From NCBI RefSeq assembly GCF_040958095.1, contig NC_091209.1, positions 10,755,437 through 10,819,436 of the forward strand: a stretch of DNA of 64,000 nt, in the 5' to 3' direction. Every line of letters starts with the position of its first letter. The first letter of the stretch is position 1. A program made the translations under genes and the position numbers. The notes beneath the pieces are model-generated. The model ran no database searches. It was not told the DNA's origin and saw nothing but the letters and a program-made list of their open reading frames with translations. Shown here one piece after another: positions 1 to 64,000 of this stretch. The DNA is from Procambarus clarkii (Eukaryota > Arthropoda > Malacostraca > Decapoda > Cambaridae).

Positions 1-17
1 GGGCGTGGATCCTGCAT

Positions 18-73
18 AGAAGAGAGAGAGAGAGAGAGAGAGAAAGAGAAAGAGAGAGAGAGAGAGAGAGAGA
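18..73. repeat. (GA)n microsatellite
   Basis: Simple GA dinucleotide tract with two GAAA interruptions, directly before a LINE endonuclease remnant. Confidence 0.95.
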
Positions 74-310
74 TGAACTCCTACCAGTCTTCAACCTCGA
101 AAATTTTGTGAGCATTCCCACCCACATATCAGGCTCGTCCCTTGATCCTGTCGTAACTAACTTTCCTGCAAGCATAGTTCACTCCAGACCTCTGGGAGAT
201 GTTGGTTCTTAAGACCCTCAGGCTGTCCTTACTACACTGGCTACCCTAGACAGGTCGAGGTGTAGAACTTGTTCGATCTAACTGGCTTTGGGACAGAGGG
301 AACTAGGTAC
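74..310 (+). mobile_element. LINE remnant: end of the APE endonuclease domain
   Basis: Conceptual translation on the plus strand gives FVSIPTHISGSSLDPVVTN, then PLGDVGS and QAVLTTL. This is the P-T-H...LD-V-T...SDH pattern at the C-terminal end of the APE endonuclease of non-LTR retrotransposons. At least two in-frame stops are present, and the expected SDH reads as S-stop-D. It is a dead fragment, cut on the right by the 30-bp minisatellite. The clade cannot be fixed from so short a piece. Confidence 0.65.
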
Positions 311-1008
311 TCCATACTCATCCTGTGGGGCAGTACTGGAACCCATACCCATCCTACGGGTGGTAGTGGACCCCATACCCATCCTATAGGAGGTAGTGGA
401 CCCCATACCCATCCTACGGGTGATAGTGGACCCCATACCCATCCTACGGGTGGTAGTGGACCCCATACCCATCCTACGGGTGGTAGTGGACCCCATACCC
501 ATCCTACGGGTGGTAGTGGACCCCATACCCATCCTACGGGTGATAGTGGACCCCATACCCATCCTACGGGTGGTAGTGGACCCCATACCCATCCTACGGG
601 TGGTAATGTACCCCATACCCATCCTATGGGTGGTAGTTGACCTCATACCCATCCTACGGGTGGTAGTGGACCTCATACCCATCCTATGGGTGGTAGTGTA
701 CCCCATACCCATCCTATGGGTGGTAGTGGACCCCATACCCATCCAACAGTTGGTAGTGGACCCCATACCCATCCAACAGTTGGTAGTGGACCCCATACCC
801 ATCCAACAGTTGGTAGTGGACCCCATACCCATCCAACAGTTGGTAGTGGACCCCATACCCATCCAACAGTTGGTAGTGGACCCCATACCCATCCAACAGT
901 TGGTAGTGGACCCCATACCCATCCAACAGTTGGTAGTGGACCCCATACCCATCCAACAGTTGGTAGTGGACCCCATACTCATCCTACGGGTGGTAGTGGA
1001 CCCCATGC
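308..1008. repeat. 30-bp minisatellite (GGACCCCATACCCATCC type)
   Basis: About 23 copies of a 30-bp unit. The left half carries a CCTACGGGTGG variant. A homogeneous block at about 739-990 carries a CCAACAGTTGG variant. Because 30 is a multiple of three, every frame stays open on both strands, so the open frames are not genes. Diverged pieces of the same unit occur at 6,376-6,475, 11,425-11,452, 17,030-17,280 and 18,890-18,990. Confidence 0.97.
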
Positions 1009-1009
1009 C

Positions 1010-1310
1010 TTCCTTACTGTCTGGCTGTGGTCGTCTGAGATGGAGGTTATTTATAAGTTGATAAATCTCAAGGTAAACATACAGCTCTAACAGGCAGAGC
1101 TGAAGAGGTTGGAGCTGTAGAGGGCGTGGAGGAAGGAGCTGGGAACCGCCTGACATCCTATTAGACTCGTCTTGAGGACTTATTCCTCAAGGTACTCGAG
1201 GAATACCTTGAGGAGACGGAGACAGGAAGAGCGAGGAAGGTGATGGAAAGTCTTGTTTTGAGGACGAGAGGAGCACCGAAGACCCATCAGGCGTCACGTG
1301 GTGATCGTCG
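1010..1310. repeat. Left inverted-repeat arm, outer segment
   Basis: Reverse complement of about 16,535-16,850, with small indels. In the right arm this DNA encodes the upstream part of a decayed exon (see 16,831-16,899). Here the copy stops just after the AAGGAAGG of that exon and runs straight into the 30-bp minisatellite. Confidence 0.85.
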
Positions 1311-2137
1311 AGGACGCCACTTGTATCAGAACAATAACAAACCCTGCTTTCAGACAACACTCAGCCTCCTTGTTTAAATCCCTAAACATGCTAAACATAA
1401 ACTTACTCCACACATTCTCTTGTGTCATTTATATTTACAAAACCTTATTCTTAAATGCAAATCCTGTTCTGAAACTCTTCCTGGACATATGTAATAGTCC
1501 CCCATAATCACCACACCAGAAATAATTTGATATCCCCAGAGTCAAACTTAATCTGTGTAAACATTCTATGCAAATAAAAGGGACCTGGTCTATGGAACTC
1601 ACTCCCTAACGAATTGAAAAGGTGTCCAACTTTTGCCTTATTCAAAAATAAAACCAAAAAGTACCTAATTTCATCTTCATAGTTTCCTGCCTAGTGCTTG
1701 AAACTCGCACTGTATCTTGTGCTACTCAATCCCCCAATATATGTACCTAAGCCATTGAATATACAATATATACCCGAGTATACAACTTTACCATTGTAAT
1801 CTCTGCTATCATCTTATATCATGGTTGTTATAATGAACGTATATTTTACTACATTATACCTTGAAATAATCTTCAAATTATGCTACAATGTACCTGTTGA
1901 TAACCCTCAAATTTTACTATAATGTACCTACTAATCTTTGTCAAATTTTCTTACAATGTACTTGTTAAAAAAAATTTTAATTTTGCTAGAAATTACCTAC
2001 GTAAAATTATCTGTCAGATTAAGGACCTGCCCGTAACGCTGTGCGTGTTAGTGGCTTTACAAGAATGTAAAAACACCAATGTTGTGTTCTCTCCTAAACC
2101 CAATGTACGTTTTTTGTATAAATAAATAAATAAATAA
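1311..2137 (+). mobile_element. LINE 3' end, 5'-truncated, with (AATA)n tail
   Basis: The translated start contains a WNSLPNELKRCPTFALFK-like stretch near 1,590-1,650 (frames broken). This matches the usual C-terminal end of CR1/jockey-type LINE ORF2 proteins. A long AT-rich 3' UTR ends in AAATAAATAAATAAATAAAT. The element sits inside the left inverted-repeat arm. The right arm has about 215 bp of other sequence at that point (16,320-16,535), so the insertion replaced or deleted host DNA. A minus-strand relative of the 3' UTR lies at 7,770-8,055. Confidence 0.75.
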
Positions 2138-2213
2138 ATTAGTTGTGGAGCGGCCATTAACAGTTCTGGACTGACGGACGATTACTACTTCACTGCCGAT
2201 TCTACTGCAAATG

Positions 2214-2292
2214 TTGCTCTGTTGTACCTGTTGTTCTGTTGTACCTGTTGTTCTGTTGTACCTGTTGCTCTGTTGTACCTGTTGTTCTGTTG
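2214..2292. repeat. 18-bp minisatellite (CTGTTGTACCTGTTGTT)
   Basis: About four and a half units here. The matching stretch of the right arm (near 16,215-16,250) has about one and a half, so the array changed length after the arms were duplicated. Confidence 0.85.
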
Positions 2293-2466
2293 CAACATTT
2301 ACAATAGAATGTTGTATTTGGTTTGTGAATTAGATTTTGAAATTAACAACTTCAAACATTTAAGCTGGGGATCATTATTGGTTCATTAGAGACTCGTTCG
2401 TATTTGGGGAAGTGAAGGAGTGGCTGTTGGCCAGTGATAATTGACACTTCAGACGCGCAAAATGTT

Positions 2467-2570
2467 AACCAATGGGGTGAGTTTTAGGGTGAATGTCAAC
2501 CAATCAGCGGCCGGGTTTGGTTGGCTGCTGGTTATAAAAGAGACGATGAGACAAAACTCACTTCAGTGTG
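2467..2570 (+). promoter_or_regulatory. RNA polymerase II core promoter, left copy
   Basis: Two CCAAT boxes are visible (AACCAAT at 2,467-2,473 and CAACCAATCAG near 2,498). A TATA box, TTATAAAAG, lies at 2,532-2,540. An arthropod initiator TCAGT lies at 2,563-2,567. TATA to initiator A is about 32 bp, the normal spacing. The same block is kept in reverse in the right arm. Conservation of every element in both arms suggests a real promoter inherited by both duplicates. Its transcript would run into the C-rich minisatellite within about 80 bp. No matching plus-strand exon chain was found on this side apart from the decayed terminal exon at 6,586-6,665. Confidence 0.6.
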
Positions 2571-2639
2571 GTTTTACCTCACTTTTGGTGACCAGTTCCA
2601 GGCTCGTCTCTTGTAGTTTGGCTGTGTGTGACGGGTCTC

Positions 2640-5355
2640 TCCTTCCCCCCCCCCTTGTTGCGTCCCTCCCCCCTTGTTGCGTCCCTCCCCCTGCTGCCTT
2701 GTTGCGTTCTCCCTCCCTTGTTCACTGTTGCGTCTCCCCCCCCTCCTCCCGCGCTCATTGTTGCGTCTCCCCCCCCCTCCTGCGCTCATTGTAGCGTCTC
2801 CCCCCCCTCCTCCCTCGCTCATTGTTGCGTCTCCCCCCCTCCCCACTCCCTTGCTCATTGTTGCGTCTCCCCCCCTCCCCACTCCCTTGCTCATTGTAGC
2901 GTCTCCTCCCTCGCTCATTGTAGCGTCTCCTCCCTCGCTCATTGTAGCGTCTCCTCCCTCGCTCATTGTAGCGTCTCCTCCCTCGCTCATTGTAGCGTCT
3001 CCCCCCCCCTCCTCCCTCGCTCATTGTAGCGTCTCCCCCCCCCCCACTCCCTTGCTCATTGTTGCGTCTCCCCCCCCACTCCCTTGCTCATTGTTGCGTC
3101 TCTTCCCCCCCCCACTCCCTTGCTCATTTTTGCGTCTCCCCCCCCCACTCCCTTGCTCATTTTTGCGTCTCCCCCCCCCACTCCCTTGCTCATTTTTGCG
3201 TCTCCCCCCCCCACTCCCTTGCTCATTTTTGCGTCTCCCCCCCCCACTCCCTTGCTCATTTTTGCGTCTCCCCCCCCCACTCCCTTGCTCATTTTTGCGT
3301 CTCCCCCCCCCCACTCCCTTGCTCATTTTTGCGTCTCCCCCCCCCACTCCCTTGCTCATTTTTGCGTCTCCCCCCCCCCCACTCCCTTGCTCATTTTTGC
3401 GTCTCCCCCCCCCCACTCCCTTGCTCATTTTTGCGTCTCCCCCCCCCACTCCCTTGCTCATTTTTGCGTCTCCCCCCCCCCACTCCCTTGCTCATTTTTG
3501 CGTCTCCCCCCCCCCACTCCCTTGCTCATTTTTGCGTCTCCCCCCCCCACTCCCTTGCTCATTTTTGCGTCTCCCCCCCCCCACTCCCTTGCTCATTTTT
3601 GCGTCTCCCCCCCCCCACTCCCTTGCTCATTTTTGCGTCTCCCCCCCCCCCACTCCCTTGCTCATTTTTGCGTCTCCCCCCCCCCTCCACTCCCTTGCTC
3701 ATTGTTGCGTCTCCCCCCCCCCACTCCCTTGCTCATTGTTGCAGTCTCCCCCCTCCACTCCCTTGCTCATTGTTGCGTCTCCTTCCCCCTCCCTTGCTCA
3801 TTGTTGCGTCTCCCCCTGTCGGAAAATCCGACACCATTTAATATCATACAGGCAGATAATATTGCTGTTGTATAAACAAGTTAACCCATAGAAAATGTAA
3901 CTTGTAGTGGAATTTCCGTCTATAGAAAACGGGATATCATTACCACATACTATCATAAATTCACCAGCTATTCTGCTGGGAATTATTCTTAAATACCCCC
4001 TCCCCCGTCTCCCCTGTCTTTGGACTTTACCATCATAAAAACATCTCGTATAAATTAACTTATCAGAATTAAAATAGAGTAAATGTGACCCTTCTATCAC
4101 TTACTGTCGTCTGGACAATGTAGGCCAGTAGCGTCAGTGAGGAGGGAGTGGTCAGCCATTGTCATTGTTTAAGACCTCAGAGTCGTGGAGCGAATTACGG
4201 CTCCTATAAATTCTCTTGGACGAAGTGTTATGGAAGATCAGAGTAGTGATCTGCCATCAACAACACGGTCATCAATCTCGAGGGAAGTGTCTTTCCGAAA
4301 CCCGTTTATCTTTCATTTATGGCCATCAATGTCAGTAGATATTGGGTGAGCCAGTTAGATCACAAATGATCGACTCAAACAAGGTAATTAAGCCTAGGTC
4401 TTTATAGTTCGTTGTACAGTGTTTTCTCTGATATAGCCGTCATATATTAGGATTCTGGCTTTGCCTAGCGCCCTTTTGACAGGTCAAGACGAGGAAGCAT
4501 GCTTTGTGTACCAGTTACTGGGTGATGGAAGCTACCTCAGAGGATAATGTGGTGTCTACATCCTGGTTATACTTGGTGGACTAAGGCCTGCTGTACAATA
4601 AGATAAGCAACCTCTTCAATGTATGTAGTCTAATACTGTAGTTTGATTGGCTGCATATATATAAATTTAATATAAACCCCCCCCTAATGTGTAGAGGATC
4701 GATTTGAGATTATTGCAGAAATAGTCCACTTATACAAATTGCTATAGAAGTATATAAATTAATGTAAATATAAATTCCATACAAATTAAATATAAATCTC
4801 ACAGGTCGGTTCCCACACCCCCCCCCCCTCCCTTGCTCATTGTTGCGTCTCCCCCCCCTCCTCCCTTGCTCATTGTTGCGTCTCTCCCTCCCCCTCCCTT
4901 GCTCATTGTTGCGTCTCCCCCCCCTCCTCCCTTGCTCATTGTTGCGTCTCCCCTCCCTTGCTCATTGTTGCGTCTCCCCCCTTCCCTTGCTCATTGTTGC
5001 GTCTCCCCCCCCCTCCTCCCTTGCTCATTGTTGCGTCTCCCCCCCCCTCCTCCCTTGCTCATTGTTGCGTCTCCCCCCCCCCTCCTCCCTTGCTCATTGT
5101 TGCGTCTCCCCCCCCCCTCCTCCCTTGCTCATTGTTGCGTCTCCCCCCCCCTCCTCCCTTGCTCATTGTTGCGTCTCCCCCCCCTCCTCCCTTGCTCATT
5201 GTTGCGTCTCCCCCCCCCTCCTCCCTTGCTCATTGTTGCGTCTCCCCCCCCTCCTCCCGTGCTCATTGTTGCGTCTCCCCCCCCCTCCTCCCTTGCTCAT
5301 TGTTGCGTCTCCCCCCCCCTCCTCCCTTGCTCATTGTTGCGTCCCCCCCCCCCTC
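2640..5355. repeat. C-rich minisatellite (TTGCTCATTGTTGCGTCTC plus poly-C)
   Basis: Tandem units of about 23-32 bp, each a TGCTCATTGTTGCGTCTC or CATTTTTGCG core followed by a C/T-rich run of variable length. A solo LTR at 3,817-4,817 splits one original array in two. The same array lies in reverse in the right arm at 15,190-15,880. The Pro/Leu/Ser-rich open frames here are by-products of the repeat. Confidence 0.97.
3817..4817. mobile_element. Solo LTR fossil inside the C-rich array
   Basis: A 1,001-bp AT-richer island starts with TGTCGG and ends with CCCACA, giving the TG...CA ends of an LTR. It is flanked on both sides by CCCCC, which is compatible with a 5-bp target duplication, although the host array is itself poly-C so this is weak evidence. 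No internal coding region is present, so it reads as a solo LTR left by LTR-LTR recombination. The family is not assigned. Confidence 0.6.
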
Positions 5356-5437
5356 TACCCCTCCCTTTTATGTTGGAAAACTACCATTATTTCCGAATTG
5401 CCTTGACGAATCGCAGGTTGGGTTAAGTGCACATAAT

Positions 5438-5850
5438 TGATTACCATCTGATTGTAGGGCCAGCCGGAGGGCCAGCCACATTCCCAGGCGATAATGTATT
5501 TGAGGCAAAAGTTAAATAATAGTAGTAATTACTATTATTAATTAAGGTCCATAGTTCACCCATGATATTCATAGCTACCACATATGGCTCCTTATTTTAG
5601 GCTTATGATATTAAGGTTTAATAATTATTATAGTAAAGTCGTCAGCGAAGATGATGGCTGTTGACAGATGAACTAAACTAAAATACTAAAAATAATTTTC
5701 TTTAGTAAAATAAACGTTAAGTCTCTATTGTGTCAACTAATGTTTCAATCCATGATTTAAACCAGTATTGTACAGTGCATCCTGTTAAAGGTTAGCACTT
5801 AGGACGAATCTTGGTACTTCTCGGTAAATTATAATAATCGCACTATATAA
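5438..5850. repeat. Dispersed AT-rich repeat, inverted partner of 17,480-17,930
   Basis: Begins GATTACCATCTGATTG. It shares in reverse complement the CACATATGGCTCCTTATTTTA block, the GAAGATGATGG block and the AAGGTTAGCACTTAGGA block with 17,480-17,930. A third short piece lies at 19,065-19,195. The order of this block relative to the main arms differs on the two sides, so it was duplicated or rearranged separately. Confidence 0.75.
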
Positions 5851-6375
5851 ATTATTACAACAATGGCTCGTTCGCCCCACATTATATACAATGGTATATA
5901 CTGCCGCCCGGTGGATGGGTTGTACAGTAATGTTATCAGTAGTACCATATTTATACCTCATAAATATCACTGGAACTGTAGGCTAATGCGTGATAAGAGA
6001 TTAGATGGAGCATCAACTGCCCGCTGGGGGGGGGGGGGGTTTAAGCAGGTGGTATTATGGACATAATTGAAATTACATAATTAAATGATCCTTTAAACGG
6101 GTAATAAAATCCGCACCTGCATAGGCTCGTAACTTTAAATATTTAAGATTTACTAGTTCACCACCTGGACTCCACACTTTACAAAATTGTATAAACTTTG
6201 CACTTAAAATGTCAGTTTCATAAATTTGTCAATCATTAATTTTTTAGCTTAAATACTGGTACGTTAATATTAGCGACTATAGTCTCTCTTGTTACCATAT
6301 TCCATCATTGTTAATGAACTCGTAAGCTTCTGTACATCAGTCTCCAGTCCATTTTATCTGCTCCTATTTATATTG
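5851..6375. other. No gene seen
   Basis: AT-rich DNA with a G13 homopolymer near 6,026-6,039. Short open frames lack splice context or any family signature. Confidence 0.6.
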
Positions 6376-6475
6376 CGATAGTGGACCCCCATACCCCATC
6401 ATATGGGTGATAATGGACCCCATACATTGACTACGTGTGAACACCTATATCCATCCTGTGGGCGGTAGTGAAGGT
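6376..6475. repeat. Diverged 30-bp minisatellite remnant
   Basis: Three decayed units of the 308-1,008 minisatellite (GTGGACCCCCATACCCCATC, then ATGGACCCCATACATTG and a final ATCCATCCTGTGGGCGGTAGT). It lies just upstream of the decayed terminal exon at 6,586. Confidence 0.75.
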
Positions 6476-6585
6476 TGCTAGTGTTTAACGAAGGCTGAAT
6501 GAACTGTATTTACGTAACGGTAAAAAGTGTAATATTAACTACTTGAAAGCTGTCATTGCTAATGTTGCCTTCCCCTCGTCCCCAG

Positions 6586-6665
6586 GTCCGGCCAACTACA
6601 CCACACAAGAGAAGGCGTCGAGGACAGTCTCTCAACTGAACATCTTCGACGACGGAATAAAACGA
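6586..6665 (+). pseudogene. Decayed terminal exon of the duplicated small gene family
   Basis: A pyrimidine-rich tract ending CCCCAG precedes a block containing GAAGGCGTCGAGGACAGTCT and AACATCTTCGACGACGGAAT. These align base by base with the intact minus-strand exon at 12,904-13,001 (GAAGGCCAAGAGGACAGTCT, AACATCTATAACGACGCCAT), with a 3-base gap and several substitutions. The peptide frame is no longer kept over its whole length. It lies downstream of the left promoter on the same strand, as expected for the end of the left gene copy. It could instead be an independent duplicate. Confidence 0.5.
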
Positions 6666-6679
6666 ACTAAATTAAGAAG

Positions 6680-7430
6680 TTGAAAGAACTGGATCCACTC
6701 TACACTGATGGGTCGTCTAACACTGTCAATGGCAGGGCTGGTGCAGCATACACGGTAATGAGGAATAATGCCTTACAATGTGACAATGAAGGATTAAGCC
6801 CGTATTGAGAACTCCGCTCAAAGCAAGTAGAGCTAACTGCCATTGTTATGGCGTTAAGGTTCCTTGAACGAAACGCCAATTTGCAGTAATCTGCAGCGAC
6901 TCCCAAACAGCGCTACATAGCCTTAGTCGGGCAGGAAGTCTTGCAATAGCTGCTGAAATCCGAAGTTGAGAGTACTAACCAATCGAGGAAGAGTCATCAA
7001 ATTTCTGTAGATTCCCTCCCATGTTGGAATCTGTGGAAATGCACAACAGATGTTCTGCTAGCTGCTGAAGACGCTGAAAGACCATATAGGTCTTTTATAC
7101 CAAAGACTTTTACAAATTAGAGGTATTGTCAGGCAATATCGGTGACAAGGTTGCTGAGGTAAGGAAGATAGAACAAACCAGTGAATCTGTACGATGATAC
7201 AACATGGTTGCAGCTTGCAATCCCAATCAATATGGACGAAGAGGTGGTGGACGCGGGAGAGAATCAGTAACAGCGAGAATCCGTCTTGGATACAAATATC
7301 CATGGAGATTCGGAATGGAAACAGTTGGGCAGCAAAGATGCAGAATCTGTGGTGATGGACACCGCCTTGACAACTACCAGAGTGTTAACATTGAAGTCAT
7401 TAGAAATGTATAGCATAATACCCATATTAA
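6680..7430 (+). mobile_element. LINE fragment with RNase H domain (I-type)
   Basis: Plus-strand translation shows LYTDGSSN, QVELTAIVMAL and VICSDSQTALHSL. These are the three acidic motifs of the RNase H domain found after the reverse transcriptase in I-type LINEs. Further on come WIPSHVGICGN-like and ARIRLGYKYPWRF motifs and a CRICGDGHRLDNY zinc-knuckle-like end. Several stops and frame changes are present, so it is dead. The end of the same protein type recurs at 8,055-8,550. Confidence 0.8.
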
Positions 7431-7431
7431 G

Positions 7432-7701
7432 CTAGAAAAAGTAAAATATAAGAGTGTTCTTCAGAGATTTTCCCCGTTTTGCACCCGCACGATAACGTAA
7501 GATTTTAAGGGTTGACAATGTTAATCTTCTAGTTTTGAGAAGCTGTTCACGTGAGTTAACTCCCAGCTGTGTCTGGGTAGAAGTAACAGGATAAACCCAG
7601 CGGGTTTTCTTCCTATTGGGGAGTGTTGTACATGTTGCTATGGCGGTGTGTTCACTCACAGGATGAGTGGCGCTGCCCAATAAACTCGCCCCTCGGGGCA
7701 A
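7432..7701 (-). other. Open frame of 89 codons, probably repeat-derived
   Basis: An uninterrupted minus-strand frame, Thr/Arg/Leu-rich, lies wedged between two LINE pieces. No domain is recognised. I expect it belongs to a transposable element rather than to a host gene, but nothing in the sequence proves that. Confidence 0.25.
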
Positions 7702-7746
7702 AATCTAAATTTAAAGTATGCCCTGCCCGTCATCACTTGGTCTTCT

Positions 7747-7767
7747 ATATATATATATATATATATG
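7747..7767. repeat. (AT)n microsatellite
   Basis: Short AT tract at the 3' end of the minus-strand LINE tail that follows. Confidence 0.8.
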
Positions 7768-7769
7768 AA

Positions 7770-8055
7770 GGTACATTGGGTCTGAGTACATAGCATTGAT
7801 GTTTTAACTTGTAAAGCCAATAACACGGAGTTTCGGACAGGTCCTTAATCTAACAGATAATTTTAAGTAGGTAATTTCTAGCAAAGTTTCAAGTGTTAAC
7901 CCTCATTTTACTTTAATGTACCTGTTATCAACAGGGTATATTGTAGCATAATGAAGATTAATTCAAGGTGTAATGTAGTAAAATGTGCGTTAAATAGAAC
8001 CACATGAAAATTATGATTACAATGTTGTATGGGTTAGGTACATATATTGGAGGAT
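7770..8055 (-). mobile_element. LINE 3' UTR, minus strand
   Basis: The reverse complement resembles 1,730-2,110. Shared motifs include AAATTACCTAC, AAGGACCTG and repeated TACAATGTACCTGTT. It is the same LINE family as 1,311-2,137, truncated to its 3' UTR. It interrupts the RNase H LINE, whose end continues at 8,055. Confidence 0.65.
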
Positions 8056-8550
8056 TGGGTAGCACAAGATATTTCTCATCAAAACTTTCCATATTGGGTT
8101 TCCAAATGCATGATAGAACTGATGAGCTAGCAAAGACCTTCTGCTCAAAGGAAGGAAGAATTACCATCTTGGACTGCCTTTGAACAGTAATATTCCGGGA
8201 ACATTAATAAAATCTCCAACTTGGTGAAAGTCACACTAGTTATACTATTGTGCAGGCAGTACCGCACGTCTATGGGTCACCTAGTAAGGTTAGCAGACTT
8301 CTAGATGTCACCACTGTTAGGCTTAGGCTCTGCTACAAGTACCTCTGGGAGTTTGTAACATCTGCTGTTGTAGATGTGACTAAATGAAAACTGTCAGAAT
8401 TATTGGCATACTTTGCGTCGTCATATACTGGAATGTGAAAAAAAATCGCTGATTTCAGAAAACACCATCAATGGAGTCCAAGAAATGTGCAAGAACTTCA
8501 TCCATAATTATGTGCTGCCGGGCATCTGAGGGAAGTATCCAAAATGTGCT
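8055..8550 (+). mobile_element. LINE ORF2 C-terminal remnant (I-type)
   Basis: Broken plus-strand frames contain RLRLCYKYLWEFV, HILECEK and NGVQEMCKNFIHNYVLP-like peptides. These correspond to the post-RNase H tail seen in the piece at 6,680-7,430. The ARIRLGYKY motif occurs in both pieces, so these are two related insertions or a duplicated end, not one interrupted copy. Confidence 0.65.
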
Positions 8551-8569
8551 CACTGTAGGTGCAGCCTGC

Positions 8570-8846
8570 ACGTGACTGTAAAGCTGCCGCCCAGTTGGGT
8601 GGCCGCACGTGACTGTAAAGCTGCCGCCCAGTTGGGTGGCGAACATGGCAAGCTGCCACCCATCGGTGGCGCACATGATTAAAGCTGCCACCGTTGTGTG
8701 TAGAATATGACTGAAGTTGCCGCCCAATTGGGTGGCCGAGGCTGCCGCCCAGTTGGGTGGCTAAGGTTGCCGCCCAGTTGGGTGGCTAAGGTTGCCGCCC
8801 AATTGGGTGGCGCACATGATTAAAGCTGCCGCTGTTGTGTGTAGAA
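8570..8846. repeat. Palindromic satellite, left portion
   Basis: Units built on GCTGCCGCCCAATTGGGTGGC, joined by AAG or CGAG linkers and by a GCACATGATTAAAGCTGC spacer. The array continues at 9,527 after an LTR insertion. Confidence 0.93.
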
Positions 8847-9522
8847 TGTGACGATAATCTCCTTCAAGAGATTGAGCCTGCTCTTCCCTCCATAATTACG
8901 TCGTCGAAATTATATAAAACGACTATGGAAGACATGTCCAACAACGACAACAACACCAGCAAGGCTTGCCAGGGTGAGCAAAACGTATGCAGCCAGCCAC
9001 CTGTTCGGACTCAAACCACCAAACTACATGTTGATCGCTACCGGCTCCGCTGATTGGTCGCCGGTCTGGCTGCACCTGCACTCGCCCCCCCATACTACTT
9101 GATGTCTGGGGTCGCCACGACCTCAGACCTCAGAATATTCGGTGCTCTCGTTGTTACCACTACTCCCGGCTAGACGCTAGCGTGTACTGAGAGAAGTGGT
9201 GGCTTAAAGCCAATATTCCAGCACCTCCCATTTACTTTTGTGTTGCACTTCTTGTTATTTTGCCTTAACGTAACTTTTCATTGTGTCATTTAATTATTCT
9301 TATTATTTTGATTGATTGATTTTATTATACATATTTGTTTGTCCATATTTTCATGTTTTGATTTATTTAACGTAATTAAAATTTCATTGTTAAAGTTTAC
9401 TTGTGTTTTGTGTGTCTTCTCCTTACCACAGACGAAGTTCCAGTTTTTCTTTTTTTTATAACTATGTGACGAGGCCATACCCCTAGCCTTAAACAGCCGA
9501 ACACCAACGCGTTACCGTCACA
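8847..9522. mobile_element. Solo LTR fossil inside the satellite
   Basis: A 676-bp non-satellite island begins TGTGACG and ends CGTCACA, giving 7-bp inverted ends with TG...CA. AGAA flanks both sides (8,843-8,846 and 9,523-9,526). Removing the island and one AGAA restores the satellite spacer GTGTAGAATATGACTGAAG, so the island is a clean insertion with a 4-bp target duplication. An internal TATATAAAA lies near 8,911. No coding part is present. An LTR is the best reading; a non-autonomous DNA element with very short inverted ends is the alternative. Confidence 0.7.
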
Positions 9523-9526
9523 AGAA

Positions 9527-11222
9527 TATGACTGAAGTTGCCGCCCAGTTGGGTGGCTAAGGCTGCCGCCCAATTGGGTGGCTAAGGCTGCCGCCCAATT
9601 GGGTGGCGCACATGATTAAAGCTGCTGCTGTGTGTAGAATATGACTGAAGTTGCCGCCCAGTTGGGTGGCCGAGGCTGCCGCCCAATTGGGTGGCTGAAG
9701 CTGCCGCCCAATTGGGTGGCGCACATGATTAAAGCTGCTGCTGTTGTGTGTAGAACATGACTGAAGTTGCCGCCCAATTGGGTGGCTAAGGCTGCCGCCC
9801 AATTGGGTGGCTAAGGCTGCCGCCCAATTGGGTGGCGCACATGATTAAAGCTGCTGCTGTGTGTAGAATATGACTGAAGTTGCCGCCCAGTTGGGTGGCC
9901 GAGGCTGCCGCCCAATTGGGTGGCTGAAGCTGCCGCCCAATTGGGTGGCGCACATGATTAAAGCTGCTGCTGTTGTGTGTAGAACATGACTGAAGTTGCC
10001 GCCCAATTGGGTGGCTAAGGCTGCCGCCCAATTGGGTGGCTAAGGCTGCCGCCCAATTGGGTGGCGCACATGATTAAAGCTGCTGCTGTGTGTAGAATAT
10101 GACTGAAGTTGCCGCCCAGTTGGGTGGCCGAGGCTGCCGCCCAATTGGGTGGCTGAAGCTGCCGCCCAATTGGGTGGCGCACATGATTAAAGCTGCTGCT
10201 GTTGTGTGTAGAACATGACTGAAGTTGCCGCCCAATTGGGTGGCTAAGGCTGCCGCCCAATTGGGTGGCGCACATGATTAAAGCTGCTGCTGTGTGTAGA
10301 ATATGACTGAAGTTGCCGCCCAGTTGGGTGGCCGAGGCTGCCGCCCAATTGGGTGGCTGAAGCTGCCGCCCAATTGGGTGGCGCACATGATTAAAGCTGC
10401 TGCTGTTGTGTGTAGAACATGACTGAAGTTGCCGCCCAATTGGGTGGCCGAGGCTGCCGCCCAGTTGGGTGGCTAAGGTTGCCGCCCAATTGGGTGGCTA
10501 AGGCTGCCGCCCAATTGGGTGGCTAAGGCTGCCGCCCAATTGGGTGGCGCACATGATTAAAGCTGCCGCTGTTGTGTGTAGAATATGACTGAAGCTGCCG
10601 CCCAATTGGGTGGCTAAGGCTGCCGCCCAATTGGGTGGCGCACATGATTAAAGCTGCCGCTGTTGTGTGTAGAATATGACTGAAGTTGCCGCCCAGTTGG
10701 GTGGCTGAAGCTGCCGCCCAATTGGGTGGCTAAGGCTGCCGCCCAATTGGGTGGCTAAGGCTGCCGCCCAATTGGGTGGCGCACATGATTAAAGCTGCTG
10801 CTGTTGTGTGTAGAATATGACTGAAGTTGCCGCCCAGTTGGGTGGCCGAGGCTGCCGCCCAATTGGGTGGCTGAAGCTGCCGCCCAATTGGGTGGCGCAC
10901 ATGATTAAAGCTGCTGCTCTTATGTGTAGAATATGACTGAAGTTGCCGCCCAATTGGGTGGCCGAGGCTGCCGCCCAAATGGGTGGCTGAAGCTGCCGCC
11001 GTTGTGTGTAGAACATGACTGAAGTTGCCGCCCAATTGGGTGGCCGAAGCTGCCGCCCAATTGGGTGGCTGAAGCTGCCGCTGTTGTGTGGAGAACATGA
11101 CTGAAGTTGCCGCCCAATTGGGTGGCGCACATGATTAAAGCTGCCGCCGTTGTGGTGAACATGACTGAAGCTGCCGCCCAGTTGGGTGGCTGTAAAGCTG
11201 CCGCCCATTTGGGTGGCTAAAG
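9527..11222. repeat. Palindromic satellite with a 229-bp higher-order unit
   Basis: The core GCCGCCCAATTGGGTGGC is a near-perfect 18-bp palindrome, with a single G:T mismatch pair between arms, and recurs every 23-26 bp or after a spacer. From about 9,557 to 10,400 a 229-bp block repeats nearly unchanged. Beyond that the order decays. Spacers alternate between GCTGCTGCTG and GCTGCCGCTG versions. Confidence 0.95.
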
Positions 11223-11904
11223 CAAGACTACAGTGTTACTAGCGACTTCAGAGCCTCTTGTATCACTTGATATGAGAATATTATCTATATGCATGTATTT
11301 GTGTAAATAATTGTGTACATGTAACATTAACAATTGTCCAGTTAGCTTCACACGATTGTCACTTGGCTAAATGAACTCTGGGGCTCACTTCCTGAACCCA
11401 TTATGTGGCTCTAACCCTTTCCACCACCGCCCACGGGATGGGTATGGGGTGCATAAGACAAGATCAGACCTGTTGTCACGTGACGTGTCAAACTTATGAA
11501 CTATCAACTAATTTTTAGATTTAGATGCTTTGAAGAAATTAAGAATCTTTTAACATTCTTTGATACAATAGTCCAGATGGATACACCCATGACATCAATA
11601 ATTTCTATAACTATTGTTCATATTTATTGTCCTACTGCCTCGTATTTATCCAAGATTGAATTCTAAAATGGACAAGCAAACTCAGAATTGAGTGGCAGAG
11701 GCGTCCGACAGCCTTCTTCCAAAAGATCAACAGTTAATGTAGTCTCTAGCTCCTACACGAAACCATAGTCTGATGCAAAACTTTTAGCCCAAGAGAACAA
11801 GAGATCTTTGAAGGAAGACAAAGGTTGCTTGGATTAATGGGGTCAATAATAATGGACCAACGCAGGAGACCAGCGGGAGTGTTCACCAGTCTCTTCCCCG
11901 CTCA
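11223..11904. other. No gene seen
   Basis: AT-rich unique-looking DNA. One reversed, decayed unit of the 30-bp minisatellite lies near 11,425-11,452. No convincing exon was found. Confidence 0.55.
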
Positions 11905-12058
11905 GGCGGCAGCCCAAGCGTCCGTACTCTTACTCCACCAGGGCGTCCCAACATGCGGCAGCCCAAGCGTCCGTACTCTTACTCCACCAGGGCGTCCCAA
12001 CATGCGGCAGCCCAAGCGTCCGTACTCTTACTCCACCAGGGCGTCCCAACATGCGGCT
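11905..12058. repeat. 49-bp tandem repeat, about three copies
   Basis: Near-identical units beginning CAGCCCAAGCGTCCGTACTC and ending CCCAACATGCGG. The small open frames here follow from the repeat. Confidence 0.93.
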
Positions 12059-12903
12059 CACTGCCCGTCAGTGGGCGGCCCCACACAAGGAGGTTACAGT
12101 CTTCTGCAGTTCACGAGGTTGACGTTACTCGGGTTGTGGCCGACTCGCGCATCTTTCCTATTTTTAAAGTAGAAATTCACAAAATGAAAAGTATATCCAT
12201 CAATGCAAGTAGCAGTTTACACAATTAAAACTGATGGAACAAGCTCAACACAACATGCGTGCATCACTCTTGTTCCACATTAATAAATGTCATAGAAACT
12301 TCAAAGAGTTATGCTTTCGTTACTTTAACATTTGTTATTTCATGCAAAACTGAAGTTTCTTCCAGATACTAATAACTGCCAAGTAATTATCAAAAGAAGG
12401 CACCAAACCGGGGAGACATGTAGCAAGCTCATTGACAAATAAAACAGGACAAGTCTTTCATCGTAGATACCTCGCGAGGTCACCGAGAACGAGGCCCTAA
12501 AGAATGCCACAAACAGGTTTTACAAGTAACCCGCCTACACTCCGGTCTGTTGTGAAAGGGGGGGGGGGGGAGGGTTACTTTGTACATGTGAACCACCACT
12601 TAATTAACCATGTTAATTAAGTGTAGAATTACACTTCTGATGCCTTGGGACAAGTCAAGCCATTAATAATTTCTTTAACCAAAGAGTTAAGGATTTATTA
12701 ATTTTTTCCTAACACTGAACCAAATTACCCTAACATCACTTAACATATTTGGTGGCAAGTTGTGTAGACAAAGCATCAAAAGTCCTGGGTAAGGTATTCA
12801 AGAAAATTATGTGCTAGTTTAAATTTTAATATTTTAAAAACAATTCCGCAAACGAGGCCATTTTCTGGCAAACATATCTCGGGCTGTTCCCACTGACGAC
12901 AGA
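12059..12903. other. No gene seen
   Basis: Mostly AT-rich. It contains a G14 run near 12,558-12,571. It could be 3' flank or UTR of the minus-strand gene whose last candidate exon ends at 12,904. Confidence 0.5.
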
Positions 12904-13001
12904 CTAGATGCTGGCAATGTCCTGCCACTTTATGGCGTCGTTATAGATGTTCTTCAGTAGTCCGAGACTGTCCTCTTGGCCTTCCCTGTTGTCACCCGAG
13001 C
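12904..13001 (-). CDS. Candidate last exon, small duplicated gene
   Basis: On the minus strand an acceptor (CGTCCTCAG) is followed by 98 bp that end in a stop. The exon codes for SGDNREGQEDSLG, then LLKNIYNDAIKWQDIASI. It starts with two bases that complete a phase-1 codon, which matches the donor of the exon at 13,716-13,944 exactly. Two relatives of this exon occur in the window (6,586 and 16,831). That pattern, and the higher GC than its surroundings, argue for a true exon. No protein family is recognised. Product and secretion status are unknown. Confidence 0.45.
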
Positions 13002-13199
13002 CTGAGGACGGGAGTATCACAACTATTATATTCCTTATGATAAGACTCAAGACGTCTTTAAGTTAATATTATCTTTCACGGACCTCTTTACACCCTTTGA
13101 GCCCCTTATGAGTAACCTGCACTTTAATCTACCAAACACCCTGTATATTATGACAATTTGAGCTGTAATGACCAATTAATACAGTCAAACAAGCCATAC

Positions 13200-13293
13200 A
13201 GACCCTCCAGTGAGACCAGTTGGTGGAGGACAGTGTACCCGGATGACCACCTCCAGGCCCTCGCCCCGCCCTCATGTCGCTTCTCCACACGAA
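13200..13293 (-). other. Possible alternative exon
   Basis: A 94-bp GC-rich block on the minus strand follows GTGATCCAG and ends before GTATGG. One frame is protein-like (VEKRHEGGARAWRWSSGY), but it does not match the phase of any neighbouring candidate exon. It may be part of a non-coding transcript. A second short block at 13,421-13,466, with a good GTGAGT donor, is equally undecided. Confidence 0.2.
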
Positions 13294-13715
13294 CTGGATC
13301 ACAATATTACGTCGTGTTACAACAATTCTTAGTCGTTAAGTAAATTAGTCCAGCAGGATGACTGTTTAATGCACATTTCAATAATTTATGACCATGTTAA
13401 ACACTAACAAGTAAACTCACTTCTGACTGAAGGCTTCCTTATCCTTGATAATTAGCTGGAAACCCTCTGCCAAGACTAGCAGTAAGAGTTGGCTTGATCC
13501 CAGCTGTAGGTGTCAGTATTTACGCACAGTTCTTACCAGCCGTTGTTTCATGCATCTGAAATTTTAAAAATAATTTAATCTAAATTTACTCAAAGGGGCA
13601 CAACAAGAGCCATGTTGAAGCGTCAAACCTGTATCTTGGGTACTCTAACCACATTACTCTTGATCTATGCGATTTAGAGAAAGTAACCAAATCAAAACCA
13701 GAATATTTTACTCAC

Positions 13716-13944
13716 CAGGTATTCCACAGGATGGAGTGTAGTTCCCTGCGGCCTTTAAGGCCGGGAGACAAGCTGGGGGTGAGGGGCGAAGGGAAGCTGG
13801 GGCACTTCCAGTGCAGGAAGGTGTTGGAAGGACAAGAGTGCCGCTTGAAGACAACTGTTGGACGTAATACAGGACTAAAGAAACTAGTTTGAAACCGTTT
13901 AGTGTCTTTAGAGAACTGTAGAGACTTTCCCTGGAGGAGGACTT
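13716..13944 (-). CDS. Candidate middle exon, small duplicated gene
   Basis: On the minus strand CCCTTCCCAG is followed by 229 bp, open throughout, ending in CCTG before a consensus GTGAGT donor. It codes for about 76 residues, starting KSSSRESLYSSLKTLNGFKL and ending NYTPSCGIP, with a Ser/Pro/Ala-rich middle. Its start phase (0) fits the end of the exon at 14,790-14,859. Its end phase (1) fits the exon at 12,904-13,001. A separate frame upstream (ATG near 14,078, MLLLTILVWECSLG) looks like a short signal peptide, but a stop separates it from this frame. It may be chance. Confidence 0.4.
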
Positions 13945-14339
13945 CTGGGAAGGGACGAATACTGGTGCAGACAACTGGTTTTACTCAGGAGACGAAGACC
14001 ACCACCACCAGGGACCAGTCTGGGGCATTGTAGTCCCGAGACTACACTCCCACACCAGTATTGTCAGCAGAAGCATTCTGGATTCTGAAAAGTAATACCA
14101 ATTTAATACCAGTGGATTTACCCTTAACCCTCCTGCAAGAATATGGTTAATAAGGCAATGTAAAAATTGTGTAGAAAAATGCTATCTTGTAATAATTACA
14201 CAAAGTTAAATTAATTATCTGTTAAGTTACTACTTTCCAAGATGCTCAAACCATTGGTTAATCCTCTAAGCCAAAGGTTATAGATCTAAATATTTGTAGA
14301 CAACTTTCGAAAGCAGGCTGAAACTTTTTTGGGTGGGGT

Positions 14340-14528
14340 AGGAAGGAAGGAATTATCAAGGGAACGGGCTAAGCCATTACGACTATGTAGCACTGGGAAG
14401 GGGTCAGGATAAGGATTTGGGATGGGACGGGGGAAGGAATGGTGCCCCAACCACTTTGACGGTCGGGGATTGAACGCCGATCTACATGAAGCGAGACCGT
14501 CGCTCTACCGTCCAGCCCAAGTGGGGGG
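14340..14528 (-). mobile_element. tRNA-headed SINE
   Basis: The reverse complement starts with a tRNA-like head: a GGACGGTAGAG A-box-like stretch and a GGCGTTCAATCCCCGACC B box. The body is AAGTGGTTGGGGCACCATTC, then a long G/A-rich tail. A plus-strand relative lies at 26,905-27,085. A G11 run sits at its 5' edge. Confidence 0.8.
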
Positions 14529-14789
14529 GGGGGGTGTAGCCAAGAAAAACACTACAGAAGACCGATTAATGCTACAACTTTGTAGCAACAGTAAACTGCT
14601 AAGCAATTTAGTTAAGCTGTTAACTTAAAAGTAATCAGCTGTACATTTACCAGAACAAGTGTCAAGATTGGCCTAAGTAATACAGTAAACGTGTATGGCT
14701 GTATTGTATATTAGTAAACTACAACTTTCTGAACTGCTAAAGTAATCCACTGTTGGGAAGTGTCCAAGAGAAACATCAGACTTACTTAC

Positions 14790-14859
14790 TGGGCGTTTGT
14801 CCGGCTTGTTACAGCCTTGTGTAGACCTCCGAGGCGCTGACAACTGCACCACTACGATC
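14790..14859 (-). CDS. Candidate upstream exon, small duplicated gene
   Basis: A textbook exon on the minus strand: acceptor GTTAACTACAG, 70 bp, then the perfect donor GTAAGTAAG. One frame is open across it and gives IVVVQLSAPRRSTQGCNKP then DKRP, ending in phase 0. This joins the exon at 13,716-13,944. It begins one base into a codon and has no ATG, so an upstream coding exon is needed or the transcript is non-coding. The promoter at 15,942-16,040 lies 1.1 kb upstream on the same strand. Confidence 0.4.
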
Positions 14860-15189
14860 CTGTAGTTAACTATCGTTTAGGTCCAATGGTCAGGACCAAG
14901 TATTCCCCTAACTTCTTACATTACAACTATTTACATAATACACTCAAGTCTGGAATTACACAATCAACTGAAATGCTTACTATAAGGCAATTTTACAATA
15001 TATATACGACAGGAAGTTACATAATTAACGTCTATGGTTATAAAAAAACACTAAACACCATGGATGGACATCCTGAAGATTAACAACCTAGTTCATGGCT
15101 TAAAATTCACTTTACCCATTGTTAGAATTACATCTAGGTTGCTGAATCAAAGTAGTCGTGTTAACTTAATATAGCTTAGAATTTATATA

Positions 15190-15880
15190 TTTTTACAAGG
15201 GAACAGGGGAGACGCAACAAGGCAGCAGGGGGGGGGGGGGAAGACGCAACAATGAGCAAGGGAGGAGGAAGGGGGGGGGGGGTAGACGCAACAATGACCG
15301 AGGGAGTGGGGGGGGGGGTGAAGAGACGCAACAATGAACAAGGGAGTGGGGTGAAGAGACGCAACAATGAACAAGGGAGTGGGGGGGGGGGGTGAAGAGA
15401 CGCAACAATGAACAAGGGAGGAGAGGGGGGAGGAGACGCTACAATGAGCAAGGGAGGAGAGGGGGGAGGAGACGCTACAATGAGCGAGGGAGGAGGGGGG
15501 GAGGAGACGCTACAATGAGCAAGGGAGGAGAGGGGGGAGGAGACGCTACAATGAGCGAGGGAGGAGGGGGGGAGGAGACGCTACAATGAGCGAGGGAGGA
15601 GGGGGGGAGGAGACGCTACAATGAGCGAGGGAGGAGGGGGGGGAGACGCTACAATGAGCGAGGGAGGAGGGGGGGGAGACGCTACAATGAGCGAGGGAGG
15701 AGGGGGGGGGAGACGCTACAATGAGCGAGGGAGGAGGGGGGGGGAGACGCTACAATGAGCGAGGGAGGGGGGGGGGTGAGGAGACGCTACAAAGAGCGAG
15801 GGAGGGAGGGAGGGAGGGACGCAACAAGGGAGCAGAGGGGGGGGGGACGCAACTAGAGGGCTGGGGGAAGGGACCCGCCA
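15190..15880. repeat. C-rich minisatellite, right arm (reverse)
   Basis: GGGAGACGCAACAATGAGCA units separated by G-rich runs. This is the exact reverse of the array at 2,640-5,355. The array is much shorter here and lacks the LTR insertion. Confidence 0.96.
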
Positions 15881-16850
15881 CACACAGCCAAACTACAAGA
15901 GACGAACCTGAAACTGGTCACCAAAAGTGAGGTAAAACCACACTGAAGTGAGTTTTGTCTCATCGTCTCTTTTATAACCAGCAGCCAACCAAACCCGGCC
16001 GCTGATTGGTTGACATTCACCCTATAACTCACCCCATTGGTTAACATTTTGCGCGTCTGAAGTGTCAATTATCACTGGCCAACAGCCACTCCTTCACTTC
16101 CCCAAATATGAACGAGTCTCTAATGAACCAATAATGATCCCCAGCTTAAATGTTTGAAGTTGTTAATTTCAAATTCTTATTCACAAACCAAATACAACAT
16201 TCTATTGTAAATGTTGCAACAGAACAACAGGTACAACAGAGCAACATTTGCAGTAGAATCGGCAGTGAAGTAGTAATCGTCCGTCAGTCCAGAACTGTTA
16301 ATGGCCGCTCCACAACTACAATATACAATATATGCAATAACAGACTAACAAACACAGCAACCAAAATTCCTGACACAACACTGGATGATGTTAAATATTT
16401 GCTTTCAGTTGACTTAAGATATTGCTCGTTAATGATAAATTGAGTGATTTTAACTTATTAAAGTGTGAAAATTTATGCTTTATAATAATTAATTAATTCC
16501 AAGATGACATTTCAGAATATTATTCTGCACAAGTGGCGTCCTCGACGATCACCACGTTACGCCTGATGGGTCCTCGGTGCTCCTCTCGTCCTCAAAACAA
16601 GACTTTCCATCACCTTCCTCGCTCTTCCTGTCTCCGTCTCCCCAAGGTACTTCTCGAGTACCTTGAGGAATAAGCCTCAAGACGAGTCTTATAGGATGTC
16701 AGGCGGTTCCCAGCTCCTTCCTCCACGCCCTCTACAGCTCCAACCTCTTCATCTCTGCCTGTTAGAGCTGAATGTTTACCTTGAGATTTATCAACTTATA
16801 AATAACCTCCATCTCAGACGACCACAGCCAGACAGTAAGGAAGGCAACAA
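15881..16850. repeat. Right inverted-repeat arm
   Basis: 15,881-16,320 pairs in reverse with 2,138-2,640, and 16,535-16,850 pairs with 1,010-1,310. The 215 bp between (16,320-16,535) has no partner in the left arm, where a LINE sits instead, so this arm keeps the ancestral state. Confidence 0.9.
15942..16040 (-). promoter_or_regulatory. RNA polymerase II core promoter, right copy
   Basis: Reading the minus strand: CCAAT boxes near 16,038 and 16,016, TTATAAAAG at about 15,969-15,977 and TCAGT at 15,942-15,946. Order and spacing are the same as in the left copy. The predicted transcript runs toward the candidate exons at 14,790-14,859, 13,716-13,944 and 12,904-13,001. A possible first-exon donor (TTTCAG before GTTCGT) lies about 35 bp downstream of the initiator. 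The left copy has GCTCGT there, so that donor is not conserved. Confidence 0.6.
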
Positions 16851-16899
16851 AGACAGTCTCGGGGTAGTAAAGAACATCTACAACGATGAGATAACATAA
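16831..16899 (+). pseudogene. Decayed terminal exon, third family copy
   Basis: Plus-strand peptide DSKEGNKDSLGVVKNIYNDE aligns with the REGQEDSLGLLKNIYNDA part of the exon at 12,904-13,001, then meets an early stop. DNA similarity continues past that stop (ACAACATTGCC against GGACATTGCC), so the original reading frame was longer. An acceptor-like CCATCTCAG lies 5' of it. The open frame also runs upstream from 16,663 without a break, which may be chance. Confidence 0.45.
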
Positions 16900-17029
16900 C
16901 ACAACATTGCCTCTCACCACGTCAAGTCTGTCACGTGACACCAGCCTCTGATGTTGATGCTTCTCGTCGGTCTTGCCTCTTGAGTCTTCCTACTTGGGAA
17001 CCTGTACACTGAACATTGCTGCCTTCAAC

Positions 17030-17280
17030 ACTGCCAGTGTATCCTCAGGATGGATATAGGGTCCACAACTAGTCACTCGATGTATATGGGGTCTACTACG
17101 ACCCGTAGGATGGGTATAAGGTCCACTACCACCCGTAGGATGTTGATGAGGTTCACTACCACCCGTAGGATGTTGATGGGGTCCACTACTAATTGTTGAA
17201 TAAGTATGGGGTCCACTATCGCCCACCTGTCTGCAGTAGTGGACCCCATACCTATCCTTCTGGGTGATAGTGGACCACAT
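17030..17280. repeat. Diverged 30-bp minisatellite, right arm (reverse)
   Basis: About eight decayed units of GGGTCCACTACCACCCGTAGG type, in reverse orientation relative to 308-1,008. It marks the outer end of the right arm. Confidence 0.85.
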
Positions 17281-17479
17281 AAACTTCGTGTGACCTGTTG
17301 TGGATCATGTCTATCCTGTTTGCAGAAGTATACCCCCTCATAGACATTCCGACGTCATATCGTTTTCTGTTGACGTTCCTACAATTCATTCTCTTTAAAA
17401 AATTTAAAGCATATACTAATATATATAATGTTGTTAAGCGAAAGCATCATTATTATATGAAATAATTTATAGAGAGCTT

Positions 17480-17930
17480 ATTATAATTTACTGAAAAACA
17501 CCAAGATTTCTCCTAAGTGCTAACCTTTAATAGGATGCACTATAGAATAGTTGTTTAAATCATGGGTCGATGTGTATGGGGTTGAAACATTTGTTGACAC
17601 AAAATGGAGGCTTATTATAACTTTTTTTTTAACTTTTTTTTCTATTTTAGTCAAGAGAGCATTTATCTGTCAACATCTATCATCTTCGCTGAGAACTTCA
17701 CTACAATGGTAATTATTATGCTTTAAAATCATTCAAAATACTAAAATAAGGAGCCATATGTGGTAGCTATGTCCACCACAGGTGAACTATTAATCTTAAT
17801 AACTATTATTAAAATTATTAATTATTATTCGTTATTTAACTTTGCCTCAAGTCAACTAGATTTGCTTTACTTTCTTGGAATATTGCTGCGCCTCAGGCCG
17901 CTTAGAGGCAATCAGAGATGGTAATCAATT
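17480..17930. repeat. Dispersed AT-rich repeat, inverted partner of 5,438-5,850
   Basis: Shares AATAAGGAGCCATATGTGGT, ATCATCTTCGCTGA and CTAAGTGCTAACCTTTAA with the reverse of 5,438-5,850. Confidence 0.75.
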
Positions 17931-17965
17931 TCCTCCTTACAGCAAAAGATTTAGCCAAACTTAGA

Positions 17966-18345
17966 GCACTGTGCTCAGTCCCACAAGGTCTCTGTGCTGT
18001 CCTCTGTGCTCAGTCCCACAAGGTCTCTGTGCTCAGTCCCACAAGGTCTCTGTGCTCAGTCCCACAAGGTCTCTGTGCTCAGTCCCACAAGATCTCTGTG
18101 CTCAGTCCCACAAGGTCTCTGTGCTCAGTCCCACAAGGTCTCTGTGCTCAGTCCCACAAGGTCTCTGTGCTCAGTCCCACAAGGTCTCTGTGCTCAGTCC
18201 CACAAAGTCTCTGTGCTCAGTCCCACAAGATCTCTGTGCTCAGTCCCACAAGATCTCTGTGCTCAGTCCCACAAGGACTCTGTGCTCAGTCCCACAAGGT
18301 CTCTGTGCTCAGTCCCACAAGGTCTCCGTGCTGTCCTCTGTGCTC
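17966..18345. repeat. 23-bp minisatellite (CTCAGTCCCACAAGGTCTCT)
   Basis: About fifteen nearly perfect copies of a 23-bp unit. Since 23 is not a multiple of three, all three plus-strand frames read long Ser/Cys/Val-rich peptides, which are artefacts. Confidence 0.97.
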
Positions 18346-18624
18346 TGTGCTCCACAAGGTCGAGTTACTGACCATTCCCAGGATGCACGAATTGTATAAT
18401 AAATTGATTACTTTCGTAATTATTGATTAATATTTTGTTCACATATATTACCCAATACCCATCGGTTCTTTGAGGATGGGATGCAGAGTACAAGTGTGGG
18501 TACAGAGTACATTTGGTGGTACAGGGTACATATAATTCATTGTGTAGGGGGGACAGGAAGCCAGAGTGTATTAATACACGTTAGGCTTAAATCGAGGTCT
18601 CTCCCCCCCCCCCACCAAGGCCGA

Positions 18625-18815
18625 ATTACAGACCCCGTCCAAGATGCAACCCCACAAGCTGATTAACGTCTCAGTATCTACTAACTACTAGGTGAACAGA
18701 GGCATTAGGTGAAAGGAAATGTGCCCAACCATTTCTGTCTCGACCGGGATTCAACTCCGGAATTCTCGATTGTGGGTCGAGAACGAACCCGACTGTACTA
18801 CCGGGACCCTTAAAT
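18625..18815 (-). mobile_element. tRNA-headed SINE
   Basis: On the minus strand a CCCGGTAGTACAGTCGGGTT head and a GGAGTTGAATCCCGG B-box-like region are followed by a body that ends in the CTAGTAGTTAGTAGATACTG type. The companion motif AACTACTAGGTGAACAGAGG is shared with two other SINE pieces at 20,081 and 22,370. Confidence 0.75.
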
Positions 18816-18889
18816 CACAGCTGAGTCCCGGTAGTGACTCCGGTATATGTAACTCCGGTACATGGAAGCACAGGGTGCATGTGCTGGTA

Positions 18890-19195
18890 GTACTAGACAC
18901 AATACCCATTCTGTGGGTGTTATGGTCCCCTGTTTCTATCCCCTGGAGAGCTGTGGACCCCATACCCATCCTGCGGGCGGTAGTGTAGTGTACCCTACTT
19001 TATACGTTTTCTATAACACAATGTACGATCCATTTTCTTTAATTTGTATAGAGCATATTCTATTGTTTATATTATAATTTGGCGCCAAATTAAAAATTTA
19101 CAGATAATAATTCATAGAATAAATATTATAATTTACTGAGAACTACCACGATTTCTCAAAACTAAACTACGACCCTTCAATAAGATGTATCTGAT
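18890..19195. repeat. Minisatellite remnant plus AT-rich dispersed repeat
   Basis: Three decayed 30-bp units (ending GTGGACCCCATACCCATCCT) are followed by an AT-rich block. Its ATTATAATTTACTGAGAACT and CCTTCAATAAGATG motifs match 17,480-17,560. The same neighbour pair, minisatellite next to AT-rich block, recurs three times in the first 20 kb. Confidence 0.7.
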
Positions 19196-19214
19196 CCATA
19201 ATATTCGACTAGGA

Positions 19215-19815
19215 TGTAAAATATTACGCAAATTTCCCCTTCAGAAACTTGTGTAAGGAATCATTTAGATCCTTGTATACCACATATGTCAGACCAATAC
19301 TGGAATATGCGGCTCCAGCCTGGAGTCCACATCTAGTCAAACACAAACTGAAGTTAGAAAAGGTTCAGAGGTATGCCACCAAACTAGTCCACGAGCTGAG
19401 AGGTATGAGCTACGAGGAAAGGCTGCTGGAACTGAACCTCACGACACTGGAAGACAGACGAGCTAGGGGAGACATGATCATTATCTATAAAATTCTCAGA
19501 GGAATTGACAGTGTAAATCAAGATAAACTGTTTATCACGATTGGTACACGCACAAGGGGACACAGGTGGAAGCCGAGTACCCAAATTACCCATACACACT
19601 CTGTGTGTATGTACTTTACCTGAATAAACATTTGAATTTTTTTAATTTTGAATTTTGAAAATGAGCCACAAGAGACATTAGAAAGAACTGTTTCAGTGTC
19701 AGAGTAGTTAGTAAATGGAATGCATTAGGAAGTGATGTGGTGGAGGCCGACTCCATACACATTTTCAAATGTAGATATGATAGAGCCTATGATAGAGATA
19801 TGATATTTTAATTAA
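19215..19815 (+). mobile_element. LINE 3' end (CR1/jockey-like), plus strand
   Basis: Open plus-strand frame SFRSLYTTYVRPILEYAAPA, then LEKVQRYATKLV, ERLLELNLTTLEDRR and GDMIIIYKILRGID. This is the C-terminal signature of many CR1/L2/jockey-type ORF2 proteins. A 70-80-bp insertion near 19,590-19,670 breaks the frame, and the final VSKWNALGSDVVEADS-like part follows. It is 5'-truncated and the same family as 46,038-47,590. Confidence 0.85.
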
Positions 19816-19904
19816 TAAAGAAGAAAAGGCCACAGGTGTTTGTATTGCTTCCCTTCGCACTATCAAGAGAGCTACAACCACAACCGACAACCATTAATAC
19901 ATTT

Positions 19905-20080
19905 TTATGTCATTTAATTCCCAGTACCCTTTTCAGTTTGTCCAGGTTGTTGTGTATAGTCTCCATCTTCCCTCTGTCTCTATCCGTCTCAGAATTGCAA
20001 ACATTGAGAGGAATGAGTCTATACCCTTTGGGAGATCGTTTACATATATCAGAAACAGGATGGGTCCAAGTACAGACCCC
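19905..20080 (-). mobile_element. LINE reverse-transcriptase fragment, minus strand
   Basis: ATTGAGAGGAATGAGTCTAT and GGGAGATCGTTTACATATAT match the reverse-transcriptase region at 46,950-47,010 ([13 protein letters not shown]-type part). It is cut off by a SINE fragment. Confidence 0.75.
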
Positions 20081-20175
20081 TATTTACTGCTAGGTGAACA
20101 GGGGTATTTGGTGATAGAAAATGTACCTTACCATTTCTGTACCGCTCGGGGAATTCTCGATTGTGAATGGAAATG
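20081..20175 (-). mobile_element. SINE fragment
   Basis: CTATTTACTGCTAGGTGAAC and CGGGGAATTCTCGATTGTGA match the SINE types at 22,240-22,485 and 18,625-18,815. Confidence 0.65.
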
Positions 20176-20744
20176 TACAGCCCGTCCTCCAAAGATACAA
20201 AAGTGATTCCACGCACCCGCCAAACCCTCAGCTGTTTACGAATGAAAAACTGTTTATGAACGAGTCACAACTGATGACGTTCGAACACTTCCGGAACAAA
20301 TGCTTCACTGACGACTTTTGTTCGACCACAACGCTGTAAATGCTTCACCCACGTACTACAAATACAAATCGGCAACAGAACCTAAACACCAAAGCAAACC
20401 TATGCCTATATATATGCACAATATGCTGATATAATATTAATTTATATTTGAGAAAATTCCCGTTTTTAATGAACAGCATGTAAAAATTTACGAATGCGTC
20501 TGTGGGGTCGACCGCTGGATGTAATGGACTTGAGTCGAGGACGGGTTGGAAATGTACTGGGTCCCGATGGTGGTGACAGTACTGGACCGAAGTGGCGTTG
20601 GTGCAGGAACTTGGGGTAGTAGTTGTGGTATGTAGATAGTAGTAGTGTAATATAGTATAGAATAGTGGTAGTTGGAGGTAGCGTAGTAATGGAGGATAGT
20701 GGTAGATGTGACCAGTAACTAAATGGATGGAGCAGGTGGATGAG

Positions 20745-20910
20745 CTGCCCCCACACACCTGGCTGCCACCACTACGACCATGATCCTGGCTGCCACCACC
20801 ATCACCACCACCACCACCCTGGCTGCCACCACCATCCACCACCATCACCACCATCCTGGCTACCACCACCACCACCCTGGCTGCCACCACCACCACCACC
20901 ACCCTGGCTG
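20745..20910. repeat. (CCA)n and TGGCTGCCACCACC minisatellite
   Basis: Irregular tandem of TGGCTGCCACCACCACCACC. It gives His/Pro-rich or Gly-rich frames without gene context. Confidence 0.9.
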
Positions 20911-21837
20911 CTGACGCGACTCCGGCTGTCTCCCGGCCCCGGCCAAGTCTTCATTATCACAACCTAACCATTATTCTCACCTTCGGTGTAAGCCAAAATC
21001 CCCTAGAAAATGTTATTGGAGCTCACTCCATCAATTGGCTTCACCAGTTATTAATACCAGCTCGTGTTATTAACGGGCCATGAAGACTTACTAACTACCT
21101 CTAAGGTTGTCGGGGCTTCAGTAACCATCACATGAAATTTGAAAAATATGGAAACGGTTGAGAGAGGAAAGGAAGAAATCGGTCTATAGTCTTGACTTTG
21201 GTCTCGGCGCCAATGCTGACGGTACAACATTTTTGCCCAGTCAGCTGTTCTGCTCTCACTGCCAGACGCAAGAACCATCCCTAATCAATAATATATATGC
21301 CTGACACTTTTGTCTTGTACAGGTGCTAAGCCATATCAATGTTTCATCTATAAAACGGGTTAATGTTTGCGTATATATTTGTGGATGAAGAGGCAAGATG
21401 AGAGAGTGTGTGGGGGGGAGGATACGGTGCCGTATGAGAGTTGGTGCCGGCGTGGCAGCGTGGCGGGGCTGGAGGGAGCACCTAGCTCACCGCTGCCGGG
21501 GTTCAGATTCATTCAGCTGCATCTTGGGGCATCATTTGTTCCTCTTACCACCAGTCTTACCCACATACCCGGTGATACCCCACCATGATAGCCCACGTTG
21601 ACTCAGCCTTCTGCCTCACACCCAGACGGTACAAGGCATGAGTAAACTCAACAAAAAAATTGTCAATTTAACTGACACGAACCAGGAACAAATTATTACT
21701 CAAGACAAATATATTCAATAAACCGTTTTTACCCAATTTTTACCTTAAATGGGTAAATAAGAGGTGAAGAGACTAAGGTTGTGATCTCCTCCCCCCCCCC
21801 CGCCCGTGACCCATCTCACCCATCCTGGGTCACTCCC
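20911..21837. other. No gene seen
   Basis: Mixed unique-looking DNA. No supported exon or element. Confidence 0.5.
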
Positions 21838-21910
21838 ACAGGTGAGTACACCCACACACAGGTGAGTACACCCACACACAGGTGAGTACACCCACACACA
21901 GGTGAGTATA
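21838..21910. repeat. 20-bp tandem repeat (CAGGTGAGTACACCCACACA)
   Basis: About three and a half copies. Each unit contains a consensus-like splice donor GTGAGT on the plus strand. Confidence 0.9.
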
Positions 21911-22239
21911 CCTTTCATAACTAAATACAACTGATACAAGAAATTTATAACTAGTGTAGTACAAAATACAATCATCAACAGGCAGGCATTATATATATAT
22001 ATACCATTACATGAAGGAGTAACATTTAGCAATAGACGTTTGTTTTCTGGCGTACGGAAAGGTACGCAGTTTTTGGAACGTTTTGGTGTTAATTCAAATT
22101 TCAAAATTTCAAATTCAAATTCAAATTCAAATTGGTACACGGAAGGCCTACTTGTCGGCCTATTCTGATTAGTCTTTGTTTAAAGGAATGGAGGACGCTC
22201 GTATTTACTATAACATTATAGTATTTGGCTCAAGATGAA

Positions 22240-22488
22240 CCTATCTTGAGGTTATCTTGAGATGATTACGGGGCTTAGCGTCCCCGCGGCCCGGTCCTCG
22301 ACCAGGCCTCCTTTTTGTTACACGCCCCCCAGGAAGCAGCCCGTAGCAGCTGTCTAACTCCCAGGTACCTATTTACTGCTGGGTGAACAGGTGCATCATG
22401 GTGAAAGAGACTCTGCCCATTTGTTCCCGCATTCACCAGGGATCGAACCCGGAACCTCAGGAATACGAATCCCGAGCGCCCCAAACCT
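22240..22488 (-). mobile_element. tRNA-headed SINE
   Basis: On the minus strand GGGCGCTCGGGATTCGTATT starts a tRNA-like head with a perfect GGGTTCGATCCC B box. The body includes CACCCAGCAGTAAATAGGTA and the tail contains GGAGGCCTGGTCGAGGACCG. Tails of the same SINE recur at 56,590-56,655 and 58,615-58,680. Confidence 0.85.
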
Positions 22489-22529
22489 ATCAGAAATTTG
22501 GAGAATGACTCTTGGCATACTGACGGGGG

Positions 22530-25440
22530 GTGGGGGTAGAGGTCCACCCCCCTGAGTGACAGCCAGGAGGGGGTGGACCGCCCCGGGTGACAGCCAGGAG
22601 GGGTGGACCGCCCCGGGTGACAGCCACGAGGGGGTGGACCGCCCCGGGTGACAGCCAGGAGGGGTGGACCGCCCCGGGTGACAGCCACGAGGGGGTGGAC
22701 CGCCCCGGGTGACAGCCAGGAGGGGTGGACCGCCCCGGGTGACAGCCACGAGGGGGTGGACCGCCCCGGGTGACAGCCAGGAGGGGTGGACCGCCCCGGG
22801 TGACAGCCACGAGGGGGTGGACCGCCCTGGGTGACAGCCAGGAGGGGTGGACCGCCCCGGGTGACAGCCAGGAGGGGTGGACCGCCCCGGGTGACAGCCA
22901 GGAGGGGTGGACCGCCCCGGGTGACAGCCAGGAGGGGTGGACCGCCCCGGGTGACAGCCAGGAGGGGGTGGACCGCCCCGGGTGACAGCCAGGAGGGGTG
23001 GACCGCCCCGGGTGACAGCCAGGAGGGGTGGACCGCCCCGGGTGACAGTCAGGAGGGGTGGACCGCCCCGGGTGACAGCCAGGAGGGGGTGGACCGCCCC
23101 GGGTGACAGCCAGGAGGGGGTGGACCGCCCCGGGTGACAGCCAGGAGGGGTGGACCGCCCCGGGTGTCAGCCAGGAGGGGTGGACCGCCCCGGGTGACAG
23201 CCAGGAGGGGTGGACCGCCCCGGGTGACAGCCAGGAGGGGGTGGACCGCCCCGGGTGACAGCCAGGAGGGGGTGGACCGCCCCGGGTGACAGGCAGGAGG
23301 GGTGGACCGCCCCGGGTGACAGCCAGGAGGGGGTGGACCGCCCCGGGTGACAGCCAGGAGGGGTGGACCGCCCCGGGTGACAGCCAGGAGGGGGTGGACC
23401 GCCCCGGGTGACAGCCAGGAGGGGGTGGACCACCCCGGGTGACAGCCAGGAGGGGTGGACCGCCCCGGGTGACAGCCAGGAGGGGTGGACCGCCCCGGGT
23501 GACAGCCAGGAGGGGTGGACCGCCCCGGGTGACAGCCAGGAGGGGTGGACCGCCCCGGGTGACAGCCAGGAGGGGGTGGACCGCCCCGGGTGACAGCCAG
23601 GAGGGGGTGGACCGCCCCGGGTGACAGCCAGGAGGGGGTGGACCGCCCCGGGTGACATCCAGGAGGGGTGGACCGCCCCGGGTGACAGCCAGGAGGGGTG
23701 GACCGCCCCGGGTGACAGCCAGGAGGGGTGGACCGCCCCGGGTGACAGCCAGGAGGGGTGGACCGCCCCGGGTGACAGCCAGGAGAGGGTGGACCGCCCC
23801 GGGTGACAGCCAGGAGGGGGGTGGACCGCCCCGGGTGACAGGCAGGAGGGGTGAACCGCCCCGGGTGACAGCCAGGAAGGGGTGGACCGCCCCGGGTGAC
23901 AGCCAGAAGGGGTGGACCGCCCCGGGTGACAGCCAGGAAGGGTTGGACCGCCCCGGGTGACAGGCAGGAGGGGGTGGACCGCCCCGGGTGACAGGCAGGA
24001 GGGGGTGGACCGCCCCGGGTGACAGCCAGGAGGGGTGGACCGCCCTGGGTGACAGGCAGGAGGGGTGGACCGCCCCGGGTGACAGGCAGGAGGGGTGGAC
24101 CGCCCCGGGTGACAGCCAGGAGGGGTGGACCGCCCCGGGTGACAGGCAGGAGGGGTGGACCGCCCCGGGTGACAGCCAGGAAGGGGTGGACCGCCCCGGG
24201 TGACAGGCAGGAGGGGGTGGACCGCCCCGAGAGACAGCCAGAAGGGGGTGGACCGCCCCGGGTGACAGCCAGGAGGGATAGACCGCCCCGAGAGACAGCC
24301 AGAAGGGGGTGGACCGCCCTGAGACAGCCAGGAGGGGTGGGCCGCCCCGAGGGACAGCCAGGAGGGGGTGGACCGCCCCGAGAGACAGCCAGGAGGGGGT
24401 GGACCGCCCCGAGAGACAGCCAGGAGGGGGTGGACCGCCCCGAGAGACAGCCAGGAGGGGGTGGACCGCCCCGAGGGACAGCCAGGAGGGGGTGGACCGC
24501 CCCGAGGGACAGCCAGGAGGGGGTGGACCGCCCCGAGGGACAGCCAGGAGGGGGTGGACCGCCACGAGAGACAGCCAGGAGGGGTGGACCGCCCCGAGAG
24601 ACAGCCAGAAGGGGGTGGACCGCCCTGAGACAGCCAGGAGGGGTGGGCCGCCCCGGGTGACAGGCAGGAGGGGGTTGACCGCCCCGAGAGACAGCAGACG
24701 GGGGTGGCCCGCCCTGAGACAGCCAGGAGGGGTGGGCCGCCCCGAGGGACAGCCAGGAGGGGGTGGACCGCCCCGAGAGACAGCCAGGAGGGGGTGGACC
24801 GCCACGAGAGACAGCCAGGAGGGGTGGACCGCCACGAGAGACAGCCAGGAGGGGTGGACCGCCACGAGAGACAGCCAGGAGGGGTGGACCGCCACGAGAG
24901 ACAGCCAGGAGAGGTGGACCGCCACGAGAGACAGCCAGGAGGGGGTGGACCGCCCCGAGAGACAGCCAGGAGGGGTGGACCGCCACGAGAGACAGCCAGG
25001 AGGGGTGGACCGCCCTGGGAGACAGCCAGGAGGGGTGGACCGCCACGAGAGACAGCCAGGAGGGGTGGACCGCCACGAGAGACAGCCAGGAGGGGTGGAC
25101 CGCCACGAGAGACAGCCAGGAGGGGTGGACCGCCACGAGAGACAGCCAGGAGGGGTGGACCGCCCTGGGAGACAGCCAAGAGGGGTGGACCGCCACGAGA
25201 GACAGCCAGGAGGGGTGGACCGCCACGAGAGACAGCCAGGAGGGGTGGACCGCCACGAGAGACAGCCAGGAGGGGTGGACCGCCACGAGAGACAGCCAGG
25301 AGGGGTGAACCGCCACGAGAGACAGCCAGGAGGGGGTGGACCGCCCCGAGAGACAGCCAGGAGGGGTGGACCGCCACGAGAGACAGCCAGGAGGGGTGGA
25401 CCGCCCTGGGAGACAGCCAGGAAGGGGGTGGAAATGCCTC
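22530..25440. repeat. 31-bp minisatellite, about 93 copies
   Basis: Unit GGTGACAGCCAGGAGGGGTG plus GACCGCCCCGG, 31 or 32 bp. From about 24,230 a GAGAGACAGCC variant takes over, and further right a GACCGCCACGA variant. Because 31 is one more than a multiple of three, the frame rotates every unit and all six frames stay open for kilobases, including a minus-strand frame of 998 codons. These are not genes. Confidence 0.98.
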
Positions 25441-25629
25441 GGATGACAGCCAGGAGGTGGGGGGCGGGGGTGTCATCAGGGGTCAAAATACCAGCAAAAG
25501 TTTATAACCCAATGGAAAACTCTCAACACTAAAACCAAATTTTAAACTCGAGCCGAGGCCCAGTGTTTGCAGCACGACTAGACGAGTGCCGGATTTGTTC
25601 TGATATACACAGGTTGAAGTTAGAATGTG

Positions 25630-25668
<39 letters not shown>
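25630..25668. repeat. (GT)n microsatellite
   Basis: About 18 GT repeats directly at the 3' end of the minus-strand LINE that follows. Confidence 0.95.
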
Positions 25669-25670
<2 letters not shown>

Positions 25671-26370
25671 CACCTAGTTGTGTCTGCAGGATCGAGCATT
25701 GACTCTTGGATCCCGCCTTTCGGGCATCGGTTGTTTACAGCAATGACTCCTGTCCCATTTCCCTATCATACCTGGTTTTAAAATTATGAATAGTGTTTGC
25801 TTCCACAACCTGTTCCTGAAGTGCATTCCATTTTCCCACTACTCTCATGCTAAAAGAAAACTTCCTAACATCTCTGTGACTCATCTGAGTTCCAAGCTTC
25901 CATCCATGTCCCCTCGTTCTGTTACTATTCCGTGTGAACATTTCGTCTATGTCCACTCTGTCAATCCCTCTGAGTATCTTATACGTTCCTATCGTATCCC
26001 CCCTCTCCCTTTTTGTTTTTAGTGTCGTAAGGCTCAATTTCTTCAGGCGCCTGAACCTTTTCCAGTTTCCTTATGTGTTTCTTCAGGTGGGGACTCCATG
26101 ATAGGGCAGCATACTCTAAGACTGGGCTCACGTAGGCAGTGTAAAGTACCCTAAATGCCTCCTTACTTAGGTTTCTGAATGATGTTCTAACTTTTGCCAG
26201 TGTAGAGTATGCTGCTGTCGATATCCTATTTATATATGACTCAGGAGATAGATTAGGTGTTACGTCCATGCCCAGGTCTCTTTCTCGCGTCGTCACAGGT
26301 AGGCAGTTCCCCTTCATTGTGTACTGTCCCTTTGGTCTTCTCTCTCCTAGTCCCATATCCACTCCAGGCA
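25669..26370 (-). mobile_element. LINE 3' end (CR1/jockey-like), minus strand
   Basis: Minus-strand peptides LSKEAFRVLYTAYVSPVLEY, LKKHIRKLEKVQAPEEIEPY and MSLTTLKTKRERGDTIGTYK are ORF2 C-terminal motifs of a second family, distinct from that at 19,215. The frame shifts once. The 3' end carries the ACTCACCTAGTTGTG motif. The 5' edge is cut by the array at 26,370. Confidence 0.85.
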
Positions 26371-27245
26371 ACAGCATTCCCCCCCCCCCCAACCCGTTCA
26401 AGGAACACTCCAGGCAACAGCATCTCCCCCCCCCATACCTTCCAGGAACACTCCAGGCAACAGCCTCCCCCCCCCACCTTCCAGGAACGCTCCAGGCAAC
26501 AGCATCTCCTCCCTCCCCCCACACCTTCCAGGAACATTCCAGACAACAGCCTCTCCCCCCCACACCTTCCAGGAACTCTCCAGGCAACAGCATCTCCTCC
26601 CTCCCCACACCTTCCAGGAACACTCCAGGCAACAGCATCTCCTCCCTCCCCCCCACACCTTCCAGGAACATTCCAGACAACAGCCTCTCCCCCCCCCCAC
26701 ACCTTCCAGGAACTCCAGGCAACAGCATCTTCCCCCAATACCTTCCAGGAACACTCCAGACAACAGCATCTTCCCCCAACACCTTCCAGGAACACTCCAG
26801 ACAACAGCATCTTCCCCCAACACCTTCCAGGAACACTCCAGACAACAGCATCTTCCCCCAACACCTTCCAGGAACACTCCAGGCAACAGCATCTCCTCCC
26901 CCCCAACCACTTGGGTTGGACGGTAGAGAGACGGTCTCGCTTCTTGCAGGTCGGCGTTCAATCCCCGACCGTCCAAGTGGTTGGGTACCATTCCTTTCCC
27001 TGGCCCATCTCAAATACTAATCCTGACTCCTTCCAAGTGCTATATAGTCTTAATGGCTTGACGCTCTCTCCTGATTGTTCCTTTCCCTCCCCCCCCCCCC
27101 CACACCTTCCAGGAACACTCCAGGCAACAGCATCTTCCCCAACACTTTCTAGGAACACTCCAGACAACAGCATCTTCCCCAACACCTTCCAGGAAAACTC
27201 CAGGCAACAGCATCTTTCCCCCACACCTTCCAGGAACGATCCAGA
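26370..27245. repeat. Minisatellite of about 42 bp (CTTCCAGGAACACTCCAGGC)
   Basis: Units CACCTTCCAGGAACACTCCA plus GGCAACAGCATCTCC, with C-rich linkers of variable length. A SINE interrupts it at 26,905-27,085. Confidence 0.95.
26905..27085 (+). mobile_element. tRNA-headed SINE inside the array
   Basis: GGTTGGACGGTAGAGAGACG (A box region) and GGCGTTCAATCCCCGACC (B box) are followed by AAGTGGTTGGGTACCATTCC. It is the plus-strand relative of 14,340-14,528. It splits the 42-bp minisatellite. Confidence 0.85.
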
Positions 27246-27665
27246 CAACAGGATCTCGCTAGCAATATAAAACATAAGAGTCAGGAATGATGAACGAGAT
27301 TAATGATGATATGTTATTCTGGACCACGAAGGAGCGAACTAATCTATCAAGGTTCTTTCTTTTGAGCCTTCTATTTACTTTGGCTAGCTTGTGAAACCAA
27401 CATAGCTACTATGTTGAGCTTGTGAGAGGTCAGTGAAGCTACTGTTTTAAGCTTGCGAGAGGTCAGTGAAGCTACTGTTTTGTGCGTGTGGTCAGTAACA
27501 TGGATGGACACTCGGCTCGTGAAACAGGAATCCGACTTAGCATATAAAATGCTTGTTGGCAAGATGCCTTAAATATTATTTTCTGTGTTTGTAGGTGTTG
27601 TGGATGTGTGTAGTAATGATACCTCACTGTATGATCCCCTCCCTCTCATATTTGACTTGTTACAG

Positions 27666-28307
27666 GTGGCTTGGATGTCACAGTGTGGTACTGGAAAGGA
27701 CTGTGCTATGCAGTCCTGTGATGGCAAGAGCTGCAGTTACAACACTAGGTGCAAGATGTCTAATGGTATAGGGTGTGTAAATCTTAGCACAGGCAGTAGA
27801 TGTGGAACTCTGCACCTCAACCCAGCTGAAAGATATACAAGTAAGATATATTGCGACAGGGTCTCCCCAGCGGCTGTTACAACGAATTATCAGACAGTAT
27901 CATCCAAGGTTATGAAGAGTTCTGTAAGAGATGATTGCTACGACACTCTCGGTAATGGAACTTGTGGCAGTTACGTGAAAATGGCAAGTTTACAGGAAAT
28001 CACTAGAGAGACTGTACCTCTTCATTCTGCTGAATGCTCCTATGGTGAGAACAGTGATAAACCTGTTCACAAGATTCCAGTTGCTGACACTAAAGTCATG
28101 GAGGTGACAAAACTTGAGGCTCGGGGTGATGGAGCGGAGATTGTAGGGAGCACAGGCATGATGAGGGCTGGTGGACGACACCAGTTGGTAGATATTCATG
28201 GACTAGCAGTATTTTTACGACAATCTACTCGTTGTTTGTCTTGCCAAGCTGCTTGCTGCCTCTATGTCACTGGCACCATCTCTGCCCAGCTGGCTGCTGT
28301 CACACAG
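27666..28307 (+). CDS. Ser-rich zinc-ribbon protein, exon n-2
   Basis: First of three exons of a plus-strand host gene whose 5' part is not seen. The acceptor is ACTTGTTACAG (an alternative, TTTGTAG ending at 27,594, would add 24 residues in frame). The donor is CACACAG before GTACAC, phase 0. It encodes 214 residues with many cysteines. The last 30 hold IHGLAVFLRQSTRCLSCQAA and TGTISAQLAAVTQ. The CLSC pair joins CQKC, encoded at the start of the next exon, to give CxxC-x25-CxxC, a zinc-ribbon layout split by the intron. I do not recognise the family. A ribbon of this kind occurs in OB-fold DNA-binding proteins, but that is a guess. Confidence 0.75.
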
Positions 28308-28349
28308 GTACACTATTAACATTACTCAAGCTACCAGCTCTTGCTCATA

Positions 28350-28455
28350 CTCCAGCAGGTGCATGATGTTGAAGTGACATTGGACTGATGTAAATTATGT
28401 TGATGCAATATTGGATCAACGTGACATCAATGCTGTGTGCCTGCTAGGGTGTACT
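28350..28455. repeat. Short palindromic repeat (MITE-like) in intron
   Basis: CAGCAGGTGCATGATGTTGA near the left edge and ATCAATGCTGTGTGCCTGCT near the right edge are inverted partners, with further GTTGATGCAATATTGGATCA dyads inside. It lies in the 347-bp intron. Confidence 0.4.
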
Positions 28456-28654
28456 TACATTGTAATAATCAAATATAGTTGTTCATTTTCTCCTAGAACA
28501 GTTTTAATATTAGTTCTGTTTATAAAATTTAGAAATTGGTAAATTTTATGGAATATATTTTATATTGATAATTATGAATATTGTAAGTAAAATTCCTACA
28601 GATGCCCTAATTGGTTTTCACAGTATAAATAATGTATTCAATATTTTTCACCAG

Positions 28655-29171
28655 GTGAAGATCACATGCCAAAAGTGTCACTACACTGCTTCACAGGCCC
28701 TTTCCCGGCCAGCAACTGCATCAGATGATTCGGGTTCACCCCGACCCACCTCCCTGCAGCCCACTCCTCCTGCCGATAATCAGAGTCCTCTCCTGCCAAC
28801 TACATCTAATGACTTACACCAGTCGCACTCCTATATATCAACTTTACATCAAAATTCACTCAAGATACCCAAGGAAGAGCAAACATCTGCCACAACTCTA
28901 CCAGGATACTCCACCGTTAGGGGAACCAAGTGGCTAGCTTCAAGAAGTGGAGCTTCCAGTAAACTGCCAATTTTGTCATCTCTTCCTTCCTTTCAGTCAT
29001 TGGAGGAGATGATGAAGGAGGAAGCACAAGCATTGCCCTCAAGCACCAGTTCCCACCACACCATAAAGCCACCATCAACATTTGTAGATAATAAAAACAT
29101 TCTCTCCACCCTAGACTTGTGTGATTCGACACACAGCTGCAGCCTCTCTGCCACGCCACCAGACCACAACA
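28655..29171 (+). CDS. Ser-rich zinc-ribbon protein, exon n-1
   Basis: Acceptor TTTTTCACCAG, phase 0. Donor ACAACA before GTGAGT, phase 1. It opens VKITCQKCHYTASQA, the second half of the zinc ribbon. The rest is a low-complexity Ser/Thr/Pro-rich region with a short SFQSLEEMMKEEAQALPSS segment that could be helical. In-frame joins on both sides support the gene model. Confidence 0.78.
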
Positions 29172-29662
29172 GTGAGTTTTGCTCAGTTGAACTAACAGTA
29201 TGGTTTCAAAATAATATAATTACTAATTATCATTCCTTGGTGTAACTTGCATGCTAGTGGCTTTACTACCAGCTGTTTTGTTTTTTAATGAGCTTTGGCA
29301 CTAAAATGTTTGTTTATAAATTAGGTTGTAGTTCTAATTCTAAATATATTATTTGTTAATAAATTCAGCAACCATGAGTTAAACACATCAAAATGCAACA
29401 AGACTAACATGGGCCATATACAAATAAAACAGTTTGTGTGCAGTAAATGAAAAGTTTCTTTTTGAGGAGGGCACTGTTACTCTCTGAAGCAACATTTTTG
29501 CTGGTCCCGTGGACAGAATCACACAGTCGGCCCAACAGTAACACACATATGGACAAGAATGTTGGTCAATAATTGGGCATCCGTGTTATGCTGAACTGTT
29601 TGTTATTGATAAAATCTTTGGATTAGGATGGTGGGATTGAACTAGCATCCTTGGTCACCCCA

Positions 29663-30185
29663 TATGCCTGCTATACCTATGGACCATGCTATGCCTGCTG
29701 TGCCTGCTATACCCATGGACTATACTATGCCTGCTATACCTATTGACCATGCTATGCCTGCTATACCTAAGGACCATGCTGTGCCTGCTATACCTATGGA
29801 CCATGCTATGCCTGTGATACCTATGGACCATGTTATGCCAACTATACCTATGGATCATGCTATGCCTACTATACCTATGGACCATACTATGCCTGCTATA
29901 TCTATGGACCATGCTATACCTATTGACTATGCTATGCCTGCAGACCATGATATACCTATTGACCATGCTATGCCTGCTATCCCTATGGACCATGCAATGC
30001 CTGCTATACCTATTGACCATGCTATGCCTACTATACCCATTGACCATGCTATGCCTGCTATACCTATTGACCACGCTATGCCTGCTATACCTATTAACCA
30101 CGCTATGCCTGCTATACCTATTGACCATGCAATGCCTGCTATACCTATTGACCATGCTATGCCTGCTAATACCTATGGCCCATGC
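29663..30185. repeat. 27-bp minisatellite in intron
   Basis: About 19 units of ATGCCTGCTATACCTATTGA plus CCATGCT. 27 is a multiple of three, so one frame reads a nine-residue MPAIPIDHA repeat for nearly 200 codons. It lies wholly within the 2.2-kb intron 29,172-31,371. Confidence 0.95.
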
Positions 30186-30204
30186 TATGATATGAGTTAC
30201 ATAT

Positions 30205-30434
30205 CCTGGAGTTTGCCCATCCCACTAGGAATTTGCAGGCACAAAGCTGGTACTTAATCCAGTTTTTACACGTAACCTCCAAGTGCACACTGGTGTAGGC
30301 AATGCAGTTCTCCACCAAATGTTCATGTCAAATTCACAATGAAATCATAATAATATGATGTATCTATGGAAATCTTAGGTTGAGTACCAGCTCGGTGCCT
30401 CCAAATTCCTAGCGAGTTCGGGCAGACTCCAGGT
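30205..30434. repeat. Inverted-repeat (MITE-like) element in intron
   Basis: Left end CTAGGAATTTGCAGGCACAA and right end (reverse) CTAGGAATTTGGAGGCACCG form roughly 50-bp inverted ends of about 80% identity around a 110-bp centre. No coding capacity. Confidence 0.5.
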
Positions 30435-31371
30435 TGTGTAGCTTTTAGCATATTGTTATCCATGTACAGTATTAAACACGTGTCTCGGGTAACCCAGGAT
30501 ACTCGTTTGATCCTGTTGTTTTGCTCCAAAGATTTTCTCAGATATATCACAGTACAGGTATTGCTATTTCATTAATAATACAGTAGTGTGATTGTTTTGG
30601 CTATTATTGTGGCACACAAAACATTGCAATAATTAGCTAAATTACCTCTGGCTTCCTTTCCTCAAGTGCTCTAAATTCTGTACCTTGCAATCAAATTGTT
30701 AGGCATTTTTGGATCCCTACTATACCTATACCATTTGGTTACAAGAACATGATAATGTTCCATTGCCAAGCTTACAGTAAATAAAGCCAAATGTTGAAAC
30801 ATAATCCTAGGCTATCAGATATAAACATAAAAAGTGCGATTAGACAAGAACTCTGATGAATTGAATGCGAGCTTACAACTGTGTCCGAGATGAATACCCT
30901 TGATTCGGTAGGTAAGGAAGAACATTACTTGGCAGTCTGTGTATAGTCACGTAGAGGAGGGAATGGCCTTGAGTGCCTATGAACTTCCTAGAGGTTCTCT
31001 AGGCTGGACTGAGTTTCTTCAATGCCACCTTGGCACCTGTATGACCAAGCAGGGACATTTAAGAAGATCCCTGCTGTGCCACATGGACTGTCAACCAGCC
31101 CTGTGTGCATGATTATGTCCATCAGAAAAACTTTGCCTTAGGCAGCAACCAAGTGCTATAGGATCATAAACAGTGTGCATGAGGTACAGATACTTTATAT
31201 TGCTATGGTAATTGATCTATGATATGAATAGCCTACATATAACACTGCAGTATTTTTACATTTATGACAGCTATGACCAATTTGGTATGACCCGTTAATA
31301 ATTTATGTAGCATACATAATTTTAAATTGTTATGCAATACTGTATATCTTTTACCTCTCTTTTTTTTCCAG

Positions 31372-33329
31372 AAGTAATTGCCTACACCCATGGAAGCACA
31401 GCTGCCGTAAGCTCCAGCAGCACCATGAAAAAAGCATCGAGTCATTGTGGAAGCCAAGCAAATAACAACTTCAACCTCTGTGATGAAGTGGAAGAACCAA
31501 AGAGGCTTCCAGAGACTCAAAACCATACACCCAAACTCTCCTCAAAAACTGCCTTGAGCAGCCACCAAACATCTGCAGCAGATAGTTCCATACCTTGTGC
31601 ACCTTCTTTAGCTTCTGCTTTTTCATCCACAAGTTCTGATGCTCATTCATCTTCAACATTATCACCCACTTTTTCTTCATCTATTTTTCCCAATTCTGCT
31701 TCCGCTTTACTCAAGCTGCTGTCCTCCACAGTGTCATCACCACCCTTGCCATTTACTCTGCCACTGTATTCGGCCCTCTTTCAGAACACTCTTGTACCGG
31801 ACCCACTGATGGAAACATTAGAAATCAAGAAGAAGGTAGAGAAAGGCTTGGAGGAATCTCTACGCCTGGTGAGACACATGATCCAGCAAGGCTCCGCATC
31901 ACAACCCTCTGCCTTGGCGTCGCCAAAAGAGGGGAAGGAAGTAGAATGCAAGAAAGATGTTCAAGGTTATTTACAAGATCTGCCTATATCTGCACCTTCA
32001 GATGACAGGGCTTTTAAGAATTACAACCAGATGTCTGGTAATATCAATTTACAAACAAATGAAGCAGATATTTTAGGAGCCCAACTTTTCAAAAGAAAAA
32101 ATGAAAATATTCTCCAGGAAGACAAGGATAAATCAATAGATGATAATTATTTCTTAATGAACATCCCCATTAGTGATTGGAATAAGTATACAAAAAAGAA
32201 CAAACAAAAAAAACGCTCGAAGCTCAGAGAAAGTGGCAAGAAGCGATCTTATAACAAAGAACATGAACACTCTGACAGAAAGAAAATGAAATGTCAAATA
32301 AAACACAAGGATAACCAAAAACAATCTTCCATTTCAAGAAATGAGGAATGCAAGGACTCTGTAGACGTTATTCCAAAATCTTTACCTGTAATTCATGTTC
32401 GCCTTGTGGGATCAGAGTTCAGTATCCAAAATAATAAGGCAAAGGATTATGATGATAATATACCTGCTGAATGCACTTCATTTGATACCAGGCAAGAATA
32501 TTCAGAGTCTTTGGCTAGTAAACACGACCTTCAAAATAAAAACTCAGGCGAGACGCTTGAATCTCGGGCAACCTTGTCACCACACCAAAGAATAGATTGC
32601 TCCCACGAGGAAAAAGTGCACAGATGCAAGACAAAAATTACCACCACCTCAGATATGGGCACCACCTCTTGTTGCAGTGGTTCAAATATGGACTCCTCGT
32701 GCTGTAATGGTTCAGATATGGGCACCACTACCTGCTGTAGTCATTCAGAGGTCTCCAATCAATGCAGTCAAGAGTCTTCATTCAATTTGAATTGTAAGTG
32801 TAAACTGTTAACAATGAAAAATCTAAGAAAATCACACATTGCAAAACCAATGTTGGCTGGATGCTGCAATAGATGCAGCCTGAGGAAAGAATCAGGTACT
32901 GCTGGGATCCAGATGCAGGATGCTAAAACTGGACTTAGAGAATTAGCAAATTTCTTCGATAGAAGCACTAACAAAGCAGATGAACATGGAAATTTTGATA
33001 TATCTAATGAAATTATCAGTAACCTTGAAAGAAATATAAAGCTGGTGATGCATAAAAACTCAATGAAAATGGCCATAAAATCTTTACTCAAGAAAGATGC
33101 ACGAAGAAATCCAAAAGTCCAGTTGCGTAGGGATCCGAAAATTGCAGTAGGCGAGATGGGTGTTTATGAGGACGTACATGATATGGAAAGAGGCATCAGA
33201 GAGTGCTGCTTCCAGGGAGATAATGATAACACATCTTGGAGGTTCCATGATCTTCTGTCCAGTGACTCTGGCTCCAGTTCTGACTCTGACACAAGTGATG
33301 GGAAGCTCATCATTGACACAGATAGCTAA
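31372..33329 (+). CDS. Ser-rich zinc-ribbon protein, last exon
   Basis: Acceptor CTCTTTTTTTTCCAG, phase 1, joining the donor at 29,171 to restore an AAA codon. It encodes 652 residues to the stop. Order: a Ser/Thr-rich stretch; a hydrophobic LPFTLPLYSALFQNTLVPDP patch; a charged helix (IKKKVEKGLEESLRLVRHMI); a basic region KKNKQKKRSKLRESGKKRSY, likely a nuclear localisation signal; cysteine clusters (TTSCCSGSN, SSCCNGSD, TTTCCSHS; then CKCKLL and CCNRCSLRKE); and an acidic Ser/Asp tail SSDSGSSSDSDTSDG. The exon is open over nearly 2 kb in AT-rich DNA, strong evidence for a functional gene. The visible protein totals at least 1,038 residues. A nuclear role is inferred from the basic region and zinc-binding pattern only. 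Confidence 0.85.
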
Positions 33330-33770
33330 GATATCAATATTTCAAATTTTTAGATAAGATTACAAATGATGTCTGCAAATTCACTATGTACAAGATTCTG
33401 CAGGTGAATAACACTGTTCTTATCATAGGTAAGAACCAAAATGTAATACCGTATGTATTGTATGTAGTAAGAATTTGTGCTATTGTACCGGTATATGTTA
33501 ATGCTAGTCATATTTTATGTTAAGATTATATATGCAATAGTTTGTTTCCCTGAAAATAGGACCTATAATCATTATTTCAGAATAGTTTCCTGGTATTTAT
33601 CTAAGCAAGTACAGCACTATTTACTAGGTTAAGGTATATTAAGCAATACATACAATATCACAAATAGAACCCAGCAACTATTATCCTGACTACAAGTGAG
33701 GAATGGCCTGGGATGTGTAAGTTCGGTCTAGTATAACCATGTGTAGTTTTCAAAGAAGGGAGGATAACAT
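33330..33770. other. Probable 3' UTR and flank
   Basis: AT-rich DNA after the stop codon. No clear AATAAA within the first 400 bases, so the UTR end is not placed. Confidence 0.4.
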
Positions 33771-33771
33771 A

Positions 33772-33960
33772 TTATTGTGTCCTGTAATGCAATGGTCAGC
33801 ACAGTCGGCTCGCAACTGAATGGTCCAAGTTTGATTCCTGCGCAGGACGAGATGTTTGGGCATATTTATTTTGTAGTTCAATTTAGACAGTACTGTACTG
33901 GGATCAAGGAATGCAAATCTAGAAGCATTCGCCTTTCTGCACCCCAGGAGGTGTGTGACA
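33772..33960 (+). mobile_element. tRNA-headed SINE
   Basis: AATGGTCAGCACAGTCGGCT (A box region) and CCAAGTTTGATTCCTGCGC (B box) are followed by GGACGAGATGTTTGGGCA. The start TGTAATGCAATGG suits a tRNA 5' end. Confidence 0.7.
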
Positions 33961-34199
33961 AGACTAGGCAAGGTAAGAGTTGCAGAGCATTTTTATAGGT
34001 AATGGGGTAAGGATAATGGAATACATTTAATTGGTAATCACGAATTTGGATTCACTTTTGTAGTAGGTTTCTGTTTTACATGTTTTTCTTTATATGAAAG
34101 AAACTTGCATAATTTTGGTTTGGCTATCGATGACATCTGAATACATCTACAAAACAAATGCTAATGTGCTTATATTATCAGCATTGTCAAAATTCCATT

Positions 34200-35600
34200 G
34201 AAGACAGAATGCTTAACACTTTAATGCTCTGGGTGAGCATGCACCACACTACTCCGGGTGGGTTTGGGCATTCCGCGGGAACGCGCGGTAATTCTGAAAA
34301 GTGTATAATCTTTTCAACTTTGTTACCTCAATTCTCATTCTAGGTTTTCCAATTTGGTATCATTGTGTTCGCAATAGAATTCTCTACAGGACTAAAGGCA
34401 TATTAAGTCCAAATGCCCAGCGTACCATCCGGAACAAACAGAGAAAGTGAGAGCATGTTACCTGGGAGCGCGCAAGACCGATAAAATGTGTACACTCCTT
34501 TCACTTTGGTCACCTCAATTCTTGTCCTAGGTGTTTCATTTTGGTATCAATGTGTTTGCAATAGAATTCTCTATAGGACTAAAGGCATATGAAGTCCAAA
34601 CGCTAGGCGTACCATCCACAACAAACAGAGAAAGTGAGAGCTTTTTACCTGGGAACGTGGCTCAAGAGCGATAAAATGTTTACACTCATTTCACTTTGGT
34701 CACCTCAATTCTCGTCCTAGGTCTTTCATTTTGGTATCATTGTGTTTGCAATAGAATTATCTACAGGACTAAAGGCATATTAAGTCCAAATGCCCAGCAT
34801 ACCATCCGCAACAAACAGAGAAAGTGAGAGCGTGTTACCCGGTAGCGCTCAAGACCGATAAAATGTGTACTCTTTTCACTTTAGACATCCCAATTCTCGT
34901 CCTAGGTCTTTCATTTTGGCATCAATGTGTTCGCAACAGAATTCCCAACAGAAGTATATGCATATAATGTCATAAACAGCGGCGCGCTCCACCCGCCGCC
35001 AAGATGGAAATTACCAGAAAGAGAGCGCTGCACCACCCCAAGGTGCCTCTCATTACAATTGAGAGTGCGGTCATTCCGAAATGTGTATACTCTCTTCAAC
35101 TTTGTCATCTCAATTCTCGTTCTAGGTTTTTCAATTTGGTATTAATATGTTCGCAATAGAATTCTCTACAGGACTAAATGCATATAATGCCCAGAAGCCA
35201 GGCGAGAAAGTGAGAGCATGTTACCCCGGGAGCACGCAAGAGCAATAAAATGTGTACACTGTCTTCACTTTAGACATCTCAATTCTCGTCCTAGATCTTT
35301 CATTTTGGTATCATTGTGTTCGCAATAGAATTCCCTACAGGAGTATATGCAAATATAAAGTCCAAAAGCCCAGCATCCCACCCACAGCAAACAGAGAACG
35401 TGAAGGTGCGTTACCGCAGCGAGCACTAATAAATAGCAATAAAATGGGTATACTCTTTTCAACTTTGTTACTTCAATTCTGGTTCTAGGTCTTTCATTTT
35501 GGTATCAATGTATTCGCAATGAAATTCCCCTATGGAAGTATATACATATAATGTCCAAAACTGCGGTGCGCCCCTTCCCATAGTCGCCGGAAACGACGCA
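34200..35600. repeat. Satellite of about 190 bp, seven diverged copies
   Basis: The marker CTAGGTCTTTCATTTTGGTA recurs near 34,340, 34,530, 34,718, 34,903, 35,126, 35,294 and 35,486. Each unit then has GCAATAGAATTCTCTA, an AACAGAGAAAGTGAGAGC block and an AGAGCGATAAAATGTGTACA block. Copies differ by 10-20% by eye, so the array is old. Confidence 0.85.
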
Positions 35601-35864
35601 ATGCTGCGTCGTTACCGGACTACCCCTAAGTAAAAGAATGACACAATGCTGCATTGTTACCGAGCGGAAGTGTTAAAGAAGTCCCCTAATTCTTTCAACA
35701 CACCCTCTGTAGATCATTCTAACAAGTCGGAAAAGCTACTGCCCTTCCTAATAAGATGAGCCCTGGGTGATGAAGAGACCCCCCTGTTCCTGAATGAGTG
35801 TGGGTTGTGGGTGCCTAAATGATCTTGTGTATGAAAGTTGGTCCTTACCAAAGAAAGTAGTGAG

Positions 35865-36075
35865 AAATTCCTAAGGAGCTGTGATGAGGATTCGAACCTA
35901 TGCACTAATGCACGCTCTAAACGACTAGACCACGACATGGTCAAATGCATGGCAACCCGGGGTTCTGCTGCAACCCGTCATCAGACCAAGTCCAGGGTGG
36001 GCTGTCTGCCGAACCCACAAGGATTCCCGAGGATTTCACTGAAGCCTAACCAGGATTGTGAAATCCTGGTTCTGC
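35865..36075 (-). mobile_element. tRNA-headed SINE
   Basis: On the minus strand GTCGTGGTCTAGTCGTTTAG (A box region) and GCATAGGTTCGAATCCTCAT (B box) lie in the right order, about 35 bp apart. The body on the plus strand is GTCATCAGACCAAGTCCAGG onward. Confidence 0.75.
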
Positions 36076-36079
36076 TTCG

Positions 36080-37045
36080 CATTGATATACCACGTTACTC
36101 TGATTTCTGTGTAAAGAAAGTTGTATCCATAGACTTTTGTCTGTTCCATGAAACCCATTTGCCATTAGGCCAGTGAGGGGAATAGCACTCTGTGGTTTTG
36201 ATACTAAGACAGTGCGTGTCCCTTCCCAGTATTTTTCATTAAGTGGCTCAATTCAGGTTAAGATAGGTGTGTTAAATGCCACAATTTCATAGTGCAAATT
36301 TCTTGTTTTTACTTTCACTATACTTTAATCTTTAACAGAATAAAGGATTAAAATGTGTTTTATACTGTTAATAAAGTGAGGTTGAGTTAGATGTTAAAGT
36401 TTAAGACCTATCAACTTGTAAAGTTTTTGAGGCCACAATCTTTTTTTGGTTTAGAAGATTATATTTTAAATCCTTACTGAAATCACAATAAAAGTAAACT
36501 AAATGTACAATATATGTCTTTGTAGCAGAGTACATACCCCTCTCCCCATCCATTTTACCATACACTTACTGGTACTGATATCCAGCCAACCCATCATAAT
36601 AGGTAGAATATACATCAAAATGCAACACACTAAGGCCAAAAATTGTCATACTAGAAAATGATAGCGGCTCGCAAAATTGACATACTGTGCTGTTTTCTAT
36701 TTTGGGACCTCTGTTAGGTTAGGATAAGGGCACTTTAGTACGACAGTTTTTTTACATTGGACAACATTAGGACGGGCTAATTCAGCAGTCTACCCACCCT
36801 TTGGTTGTTTGTATGGTGTGTTGTGTGTGTGTTGCATGTATGATTGTAGTGTGTTTCAAAAGTGCAAGATATATGGTGTGGTGATCTATACTCACACAGG
36901 ATACATAGGCTATACATCATGAACTTGACTGATAGACATAGATTGAGATGTATAGACAGCCAGATGAACTGATGGAAAATTGGAAGGCAGGCTAGAAATT
37001 TAACTGACAGGCATTGTCATGCAGGGTGAAGTGATCAACCAATAA
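36080..37045. other. No gene seen
   Basis: AT-rich DNA with short GT-rich stretches near 36,810-36,850. No supported exon. Confidence 0.55.
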
Positions 37046-37049
37046 ACTT

Positions 37050-37200
37050 ACTTGTTGACCAGACCACACACTAGAAGGTGAAGGGACGATGAAGTTTCGG
37101 TCCGTTCTGGACCATTCTCAACTTGAGAATGGTCCAGGACGGACCAAAACGTTGTTGTCCCTTCACCTTCTAGTGTGTGGTCTGGTCAACATACTTTAGC
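37050..37200. repeat. Long palindrome (two arms of about 67 bp)
   Basis: Left arm TTGACCAGACCACACACTAG...CATTCTCAA and right arm TTGAGAATGGTCCAGGACGG...GGTCTGGTCAA are near-perfect reverse complements joined through a single base. The ends continue as AACATACTTTAGCCACGTTA on the right only. It would fold as a hairpin over its whole length, as MITE-type repeats do. Confidence 0.9.
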
Positions 37201-40200
37201 CACGTTATTGTGACTGATCGCCTGCAAACTTACTTGTTTTGTAATCCATTAGTGGCATTGGTCCTCATAATTTTTTTAACTTTCACCATTAAGACTACCT
37301 GCAATTAGTTTTAATTGAAGTAGAATTTCTACTACATATCCTTACTTTCAAACACGTACTAAACTGTGCATACTATAGAAAGGGACAGCTCTTGTGCTGT
37401 ATTTTTATTATCAAAGAATAAGGTGTACATACGCAAGACAAACCCTTTGCTTGTGTATATATCGATAACTCGCTTTGTCACTAAAGTGGACAATGCCCGA
37501 CTTGTCTCGTTTTCTTTAATTCTGTGGCAAAATCACACACTGGCTCTCGTGCTACTTATCATTATTTTGATACAAGTGTCAAATAGAATCAGTGACCAGC
37601 AATGGGTTCAGCCAAAATCATAAATTATCAGATAAACATTATAATACACTTAGGCATCAAAGGTGGAATTCCCATTCATATTTTGTAAGGGGAAGTAGTC
37701 ATTCTTCAGTTATTAAAATTGAGCAAAGTTCATTTATCAATTGCGGTTGTCAAGGAGTTGTAACTTGCATTATCTGTATAAGTACTTAGGCCAGGAGTAC
37801 ACATTTGAATACTGTTAGTGAATGTTTGTAAGCTATAAATAGTATGTACATTTCCAGATTTAACAGTAGTCAACAGATCTACTTTGTATTAGTAGAAAAT
37901 GGGTGAAAAGGCCTGTATAAAAGGCTTGAATATTTAGTAAATTATTCCTGTCACATGTACAGTACTGTATATCATTTTGCTTCCTCAACATTTTTAAACA
38001 AGTTTTATTAGAATTTAATGTTATTTATACAGCAATGTGATAGTCATTAACCCTATTATGAAGCAAACTTATACATGGAAAAAAAATGAAGGCCCAATAT
38101 TTTTTGTGAGAATATCGACACTGTGCATTAAAATGTATAAAACAAACACTAGATATTTTTCAATGTCTACTGACCATGGCAGGTGTTCCCAGTCTCCTGT
38201 GACAGGTGTCCTACTCAAAGAACACTGAAACATTGTACCTGTTTTAATGACAACCCAGTGTGGGCACAATAATCCAAGAGCGGTGCCGTGTCAACTCCAC
38301 TTCAATATGGTGATTTGGCATTGAACCAACTCCACTCCAGGATAGTGCGCCCACTGGAAAATGGAAACTAAATGAAGCTGGACAGGTCCAAATACAGTAA
38401 TACATTACATTAAAAATACACACGCATCACAATTCATTCATTTTTTCACACTTGTGACCATAGTAGTTGTGTATACTATAAATGTCTTGTAGCTAAATAT
38501 TATTGTTCACTTCATAGATATGCCTGTATTAGTAGATATTAATTTGTTGCTGTGTTATTTCATATACATCTGCAGGATAATATTACTCTGAAGGTTGTCA
38601 CTGATGTGCTTTTTCATGAAGGAAAACTATGCTTTAGTCCAGACTTGCATACAGTATAAACATTCCTATTAATTTAAGGCTCCATAAACATTTATTTACC
38701 TCCATACTTTTATTCGTTTACTATATCTACAAAACATGCAGATTCACTAGATTTAGTGAGAATAGAAATGACAGTTACCCAAAAGTACAATACAGTATAA
38801 TGTTTGAGGCAGTCACTTGATCCCATCCAGTTTCATTCAAAATGATTTTGATCAAAGGTTTCTAATAATCGACAAATATTGTATAATCGTATAAACCAAC
38901 AAAACAATAAAAAACATCAAGTCGTATGCTTATAACAATAAAAAGCAACCACAAAATATTTTAAAAAGTTATTTGATTTGGGACTGTCATTTGCCCTTCT
39001 TGCAATAAAGAATAGGTGAAGTCCCAATATCATTGTGATTTTGTGCTGTACATTTGGCCCGAGCATACACTTGGTGACCTGCGTCTAAACCTTCACATGT
39101 TGATCTACATGTAGATCAATAAGAAAGTAACATTTAGAAAAATGCTACAAGATTAAATGCAATTTAATGCAACATAAATGTGAGATCCCTATTTTGGAAT
39201 GAAATTGTAAGATGTATAATTACTGTACTAATGTACTGTACAACATTAAAAAAATATGAAAACTAGATTGTCTTCGTAATTTTCATCTGTATTATTAAGA
39301 CCAAAATTTGTATAAATAACTAATTGTATTATACTTGTATTTGTGACATTGTTGTGGTGATGTATGTAAAAGTATAACACTTTACTGCAACATATTAGAT
39401 TCTCATTTTAAACTTCAAAAACAGTTAACGATCAATGCTAATTTGAAACAACTGAAGGCACATCTAAAGGACATGTGTCAAGTGCTTCTAAGGCTATGGT
39501 TTGCTTTGTAACTCCTAGCAATGTGCACTGAGAATAACCTCTATTTCTTGTTCCTAATTACACAAGAGTGTTACACTGACTAGACAGATTTTGGTAGCCA
39601 AATAAGGGTAACCGTTATCCATGGAATTTTTCCTTGAGAACAGATAGTAAAATATAGTTAAATTTGCAGAATGTTATCAGTGATGTTGGTCAGTTCAAAA
39701 TTTTTTTGACTAGAAATTTAAATATTTATCTATTGTGTCATTTGTACTGTAAACAACATGTAGTAAAAATACAGTTCACTCCATTCACATATTTAAAATT
39801 TTTGTTGTATTTGTAAAAGTATCTCGAAACACGTTACAAATAATGGAGCATCAAAATTCAATGCAGCGTATTGGCACCAAAACCTTCACACTGCTTTAGC
39901 TGGCAGTGACAAGTTACTCTTCCATACTAACAACAATCCACAACAGTTCTATGAGATAAGCTTTATATCTTAATTTTTAATGTACATAATTACTAGCACT
40001 AAAAAGACTAAAAAGTGGCAGTGTTCCATAGCAGTTCCCTTTATTTCCACATTTCATTACTGGCAGTATTGTTTAGTTTCTCAGCCTTCAAGCTGCTATC
40101 ATTTTACTCTTATGATAGAGTAAATGTTTGCAGAGTGAAAGAAACTCAAGAAAGGCATCCCTGAAAGGAGCCCCTATCTCGCATACTAGCGAAAATAGTA

Positions 40201-40430
40201 ACTTGAAAATCCAATTTATAAGACAATCTACAAAATCTCAAGTTTGTTGATGTCAAATTGGAGGGTCCGAAGTCTGAACTTGGTCATTACCCACTGTTGG
40301 AGCAATGCTCGCCACATCGTTTACTAGCCTGATACCTTGGTCATAGGTACAAAATTCTAGTAGGGTGTGGCTGGTATGACAAGCTTCTCTTGCAAGAAGT
40401 CTAATAATCTCCAAAGTTTGGTGTATTAGA
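37201..40430. other. Unique AT-rich DNA, including likely 3' UTR of the minus-strand gene
   Basis: No coding region is supported. For the minus-strand gene ending at 40,431, a polyadenylation signal AATAAA (minus strand) lies at about 40,040-40,045, some 390 bases past the stop. Other candidates lie further left. Confidence 0.45.
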
Positions 40431-40544
40431 TCATGTGAAGGTTAGTGTCTTCTTCGACTGATCAGTGCGGCGTCTGGGCGATGCCGAAGCATAACGGCGC
40501 GAGCGTGATGAGCGTGGCGACCTCGCAAGCCCACCTGACAGGCT
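40431..40544 (-). CDS. Coiled-coil/RS-tail protein, last exon
   Basis: Last exon of a minus-strand host gene. Acceptor TTTCAG, phase 0, then 37 codons and a TGA. The peptide begins SLSGGLARSPRSSRSRRYAS and ends DQSKKTLTFT: a basic Arg/Ser tail with several SPR and RRxS sites that look like kinase targets. It joins in frame to the exon at 49,252-49,407. The GC content is far above that of the flanks, and the splice signal is good, so this is well supported although short. Confidence 0.7.
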   Translation of the reverse strand, partial: SLSGGLARSPRSSRSRRYASASPRRRTDQSKKTLTFT

Positions 40545-42296
40545 CTGAAATTGATTAAATTACATGTTGTTATCCTGAAAATCATTACTATAGTTACTTG
40601 ACCACATCTTTATTCTGTTCTTTAACAACACTGCAGAGTTTGGAAAATACATGCCGTGCACAGAACTTTAGTTATCATGCAAAATTACAGCAAATTAGAG
40701 CTAAGACTGTGCAGTTCAAGGGACATAAGGAGTACTAAAATGTGCTTCAATATATCAAACTCAAGGGGGTTTGAGAAACACTCATGCTCTAGATTCAGGC
40801 CATATAAATTAATCTGATATCTTTGAAATTCATGAATGTTGTAGAGAGTCCAACACAAAAATATGCAAGCTCAAATTACTTCTGACTGTAGAAGAAATTA
40901 GTAAACATAAAATCTGTCCCTACTAATTATTTTCAAAATTGCATACAGTACATTCATTATACTGGATTTACTAGTGTAATATTTACTCTTCATATGCACA
41001 AACAAACAGTGGATTGGCTCAAAATGCTACAACAAAATTGTATGTAGAATATTGTTTGTAACTGACATAGTTATTGTATATGATTCTCATTATGGGATAA
41101 CTGCTTGCTAAAATTTCATATGGAAAGTAAACAAAAAAGAGAAAATGTATGTAACAGTGTGTGATTGCATACAAGCACATGTGCATGGACATGTCTCTCG
41201 AGTGTTGTGTATACACATGCACATCCACATACAGGTACGTAAAGTGTGCAAGATGAGTGAAAGGACACCAACGTTAATGTGTTAACTAAAAACCCGCCAA
41301 ACACATGACGAAGCTATGACGTTGCTGCAACGTTCGAACAAGTTATAACACCTTCTAACAACTATCTAGCAAGTTGTAACAACTTTGTAACAAGGTAACA
41401 ATAGGGACCGTTACATTGTGTGTTTGCAGGGAAGTCACTTACTGTGTGAAAGAGAGCCTGAGTAGGAAAGTATATTTGACATAGGCTTAAAATTATTAAT
41501 TCTGTTCAGTGTATTCAGAGAAAATATTAGTTATATAATATCCATTATTTACTTTGCTAATACGTTTTTTCAAGATCTCGCTTGTACCTTGTAAATCAGA
41601 AATGTTGAAATGCTTTATTTTAAATACCTTTGTGTATCTGGCCACATTCTGAATATTAATTTCAACAAATTTAGGCAAGTAAAAACACTATTTCAACCAA
41701 TACAGCTTCTGGTCTTATCCTGGAACAGCAGTAGGAGTTTTGCTCTCGTGGATCATTACATATACTGTATACTAATGATCTCTACATACTGTATGTATGT
41801 ATGTATGACATCCCGTGCGTATCACATGAAACTCTCACGCCATGAACAAGTGTTTGCAATTACAAAAAAAAAAAAAATTGATTTATAAAATAATTATAAT
41901 ACATGCAGGGAATGCAGATCATATAAATTCAATATATTCCCTAATATAAGCCAATTGCTTATTATTGTTTTTTTTAAGTAAAGCATGTACAGTAATTGAC
42001 TAACTTAATTTGTAGTATATTCTACTTTAACTTTCATCTATTTCTACTTTATTTTAATACTTATATTTTTCAAAGTAGAATCAAGAAATAAACTACTTTA
42101 CTGAGTTTTAAATATTTGTTTATTATCAATTTTAATGGTACAATTTCTTTTGACCATTGCTTCGGAACTTGCTCATATTGTGTTGGATCTCTCGTCAACA
42201 TAAATGTTCGGTTAAGACGGGACACGATTTTTGTGTAAAAGTTTAGAGGTGATAATCGTGTCCCATTTAATAGATTTGCTCACAGAAGATACAAGA

Positions 42297-42446
42297 CTAG
42301 AAGTTATTGGAAACATTACAGCGTAAGGAACCATAGCGCTGATGTACGTGTGGGGAAGAGGCCGTGGGGGCCAGGGGATGGCGACGTTGGCCCCCCGTCA
42401 GGCGGAACTGACTACGCAATGCAGATGGTAGTCGGTCATAACTCCG
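42297..42446 (-). CDS. Coiled-coil/RS-tail protein, possible alternative last exon
   Basis: A GC-rich island inside a 8.7-kb AT-rich intron. On the minus strand a strong acceptor (TTGTTTTTTCCATCAG) precedes 49 codons in phase 0 and a TAG. The peptide begins RSYDRLPSALRSQFRLTGGQ. It fits directly after the exon at 49,252-49,407, so it could end a second isoform. If it were an internal exon, the only phase-0 donor seen (CACAC before GTACAT) is weak. Confidence 0.5.
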   Translation of the reverse strand, partial: RSYDRLPSALRSQFRLTGGQRRHPLAPTASSPHVHQRYGSLRCNVSNNF

Positions 42447-44194
42447 CTGATGGAAAAAACAAGCAGATGCAGTACTGATTTATGGTGTATTTTTTGTGCA
42501 GTTATAGATAAGGATGAGTACTACTTCAAAGACTAGAATTAAACAAATAATGGTTCTGTACACAGTAATACTAAACAGTTTTTTAGTACTGTAATGAATT
42601 ACTTTGAATTTTATGAAAATTAAGGAATTATCAGATTTTTCATGATCCATTTTGAATAAAACTAGCTTTCATAACGTACTGAATATAAAGAACTGTTTTA
42701 CTTCAGTTGGAAGTCGAGTCTGACTGCACACATAAGTCGTGTAACATTCTTCAATCAGTATAATTTCTCAAATATTTATGTAAAGTAAATTACCAATTAT
42801 TTTCTATTAAACATAGAGGATAGATCAAGAAAAGAAGATTAAGGATTTATCAGAAAATATTGAAAATAAATCTTGTTTAACAAACAATTATAACATCAAC
42901 ATTTACTGTACTTTACCTTAAAATTAAAACGAGCAGCCATGCTATTGTTACAAGCATGAGTACTTTATTCCTTATCTCTATACACCTACTGTATACTACA
43001 AGTATACAGTATATTGTATACTCTCATATTAGAAGTTTTTCGTTTCTTATGAAGTATTAACCAATACAGGATGTCGTGTCTCCTGCCAGTGTCCTAGTTA
43101 TTCAGAATTATTCTTGGCAAAATTATTTTCCAGTAAGTTACAACAGTCATTTACACATTCCAAACTTTTAAACTTAGCTGTGCAACAAGCCTTATTTCAA
43201 TATATATAATTCTTAGTTTTCTATGTTATTTCTAGAATAGGTGGCAATGTCTAGTGCTGGAACATTTGTTAATGTAAGATGTTGAATTAGTGATATTTCA
43301 AACTGTATACATTTCTTTTTTGTCCCTTAAGACATGCATATAATACCCACTGTCTAAAGTTCTTCTGTCATGTGTTGTACCCACTGACTGGAACCTTTAT
43401 AGTCACATGTTGCACATCGTACCTACTGTCTGGAGCTGTTCTCTCACATGGTATTTATCATACCCACTGTCCGGAACTCTCCTATTACCTGAGATATGTT
43501 GCATATTCAAATTTAGCAATGAATGCATACCTGAAAATGGCTACTTACCCTTAGGCTAGGGCATTCTGACCTAGATCAATAAATCATCAATTAATTTATC
43601 TTAAGCTAAAATGAATTCCATCTTTGAGAGTGGCATAGCCCACTCAAGTATCAGTGCACAAGCCAAGATTTCCATGCGATAAAACTTTTGGCATTGCAAA
43701 TATCACAGCAGTTTTAAAATTACATATATCTTGCCAAATTGACCAAAAAATATAGTCCAGCAAAAAAGAATTATATGCACAAGTTTACTGATATCATAGA
43801 TTGATCCATGATAGATCGATGTCATAATTATCAACGGCACTACATAATACTATTGAGAAAATAAATTAATTGTAAAGTAATTACAGCATTACTTAGAAGG
43901 TTGGTCAATGAGGTGAGTGGGCGTAGGTTCAAAGAAGACACCGTACGCTGATGTATTTAAAGAAAATCACAGAGGATTTGAGGGTAAATTAAGTAGTTGA
44001 AGCCTGAAAATGATGACAATTGGATTATGGACAGACAAGGATTAACCATATACAGATAAAGTATGTGCAAAATGTACAATAAAATTACGTAACTTGATGT
44101 ATCACCGGGAAAATCAGTACAAGCCATGAGGAGGATTGGGAGTACCAAGTGAACGGATTTGAAACCTCCTGATTCCTACTGATTTTCTCTGTGT

Positions 44195-45295
44195 GTACAA
44201 GTGTGAGAGGAGTCAGCAAGTACAGGTGTGCGGTGATCACTGCAGGTGTGAGAGGAGTCGGCAAGTACAGGTGTGCGGTGATCACTGCAGGTGTGAGAGG
44301 AGTCAGCAAGTACAGGTGTGCGGTGATCACTGCAGGTGTGAGAGGAGTCGGCAAGTGAAGTACTGTACCTGTACAGGTGTGAGAGGAGTCGGCAAGTGCA
44401 GTACTGTACCTGTACAGGTGTGAGAGAAGTTGGAAAGTACAGGTGTGAGAGGAGTCAGAAAGTATAGTACAGGTGTGAGAGGAATTGGCAAGTACAGTAC
44501 AGATGTGAGAGGAGTTGGCAAGTACAGTACTGTACTGTACCTGTACAGGTGTCAGAGGAGTCGGCAAGTACAGTACTGTACCCGTACAGGTGTGAGAAGA
44601 GTTGGCAAGTACAGTACAGGTGTGAGAGAAGTCAGCAAGTAATATACAGGTGTGTGAGGAATCAGCAAGTCCAGTACAGGTGTGAGAGGAGTTGGCAAGT
44701 ACAGTACAGGTGTGAGAGGAGTTGGCAAGTACAGTACAGGTGTGAGAGGGGTCAGCAAGTACAGTACTGTACCTGTACAGGTGTGAGAGGAGTCGGCAAG
44801 TATAGTACAGGTGTGGGAGGAGTCGGCAAGTACAGTACAGGTGTGAGAGGAGTCGGCAAGTACAGTACAGGTGTGGGAGGAGTCGGCAAGTACAGTACAG
44901 GTGTGAGAGGAGTCGGCAAGTACAGTACAGGTGTGAGAGGAGTCGGCAAGTACAGTACAGGTGTGGGAGGAGTCGGCAAGTACAGTACAGGTGTGGGAGG
45001 AGTCGGCAAGTACAGTACAGGTGTGAGAGGAGTCGGCAAGTACAGTACAGGTGTGGGAGGAGTCGGCAAGTACAGTACAGGTGTGAGAGGAGTTGGCAAG
45101 TACAGTACAGGTGTGAGAGGAGTCGGCAAGTACAGTACAGGTGTGAGAGGAGTTGGCAAGTACAGTACAGGTGTGAGAGGAGTCGGCAAGTACAGTACAG
45201 GTGTGAGAGGAGTCGGCAAGTACAGTACAGGTGTGGGAGGAGTTGGCAAATACATGACAGGTGTGAGAGGAGTTGGCACGTATAGGACAGGTGTG
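44195..45295. repeat. 30-bp minisatellite (GTGTGAGAGGAGTCGGCAAG)
   Basis: About 35 units of TGTGAGAGGAGTCGGCAAGT plus ACAGTACAGG. The left third is mixed with longer units containing GTACTGTACCTGTACAG, itself a palindrome, and with TGCGGTGATCACTGCAGG units. 30 is a multiple of three, so frames stay open without coding meaning. It is intronic to the minus-strand gene. Confidence 0.96.
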
Positions 45296-46037
45296 AGAAA
45301 TACTGTACTTAAAGCAACATGTCATCTCTTACATACCAATAAACAACAACAGTTAATTAGAGGAAAATATAAATAACAAAGAAGAGACTGCTGGTGAAAA
45401 GGATAAAACAGAGGTAAAACTTTTTTTTTTCCTGTCAAAATTAGACTTGAAATACCAGAAGAGCAAAGTATTGGAAAGTAAACAATGTTCTGTAATGATG
45501 AGTGGCAGGGGCATAATACCTATATAATACTCCCATTTTAATGTTCGCAAACTATTGAAATAGCCATGTGGAAAATTTAAGAAAAAGTCCATAGCCACCA
45601 TGAACACTAACAAAGGTATGCATAAATGTGCGTACTATTTACAAAACATTGTAATTTACATATAATCCACAGGAGAGCAGGGGAATAACCAAATTAGGAA
45701 CAATAATTGTGCCAGGGTTTTACCCTGAGGATCCACGAGATGAAAATAGCAACAGTAAGCCTCAAATAGGACTTCAACATGCAATATTCAAAGTGCAGAG
45801 AAACAAAGATGTCATGCCAGCATTTCATATTTTATAATTAAAACTTCACAATCAAAACTGAAAAGTAAACAAGTCTAGTAAAGGCCAAGAGAAAAGTAGT
45901 CGTACACAAGTATGAAGAAAGCAATCGCCAAGAACATTCATTTTAGGCAGAAGTAGGAAGGGAAGAGTAGTTGACACGAGAGCTTGGATAATGGATCCAT
46001 TAAAAAATCACCAATAATGGTTCCTTCAACCTGACGG
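45296..46037. other. No gene seen (intron)
   Basis: AT-rich intronic DNA of the minus-strand gene. Confidence 0.6.
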
Positions 46038-47590
46038 TGTACTCACCTAGTTATGCTTGCGGGGGTTGAGCTTTGCTCTTTGGTCCCACCTCTCAATGGT
46101 CAATCAACTAATGTACAGGTTCCTGAGCCTACTGGGCTCTATCATATCTTCACTTGAAACTGTGTATTGAGTCAGCCTCCACCACATCACTTCCTAATGC
46201 ATTCCATTTGTATACTACTTTGACACTGAAAAAATTCTTTCTAATATCTCTATGGCTCGTTTGGGCACTTTATTTCCACCTGTGTCCCCTAGTGCATGTG
46301 CCCCTTGTGTTAAATAGTCTGTCTTTATCTACCCTATCAATTCTTCTGAGAATCTTGTATGTGGTGATCATGTCCCCTCTAACTCTTCTGTCTCCCAGTG
46401 ACGTGAGGTTTAATTCCCGTAGTCTCTCCTCGTAGCTGATACCCCTCAGTTCGGGTACTAGTCTGGTGGCAAACCTTTGAACCTTTTCCAGTTTAGTCTT
46501 ATGCTTGACTAGATATGGACTCCATACTGGAGCCTCATACTCCAGGATTGGTCTGACATATGTGGTATCTAATGTTCTGAAAGATTCCTTACACAAGTTT
46601 CTAAAGGCTGTTCTTATGTTAGCCAACCTGGCATATGCCGCTGATGTTATCCTCTTGATATGAGCTTCAGGGAACAGGTCTGGCGTGATATCAACCCCCA
46701 GGTCTTTCTCTCTCTCTGACTCTTGAAGTATTTCATCTCCCTAATGATACCTTATATCTGGTCTCCTGCTCCCTAAACCTATTTTCATTACATTGGCTTG
46801 GGTTAAACTCTAACAACCATTTGTTCGATCGTTCCTGCAGCTTGTCCAGGATTAAGACAGAGGAGGACAGCTTGAGGCTTCAAGAAGAGCCTCAAGCTGT
46901 CCTCCTCTGTCTTAATCCTTCTCATAATTTTGGCGTCATCAGCAAATATTGAGAGGAATGAGTCTATACCCTCTGGGAGATCATTTACGTATATCAGAAA
47001 CAGGATAGGTCCGAGTACAGAGCCCTGTGGGACTCCACTGGTGACTTCCCGCCAATCTGAGGTCTTACCCTCACTGTAACTCTCTGCATCCTATTGCTTA
47101 GGTACTCCCTTATCCACTGGAGCGCCCTACCAATTACTCCTGCCTGTTTCTCAAGCTTATGCATCAGCCTTTTATGGGGTACTGTGTCAAAGGCTTTCCA
47201 ACAGTCCAAAAAAATGCAGTCAGCCCATCCTTCTCTTTCTTGCTTAATCTTTGTCACCTGATCATAGAATTCTATTAAGCCTGTAAGGCAAGACTTACCC
47301 TCCCTGAACCCATGTTGATGGGTTGTCACGAAGTCCCTTCTCTCCAGATGTGTTATTAAGTTTTTTCTCACGATCTTCTTCATCACCTTGCATGGTATAC
47401 AAGTTAAGGACACTGGCCTGTAGTTCAGTGCCTCTTGTCTGTCACCTTTTTTGTATATTGGGACTACACTAGCCATCTTCCATATTTCTGGTAGGTCTCC
47501 CATTTCCAGTGACCTACTGTACACTATGGAGAGTGGCAAACGAAGTGCTCCTACACACTCTTTCAATACCCATGGTGAGATTTCGTAATT
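46038..47590 (-). mobile_element. LINE (CR1/jockey-like), 5'-truncated, minus strand
   Basis: Minus-strand reverse-transcriptase motifs in order: WKMASVVPIYKKGDRQEALN (47,460), YRPVSLTCIPCKVMKKIVR, QHGFREGKSCLTGLIEF, CIFLDCWKAFDTVPHKRLM, then the [11 protein letters not shown] active-site region near 46,930. The ORF2 tail is TYVRPILEYEAPVWSPYLV and LVPELRGISYEERLRELN. The frame is broken in several places, including by an inverted duplication at 46,851-46,916. The 3' end has the ACTCACCTAGTTATG motif. Endonuclease and ORF1 are absent. Confidence 0.9.
46851..46916. repeat. 29-bp perfect inverted duplication inside the LINE
   Basis: ATTAAGACAGAGGAGGACAG...GGCT at 46,851-46,879 is repeated as its exact reverse complement at 46,888-46,916 with an 8-base loop. 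The LINE coding sequence requires only the right copy. Confidence 0.9.
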
Positions 47591-48612
47591 ACCTAAGTGT
47601 AGTTACAGGATGAGAGCTACGCTCGTGGTGTCCCATCTTCCCAGCACTCTTTGTCATATAATGCTTTGAAACTACTGACGGTCTTGGCCTCCACCACCTT
47701 CTTCCCTAACTTGTTCCAACCGTCTACCACTCTGTTTGCGAAAGTGAATTTTCTTATATTTCCTCGGCATCTGTGTTTAGCTAGTTTATATCTATGACCT
47801 CTTGTTCTTAACGTTCCAGGTCTCAGGAAATCTTCCCTATCGATTTTATCAATTCCTGTTACTATTTTGTATGTAGTGATCATATCACCTCTTTTTCTTC
47901 TGTCTTCTAGTTTTGGCATATTTAATGCCTCTAACCTCTCCTCGTAGCTCTTGCCCTTCAGTTCTGGGAGCCACTTAGTAGCATGTCTTTGCACCTTTTC
48001 CAGTTTGTTGATGTGCTTCTTAAGATATGGGCACCACACAACAGCTGCATATTCTAGCTTTGGCCTAACAAAAGTCGTGAACAATTTCTTTAGTATATTG
48101 CCATCCATGTATTTAAAAGCAATTCTGAAGTTAGAAAGCGTGGCATAGGCTCCTCACACAATATTCTTTATGTGGTCCTCAGGTGATAGTTTTCTATCTA
48201 GAACCACCCCTAGATCTCTTTCTTTATCAGAATTCTTTAAAGATTTCTCACATAATTTATAGGTTGCATGGGGTCAATGTTCTCCTATTCCACATTCCAT
48301 AACATGGCATTTATTAACATTAAATTCCATTTGCCAAGTGGTGCTCCATATACTTATTTTGTCCAGGTCATCTTGAAGGGCATGACAATCATCTAAGTTT
48401 CTTATCCTTCCTATTATCTTAGCATCATCAGCAAACATGTTCATATAATTCTGTATACCAACTGGTAGATCATTTATGTAGACAATAAACATCACTGGTG
48501 CAAGAACTGAACCCTGTGGTACTCCACTTGTGACATTTCTCCATTCCGATACATTGCCTCTGATCACAGCCCTCATTTTTCTATCAGAAAATTTTTCATC
48601 CATGTTAGAAGC
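47591..48612 (-). mobile_element. Second LINE, 5'-truncated, minus strand
   Basis: Reverse-transcriptase motifs [20 protein letters not shown] and MFADDAKIIGRIRNL (48,400-48,520) are followed by the tail KLFTTFVRPKLEYAAVVWCP, LEKVQRHATKWLPEL and GDMITTYKIVTGIDKID. It is a different subfamily from the neighbour that starts at once to its left. A short loss of frame lies between the two open parts. Its 3' end (TAACTACACTTAGGTAAGTA type) is also found at 52,640-52,755. Confidence 0.9.
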
Positions 48613-49251
48613 TTACCTGTCACCCCTCCAATATTTTCCAGTTTGTGTGTGTGTGTGTGTTGTGGCCCACCAAGTGTTTTGGAGCTGCCGTACACTATAG
48701 TTGTAGTCAAGGTCTCATAGTTCTTGCTTTTCCTATACCTGGTATTATAAACGGTTTAAACTATCATAAGCCTTATTATGAATATGGCAGGTACTTGCAC
48801 ATGAAAAATATAATGAAACTGTATTTACAAGATATTGCAGGTAGTGTTGTGCATAAATTTCCCACAGTGTGTGGTAAATAATCAACATATATTGAATATA
48901 TAATCATGTAATAGTTCAGACAAGTTTCTGGTAAATCCCATAATTTGTTATTATAGCAAGTTTCGAAAACTAACTCATCACATCTCATAGCAACAAATAC
49001 ATATACTGTTCATCAGTGATGTGCAGTATTTTATAAAAATATATCCAGAATTTATTTTCAAACCATTTGTGTGTGTGTTGTAAATAAAATTTTAGCCAAT
49101 AACGGATCACAAGGAAAATTACTTTTACATTTCAAACGGCATAACAATTATGAGTACAGTTATCTCATTCCTGCAAACCTAAATACATAATACAAAGGTA
49201 AGCATAAAAAATATGATATACTGTACAATATCTAAAATACAAAGAAATTAC
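48613..49251. other. Intron, nothing supported
   Basis: AT-rich intronic DNA with a short (GT)n at 48,643-48,660. Confidence 0.6.
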
Positions 49252-49407
49252 CTGAATTTCAGAATCTAAAACTCCTGTAGAAACTCGCGGATGAGTTCCA
49301 ATATTGTGAAGAGAGTCAGTCATAGACATGCGCACTCTACGCACGTCTGCTGCCACTGCTGAACTTCGGCTTCGATACTCTCTAATTTGCTCACGATACT
49401 GGGCAAT
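49252..49407 (-). CDS. Coiled-coil/RS-tail protein, exon
   Basis: Minus-strand exon of 156 bp: acceptor TTCCATCTTCAG, donor CAG before GTAATT, phase 0 at both ends. It codes for IAQYREQIREYRSRSSAVAA, then DVRRVRMSMTDSLHNIGTHP and a short end. The start is heptad-like; the second part looks less helical and carries several basic and phosphorylatable residues. It joins the exons at 49,781-49,918 and 40,431-40,544 (or 42,297-42,446) in frame. Confidence 0.8.
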
Positions 49408-49780
49408 CTGAAGATGGAAAACATAGTATTTTAATTACTGCTATAAGTTGTCACTGTCCATGCTCTTACTCATGTGTTATAATGCTCCTCAACTGAATCC
49501 TATTTTGCATCATATGCAGAGAATAAGTTCCAATAATGTGGCTGAAACAAATAACCTGACCCACACATCATCACTTTCATTTCACTGTGTGTGTGTGTGT
49601 GTGGCTTGGGTTATTTGCATCAGAAAAATTAATAAATGAAAAGAGTACATAAAACTGTTAGGTGCTCCATTATTGAGCAAATAACAATGTATCAAGTATT
49701 TTAAGTTGTACAGAATATGCAAATTTAAATGAAGACACTTTAAATGAATAAATCTTTTAGTAGGATGACCATTACATCAC

Positions 49781-49918
49781 CTGCTGCTCAAGTGAGTGGA
49801 GTCTCAGCTCACATCGCTCCTTCTCCTGTCGTAGGCCTTCCAATTGGTTGGTGAGGCGACGGATCTTCTCACTGTCTACTTGCCGCTCTCGGCGGTGATC
49901 ACTACTCATGTCCAGTGT
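49781..49918 (-). CDS. Coiled-coil/RS-tail protein, exon
   Basis: Minus-strand exon of 138 bp: acceptor CAACTCTGTAG, donor CAG before GTGATG, phase 0 at both ends. The peptide TLDMSSDHRRERQVDSEKIR then RLTNQLEGLRQEKERCELRL is a clear heptad coiled coil. The DIRS1-like fossil begins only about a dozen bases upstream of its acceptor, so the polypyrimidine tract of this splice site abuts the element. Confidence 0.85.
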
Positions 49919-49961
49919 CTACAGAGTTGAAAAAACCAGCGTTGAATGTAATGAAACGCCA

Positions 49962-50385
49962 TTTTCTGGGTGAGCCCCGGAGGCTCCCTGGAGCTTATCG
50001 GGCTAATGTGTGTTATGTTAGACCGGGACATTAGCTAAGGAGTTCAGACCTACCAGGGACCAGCGCCAGAACCTGGCCCCTTCAGAGAGGTTTCAGGGAG
50101 CAATGGCCCTGGAAAACCCCATATGGTTGGGGGTTTTCCTTATCTGCCATCGACCGGGGTTAGGCACCCAGAAAGGTAGGCGTAACAAAACAAACCCCAC
50201 ATGGTAAGACACTACAACAAAAACCGAACAGAGAGGTAGAAAACTCCCTACAATCCCAAGGAAACAAGCAAACAAGCAAACATCACACTTTACTGCCGCG
50301 CCGATCGTCCGCGCAGCCCTCCCCACCCCGGGAGGGGGAGGGGGGAGCCCCGGACCTACCGCGCCGGCTGCCAAGCTCCAGTTCG
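49962..50385. repeat. DIRS1-like inverted terminal repeat, 3' copy
   Basis: Reverse complement of 55,717-56,143, apparently with no differences over the inner 380 bp (a 93-codon open stretch translates identically in both). The outermost 30 bases differ from the other copy (GTGAGCCCCGGAGG here, GGGAGCCCCTACGG there). A further 30 bp outside (49,932-49,961) is present only on this side. Confidence 0.88.
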
Positions 50386-50439
50386 GAAGCTAAGCCTCAA
50401 CCAACGCGAAAAAACCGCCGACCGGTGGGAGGGAGGGTT

Positions 50440-50535
50440 GCCAGGGAGCCTCCGGGGCTCACCCAGAAAATGGCGTTTCATTACATTCAACGCTGGTTTT
50501 CTGTGGGGAGCCCCTACGGCTCCCTGGAGCTTCAT
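50440..50535. repeat. DIRS1-like internal complementary region
   Basis: 50,440-50,497 is the reverse complement of 49,932-49,998 (3' outer end including the 30-bp extension). 50,497-50,535 matches the reverse of 56,108-56,143 (5' outer end). The two element ends are thus joined in one internal block, the diagnostic feature of DIRS1 elements. Confidence 0.85.
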
Positions 50536-52639
50536 ACCCAAAGAGAAGGAAAAGAAAGGGCTAACCCGGGAGGCGGCCGCCACAAACTCTGCAACGCAAA
50601 GCCAAGACAACCGGTCGCAAACCTGCGACCCAAGGCAACAAGAACGCCCAAGAACAGACATACACATGGATGGGCGGCCAAAAACCTGTGCGACCCACAA
50701 TTCCCTGCGCCCGAAATGAGCCCGAGACGTCACCAACACAGCAGCAATTGCTGTAAACGTCTGAACAGCACGGGCGCAAAGACAGACCGCAATAAGAAGG
50801 AAAACACTGCGGACGACCCGGGAGACCCGAGCCCTGAAAACAGGGAACGAAGGAACCGGATCAACCACAGCGCATCCCCAGGCACGGTACGCCGGCAACA
50901 GCAAAAAGCACAACCGGACAACACAGGACGCACCCCCCGGCCAAACCAAACAAGTACCAATACCCCAAGAACCCCTCCGGAAAGCAGCCGTCTCGACCGT
51001 CGCCAGGACAGAGAAAGGCTGCACACCAATAAAGCTACCACCAGTACCAAAGAGGAGGAAACTGAAACCGAAGGGGCTACCACAAACTGAGGGGAAGAGA
51101 AGAAGGCACCCTGAACAAGGACCAGGATGGCTCAGGCGACTCATGAGCAGGCCGGAGGGGAAACAAAACGCGAGAAGACGTAATAAACGTCATACAGTCT
51201 CCAAGACGAAGCTCGCAGGTGGGACACCGTCAACAAAGCCACCTGAACACCATAGAGATGGCGATACCTGCGTCAAAATACCAGACGCGAAGAGCCAAAG
51301 AGAAGGCCGAACCAGTCACGGACAGGACCGATTCGGCCTGCCGAAAGAGGCGAAGCCTCAGGAAAAACGCCCCGGGTACGGACACCTATCAAGCAGCGTC
51401 TGAAAAGAAGGCCGGGCCGGCCACAGTGGAACCATAAGGACTGTTCTCGTGGGAATGGGCTGCAACTGAGCCAGAACCCGAAGCAACAGCTGGACCGGGA
51501 GAAGAGGTACAGGTACCCCCCACCTCGACCAGGCCTGCCGAAAGCCTCCACCGTGAAGTCCTCGCAGGTGGGAAGGGCGCCACAAAACGGGCGACGCCTA
51601 GACCACGCCGACCCGAAGACGTCCATGGCCAGGAGTCCATAAGCCCAACAGAGCCAACAAAACGAATCGGCGACGACTGGCCAACCCACGAAGAGGAATG
51701 AACCGAGACAGCTGTCCACCAGGACGCAGGACACACCCCGGACACGAGCCACACGGTTAACCAAACCCCCTGTGGTTCCGGCAAGAACCACCAGAGAACA
51801 GTCCAAACAGAGCTGAACGGTAGAGTACCTAGTGACCTAAACCCTCCGAAGCGCAAACCAGACAGCCATGAACACCTGAACCGGGCTGTGAGCCCGACGG
51901 ACAGACAGACTCCATCAACCTCGGCTGACCTGGTGAGCACAGGTCACAAAGCCCCAGCCGAGAGACGACCCGTCCGTGAACACATCGAGCGAAGGCTCGG
52001 GGAGCCGCCAAGGCACGGAACCCCGAAAACCCCAAAGAGGAAGCTGGTGACGCAGCACCAACACCAGATCCCCAGAGGAACCCAAGGAATGCAAGAGGCG
52101 GAAGTGGAGTCTCCATAGGAACCAACCGACGCCGGAGCCAAACCCGACTCTGCGGGCAGACAAGCACGCCGAAGTGCAAACTCCCGCACAACCGCCCAAG
52201 CAACCGCTGAGCAACCCGGGACCCCCTCCTGAACAGCCAAAGGCGGGACCACAGCCACAGTAACACTTCTGGAGGGAAGACAATGAGGGGCCCAAGAGCC
52301 TGAAACAAGGCCCAGGTCCGAACCCGGGACGGAACAGAAGGTAAAACCTCCAGATCACCAGGAAACCAAACCCAGCGATCTGGAAAGAACCATCCCCTGG
52401 CGAGCAGACAAGCGGACTGACTGGGAGCCCACTCCAGCCAGTCGTCGAGGTAGGCCAGACACCGAATCTCAGACGCAGACAGGGCACTAAGATCCGGTAA
52501 AGACGCAAAGAGTATACAAAGTGCCCTTCACAAAATAGGGAATGCAATAAAAACAGCAAACCTGAAGCCCCACCACCAAAGCATTGTATGACAATCATAT
52601 GAAGACATATTATGACATATGACAATCATTATATGACAA

Positions 52640-52755
52640 TATGACAATTATAATCAAAGCATTATATGACAGAGTGCTGGGAAGACGGGACACCACGAGA
52701 GTAGCTCTCATCCTGTAACTACACTTAGGTAAGTACACATAGGTAATTACCAACC
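52640..52755 (+). mobile_element. LINE 3' end fragment nested in the DIRS1-like element
   Basis: AGAGTGCTGGGAAGACGGGA and GTAGCTCTCATCCTGTAACT match the reverse of the LINE 3' end at 47,590-47,670. A short ATATGACAAT tandem lies at its left edge. Confidence 0.75.
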
Positions 52756-53224
52756 GTGCTAGCCCCAGAAAAACTGGAGAGGAATGTGCCAAGAAGTGAC
52801 CTGGAGGTCCAGGTCCACCAACCATGCACCCGGCCCTAACAGAATCCGAACAGGAGACAACAGTCCTCCGAGCAGGGCAGAGGATCCAGGGCGCAGACGG
52901 AAGTAGTCCAGAAGAACTGCAGACTGGAAAAGCTCATGACTGCAAAGAGCAGACGGGAAGCCCAGAAGGATGGGGCGGAACGACCACGCCCCACGCACCC
53001 ACGAAGAGGAAATGACGAAGCGCAGGGAAGAAGCCCACCCCGCCAGCTCTGAACCCCCCCCAAGGGGAGAAGCCGTCCTCCGACGCCAGCAGAGACCGGA
53101 AGACAACCCAAAGCGCCCACCAACAGCGGGACCAAGCGAGAGGCAACAGAGCAAGCTGCTCCCCCAGCGCCCAGTCAACAGAGAAGGGAACAGAACCCCT
53201 TCAGAAAGAAAAGTACACTACCGA

Positions 53225-53417
53225 AGTCATGAGGAGAGACTACGGGAATGAAACCACACTTCGCTGGAAGAGGAAGTGAGGGGAGACCTGATCACCACAT
53301 ACAAGATACCCAAGGGAATCGACAGGGTTGAGAAGGACAGGATATGTAACACAAGGGGCACACGCACTAGGGGACACAGGTGGAAACTGAGTACCCAAAA
53401 GAGCCACAGATAGAATT

Positions 53418-53463
<46 letters not shown>

Positions 53464-53670
53464 AGTGTCAGAATGGGAACGGGAAAGCACTAAGAAGTAA
53501 TGTGGTGACTCCTCACACAAGTAACGAGGCTGACCCCCATACAATGTCACATGTAGACATGACAGCCCAAGAGGCACAGGAACCGATACACCTGTTGACG
53601 GACGGTTGAGAGGCAGGACCAAGGAGCCAGAGCTCAACCCCCACAAGCACAACTAGGTGAGGACATATAT
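53225..53670 (+). mobile_element. LINE 3' end fragment nested in the DIRS1-like element, with T43 tract
   Basis: GGGGCACACGCACTAGGGGA and GAGCCAGAGCTCAACCCCC match the family at 46,038-46,330 and 19,215-19,815. A run of about 43 T at 53,420-53,462 sits where relatives have five or six T. The fragment is unusually poor in T elsewhere, like the element around it. Confidence 0.8.
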
Positions 53671-55716
53671 TGTAAAAGCACAAGCCGCCGACTAGTGGCA
53701 AAGAGCACTACACCGGCCAGGCAAAGAAGGCACAAAACTGCATCAAAAGGCCCACCTCGACAGCAAAACCACAAAGTCCCAGCACAACCACAACATGTGC
53801 CAAGACCCAAAAAGCTCAGTCTGCAAGCCAGGAAGACCCCGGAACCCCAAAAGGCAGAACCGGGTCACACGAGGAAACAAAGTCCCCTGAACCCACAAAA
53901 GGGGGCCCAAGAGGAAGAAACCTCCAGAACGAAACCAAGGAACCCAAAGGAACCCAGAATCGAACCAGGGGGAGCCCAAACCACCACATTTGCCGGCGGA
54001 GAACACCACTAAAAGGCAAAGCACAGACCCCAGCAGAACGCCCTGGGAAAACGGTCCCAACAGACCGAAAACCGAGGGGCAAGGTGTGGGAGCAAGCATA
54101 CCAGCCAGGGGCACTGAGCCTAAACCCAGAGGCTCAGACCCAAAATCAACACCCAAACGTTCCCAGAGGAACAGGCAACGGCAAGAAAACACCAGAAAAA
54201 CAAAGAAACGACAACAGGAGAACAAAAACCCTGCAAATTTTTTGAAAACTCACCAGAGACGCTCGCTCGCACACCCAGACGCATGTAAACAAACGGCAAC
54301 GCCGCCCTGGTGGCCACGCCGGGAAACCGGCAGACGAAAATGGCCGCCAGCAGGGGCTGTGACTGACGCTTAATACACAAAAACACGCCAGCAAATGTGG
54401 GAAGCTAGCAGACTGGAAGGGCGAAAAACGACGCCCAACAGCAGAAAAACCCCTGAAGGGGCAAAACCGCCCCAGAACTGCTAGTAGGCATCCCCCACAG
54501 CCCCGGGAACCAACAACAGAGGCCCCGGGGCAGAGCCGTCCTCCAAGCCCTCCGCCCTGAAAGAAAAGCAAGAGCCCATGGGGAAGGCAACAAGAAAGGG
54601 CCGCTGGTAAGACCCAGAAGCCTTGGCAGGAGGCACAGGCTCAAACCTCCGTCCCCAACCCGAACGGGGCATCCCCCGAAAACCGCCCGAGTCTCTGCCG
54701 CAACTGAACCCCGCCCCGACCCAGAAACACGCAGACGGTCCGGAGCCGGGAACATGGAGAGAAAGGGGCGAGCAGCACCTAACCAAACGGGGCGGCCACG
54801 GGGCATTCGAGTGGGAAACCAACCTAGCATGTTGCAGCAACCTAACCTAGCTTGCAACACGGATGCCGCCTGTACTCTGAACAGTAATAACATCAGGAGA
54901 GTACTGGAGAACAAGCAGAGAATCACTCGCAAGACTCCGGGTCAAGGTGTCAGTGACCCAACAGGCAGCATGACGGAGGTAAAAATGGCGACTGTCACCC
55001 GGAGACAAGGGAACAGCAACCAACGATCCCGTACAAGACGGGTTGGAACCCGGAAGACACATTCAATGGTCCCCCGAGCCCAGACAGGGGTTTCCAGGGC
55101 CCGTAGGGTAACAACTACGGGAAGCCCGGGCAAGGTGTTGCTAACCGGTTAAGAAACCCAAACATAACAAGAGGGTAGATTATAGCACTGAAAACCCCCG
55201 AGACGTGTACAAGCACGGGGGCCTAGCAGAGGGCCGCCAAACACTACCAGTGGAACTATAACCACCTTAGGCAGACCCCCACCAGGCAAGAAAAAGAAAA
55301 ACAAAAGAAAAACCCCGCAAAAGTACACCGTCTCCAGAGGCAACAGAAACCGGCCGCCGCTTAGGTGGCAGGCTGCGCAACACCTTGACGCCCTAACCAG
55401 CACAATACCAATCCCTACCCAGGGCCAAACAAGGGCCCCAAGCCCCAGCTGGCCCCAAGGGCGAGGCAAATGCCGAGCAGCAAGAACCTCTACGGGAATG
55501 GTTCCCGAACGCCCCAGGGAAGATAACCCTGTAACGCAAGGGCAGTACTCACAGGGCGCTTAGGGAAGTCAGCCACTAAGCACATGCAGCCCCGGCACTG
55601 ATGAAGTACTCCTGGCCACCGCACACCACAACACACGGCAGTGAACGCCACACAAGGCAAACACCGCCTAGGAAACTGAGGCCAGAGAAGCGTCAATCCC
55701 GGTTGACATTAGCGAA

Positions 55717-56143
55717 CGAACTGGAGCTTGGCAGCCGGCGCGGTAGGTCCGGGGCTCCCCCCTCCCCCTCCCGGGGTGGGGAGGGCTGCGCGGACGATCG
55801 GCGCGGCAGTAAAGTGTGATGTTTGCTTGTTTGCTTGTTTCCTTGGGATTGTAGGGAGTTTTCTACCTCTCTGTTCGGTTTTTGTTGTAGTGTCTTACCA
55901 TGTGGGGTTTGTTTTGTTACGCCTACCTTTCTGGGTGCCTAACCCCGGTCGATGGCAGATAAGGAAAACCCCCAACCATATGGGGTTTTCCAGGGCCATT
56001 GCTCCCTGAAACCTCTCTGAAGGGGCCAGGTTCTGGCGCTGGTCCCTGGTAGGTCTGAACTCCTTAGCTAATGTCCCGGTCTAACATAACACACATTAGC
56101 CCGATAAGCTCCAGGGAGCCGTAGGGGCTCCCCACAGAAAAAA
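55717..56143. repeat. DIRS1-like inverted terminal repeat, 5' copy
   Basis: Inverted partner of 49,962-50,385. The outer end reads CGTAGGGGCTCCCCACAGAA on the plus strand. Confidence 0.88.
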
Positions 56144-56589
56144 GCATTTAAAGAATGATAATATTCACCCCTCCCACCACAAAAAAATTCTTAGTTGCTT
56201 TATGACTATAGTGCTCAAATTTAATAGCAGATATAAAAGTTTGCTCTAAATGAAGTACATATTTTTATTTTCAAGTCAACATATTGAATGGAAAGCTGTT
56301 GTAAGAAAAGATAAGAAGACAATACCACAAGTCATCCCAACAAAGTATATAATAAGCAAACACCATAATACTGTTTTAACTTGTAATGCTAATTAAAAGC
56401 CTGCAGGATGAGAAATGAAAATGAACACTTGCTCAACATTCTGGAGGATGAGAAGCATAAGTGAGCAATTTATATTTATGACATATTTAAAGATATTTAT
56501 TGATATTTAAGGATCATAAATAATGGCAACTGCGTATAGATAACATCTGTAAGTGTAGGATATTAATTTTCCAATGCAAAGAAATACGA
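56144..56589. other. Intron, nothing supported
   Basis: AT-rich intronic DNA right of the element. Confidence 0.6.
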
Positions 56590-56655
56590 CTCAAGGAGGC
56601 CTGGTCGGGGACCGGGCCACGGGACGTTGAGCCCTGAAATCATCGCAAGGTATGC
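56590..56655 (+). mobile_element. SINE 3' tail fragment
   Basis: GGAGGCCTGGTCGGGGACCG and TTGAGCCCTGAAATCATCGC match the tail of the SINE at 22,240-22,488. Confidence 0.7.
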
Positions 56656-56721
56656 TGAGAAAATCATTTTAGTAATGTAAGTTTCCATTTGACAAGCAGA
56701 CAAGGCTTATTCTTTACTCAC

Positions 56722-56880
56722 CTCCTTTAAGTGCTTTTGTTGCATCTCTGTTTTTATAGTCTCCAGATCGTCAATCTTTCTTCGTAGTTCCATATTCTCA
56801 ATGCGGAGAGCACTGATATTGGAATCTAACACTGGCTGTTCAGAGCTCGGCCGCTGGCGATCGTGTCGGTCATGTTCGTA
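56722..56880 (-). CDS. Coiled-coil/RS-tail protein, exon
   Basis: Minus-strand exon of 159 bp: acceptor CATATAACCAG, donor AAGGAG before GTGAGT, phase 0 at both ends. The peptide starts YEHDRHDRQRPSSEQPVLDS and continues NISALRIENMELRRKIDDLE, then TIKTEMQQKHLKE, a good heptad coiled coil after a polar linker. Confidence 0.85.
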
Positions 56881-56899
56881 CTGGTTATATGAAACTTGT

Positions 56900-57555
56900 A
56901 GTTAATTATTACTACTCTCAGTTTAAAGCTCATGCTATACAGTAATTGCAATTCGTACACGATAAAAAAATTAAATTCTGTATTGGCTTTGGAGAAGTCT
57001 ACAAAAGCTAATTTTAAATAGAGTACTGTATAATAACTTTCTACAAGAAAAAGCCAGTAAGAAAACTACTGTACTATATCCAACTAGTAAATTACAAAGG
57101 AGAGATCAACAAGTAGAGCATTATGTGTAATGAAATGGCACTTTATGTGCAGCTTCTAAGTAGCTTGTTAATGCTTAAGGCTCTGGTAACATAGAGCCTA
57201 CCCACACATACCAGGCCCCTAACATGTCCACAACCTACCACAAGCCATGATCATAATCTGTTTTGCTCAGAGAGGCGAGAAGAGTTTGAGGATCAGAGAT
57301 CAACCCAAAACTAAGGTAACTACCCAGAAAGCCATTGCAAAATAAAAAAAAACTGCTCTTAATATGAAAAGAAAATGAAGAAACAAGACAAGTAATAATT
57401 AGCAGTAAGAAAACAGCATGTGTGCCAGCTCCCATGACTACCACCTGATGGGGTCTCTAGTGACAAGGGATCTTGGACCAGTTGCACCCTCAAACAAGGG
57501 CTGTCTGAAGCGTTCCAACAAAATGGGAAAAGTAACATTAGGGCAGGAATGGAGA
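56900..57555. other. Intron, nothing supported
   Basis: AT-rich intronic DNA between the exon and the second DIRS1-like remnant. Confidence 0.55.
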
Positions 57556-57559
57556 ACTA

Positions 57560-59548
57560 CTGAAGGACCTCACAGAAAATGGTTTCATTACATTCAATAA
57601 AACATGATCCTCAGCCCCGGGTCTTCCTCCGCAGGACCCAGGGCTGAGTCCTCCCCCAAGCACCTACCCTACCAGACAAGGCCAGCGCAGTCATAGAAGT
57701 CGGATAGAATGAAGCCCACTGGTCAGACCCAGAGGCTTCAGCCGGGGAGGAGACTCGAATTCCTCCGTCGCCACTCCGGAAGGGGCATTCCCCGAGGCTG
57801 CTTGAGTCTCAAGACCAACTAACCCCAGCCCTGACTCTGGAACCCCCTAGATGTTTCGGGGCCGGAAGCAGGAGAGGGGGACCAGAACGAACAACAGAAG
57901 AGGAAGGACTAGGAGGTGCGGACTGAACCAGGGTCGAAGCGATCCCCACCCCCCAAGTCCGGGTCTCTATAAGCAAAACGGGGCCGCCGCGGGGAATCCG
58001 GGTGAGCAACCAACCTAGCGCATTGCAACAAATGAAACCCAGAATCCAATGCCTGCTCAGCCTGTACTCAAAGATGATCATCCACAGATTGGGTAAATTG
58101 AGTCACCAGCAAGCATTAGTACTCACAGGACTCTGGATCGAAAGTGTCACCGACCCAACAGGCTGCGTGAAGGAGGCAAAAACAGTGAGGGTCGCCCTGA
58201 GACAAGGGGACCAAACAACCCTCAAACTCACATGAAGTGAAGGGGAAACCCGGGGTCACATCCATCGAACCCACGCGTCCCCTAGGGGTTTCCCAGGGTC
58301 CTCAGCATTTACTTAAAGAGGACTCGCGCTCAGGTAAACCCAGGCAGGGTACTGCTAACCGGCGCCCAAAAACTACCAAACAAACTGTCTAAAGCTGAAC
58401 CCCAGGGACGTGTACACTCACGGGGACCAAGCAGTGGGCACCACCAAGTATCAGGGTGAGGCCAAACACCAGTGGCAAGTAGGGCAGAACCCTCCACCAA
58501 GGCTCTAGGCCCCCACCACCACTCTATCAACATCAGAGGCCCGAGACTGTTCAACACGCTTCCACTACACATAAGGGGCAGCCGCGTCCAACAGCCTTGT
58601 TGATCAGTCCAGCAACCAGGAGGCCTGGTCGACGACCGGGCCGCGGGGACGCTAAGCCCCGGAAGCACCACAAGGTAAGGCAAACTCAAAAAGAAAAAGA
58701 AAACCCCGCAAGAGGACAACGTACCCCAAGGAACAGAGCCAGCCGCTGTGATAGGTGACAACAAGCTGCGCAGCACCCTGCGTCCCTTACCAGTGCAAAA
58801 ACTGCCTCCTACCCTAAAGTAAACGAGGGAGACAAAACACCCAAGTACCCAAAGGGCGGCCGAAAAACCGAGCAGTTAAATGGACGCACAGAGGCAGACC
58901 CCGAGGAACTTGTGGAAGGTAAGCCCAAGCTCCAAGAGCAGTACTTACAAGACACCTAGGGAAGGGAATTCTAGGCGCATGCAGCCTGAGTTATCTTGAG
59001 TCTTGAGATGACTGAAGAATAACTCCCAGCTCTCGCACCCGTGGTGTACAGCCGCCACACACAAGGCACAGTGCCGAAAAAAGACCAGAGCACACAACCG
59101 AGCCAATAGCATCAGCCTCAAGAATTGGGGTGTGGATTGCCGGTGTGGTGGGTCTGGGGCTACCCCTTTCCCCTCCTTGGAAGGGGGGTGCTGCGCAGAC
59201 AGCGGCGCGATGACGGGTGACATCATACTAGTTTGCTCGTTTTTGTTTGGGGAGTTCTATCCACTCGTTCGGCTTTTGGTTGCAATTTTCACCAGAATAG
59301 GGGTTTGTTTTGGGATGCCTACCTTTCTGGGTGCCTAACCCGGTTGATGGCAGACATAGAATGCTTCCAATCACATGGGGGTTTCTATAGGCCATTGCTC
59401 CCCTTGCCTCTCTAGAGAGGGGCCAGGTTCTGGCTCGTAGTCCCAGGTAGGCCCATAAGAACTCCATACACATGACTGATGCCAAAGTCTGACATTAGCA
59501 TATCAGCCTAGTAAGCTCCGGAGAGCTGTAGGGGCTCCCCCCAGAAAG
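57560..59548 (-). mobile_element. DIRS1-like fossil, shorter diverged copy
   Basis: The right part (about 59,110-59,548) is a diverged version of the inverted terminal repeat. It ends GTAGGGGCTCCCCCCAGAAA and contains GGTTTGTTTTGGGATGCCTA. 57,700-59,100 aligns with the leader region of the larger element (54,600-55,700), for example CGGAAGGGGCATTCCCCGAG against CGAACGGGGCATCCCCCGAA. The left edge (57,565-57,600) resembles the internal complementary region. The reverse-transcriptase part is absent, so it is an internally deleted relative. It is much more diverged than the two terminal repeats of the larger copy are from each other, hence older. Confidence 0.7.
58615..58680 (+). mobile_element. 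SINE 3' tail fragment inside the second DIRS1-like remnant
   Basis: GGAGGCCTGGTCGACGACCG and ACGCTAAGCCCCGGAAGCAC match the SINE tail. The larger DIRS1-like copy lacks it at the matching place. Confidence 0.7.
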
Positions 59549-60716
59549 TGACCTCCAAAAGTAACAGAGCAGGAATAATATCAAAGAATCCCACCATTAT
59601 CAACAAAAGGACCCAAAGCCCTTGTCTCTGGGACAAGCCCCATGATGAGACAAAGGCCACAGAACATCTTCAGAAGCACCACAAATCCCCAGCCTCCTCC
59701 CCAACCCAAACAACAAAAAAGCAGGTGGCAGATCTCCTGAAAGTAGCAGCCCCAAGCCAGGGCAATATGGCAACAAAACTGAGTTAATGAAAGAGCCTCC
59801 ATAACCCCCCAAGGAAAAGAAAGGTATAAGATGACACTTGCAATCCAAAAAACTATTATAAGAGTGACCAAACAGACTTTATTTCTGTAAGGGCCCCCCC
59901 CATCCCTGGAAATAATGTGGTCACCACCAGCAGAGCTGGCAGGCCAGATAACTATGTTGGAACCAAACACACACTTTCAGTGACCAAGTCCCAAGTACTA
60001 CCTGTAAGTATAGCAACTGTAAAGAAGCTGACCTGTAGGAAGAGAAATCCCAAGCCCCTCAAAGAAGCTTTTCCCTCTGGTGGGAAAAGGGAAGATATCC
60101 AAACATTAGAGAAAACAACCTTAAAGCCAAGTTGGAGCAAATAAACCACAAGGGATATACAATGCAAGAGGTATAAACACATGAGCAAAACATAAAGAAG
60201 AAACAACAAAGAAATGCTATCCATGGGCCAATGTCCCAAGGAACACCAACACCACTTAGTTTATGTACAAAATGAAACGGCCCCCACAGGGCCAACACAT
60301 CTCGCAGACACCTAGCACACGAGTGAGGTTGGAGTAGATCCAAGACCCAGGGTAACTCAAGCTGCCATCTGGTGCCTGGTAGACAAGTTGGTATGGAGAG
60401 GTTACTTGCTCACTGTCAAATATTCTTTACCTATTCCTTAATTTTTATTTTCTTTATTATGACCAGTTTGTTTTGTTTTATCTGACATTTTGGGCAGCTT
60501 CCATGGTTTTGGATGATCTCTGACCCCGCAGCCAAACCCCCTTCGCATGTGAGTGTAACAGTCTGATCCTGGTTCCCGGTAGGCCCAGCAAGTCTCAGAG
60601 GCCCACTACATTTCAGGTGGCACTGTGGAACCCGAGCTTTAAGGACTGAAGAGCTACTGATGGAGACAGCACAGAAGAGCCATTTGATCAAATATTGTCA
60701 TGCTAAGCAGTCCTAC
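59549..60716. other. Intron, possible further decayed element
   Basis: 59,550-60,400 is A/C-rich on the plus strand, like the leader region of the DIRS1-like elements, but I cannot align it confidently. 60,470-60,660 is unassigned. Confidence 0.35.
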
Positions 60717-60815
60717 CTTGTTTAAAATCTTCTTAAGGTCTGATCTGTCCTTGTCATGTCTAAATTCTGCCTTTTCAATGTCCTTTTTTTCAGCTTCACT
60801 TATGGCCAACTTCCT
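60717..60815 (-). CDS. Coiled-coil/RS-tail protein, exon (5'-most seen)
   Basis: Minus-strand exon of 99 bp: acceptor ACACACTTCTTCATCAACAG, donor AACAAG before GTAGGA, phase 0 at both ends. The peptide begins RKLAISEAEKKDIEKAEFRH and ends DKDRSDLKKILNK, a highly charged helix. The frame is open upstream to an ATG at 60,890, but the good pyrimidine-rich acceptor makes an internal exon more likely than a start exon. With four downstream exons it gives about 221 residues of a protein whose N terminus lies right of the window. Symmetric phase-0 coiled-coil exons are typical of long structural proteins such as rootletin or centrosomal proteins. No family is proven. Confidence 0.72.
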
Positions 60816-60899
60816 CTGTTGATGAAGAAGTGTGTGAGGAGGCTGGTGGGTGGAGCCAGTGTCGCCCAAGTTACAACATGACGCTAGCATTTCACCCTT

Positions 60900-61250
60900 G
60901 ATTTAAATGTTTTGGCTATATTTATGAAGGATTTTAAGCAAGAAATTATCTCATGAAATATGGAAATGCTGATTTTAGGACATGTCTGGTACTGTATATG
61001 CTTTGAAGTGTTGATAATTTTACTTGGGACTTAGGTATTGCTTCATAAATGACGCAATGAGTGTAATGAAATGCCTCTTGCCAGTGGTTCCTCAGTGGTG
61101 TCACCTAGCTCAGGCACAAATACTCTAGGGCTAAACCTGACCTGCCAGGTTCCTGTCACCATCTATGTCTACCATGATAAAGTACCAGAAACTTACACAG
61201 AGAAATTACATTATCACGATATATCAATGAGAAAATCCACAGGAGCCGTG
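60900..61250. other. No gene seen
   Basis: 61,190-61,225 (ATGAGAAAATCCACAGGAGC) is an inverted partner of the end of the SINE that follows. Confidence 0.5.
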
Positions 61251-61254
61251 ATCA

Positions 61255-61350
61255 TTTAAACAGCGTAGTCATTTAAGAGTGTGCATCTAGGAATATCCAG
61301 AAATCAGGTTTGAATCCTCATCACGGTTCGTGTGGATTTTCTCATTTTTC
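61255..61350 (+). mobile_element. tRNA-headed SINE
   Basis: GCGTAGTCATTTAAGAGTGT (A box region) and CAGGTTTGAATCCTCATCAC (B box) are followed by CGTGTGGATTTTCTCATT. It is the same type as the minus-strand SINE at 35,865-36,075. Confidence 0.7.
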
Positions 61351-62939
61351 TTACCACGATCTTGCCCTCTTTGAGAGGAGGGAAGTATGTGCAGGATCAG
61401 GGATAGACCCACACTGAGGAACCCCCCACCCCTTTCCCATTTAAATAAGAGTAATGAGATCACAACAACAAAATACTCCAGGGAAATGTATTTACACATC
61501 ATTAAACACACCTCAAAGCAAACAAAGTTGGCCTAGCATATATTTCGCACAGATGTCCAAAGCCAGACTCTAAATATCCTCCTCATAAAATAATGGGAGG
61601 GCGACAATCACGCTACGAGTCAAATTTTGTTCCGTGTATGAATTTTTTAACCCAACAAGAACCAATGGTTGAAGTTGTAATAACCCCAAAAGACAGTTTT
61701 TACATCAGTATTCATGTTTCTTTTTCCCACTGCATGATAGCTGGTTTGTAAAGCTGTTGCATCAATAACTGGTGAGGGGGTGGCTGTGGCATCAGTGTTT
61801 AGCAAGGAAAAGGCAGCAGTAGAGGGAAAGATAAGAGATAATTGAGGAAGCAAGAGACGAGGATATGGAACCACATGTGAAGAAATTACTTTTAGATGGT
61901 TTGAGTGGAGGAAATATTTGGTAACAAGATGGCACACAGGTCAGGAAAAAGAAGTTAGGCTGAGGGAAGAAAGTCACCAGCATCCAAGGAGGAAGATGAT
62001 TGGAGTACAGAAAGGCAAAATCTTATGAGGATGCAGGGGACATTAAGGAGTAAGCCTGGGATTCCTGCCTACATAGGGAGACTTGAAGGGTATTACTGTT
62101 GTGGTTGCTGCCCTCATGTGAGCTCCTTGAGGAAGCTAGGCATCATACACAAACAGGAAGACAATTTATTATCTTTCACTTTACTGAAATATATAAAGAC
62201 TCAAAAACTCAAGGAGATGCAGAACCAAATTACTATTTTGAAAATGGTAATCTAATCAACTACTTATTTCTTACATGACTGGAAGATAACAAGTTTGACT
62301 TGCCAAAGAATCTGGAAAGAAAGCAATACATTATAGCATTCTAATTCTACTCAAAAAGCAAAATACTGTATTTACAAGACAGAAAAACCAGGATCCCTCT
62401 ATATATGAGGAATTGGATCTTATTATAAAAGATGATAAACTAGAAATCTGGAGTCAGTACTAGCAAGCAGTGTTCAGCCTTGCTGAGATAAAGACGTTAT
62501 TGACCTCTACATGGATCTGTCTGTGTACATAAACACAGATACTGTACTAACTCAAGCATACTCTACAAAAGAGAAGCCATATTAATTATAACACAAATGT
62601 TTGCTTACTAAAAGTCATGTAAAAGGGCACATATTATATCATTTTAACATACAAAAATATATTTCAAATATCTAGATCAATAATATATACACTGCAATAA
62701 TAAACAGAACTGTATTTCACCAACTAAATAACACACGTTACAGCAAAGTCTTATGCTCTTCTGATTATTTGGAGGATGGTTTCTTATTCAGTAACTAGTC
62801 TTTACAAAACACAAATACCACCAAGAATAAGAGAGGTTGGGTGGGAGGGTGTGACCTTGGAATACTCATCATGCCCAAGATATCCAATTGAGTAACAATT
62901 TGCTGTTATAGCATCTCATTGGTTCAGTGACATTCCATT
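61351..62939. other. No gene seen
   Basis: Mixed DNA. Short open frames near 61,647-61,937 (minus) and 62,025-62,255 (plus) lack splice signals that match the coiled-coil gene, so no exon is called. Confidence 0.5.
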
Positions 62940-64000
62940 ACACCTGTGCTGGTTCTTGGGCTGAGAGGCCACCAGTTTCAGGGTTATTTCCCTGTATGCT
63001 CCTGGGCCGAATGCTCATTGGTTCTTGATTTGCAAAGTGGCCATTGTTTCCTGTGCTGGGTTACCATTGGTTTCCAGGTTGCATGGCTGCTGGTTCTTGG
63101 GATTTGGGCCAAGCAGTTTTTAGAGAGATTGCCTTTTATTTTCCAATGTGTCCCTTCCAGTACTTGGTGAAATGACCATCCAGTTCACAGGCTGTATGTC
63201 CCCAAGTATTCCTGTGGGCCCTGGGGCTTGGTGTTGCTCTAGGCTAGGTGTCCTCCCTCACACAGTGTGCTATAAACTTTAAGGTTTTTCAAATGTTTCT
63301 CTAGGCTTCTTGGTCTTATCTTATGAGATTTTGGCCTCTGCCTTTCTGGTTCTGGGATGTAAGAGGTTCTTGCCCCCCCAAATGCCCCAAGCTCTGTGGG
63401 CTCTATGCCTTTTGCCTTCTGAGTCTGTTGTCCAGATTTTTCAAACAGTGACCATGTCATCCGGGCAATGTACTGTTCCTTTCAACTGGGGAATCAAGGC
63501 CTCTGGTCGTGGGTTTCGCTCCAATGGTTGGTCGCTCCAGACCATGGTTTCTGGCCCTATGGTTTGGTGGCCAGTTGTTGGAGTTGAGAGCCCTGGGATT
63601 TCAGTCCCAGCACCCAGGTCTTTTGAGGAATAGGTTCCTGACATCCCTCCTGGAGTTTTGGTTGTTCTTTTCTCAGGCCTTTGTCAGTCCAGGTGGTTCT
63701 TCACCTTGAGTTGGGGCTTTGCTTTTGATCTTGATGTCTCTTAGGATCCATCCAAGAGGTTTATGGCCTAGTTCATTGTCTGAATGCTCTTTTTTGCTGC
63801 TTTGGCTGCATTTTTTTGCATTTTAGTTTATTCCCAGCTGTTATCCATCTAGAGGTTAGTTTTGCTTGTTAATGGATGTTTCTCGGCTGTGCAACACCAC
63901 GTCTTTAAGGCGAATGGGCATTTAACACACTACTGTTGTCTTTATCAAGAGACATGCTCTGCTGCTGTCCTTCCATGGGTCAGCTCTTTACAATTTTCTA
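62940..64000. other. G/T-rich segment of unknown nature
   Basis: Strong excess of G and T on the plus strand, with repeated GGTTCTTGGG, TTGGTTC and CCATGG-type words and no clean gene. The composition resembles the sense strand of the DIRS1-like leader region, but no alignment could be made by eye. Confidence 0.4.

Follow-up and report, generated by a model that had tools for sequence, protein, structure and literature searches.

What kind of element lies against the splice acceptor of a 138-nt exon in the decapod Procambarus clarkii, and how can its two ends be nearly identical when its interior is broken? The question arises from a stretch of 64,000 nucleotides (NCBI RefSeq assembly GCF_040958095.1, contig NC_091209.1, positions 10,755,437 to 10,819,436), hereafter the window, in which a DIRS1-like element with every structural part had been predicted from the letters alone. 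The DIRS1-like identity holds, and the copy was probably defective before its last move and would have been carried by the proteins of an intact relative. The claim of completeness was too strong: the repeat architecture and the reverse transcriptase (RT) and RNase H (RH) motifs were found, but gag, methyltransferase (MT), and tyrosine recombinase (YR) could not be demonstrated. The features discussed are collected in Table 1.

Table 1. Features of the element, its surroundings, and its partial relative (window coordinates)
Feature	Position	Strand	Remarks
DIRS1-like retrotransposon copy	49932..56141	-	6210 bp; left ITR at high end; ICR, right ITR, and rE at low end
Left ITR, divergent outer part	56121..56141	-	from repeat comparison and ITR alignment
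Left ITR, conserved part	55717..56120	-	404 bp
Right ITR, conserved part	49982..50385	-	404 bp; exact reverse complement of 55717-56120
Right ITR, divergent part	49962..49981	-	site of all five ITR differences (4 substitutions, one 1-base gap)
Right extension (rE)	49932..49961	-	30 bp beyond ITR; ITR alignment begins at 49962
rICR, right half	50441..50500	-	60 nt, 100%
lICR, left half	50497..50532	-	36 nt, 100%; TTTT at 50497-50500 common with rICR
GSLHFGVLVCPQSRVWLR	52132..52185	-	likely RT-RH connection segment; pattern drawn up after looking
RT catalytic motif YLDDW	52438..52452	-	pattern scan; YLDD conserved in PMC3266345 and PMC2685390
RNase H-like motif TDGSSLGWG	51951..51977	-	cf. ASKSGWG in PMC2685390
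RNase H-like motif VQLCLDCS	51795..51818	-	cf. IRLHCD in PMC2685390
LINE-like piece	52654..52736	+	aligns at 94% (85 columns) with the tail, 47669-47585, of a LINE-like stretch elsewhere in the window
LINE-like piece	53231..53665	+	68.5% over 445 columns to 46431-46038
A6, low junction	49930..49935	.	49932-49935 common to element end and target
A6, high junction	56138..56143	.	junction comparison
Host exon E2	56722..56880	-	159 nt, upstream of element
Host exon E3	49781..49918	-	138 nt, phase 0-0, AG before, GT after
Host exon E4	49252..49407	-	156 nt, downstream
Second, older, partial relative	57600..59547	-	left ITR and 5' interior present, pol region lacking
Possible rICR/rE remnant of second relative	57569..57598	-	local alignment, marginal

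The inverted terminal repeats (ITRs), predicted to be nearly identical, share as their longest exact run the conserved core of Table 1 (404 of 404 positions). The alignment of the two repeats proposed with the original prediction gave five differences, none of them in that core; these four substitutions and one 1-base gap, placed by the alignment within 49968-49981, are all confined to the outer ~20 bp, which is the part covered by the internal complementary region (ICR). The 30-bp extension was, as expected, restricted to one end, beyond the ITR alignment, and is complementary to its ICR only, with 49932-49991 matching 50441-50500 at 60/60. The ICR itself occupies 50441-50532 (92 nt), close to the 3' end of the element, and joins both outer ends as had been proposed, the low end being matched at 60/60 and the high end at 36/36 with an overlap of TTTT. 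Moreover, the circle junction predicted by fusing both outer ends over their common AAAA equals the ICR at 92/92 nt, and at the divergent outer positions each version of the ITR is matched exactly by its own ICR half. The low end of the element stands at 49932, while the high end was corrected from 56143 to 56141, with the A's at 56142-56143 belonging to either element or host. PAT and Ngaro elements carry split direct repeats in place of ITRs; they were ruled out by the inverted termini, and long direct terminal repeats were absent from 49000-57500.

This repeat architecture is the published DIRS1-like layout. In PMC3266345, whose table lists 28 elements, the same order of left ITR, lICR-rICR, right ITR, and rE is found, together with the extension restricted to the right, ITRs that diverge in their outer part and are identical in the inner one, YLDD, ICRs that overlap at an AAA-type junction, and termini complementary to that junction. 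The length of the copy also lies within the 3974-6283 bp reported there, and in the same Table 3 several animal elements have an rE of 26-30 bp, ICRs come in pairs such as 39-60, and 3/28 elements show the AAA junction. Among the latter, the vertebrate elements XtDIRS2, XtDIRS3, and AcDIRS2, compared by layout alone, share the AAA junction and have an rE of 28-34 bp and ICRs of ~39-43 and 60-65 nt, but their conserved ITR measures only 102-136 bp (PMC3266345). The differences from the listed DIRS1-like elements are a conserved ITR of 404 bp against 31-304 bp, and an overlap of 4 nt against 3 nt, where the fourth A may be chance; in addition, this copy contains LINE-like pieces and lacks a recognisable gag, MT, or YR. 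DIRS1-like elements are indeed stated to be widespread in decapods (PMC2685390), and the decapod families of the AlDIRS1 clade, known as partial pol sequences and compared here by motifs, likewise have YLDD, then a motif like ASKSGWG, then one like IRLHCD. The element is a clean further example of a known superfamily and no new system; measured against the PMC3266345 table, it adds nothing to what is known of DIRS1 elements except the longer ITR core.

An Rfam search of the whole window returned no matches, three stretches of viral contigs matched an RT-region peptide pattern and none was confirmed, and a 22-nt ITR pattern was matched neither in viral contigs nor in prokaryote genome contigs. 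The viral and prokaryote absences say little because eukaryote copies are not expected in such collections.

Regarding the coding part, the RT and RNase H remnants that had been proposed are traceable only as the short motifs of Table 1, which follow the published order and strand, but Pfam was silent on all interior pieces (0/10, 0/2 DIRS pieces, and 0/5 in three scans, among them one piece from the gag region and several from the pol region). The scan was able to detect reverse transcriptases in this window, since, of three LINE-like stretches lying outside the element, one matched RVT_1 above the cutoff. None of 1500 shuffles contained YLDDW with an RH motif following within 700 nt; this count flatters the motifs, whose patterns were drawn up once the sequence had been read. 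The predicted tyrosine-recombinase remnant was not confirmed: two YR-type patterns match nowhere on the minus strand, Pfam gave none, and the region is broken. The description of the coding part as broken was borne out, as the longest stop-free minus-strand stretch in 50530-55700 reaches 236 codons, where shuffles have a median of 223 (95% at 332), which leaves the interior no more open than shuffles.

Identical ends, together with an interior that holds stops, frame breaks, and LINE-like pieces, indicate that the copy was probably defective already when it last moved. According to the published DIRS model, reverse transcription would be followed by completion of both outer ends against the ICR and by their fusion over AAAA, and the resulting circle would then enter a matching A-run by recombination, with no duplication of the target; judging from this one copy, the proteins of an intact relative would have mobilised it in trans. 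The original prediction had left a choice between recent insertion and correction between the repeats. This choice can be narrowed, because the ICR, although it is not part of the ITRs, matches both ends without a difference as well (96/96 compared columns), and this favours recent synthesis over ITR-to-ITR conversion as far as the sequence can tell.

The conversion scenario nevertheless deserves to be spelled out, and we regard it as unlikely: an intact DIRS1-like element would have inserted long ago, its interior would have decayed in place, and conversion from arm to arm would have kept the ITRs identical. The thoroughly broken interior with its LINE-like pieces agrees with such a history, and inverted arms 5.3 kb apart could convert. 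However, the ICR lies outside the ITRs and shares their identity, and the divergent outer ITR parts still differ, each in agreement with its own ICR half, so that conversion would have had to halt exactly at the divergent parts and yet include the ICR. It is less probable still, indeed very unlikely, that the element is an intact recent insertion whose interior breaks are largely assembly or sequencing errors combined with very recent LINE insertions. The interior is homopolymer-rich and GC-rich, with a run of 43 T's at 53420-53462 inside the larger LINE-like piece, and motifs survive in several frames; yet such errors would have had to spare 404 bp twice and the 92-bp ICR, C- and G-runs included, and the stops, frame breaks, and weak motif conservation are scattered throughout the interior. 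Finally, another inverted-repeat transposon, such as a foldback element or a DNA transposon, with a merely coincidental inner copy of its ends would fit the lack of a Pfam family, but is scarcely credible given the 92-nt exact internal copy of the joined ends, which is the defining and peculiar anatomy of DIRS1, the match of each divergent ITR part to one ICR half, the YLDD and RH motifs, and the absence of a target duplication apart from the A-run.

The second, older relative lies in the next upstream intron, and its left ITR occupies 59139-59547 (~72-73% identity). Its possible ICR/rE remnant is marginal, with a score of 23 against 22 for the largest of 100 shuffles, and local alignment of the left ITR to 57000-57700 revealed no right ITR (score 13, shuffles up to 20); a 25-nt motif, sought ungapped with up to 3 mismatches, was found at two places only, both in the first copy. 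Between the two copies, none of 10 gaps in the two blocks compared is a multiple of 3, and mismatches by codon position (20/53, 16/52, and 8/53 in one block; 26/80, 20/79, and 28/79 in the other) point to no consistent reading frame. Their substitution spectrum was not skewed in one direction, for instance towards A-to-G alone.

As for the insertion site, no target-site duplication was found besides the A-run: A6 stands at both junctions, between flanks that are otherwise unlike. These two A6 runs imply that the element probably entered a run of A8, which in gene sense is T8 and forms the pyrimidine tract ahead of the 138-nt exon. The copy exemplifies a DIRS1-like element located within a pyrimidine tract. 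The exon appears to belong to a coiled-coil gene; the specific gene is left unnamed because Rootletin and the other coiled-coil families match weakly, all 18 below their cutoffs. The geometry described for the acceptor was confirmed, with AG at 49920-49919, and joining 56722 to 49918 preserves the frame on paper. The suggestion that the tract comes from or abuts the element agrees with this geometry, but the tract (TTTTTTCAACTCTGT) was largely retained and not replaced. Splicing may stay unchanged, the tract being kept, or E3 may be skipped without a frame shift.

A bolder view, which we consider distinctly doubtful, is that the fixed right terminus of this family, reading ...CGTTTCATTACATTCAACGCTGGTTTT in gene sense, is a portable branch region and start of a pyrimidine tract that now defines the E3 3' splice site; insertion into the T-run of the acceptor would then have replaced the host branch region of E3. 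If this view were true, and the family had a preference for A/T runs, acceptors might be reshaped again and again in this way. A literature search on DIRS elements with splice sites or pyrimidine tracts turned up no paper evidently on that subject. The copy also lends itself well as a natural test of the DIRS replication model: its ITRs differ only where its own ICR half templates each end, and match everywhere else. Ends this young around an interior this decayed suggest that it was mobilised in trans.

The element within the host intron is a DIRS1-like retrotransposon copy, a further example of a known superfamily, with well-kept ends and a dead interior. The cores of its inverted terminal repeats (ITRs), 49982-50385 and 55717-56120, are perfect reverse complements over 404 bases, and beyond them the only differences between the arms are four substitutions and a gap of one base, every one within 49968-49981. 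The low end carries 30 extra bases, 49932-49961, that are absent from the high end. One part of the internal complementary region (ICR), 60 nt long, complements the low end at every position (60/60), and another, of 36 nt, does so for the high end (36/36), the two sharing a TTTT overlap; when the outer ends are fused over their common AAAA, the junction is the exact reverse complement of the whole ICR. The original prediction of near-identical repeats, a one-sided 30-bp extension, an ICR joining both outer ends, and a broken coding part is borne out. The longest stop-free minus-strand stretch in 50530-55700 is 236 codons, and shuffled sequence has 223 as its median and 332 as its 95% value.

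Coordinates of the element, its remnants, and the neighboring host exons
Feature	Position	Strand	Remarks
DIRS1-like element	49932-56141	- (coding)	6210 bp
ICR	50441-50532		92 nt
LINE-like piece inside element	52654-52736		94% over 85 columns to LINE-like DNA elsewhere in window
LINE-like piece inside element	53231-53665		68.5% over 445 columns to LINE-like DNA elsewhere in window
YLDDW	52452-52438	-	motif match
GSLHFGVLVCPQSRVWLR	52185-52132	-	motif match
TDGSSLGWG	51977-51951	-	motif match
VQLCLDCS	51818-51795	-	motif match
Host exon	56880-56722	-	159 nt; AG/GT borders
Host exon	49918-49781	-	138 nt; AG/GT borders
Host exon	49407-49252	-	156 nt; AG/GT borders

In PMC3266345, DIRS1 ITRs have a strictly identical inner part and a divergent outer part held by its own ICR, the right extension is present only in the right terminus and the matching ICR, and the two ICRs overlap at the circular junction; the element shows all these repeat features. 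In a table of that paper, several animals have right extensions of 26-30 bp and ICR pairs like 39-60, and AcDIRS2, XtDIRS2, and XtDIRS3 have AAA junctions; the conserved ITR parts given there (31-304 bp) are shorter than the 404 bp seen here. Because the right extension and its ICR lie at the low end, the coding strand of the element should be minus.

On that strand the motifs follow in the order YLDDW, GSLHFGVLVCPQSRVWLR (likely the RT-RH connection segment), TDGSSLGWG, and VQLCLDCS. None of 1500 first-order Markov shuffles contained YLDDW, nor YLDDW with the GWG motif after it within 700 nt, and the GWG motif and the VQLCLD-type motif each turned up in one, counts that are generous to the motifs, as the patterns were composed after the sequence had been seen. 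PMC2685390 names YLDD, ASKSGWG, and IRLHCD as pol motifs of decapod DIRS1-like elements. The submitted interior pieces gave no match in a Pfam scan, nor did two patterns of tyrosine recombinase (YR) type match anywhere on the minus strand. Reverse transcriptase/RNase H remnants, as predicted, are thus likely; the YR remnants predicted beside them, methyltransferase, and gag are unproven.

The insertion may predate or postdate the LINE-like pieces. The longer one holds a run of 43 T (53420-53462), which is about 6 in the related stretch near 46.2 kb. LINE-like reading frames occupy 46.0-48.6 kb, including a reverse transcriptase at 46994-47602 (RVT_1, above cutoff, E = 1.9e-14). Large tandem arrays also occur in the window, at 2713-5355, 9523-10755, 15227-15827, 22556-25457 (30-bp unit, about 95 repeats), and 44201-45298.

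The next upstream intron holds a relative of the element (57569-59547) that is older, has lost internal sequence, and lies in the same orientation. Its 59139-59547 segment is 72-73% identical to the left ITR and 57716-58793 about 69-83% to pieces of the 5' interior, with the pol part missing; 57569-57598 resembles the right ICR/extension (29/33 columns, a marginal score), and a search next to it turned up no right ITR. Strand asymmetry is strong in both copies (50530-55700 and 57600-59120), the plus strand having 34% A and 11% T in the element interior (T falling to about 9% when the LINE-like pieces are left out) and 30% A and 14% T in the relative, against about 33% A and 32% T in the host flanks. 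In both, therefore, the strand presumed to be coding is markedly poor in A. No direction of change predominates among the mismatches that separate the two copies.

The element lies in the sense orientation of the host gene, on the minus strand, and lengthens the intron to 6803 nt from what would be 597 nt. The three host exons are continuous in one frame, which is preserved on paper if the 138-nt exon is left out, and encode a coiled-coil protein with only weak Pfam matches, including Rootletin, all below cutoff. The element does adjoin the acceptor, and the final intron bases TTTTTTCAACTCTGTAG retain most of the pyrimidine tract. Under a mammalian-type yUnAy consensus, one match lies within the element, 33 nt from the end of the intron, and another at 52, and there is none in the 66-nt reconstructed empty acceptor; as the consensus is loose, any branch point supplied by the element is no more than a tentative candidate. 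Each junction has an A6 run in otherwise unrelated flanks; if the ends and the target have four bases in common, an A8 target is implied, which reads T8 and then CAACTCTGTAG in the direction of the gene.

No difference appears in the 404 columns of the ITR core or in the 96 of the ICR comparisons, which sets a rough 95% ceiling of 0.6% (3/500) on divergence, approximate as the two sets overlap slightly. Of the two origins first proposed, recent insertion or correction between repeats, ITR-to-ITR conversion could yield identical arms, but alone it would hold neither the ICR identical nor the outer parts different and true to their own ICR halves. Recent synthesis at transposition would account for the identical core, the identical ICR, and the divergent but ICR-faithful outer parts together. 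Since an autonomous copy of such youth should keep long reading frames, which this one lacks, we infer from this single copy that the element was already defective when it moved and was mobilized in trans.
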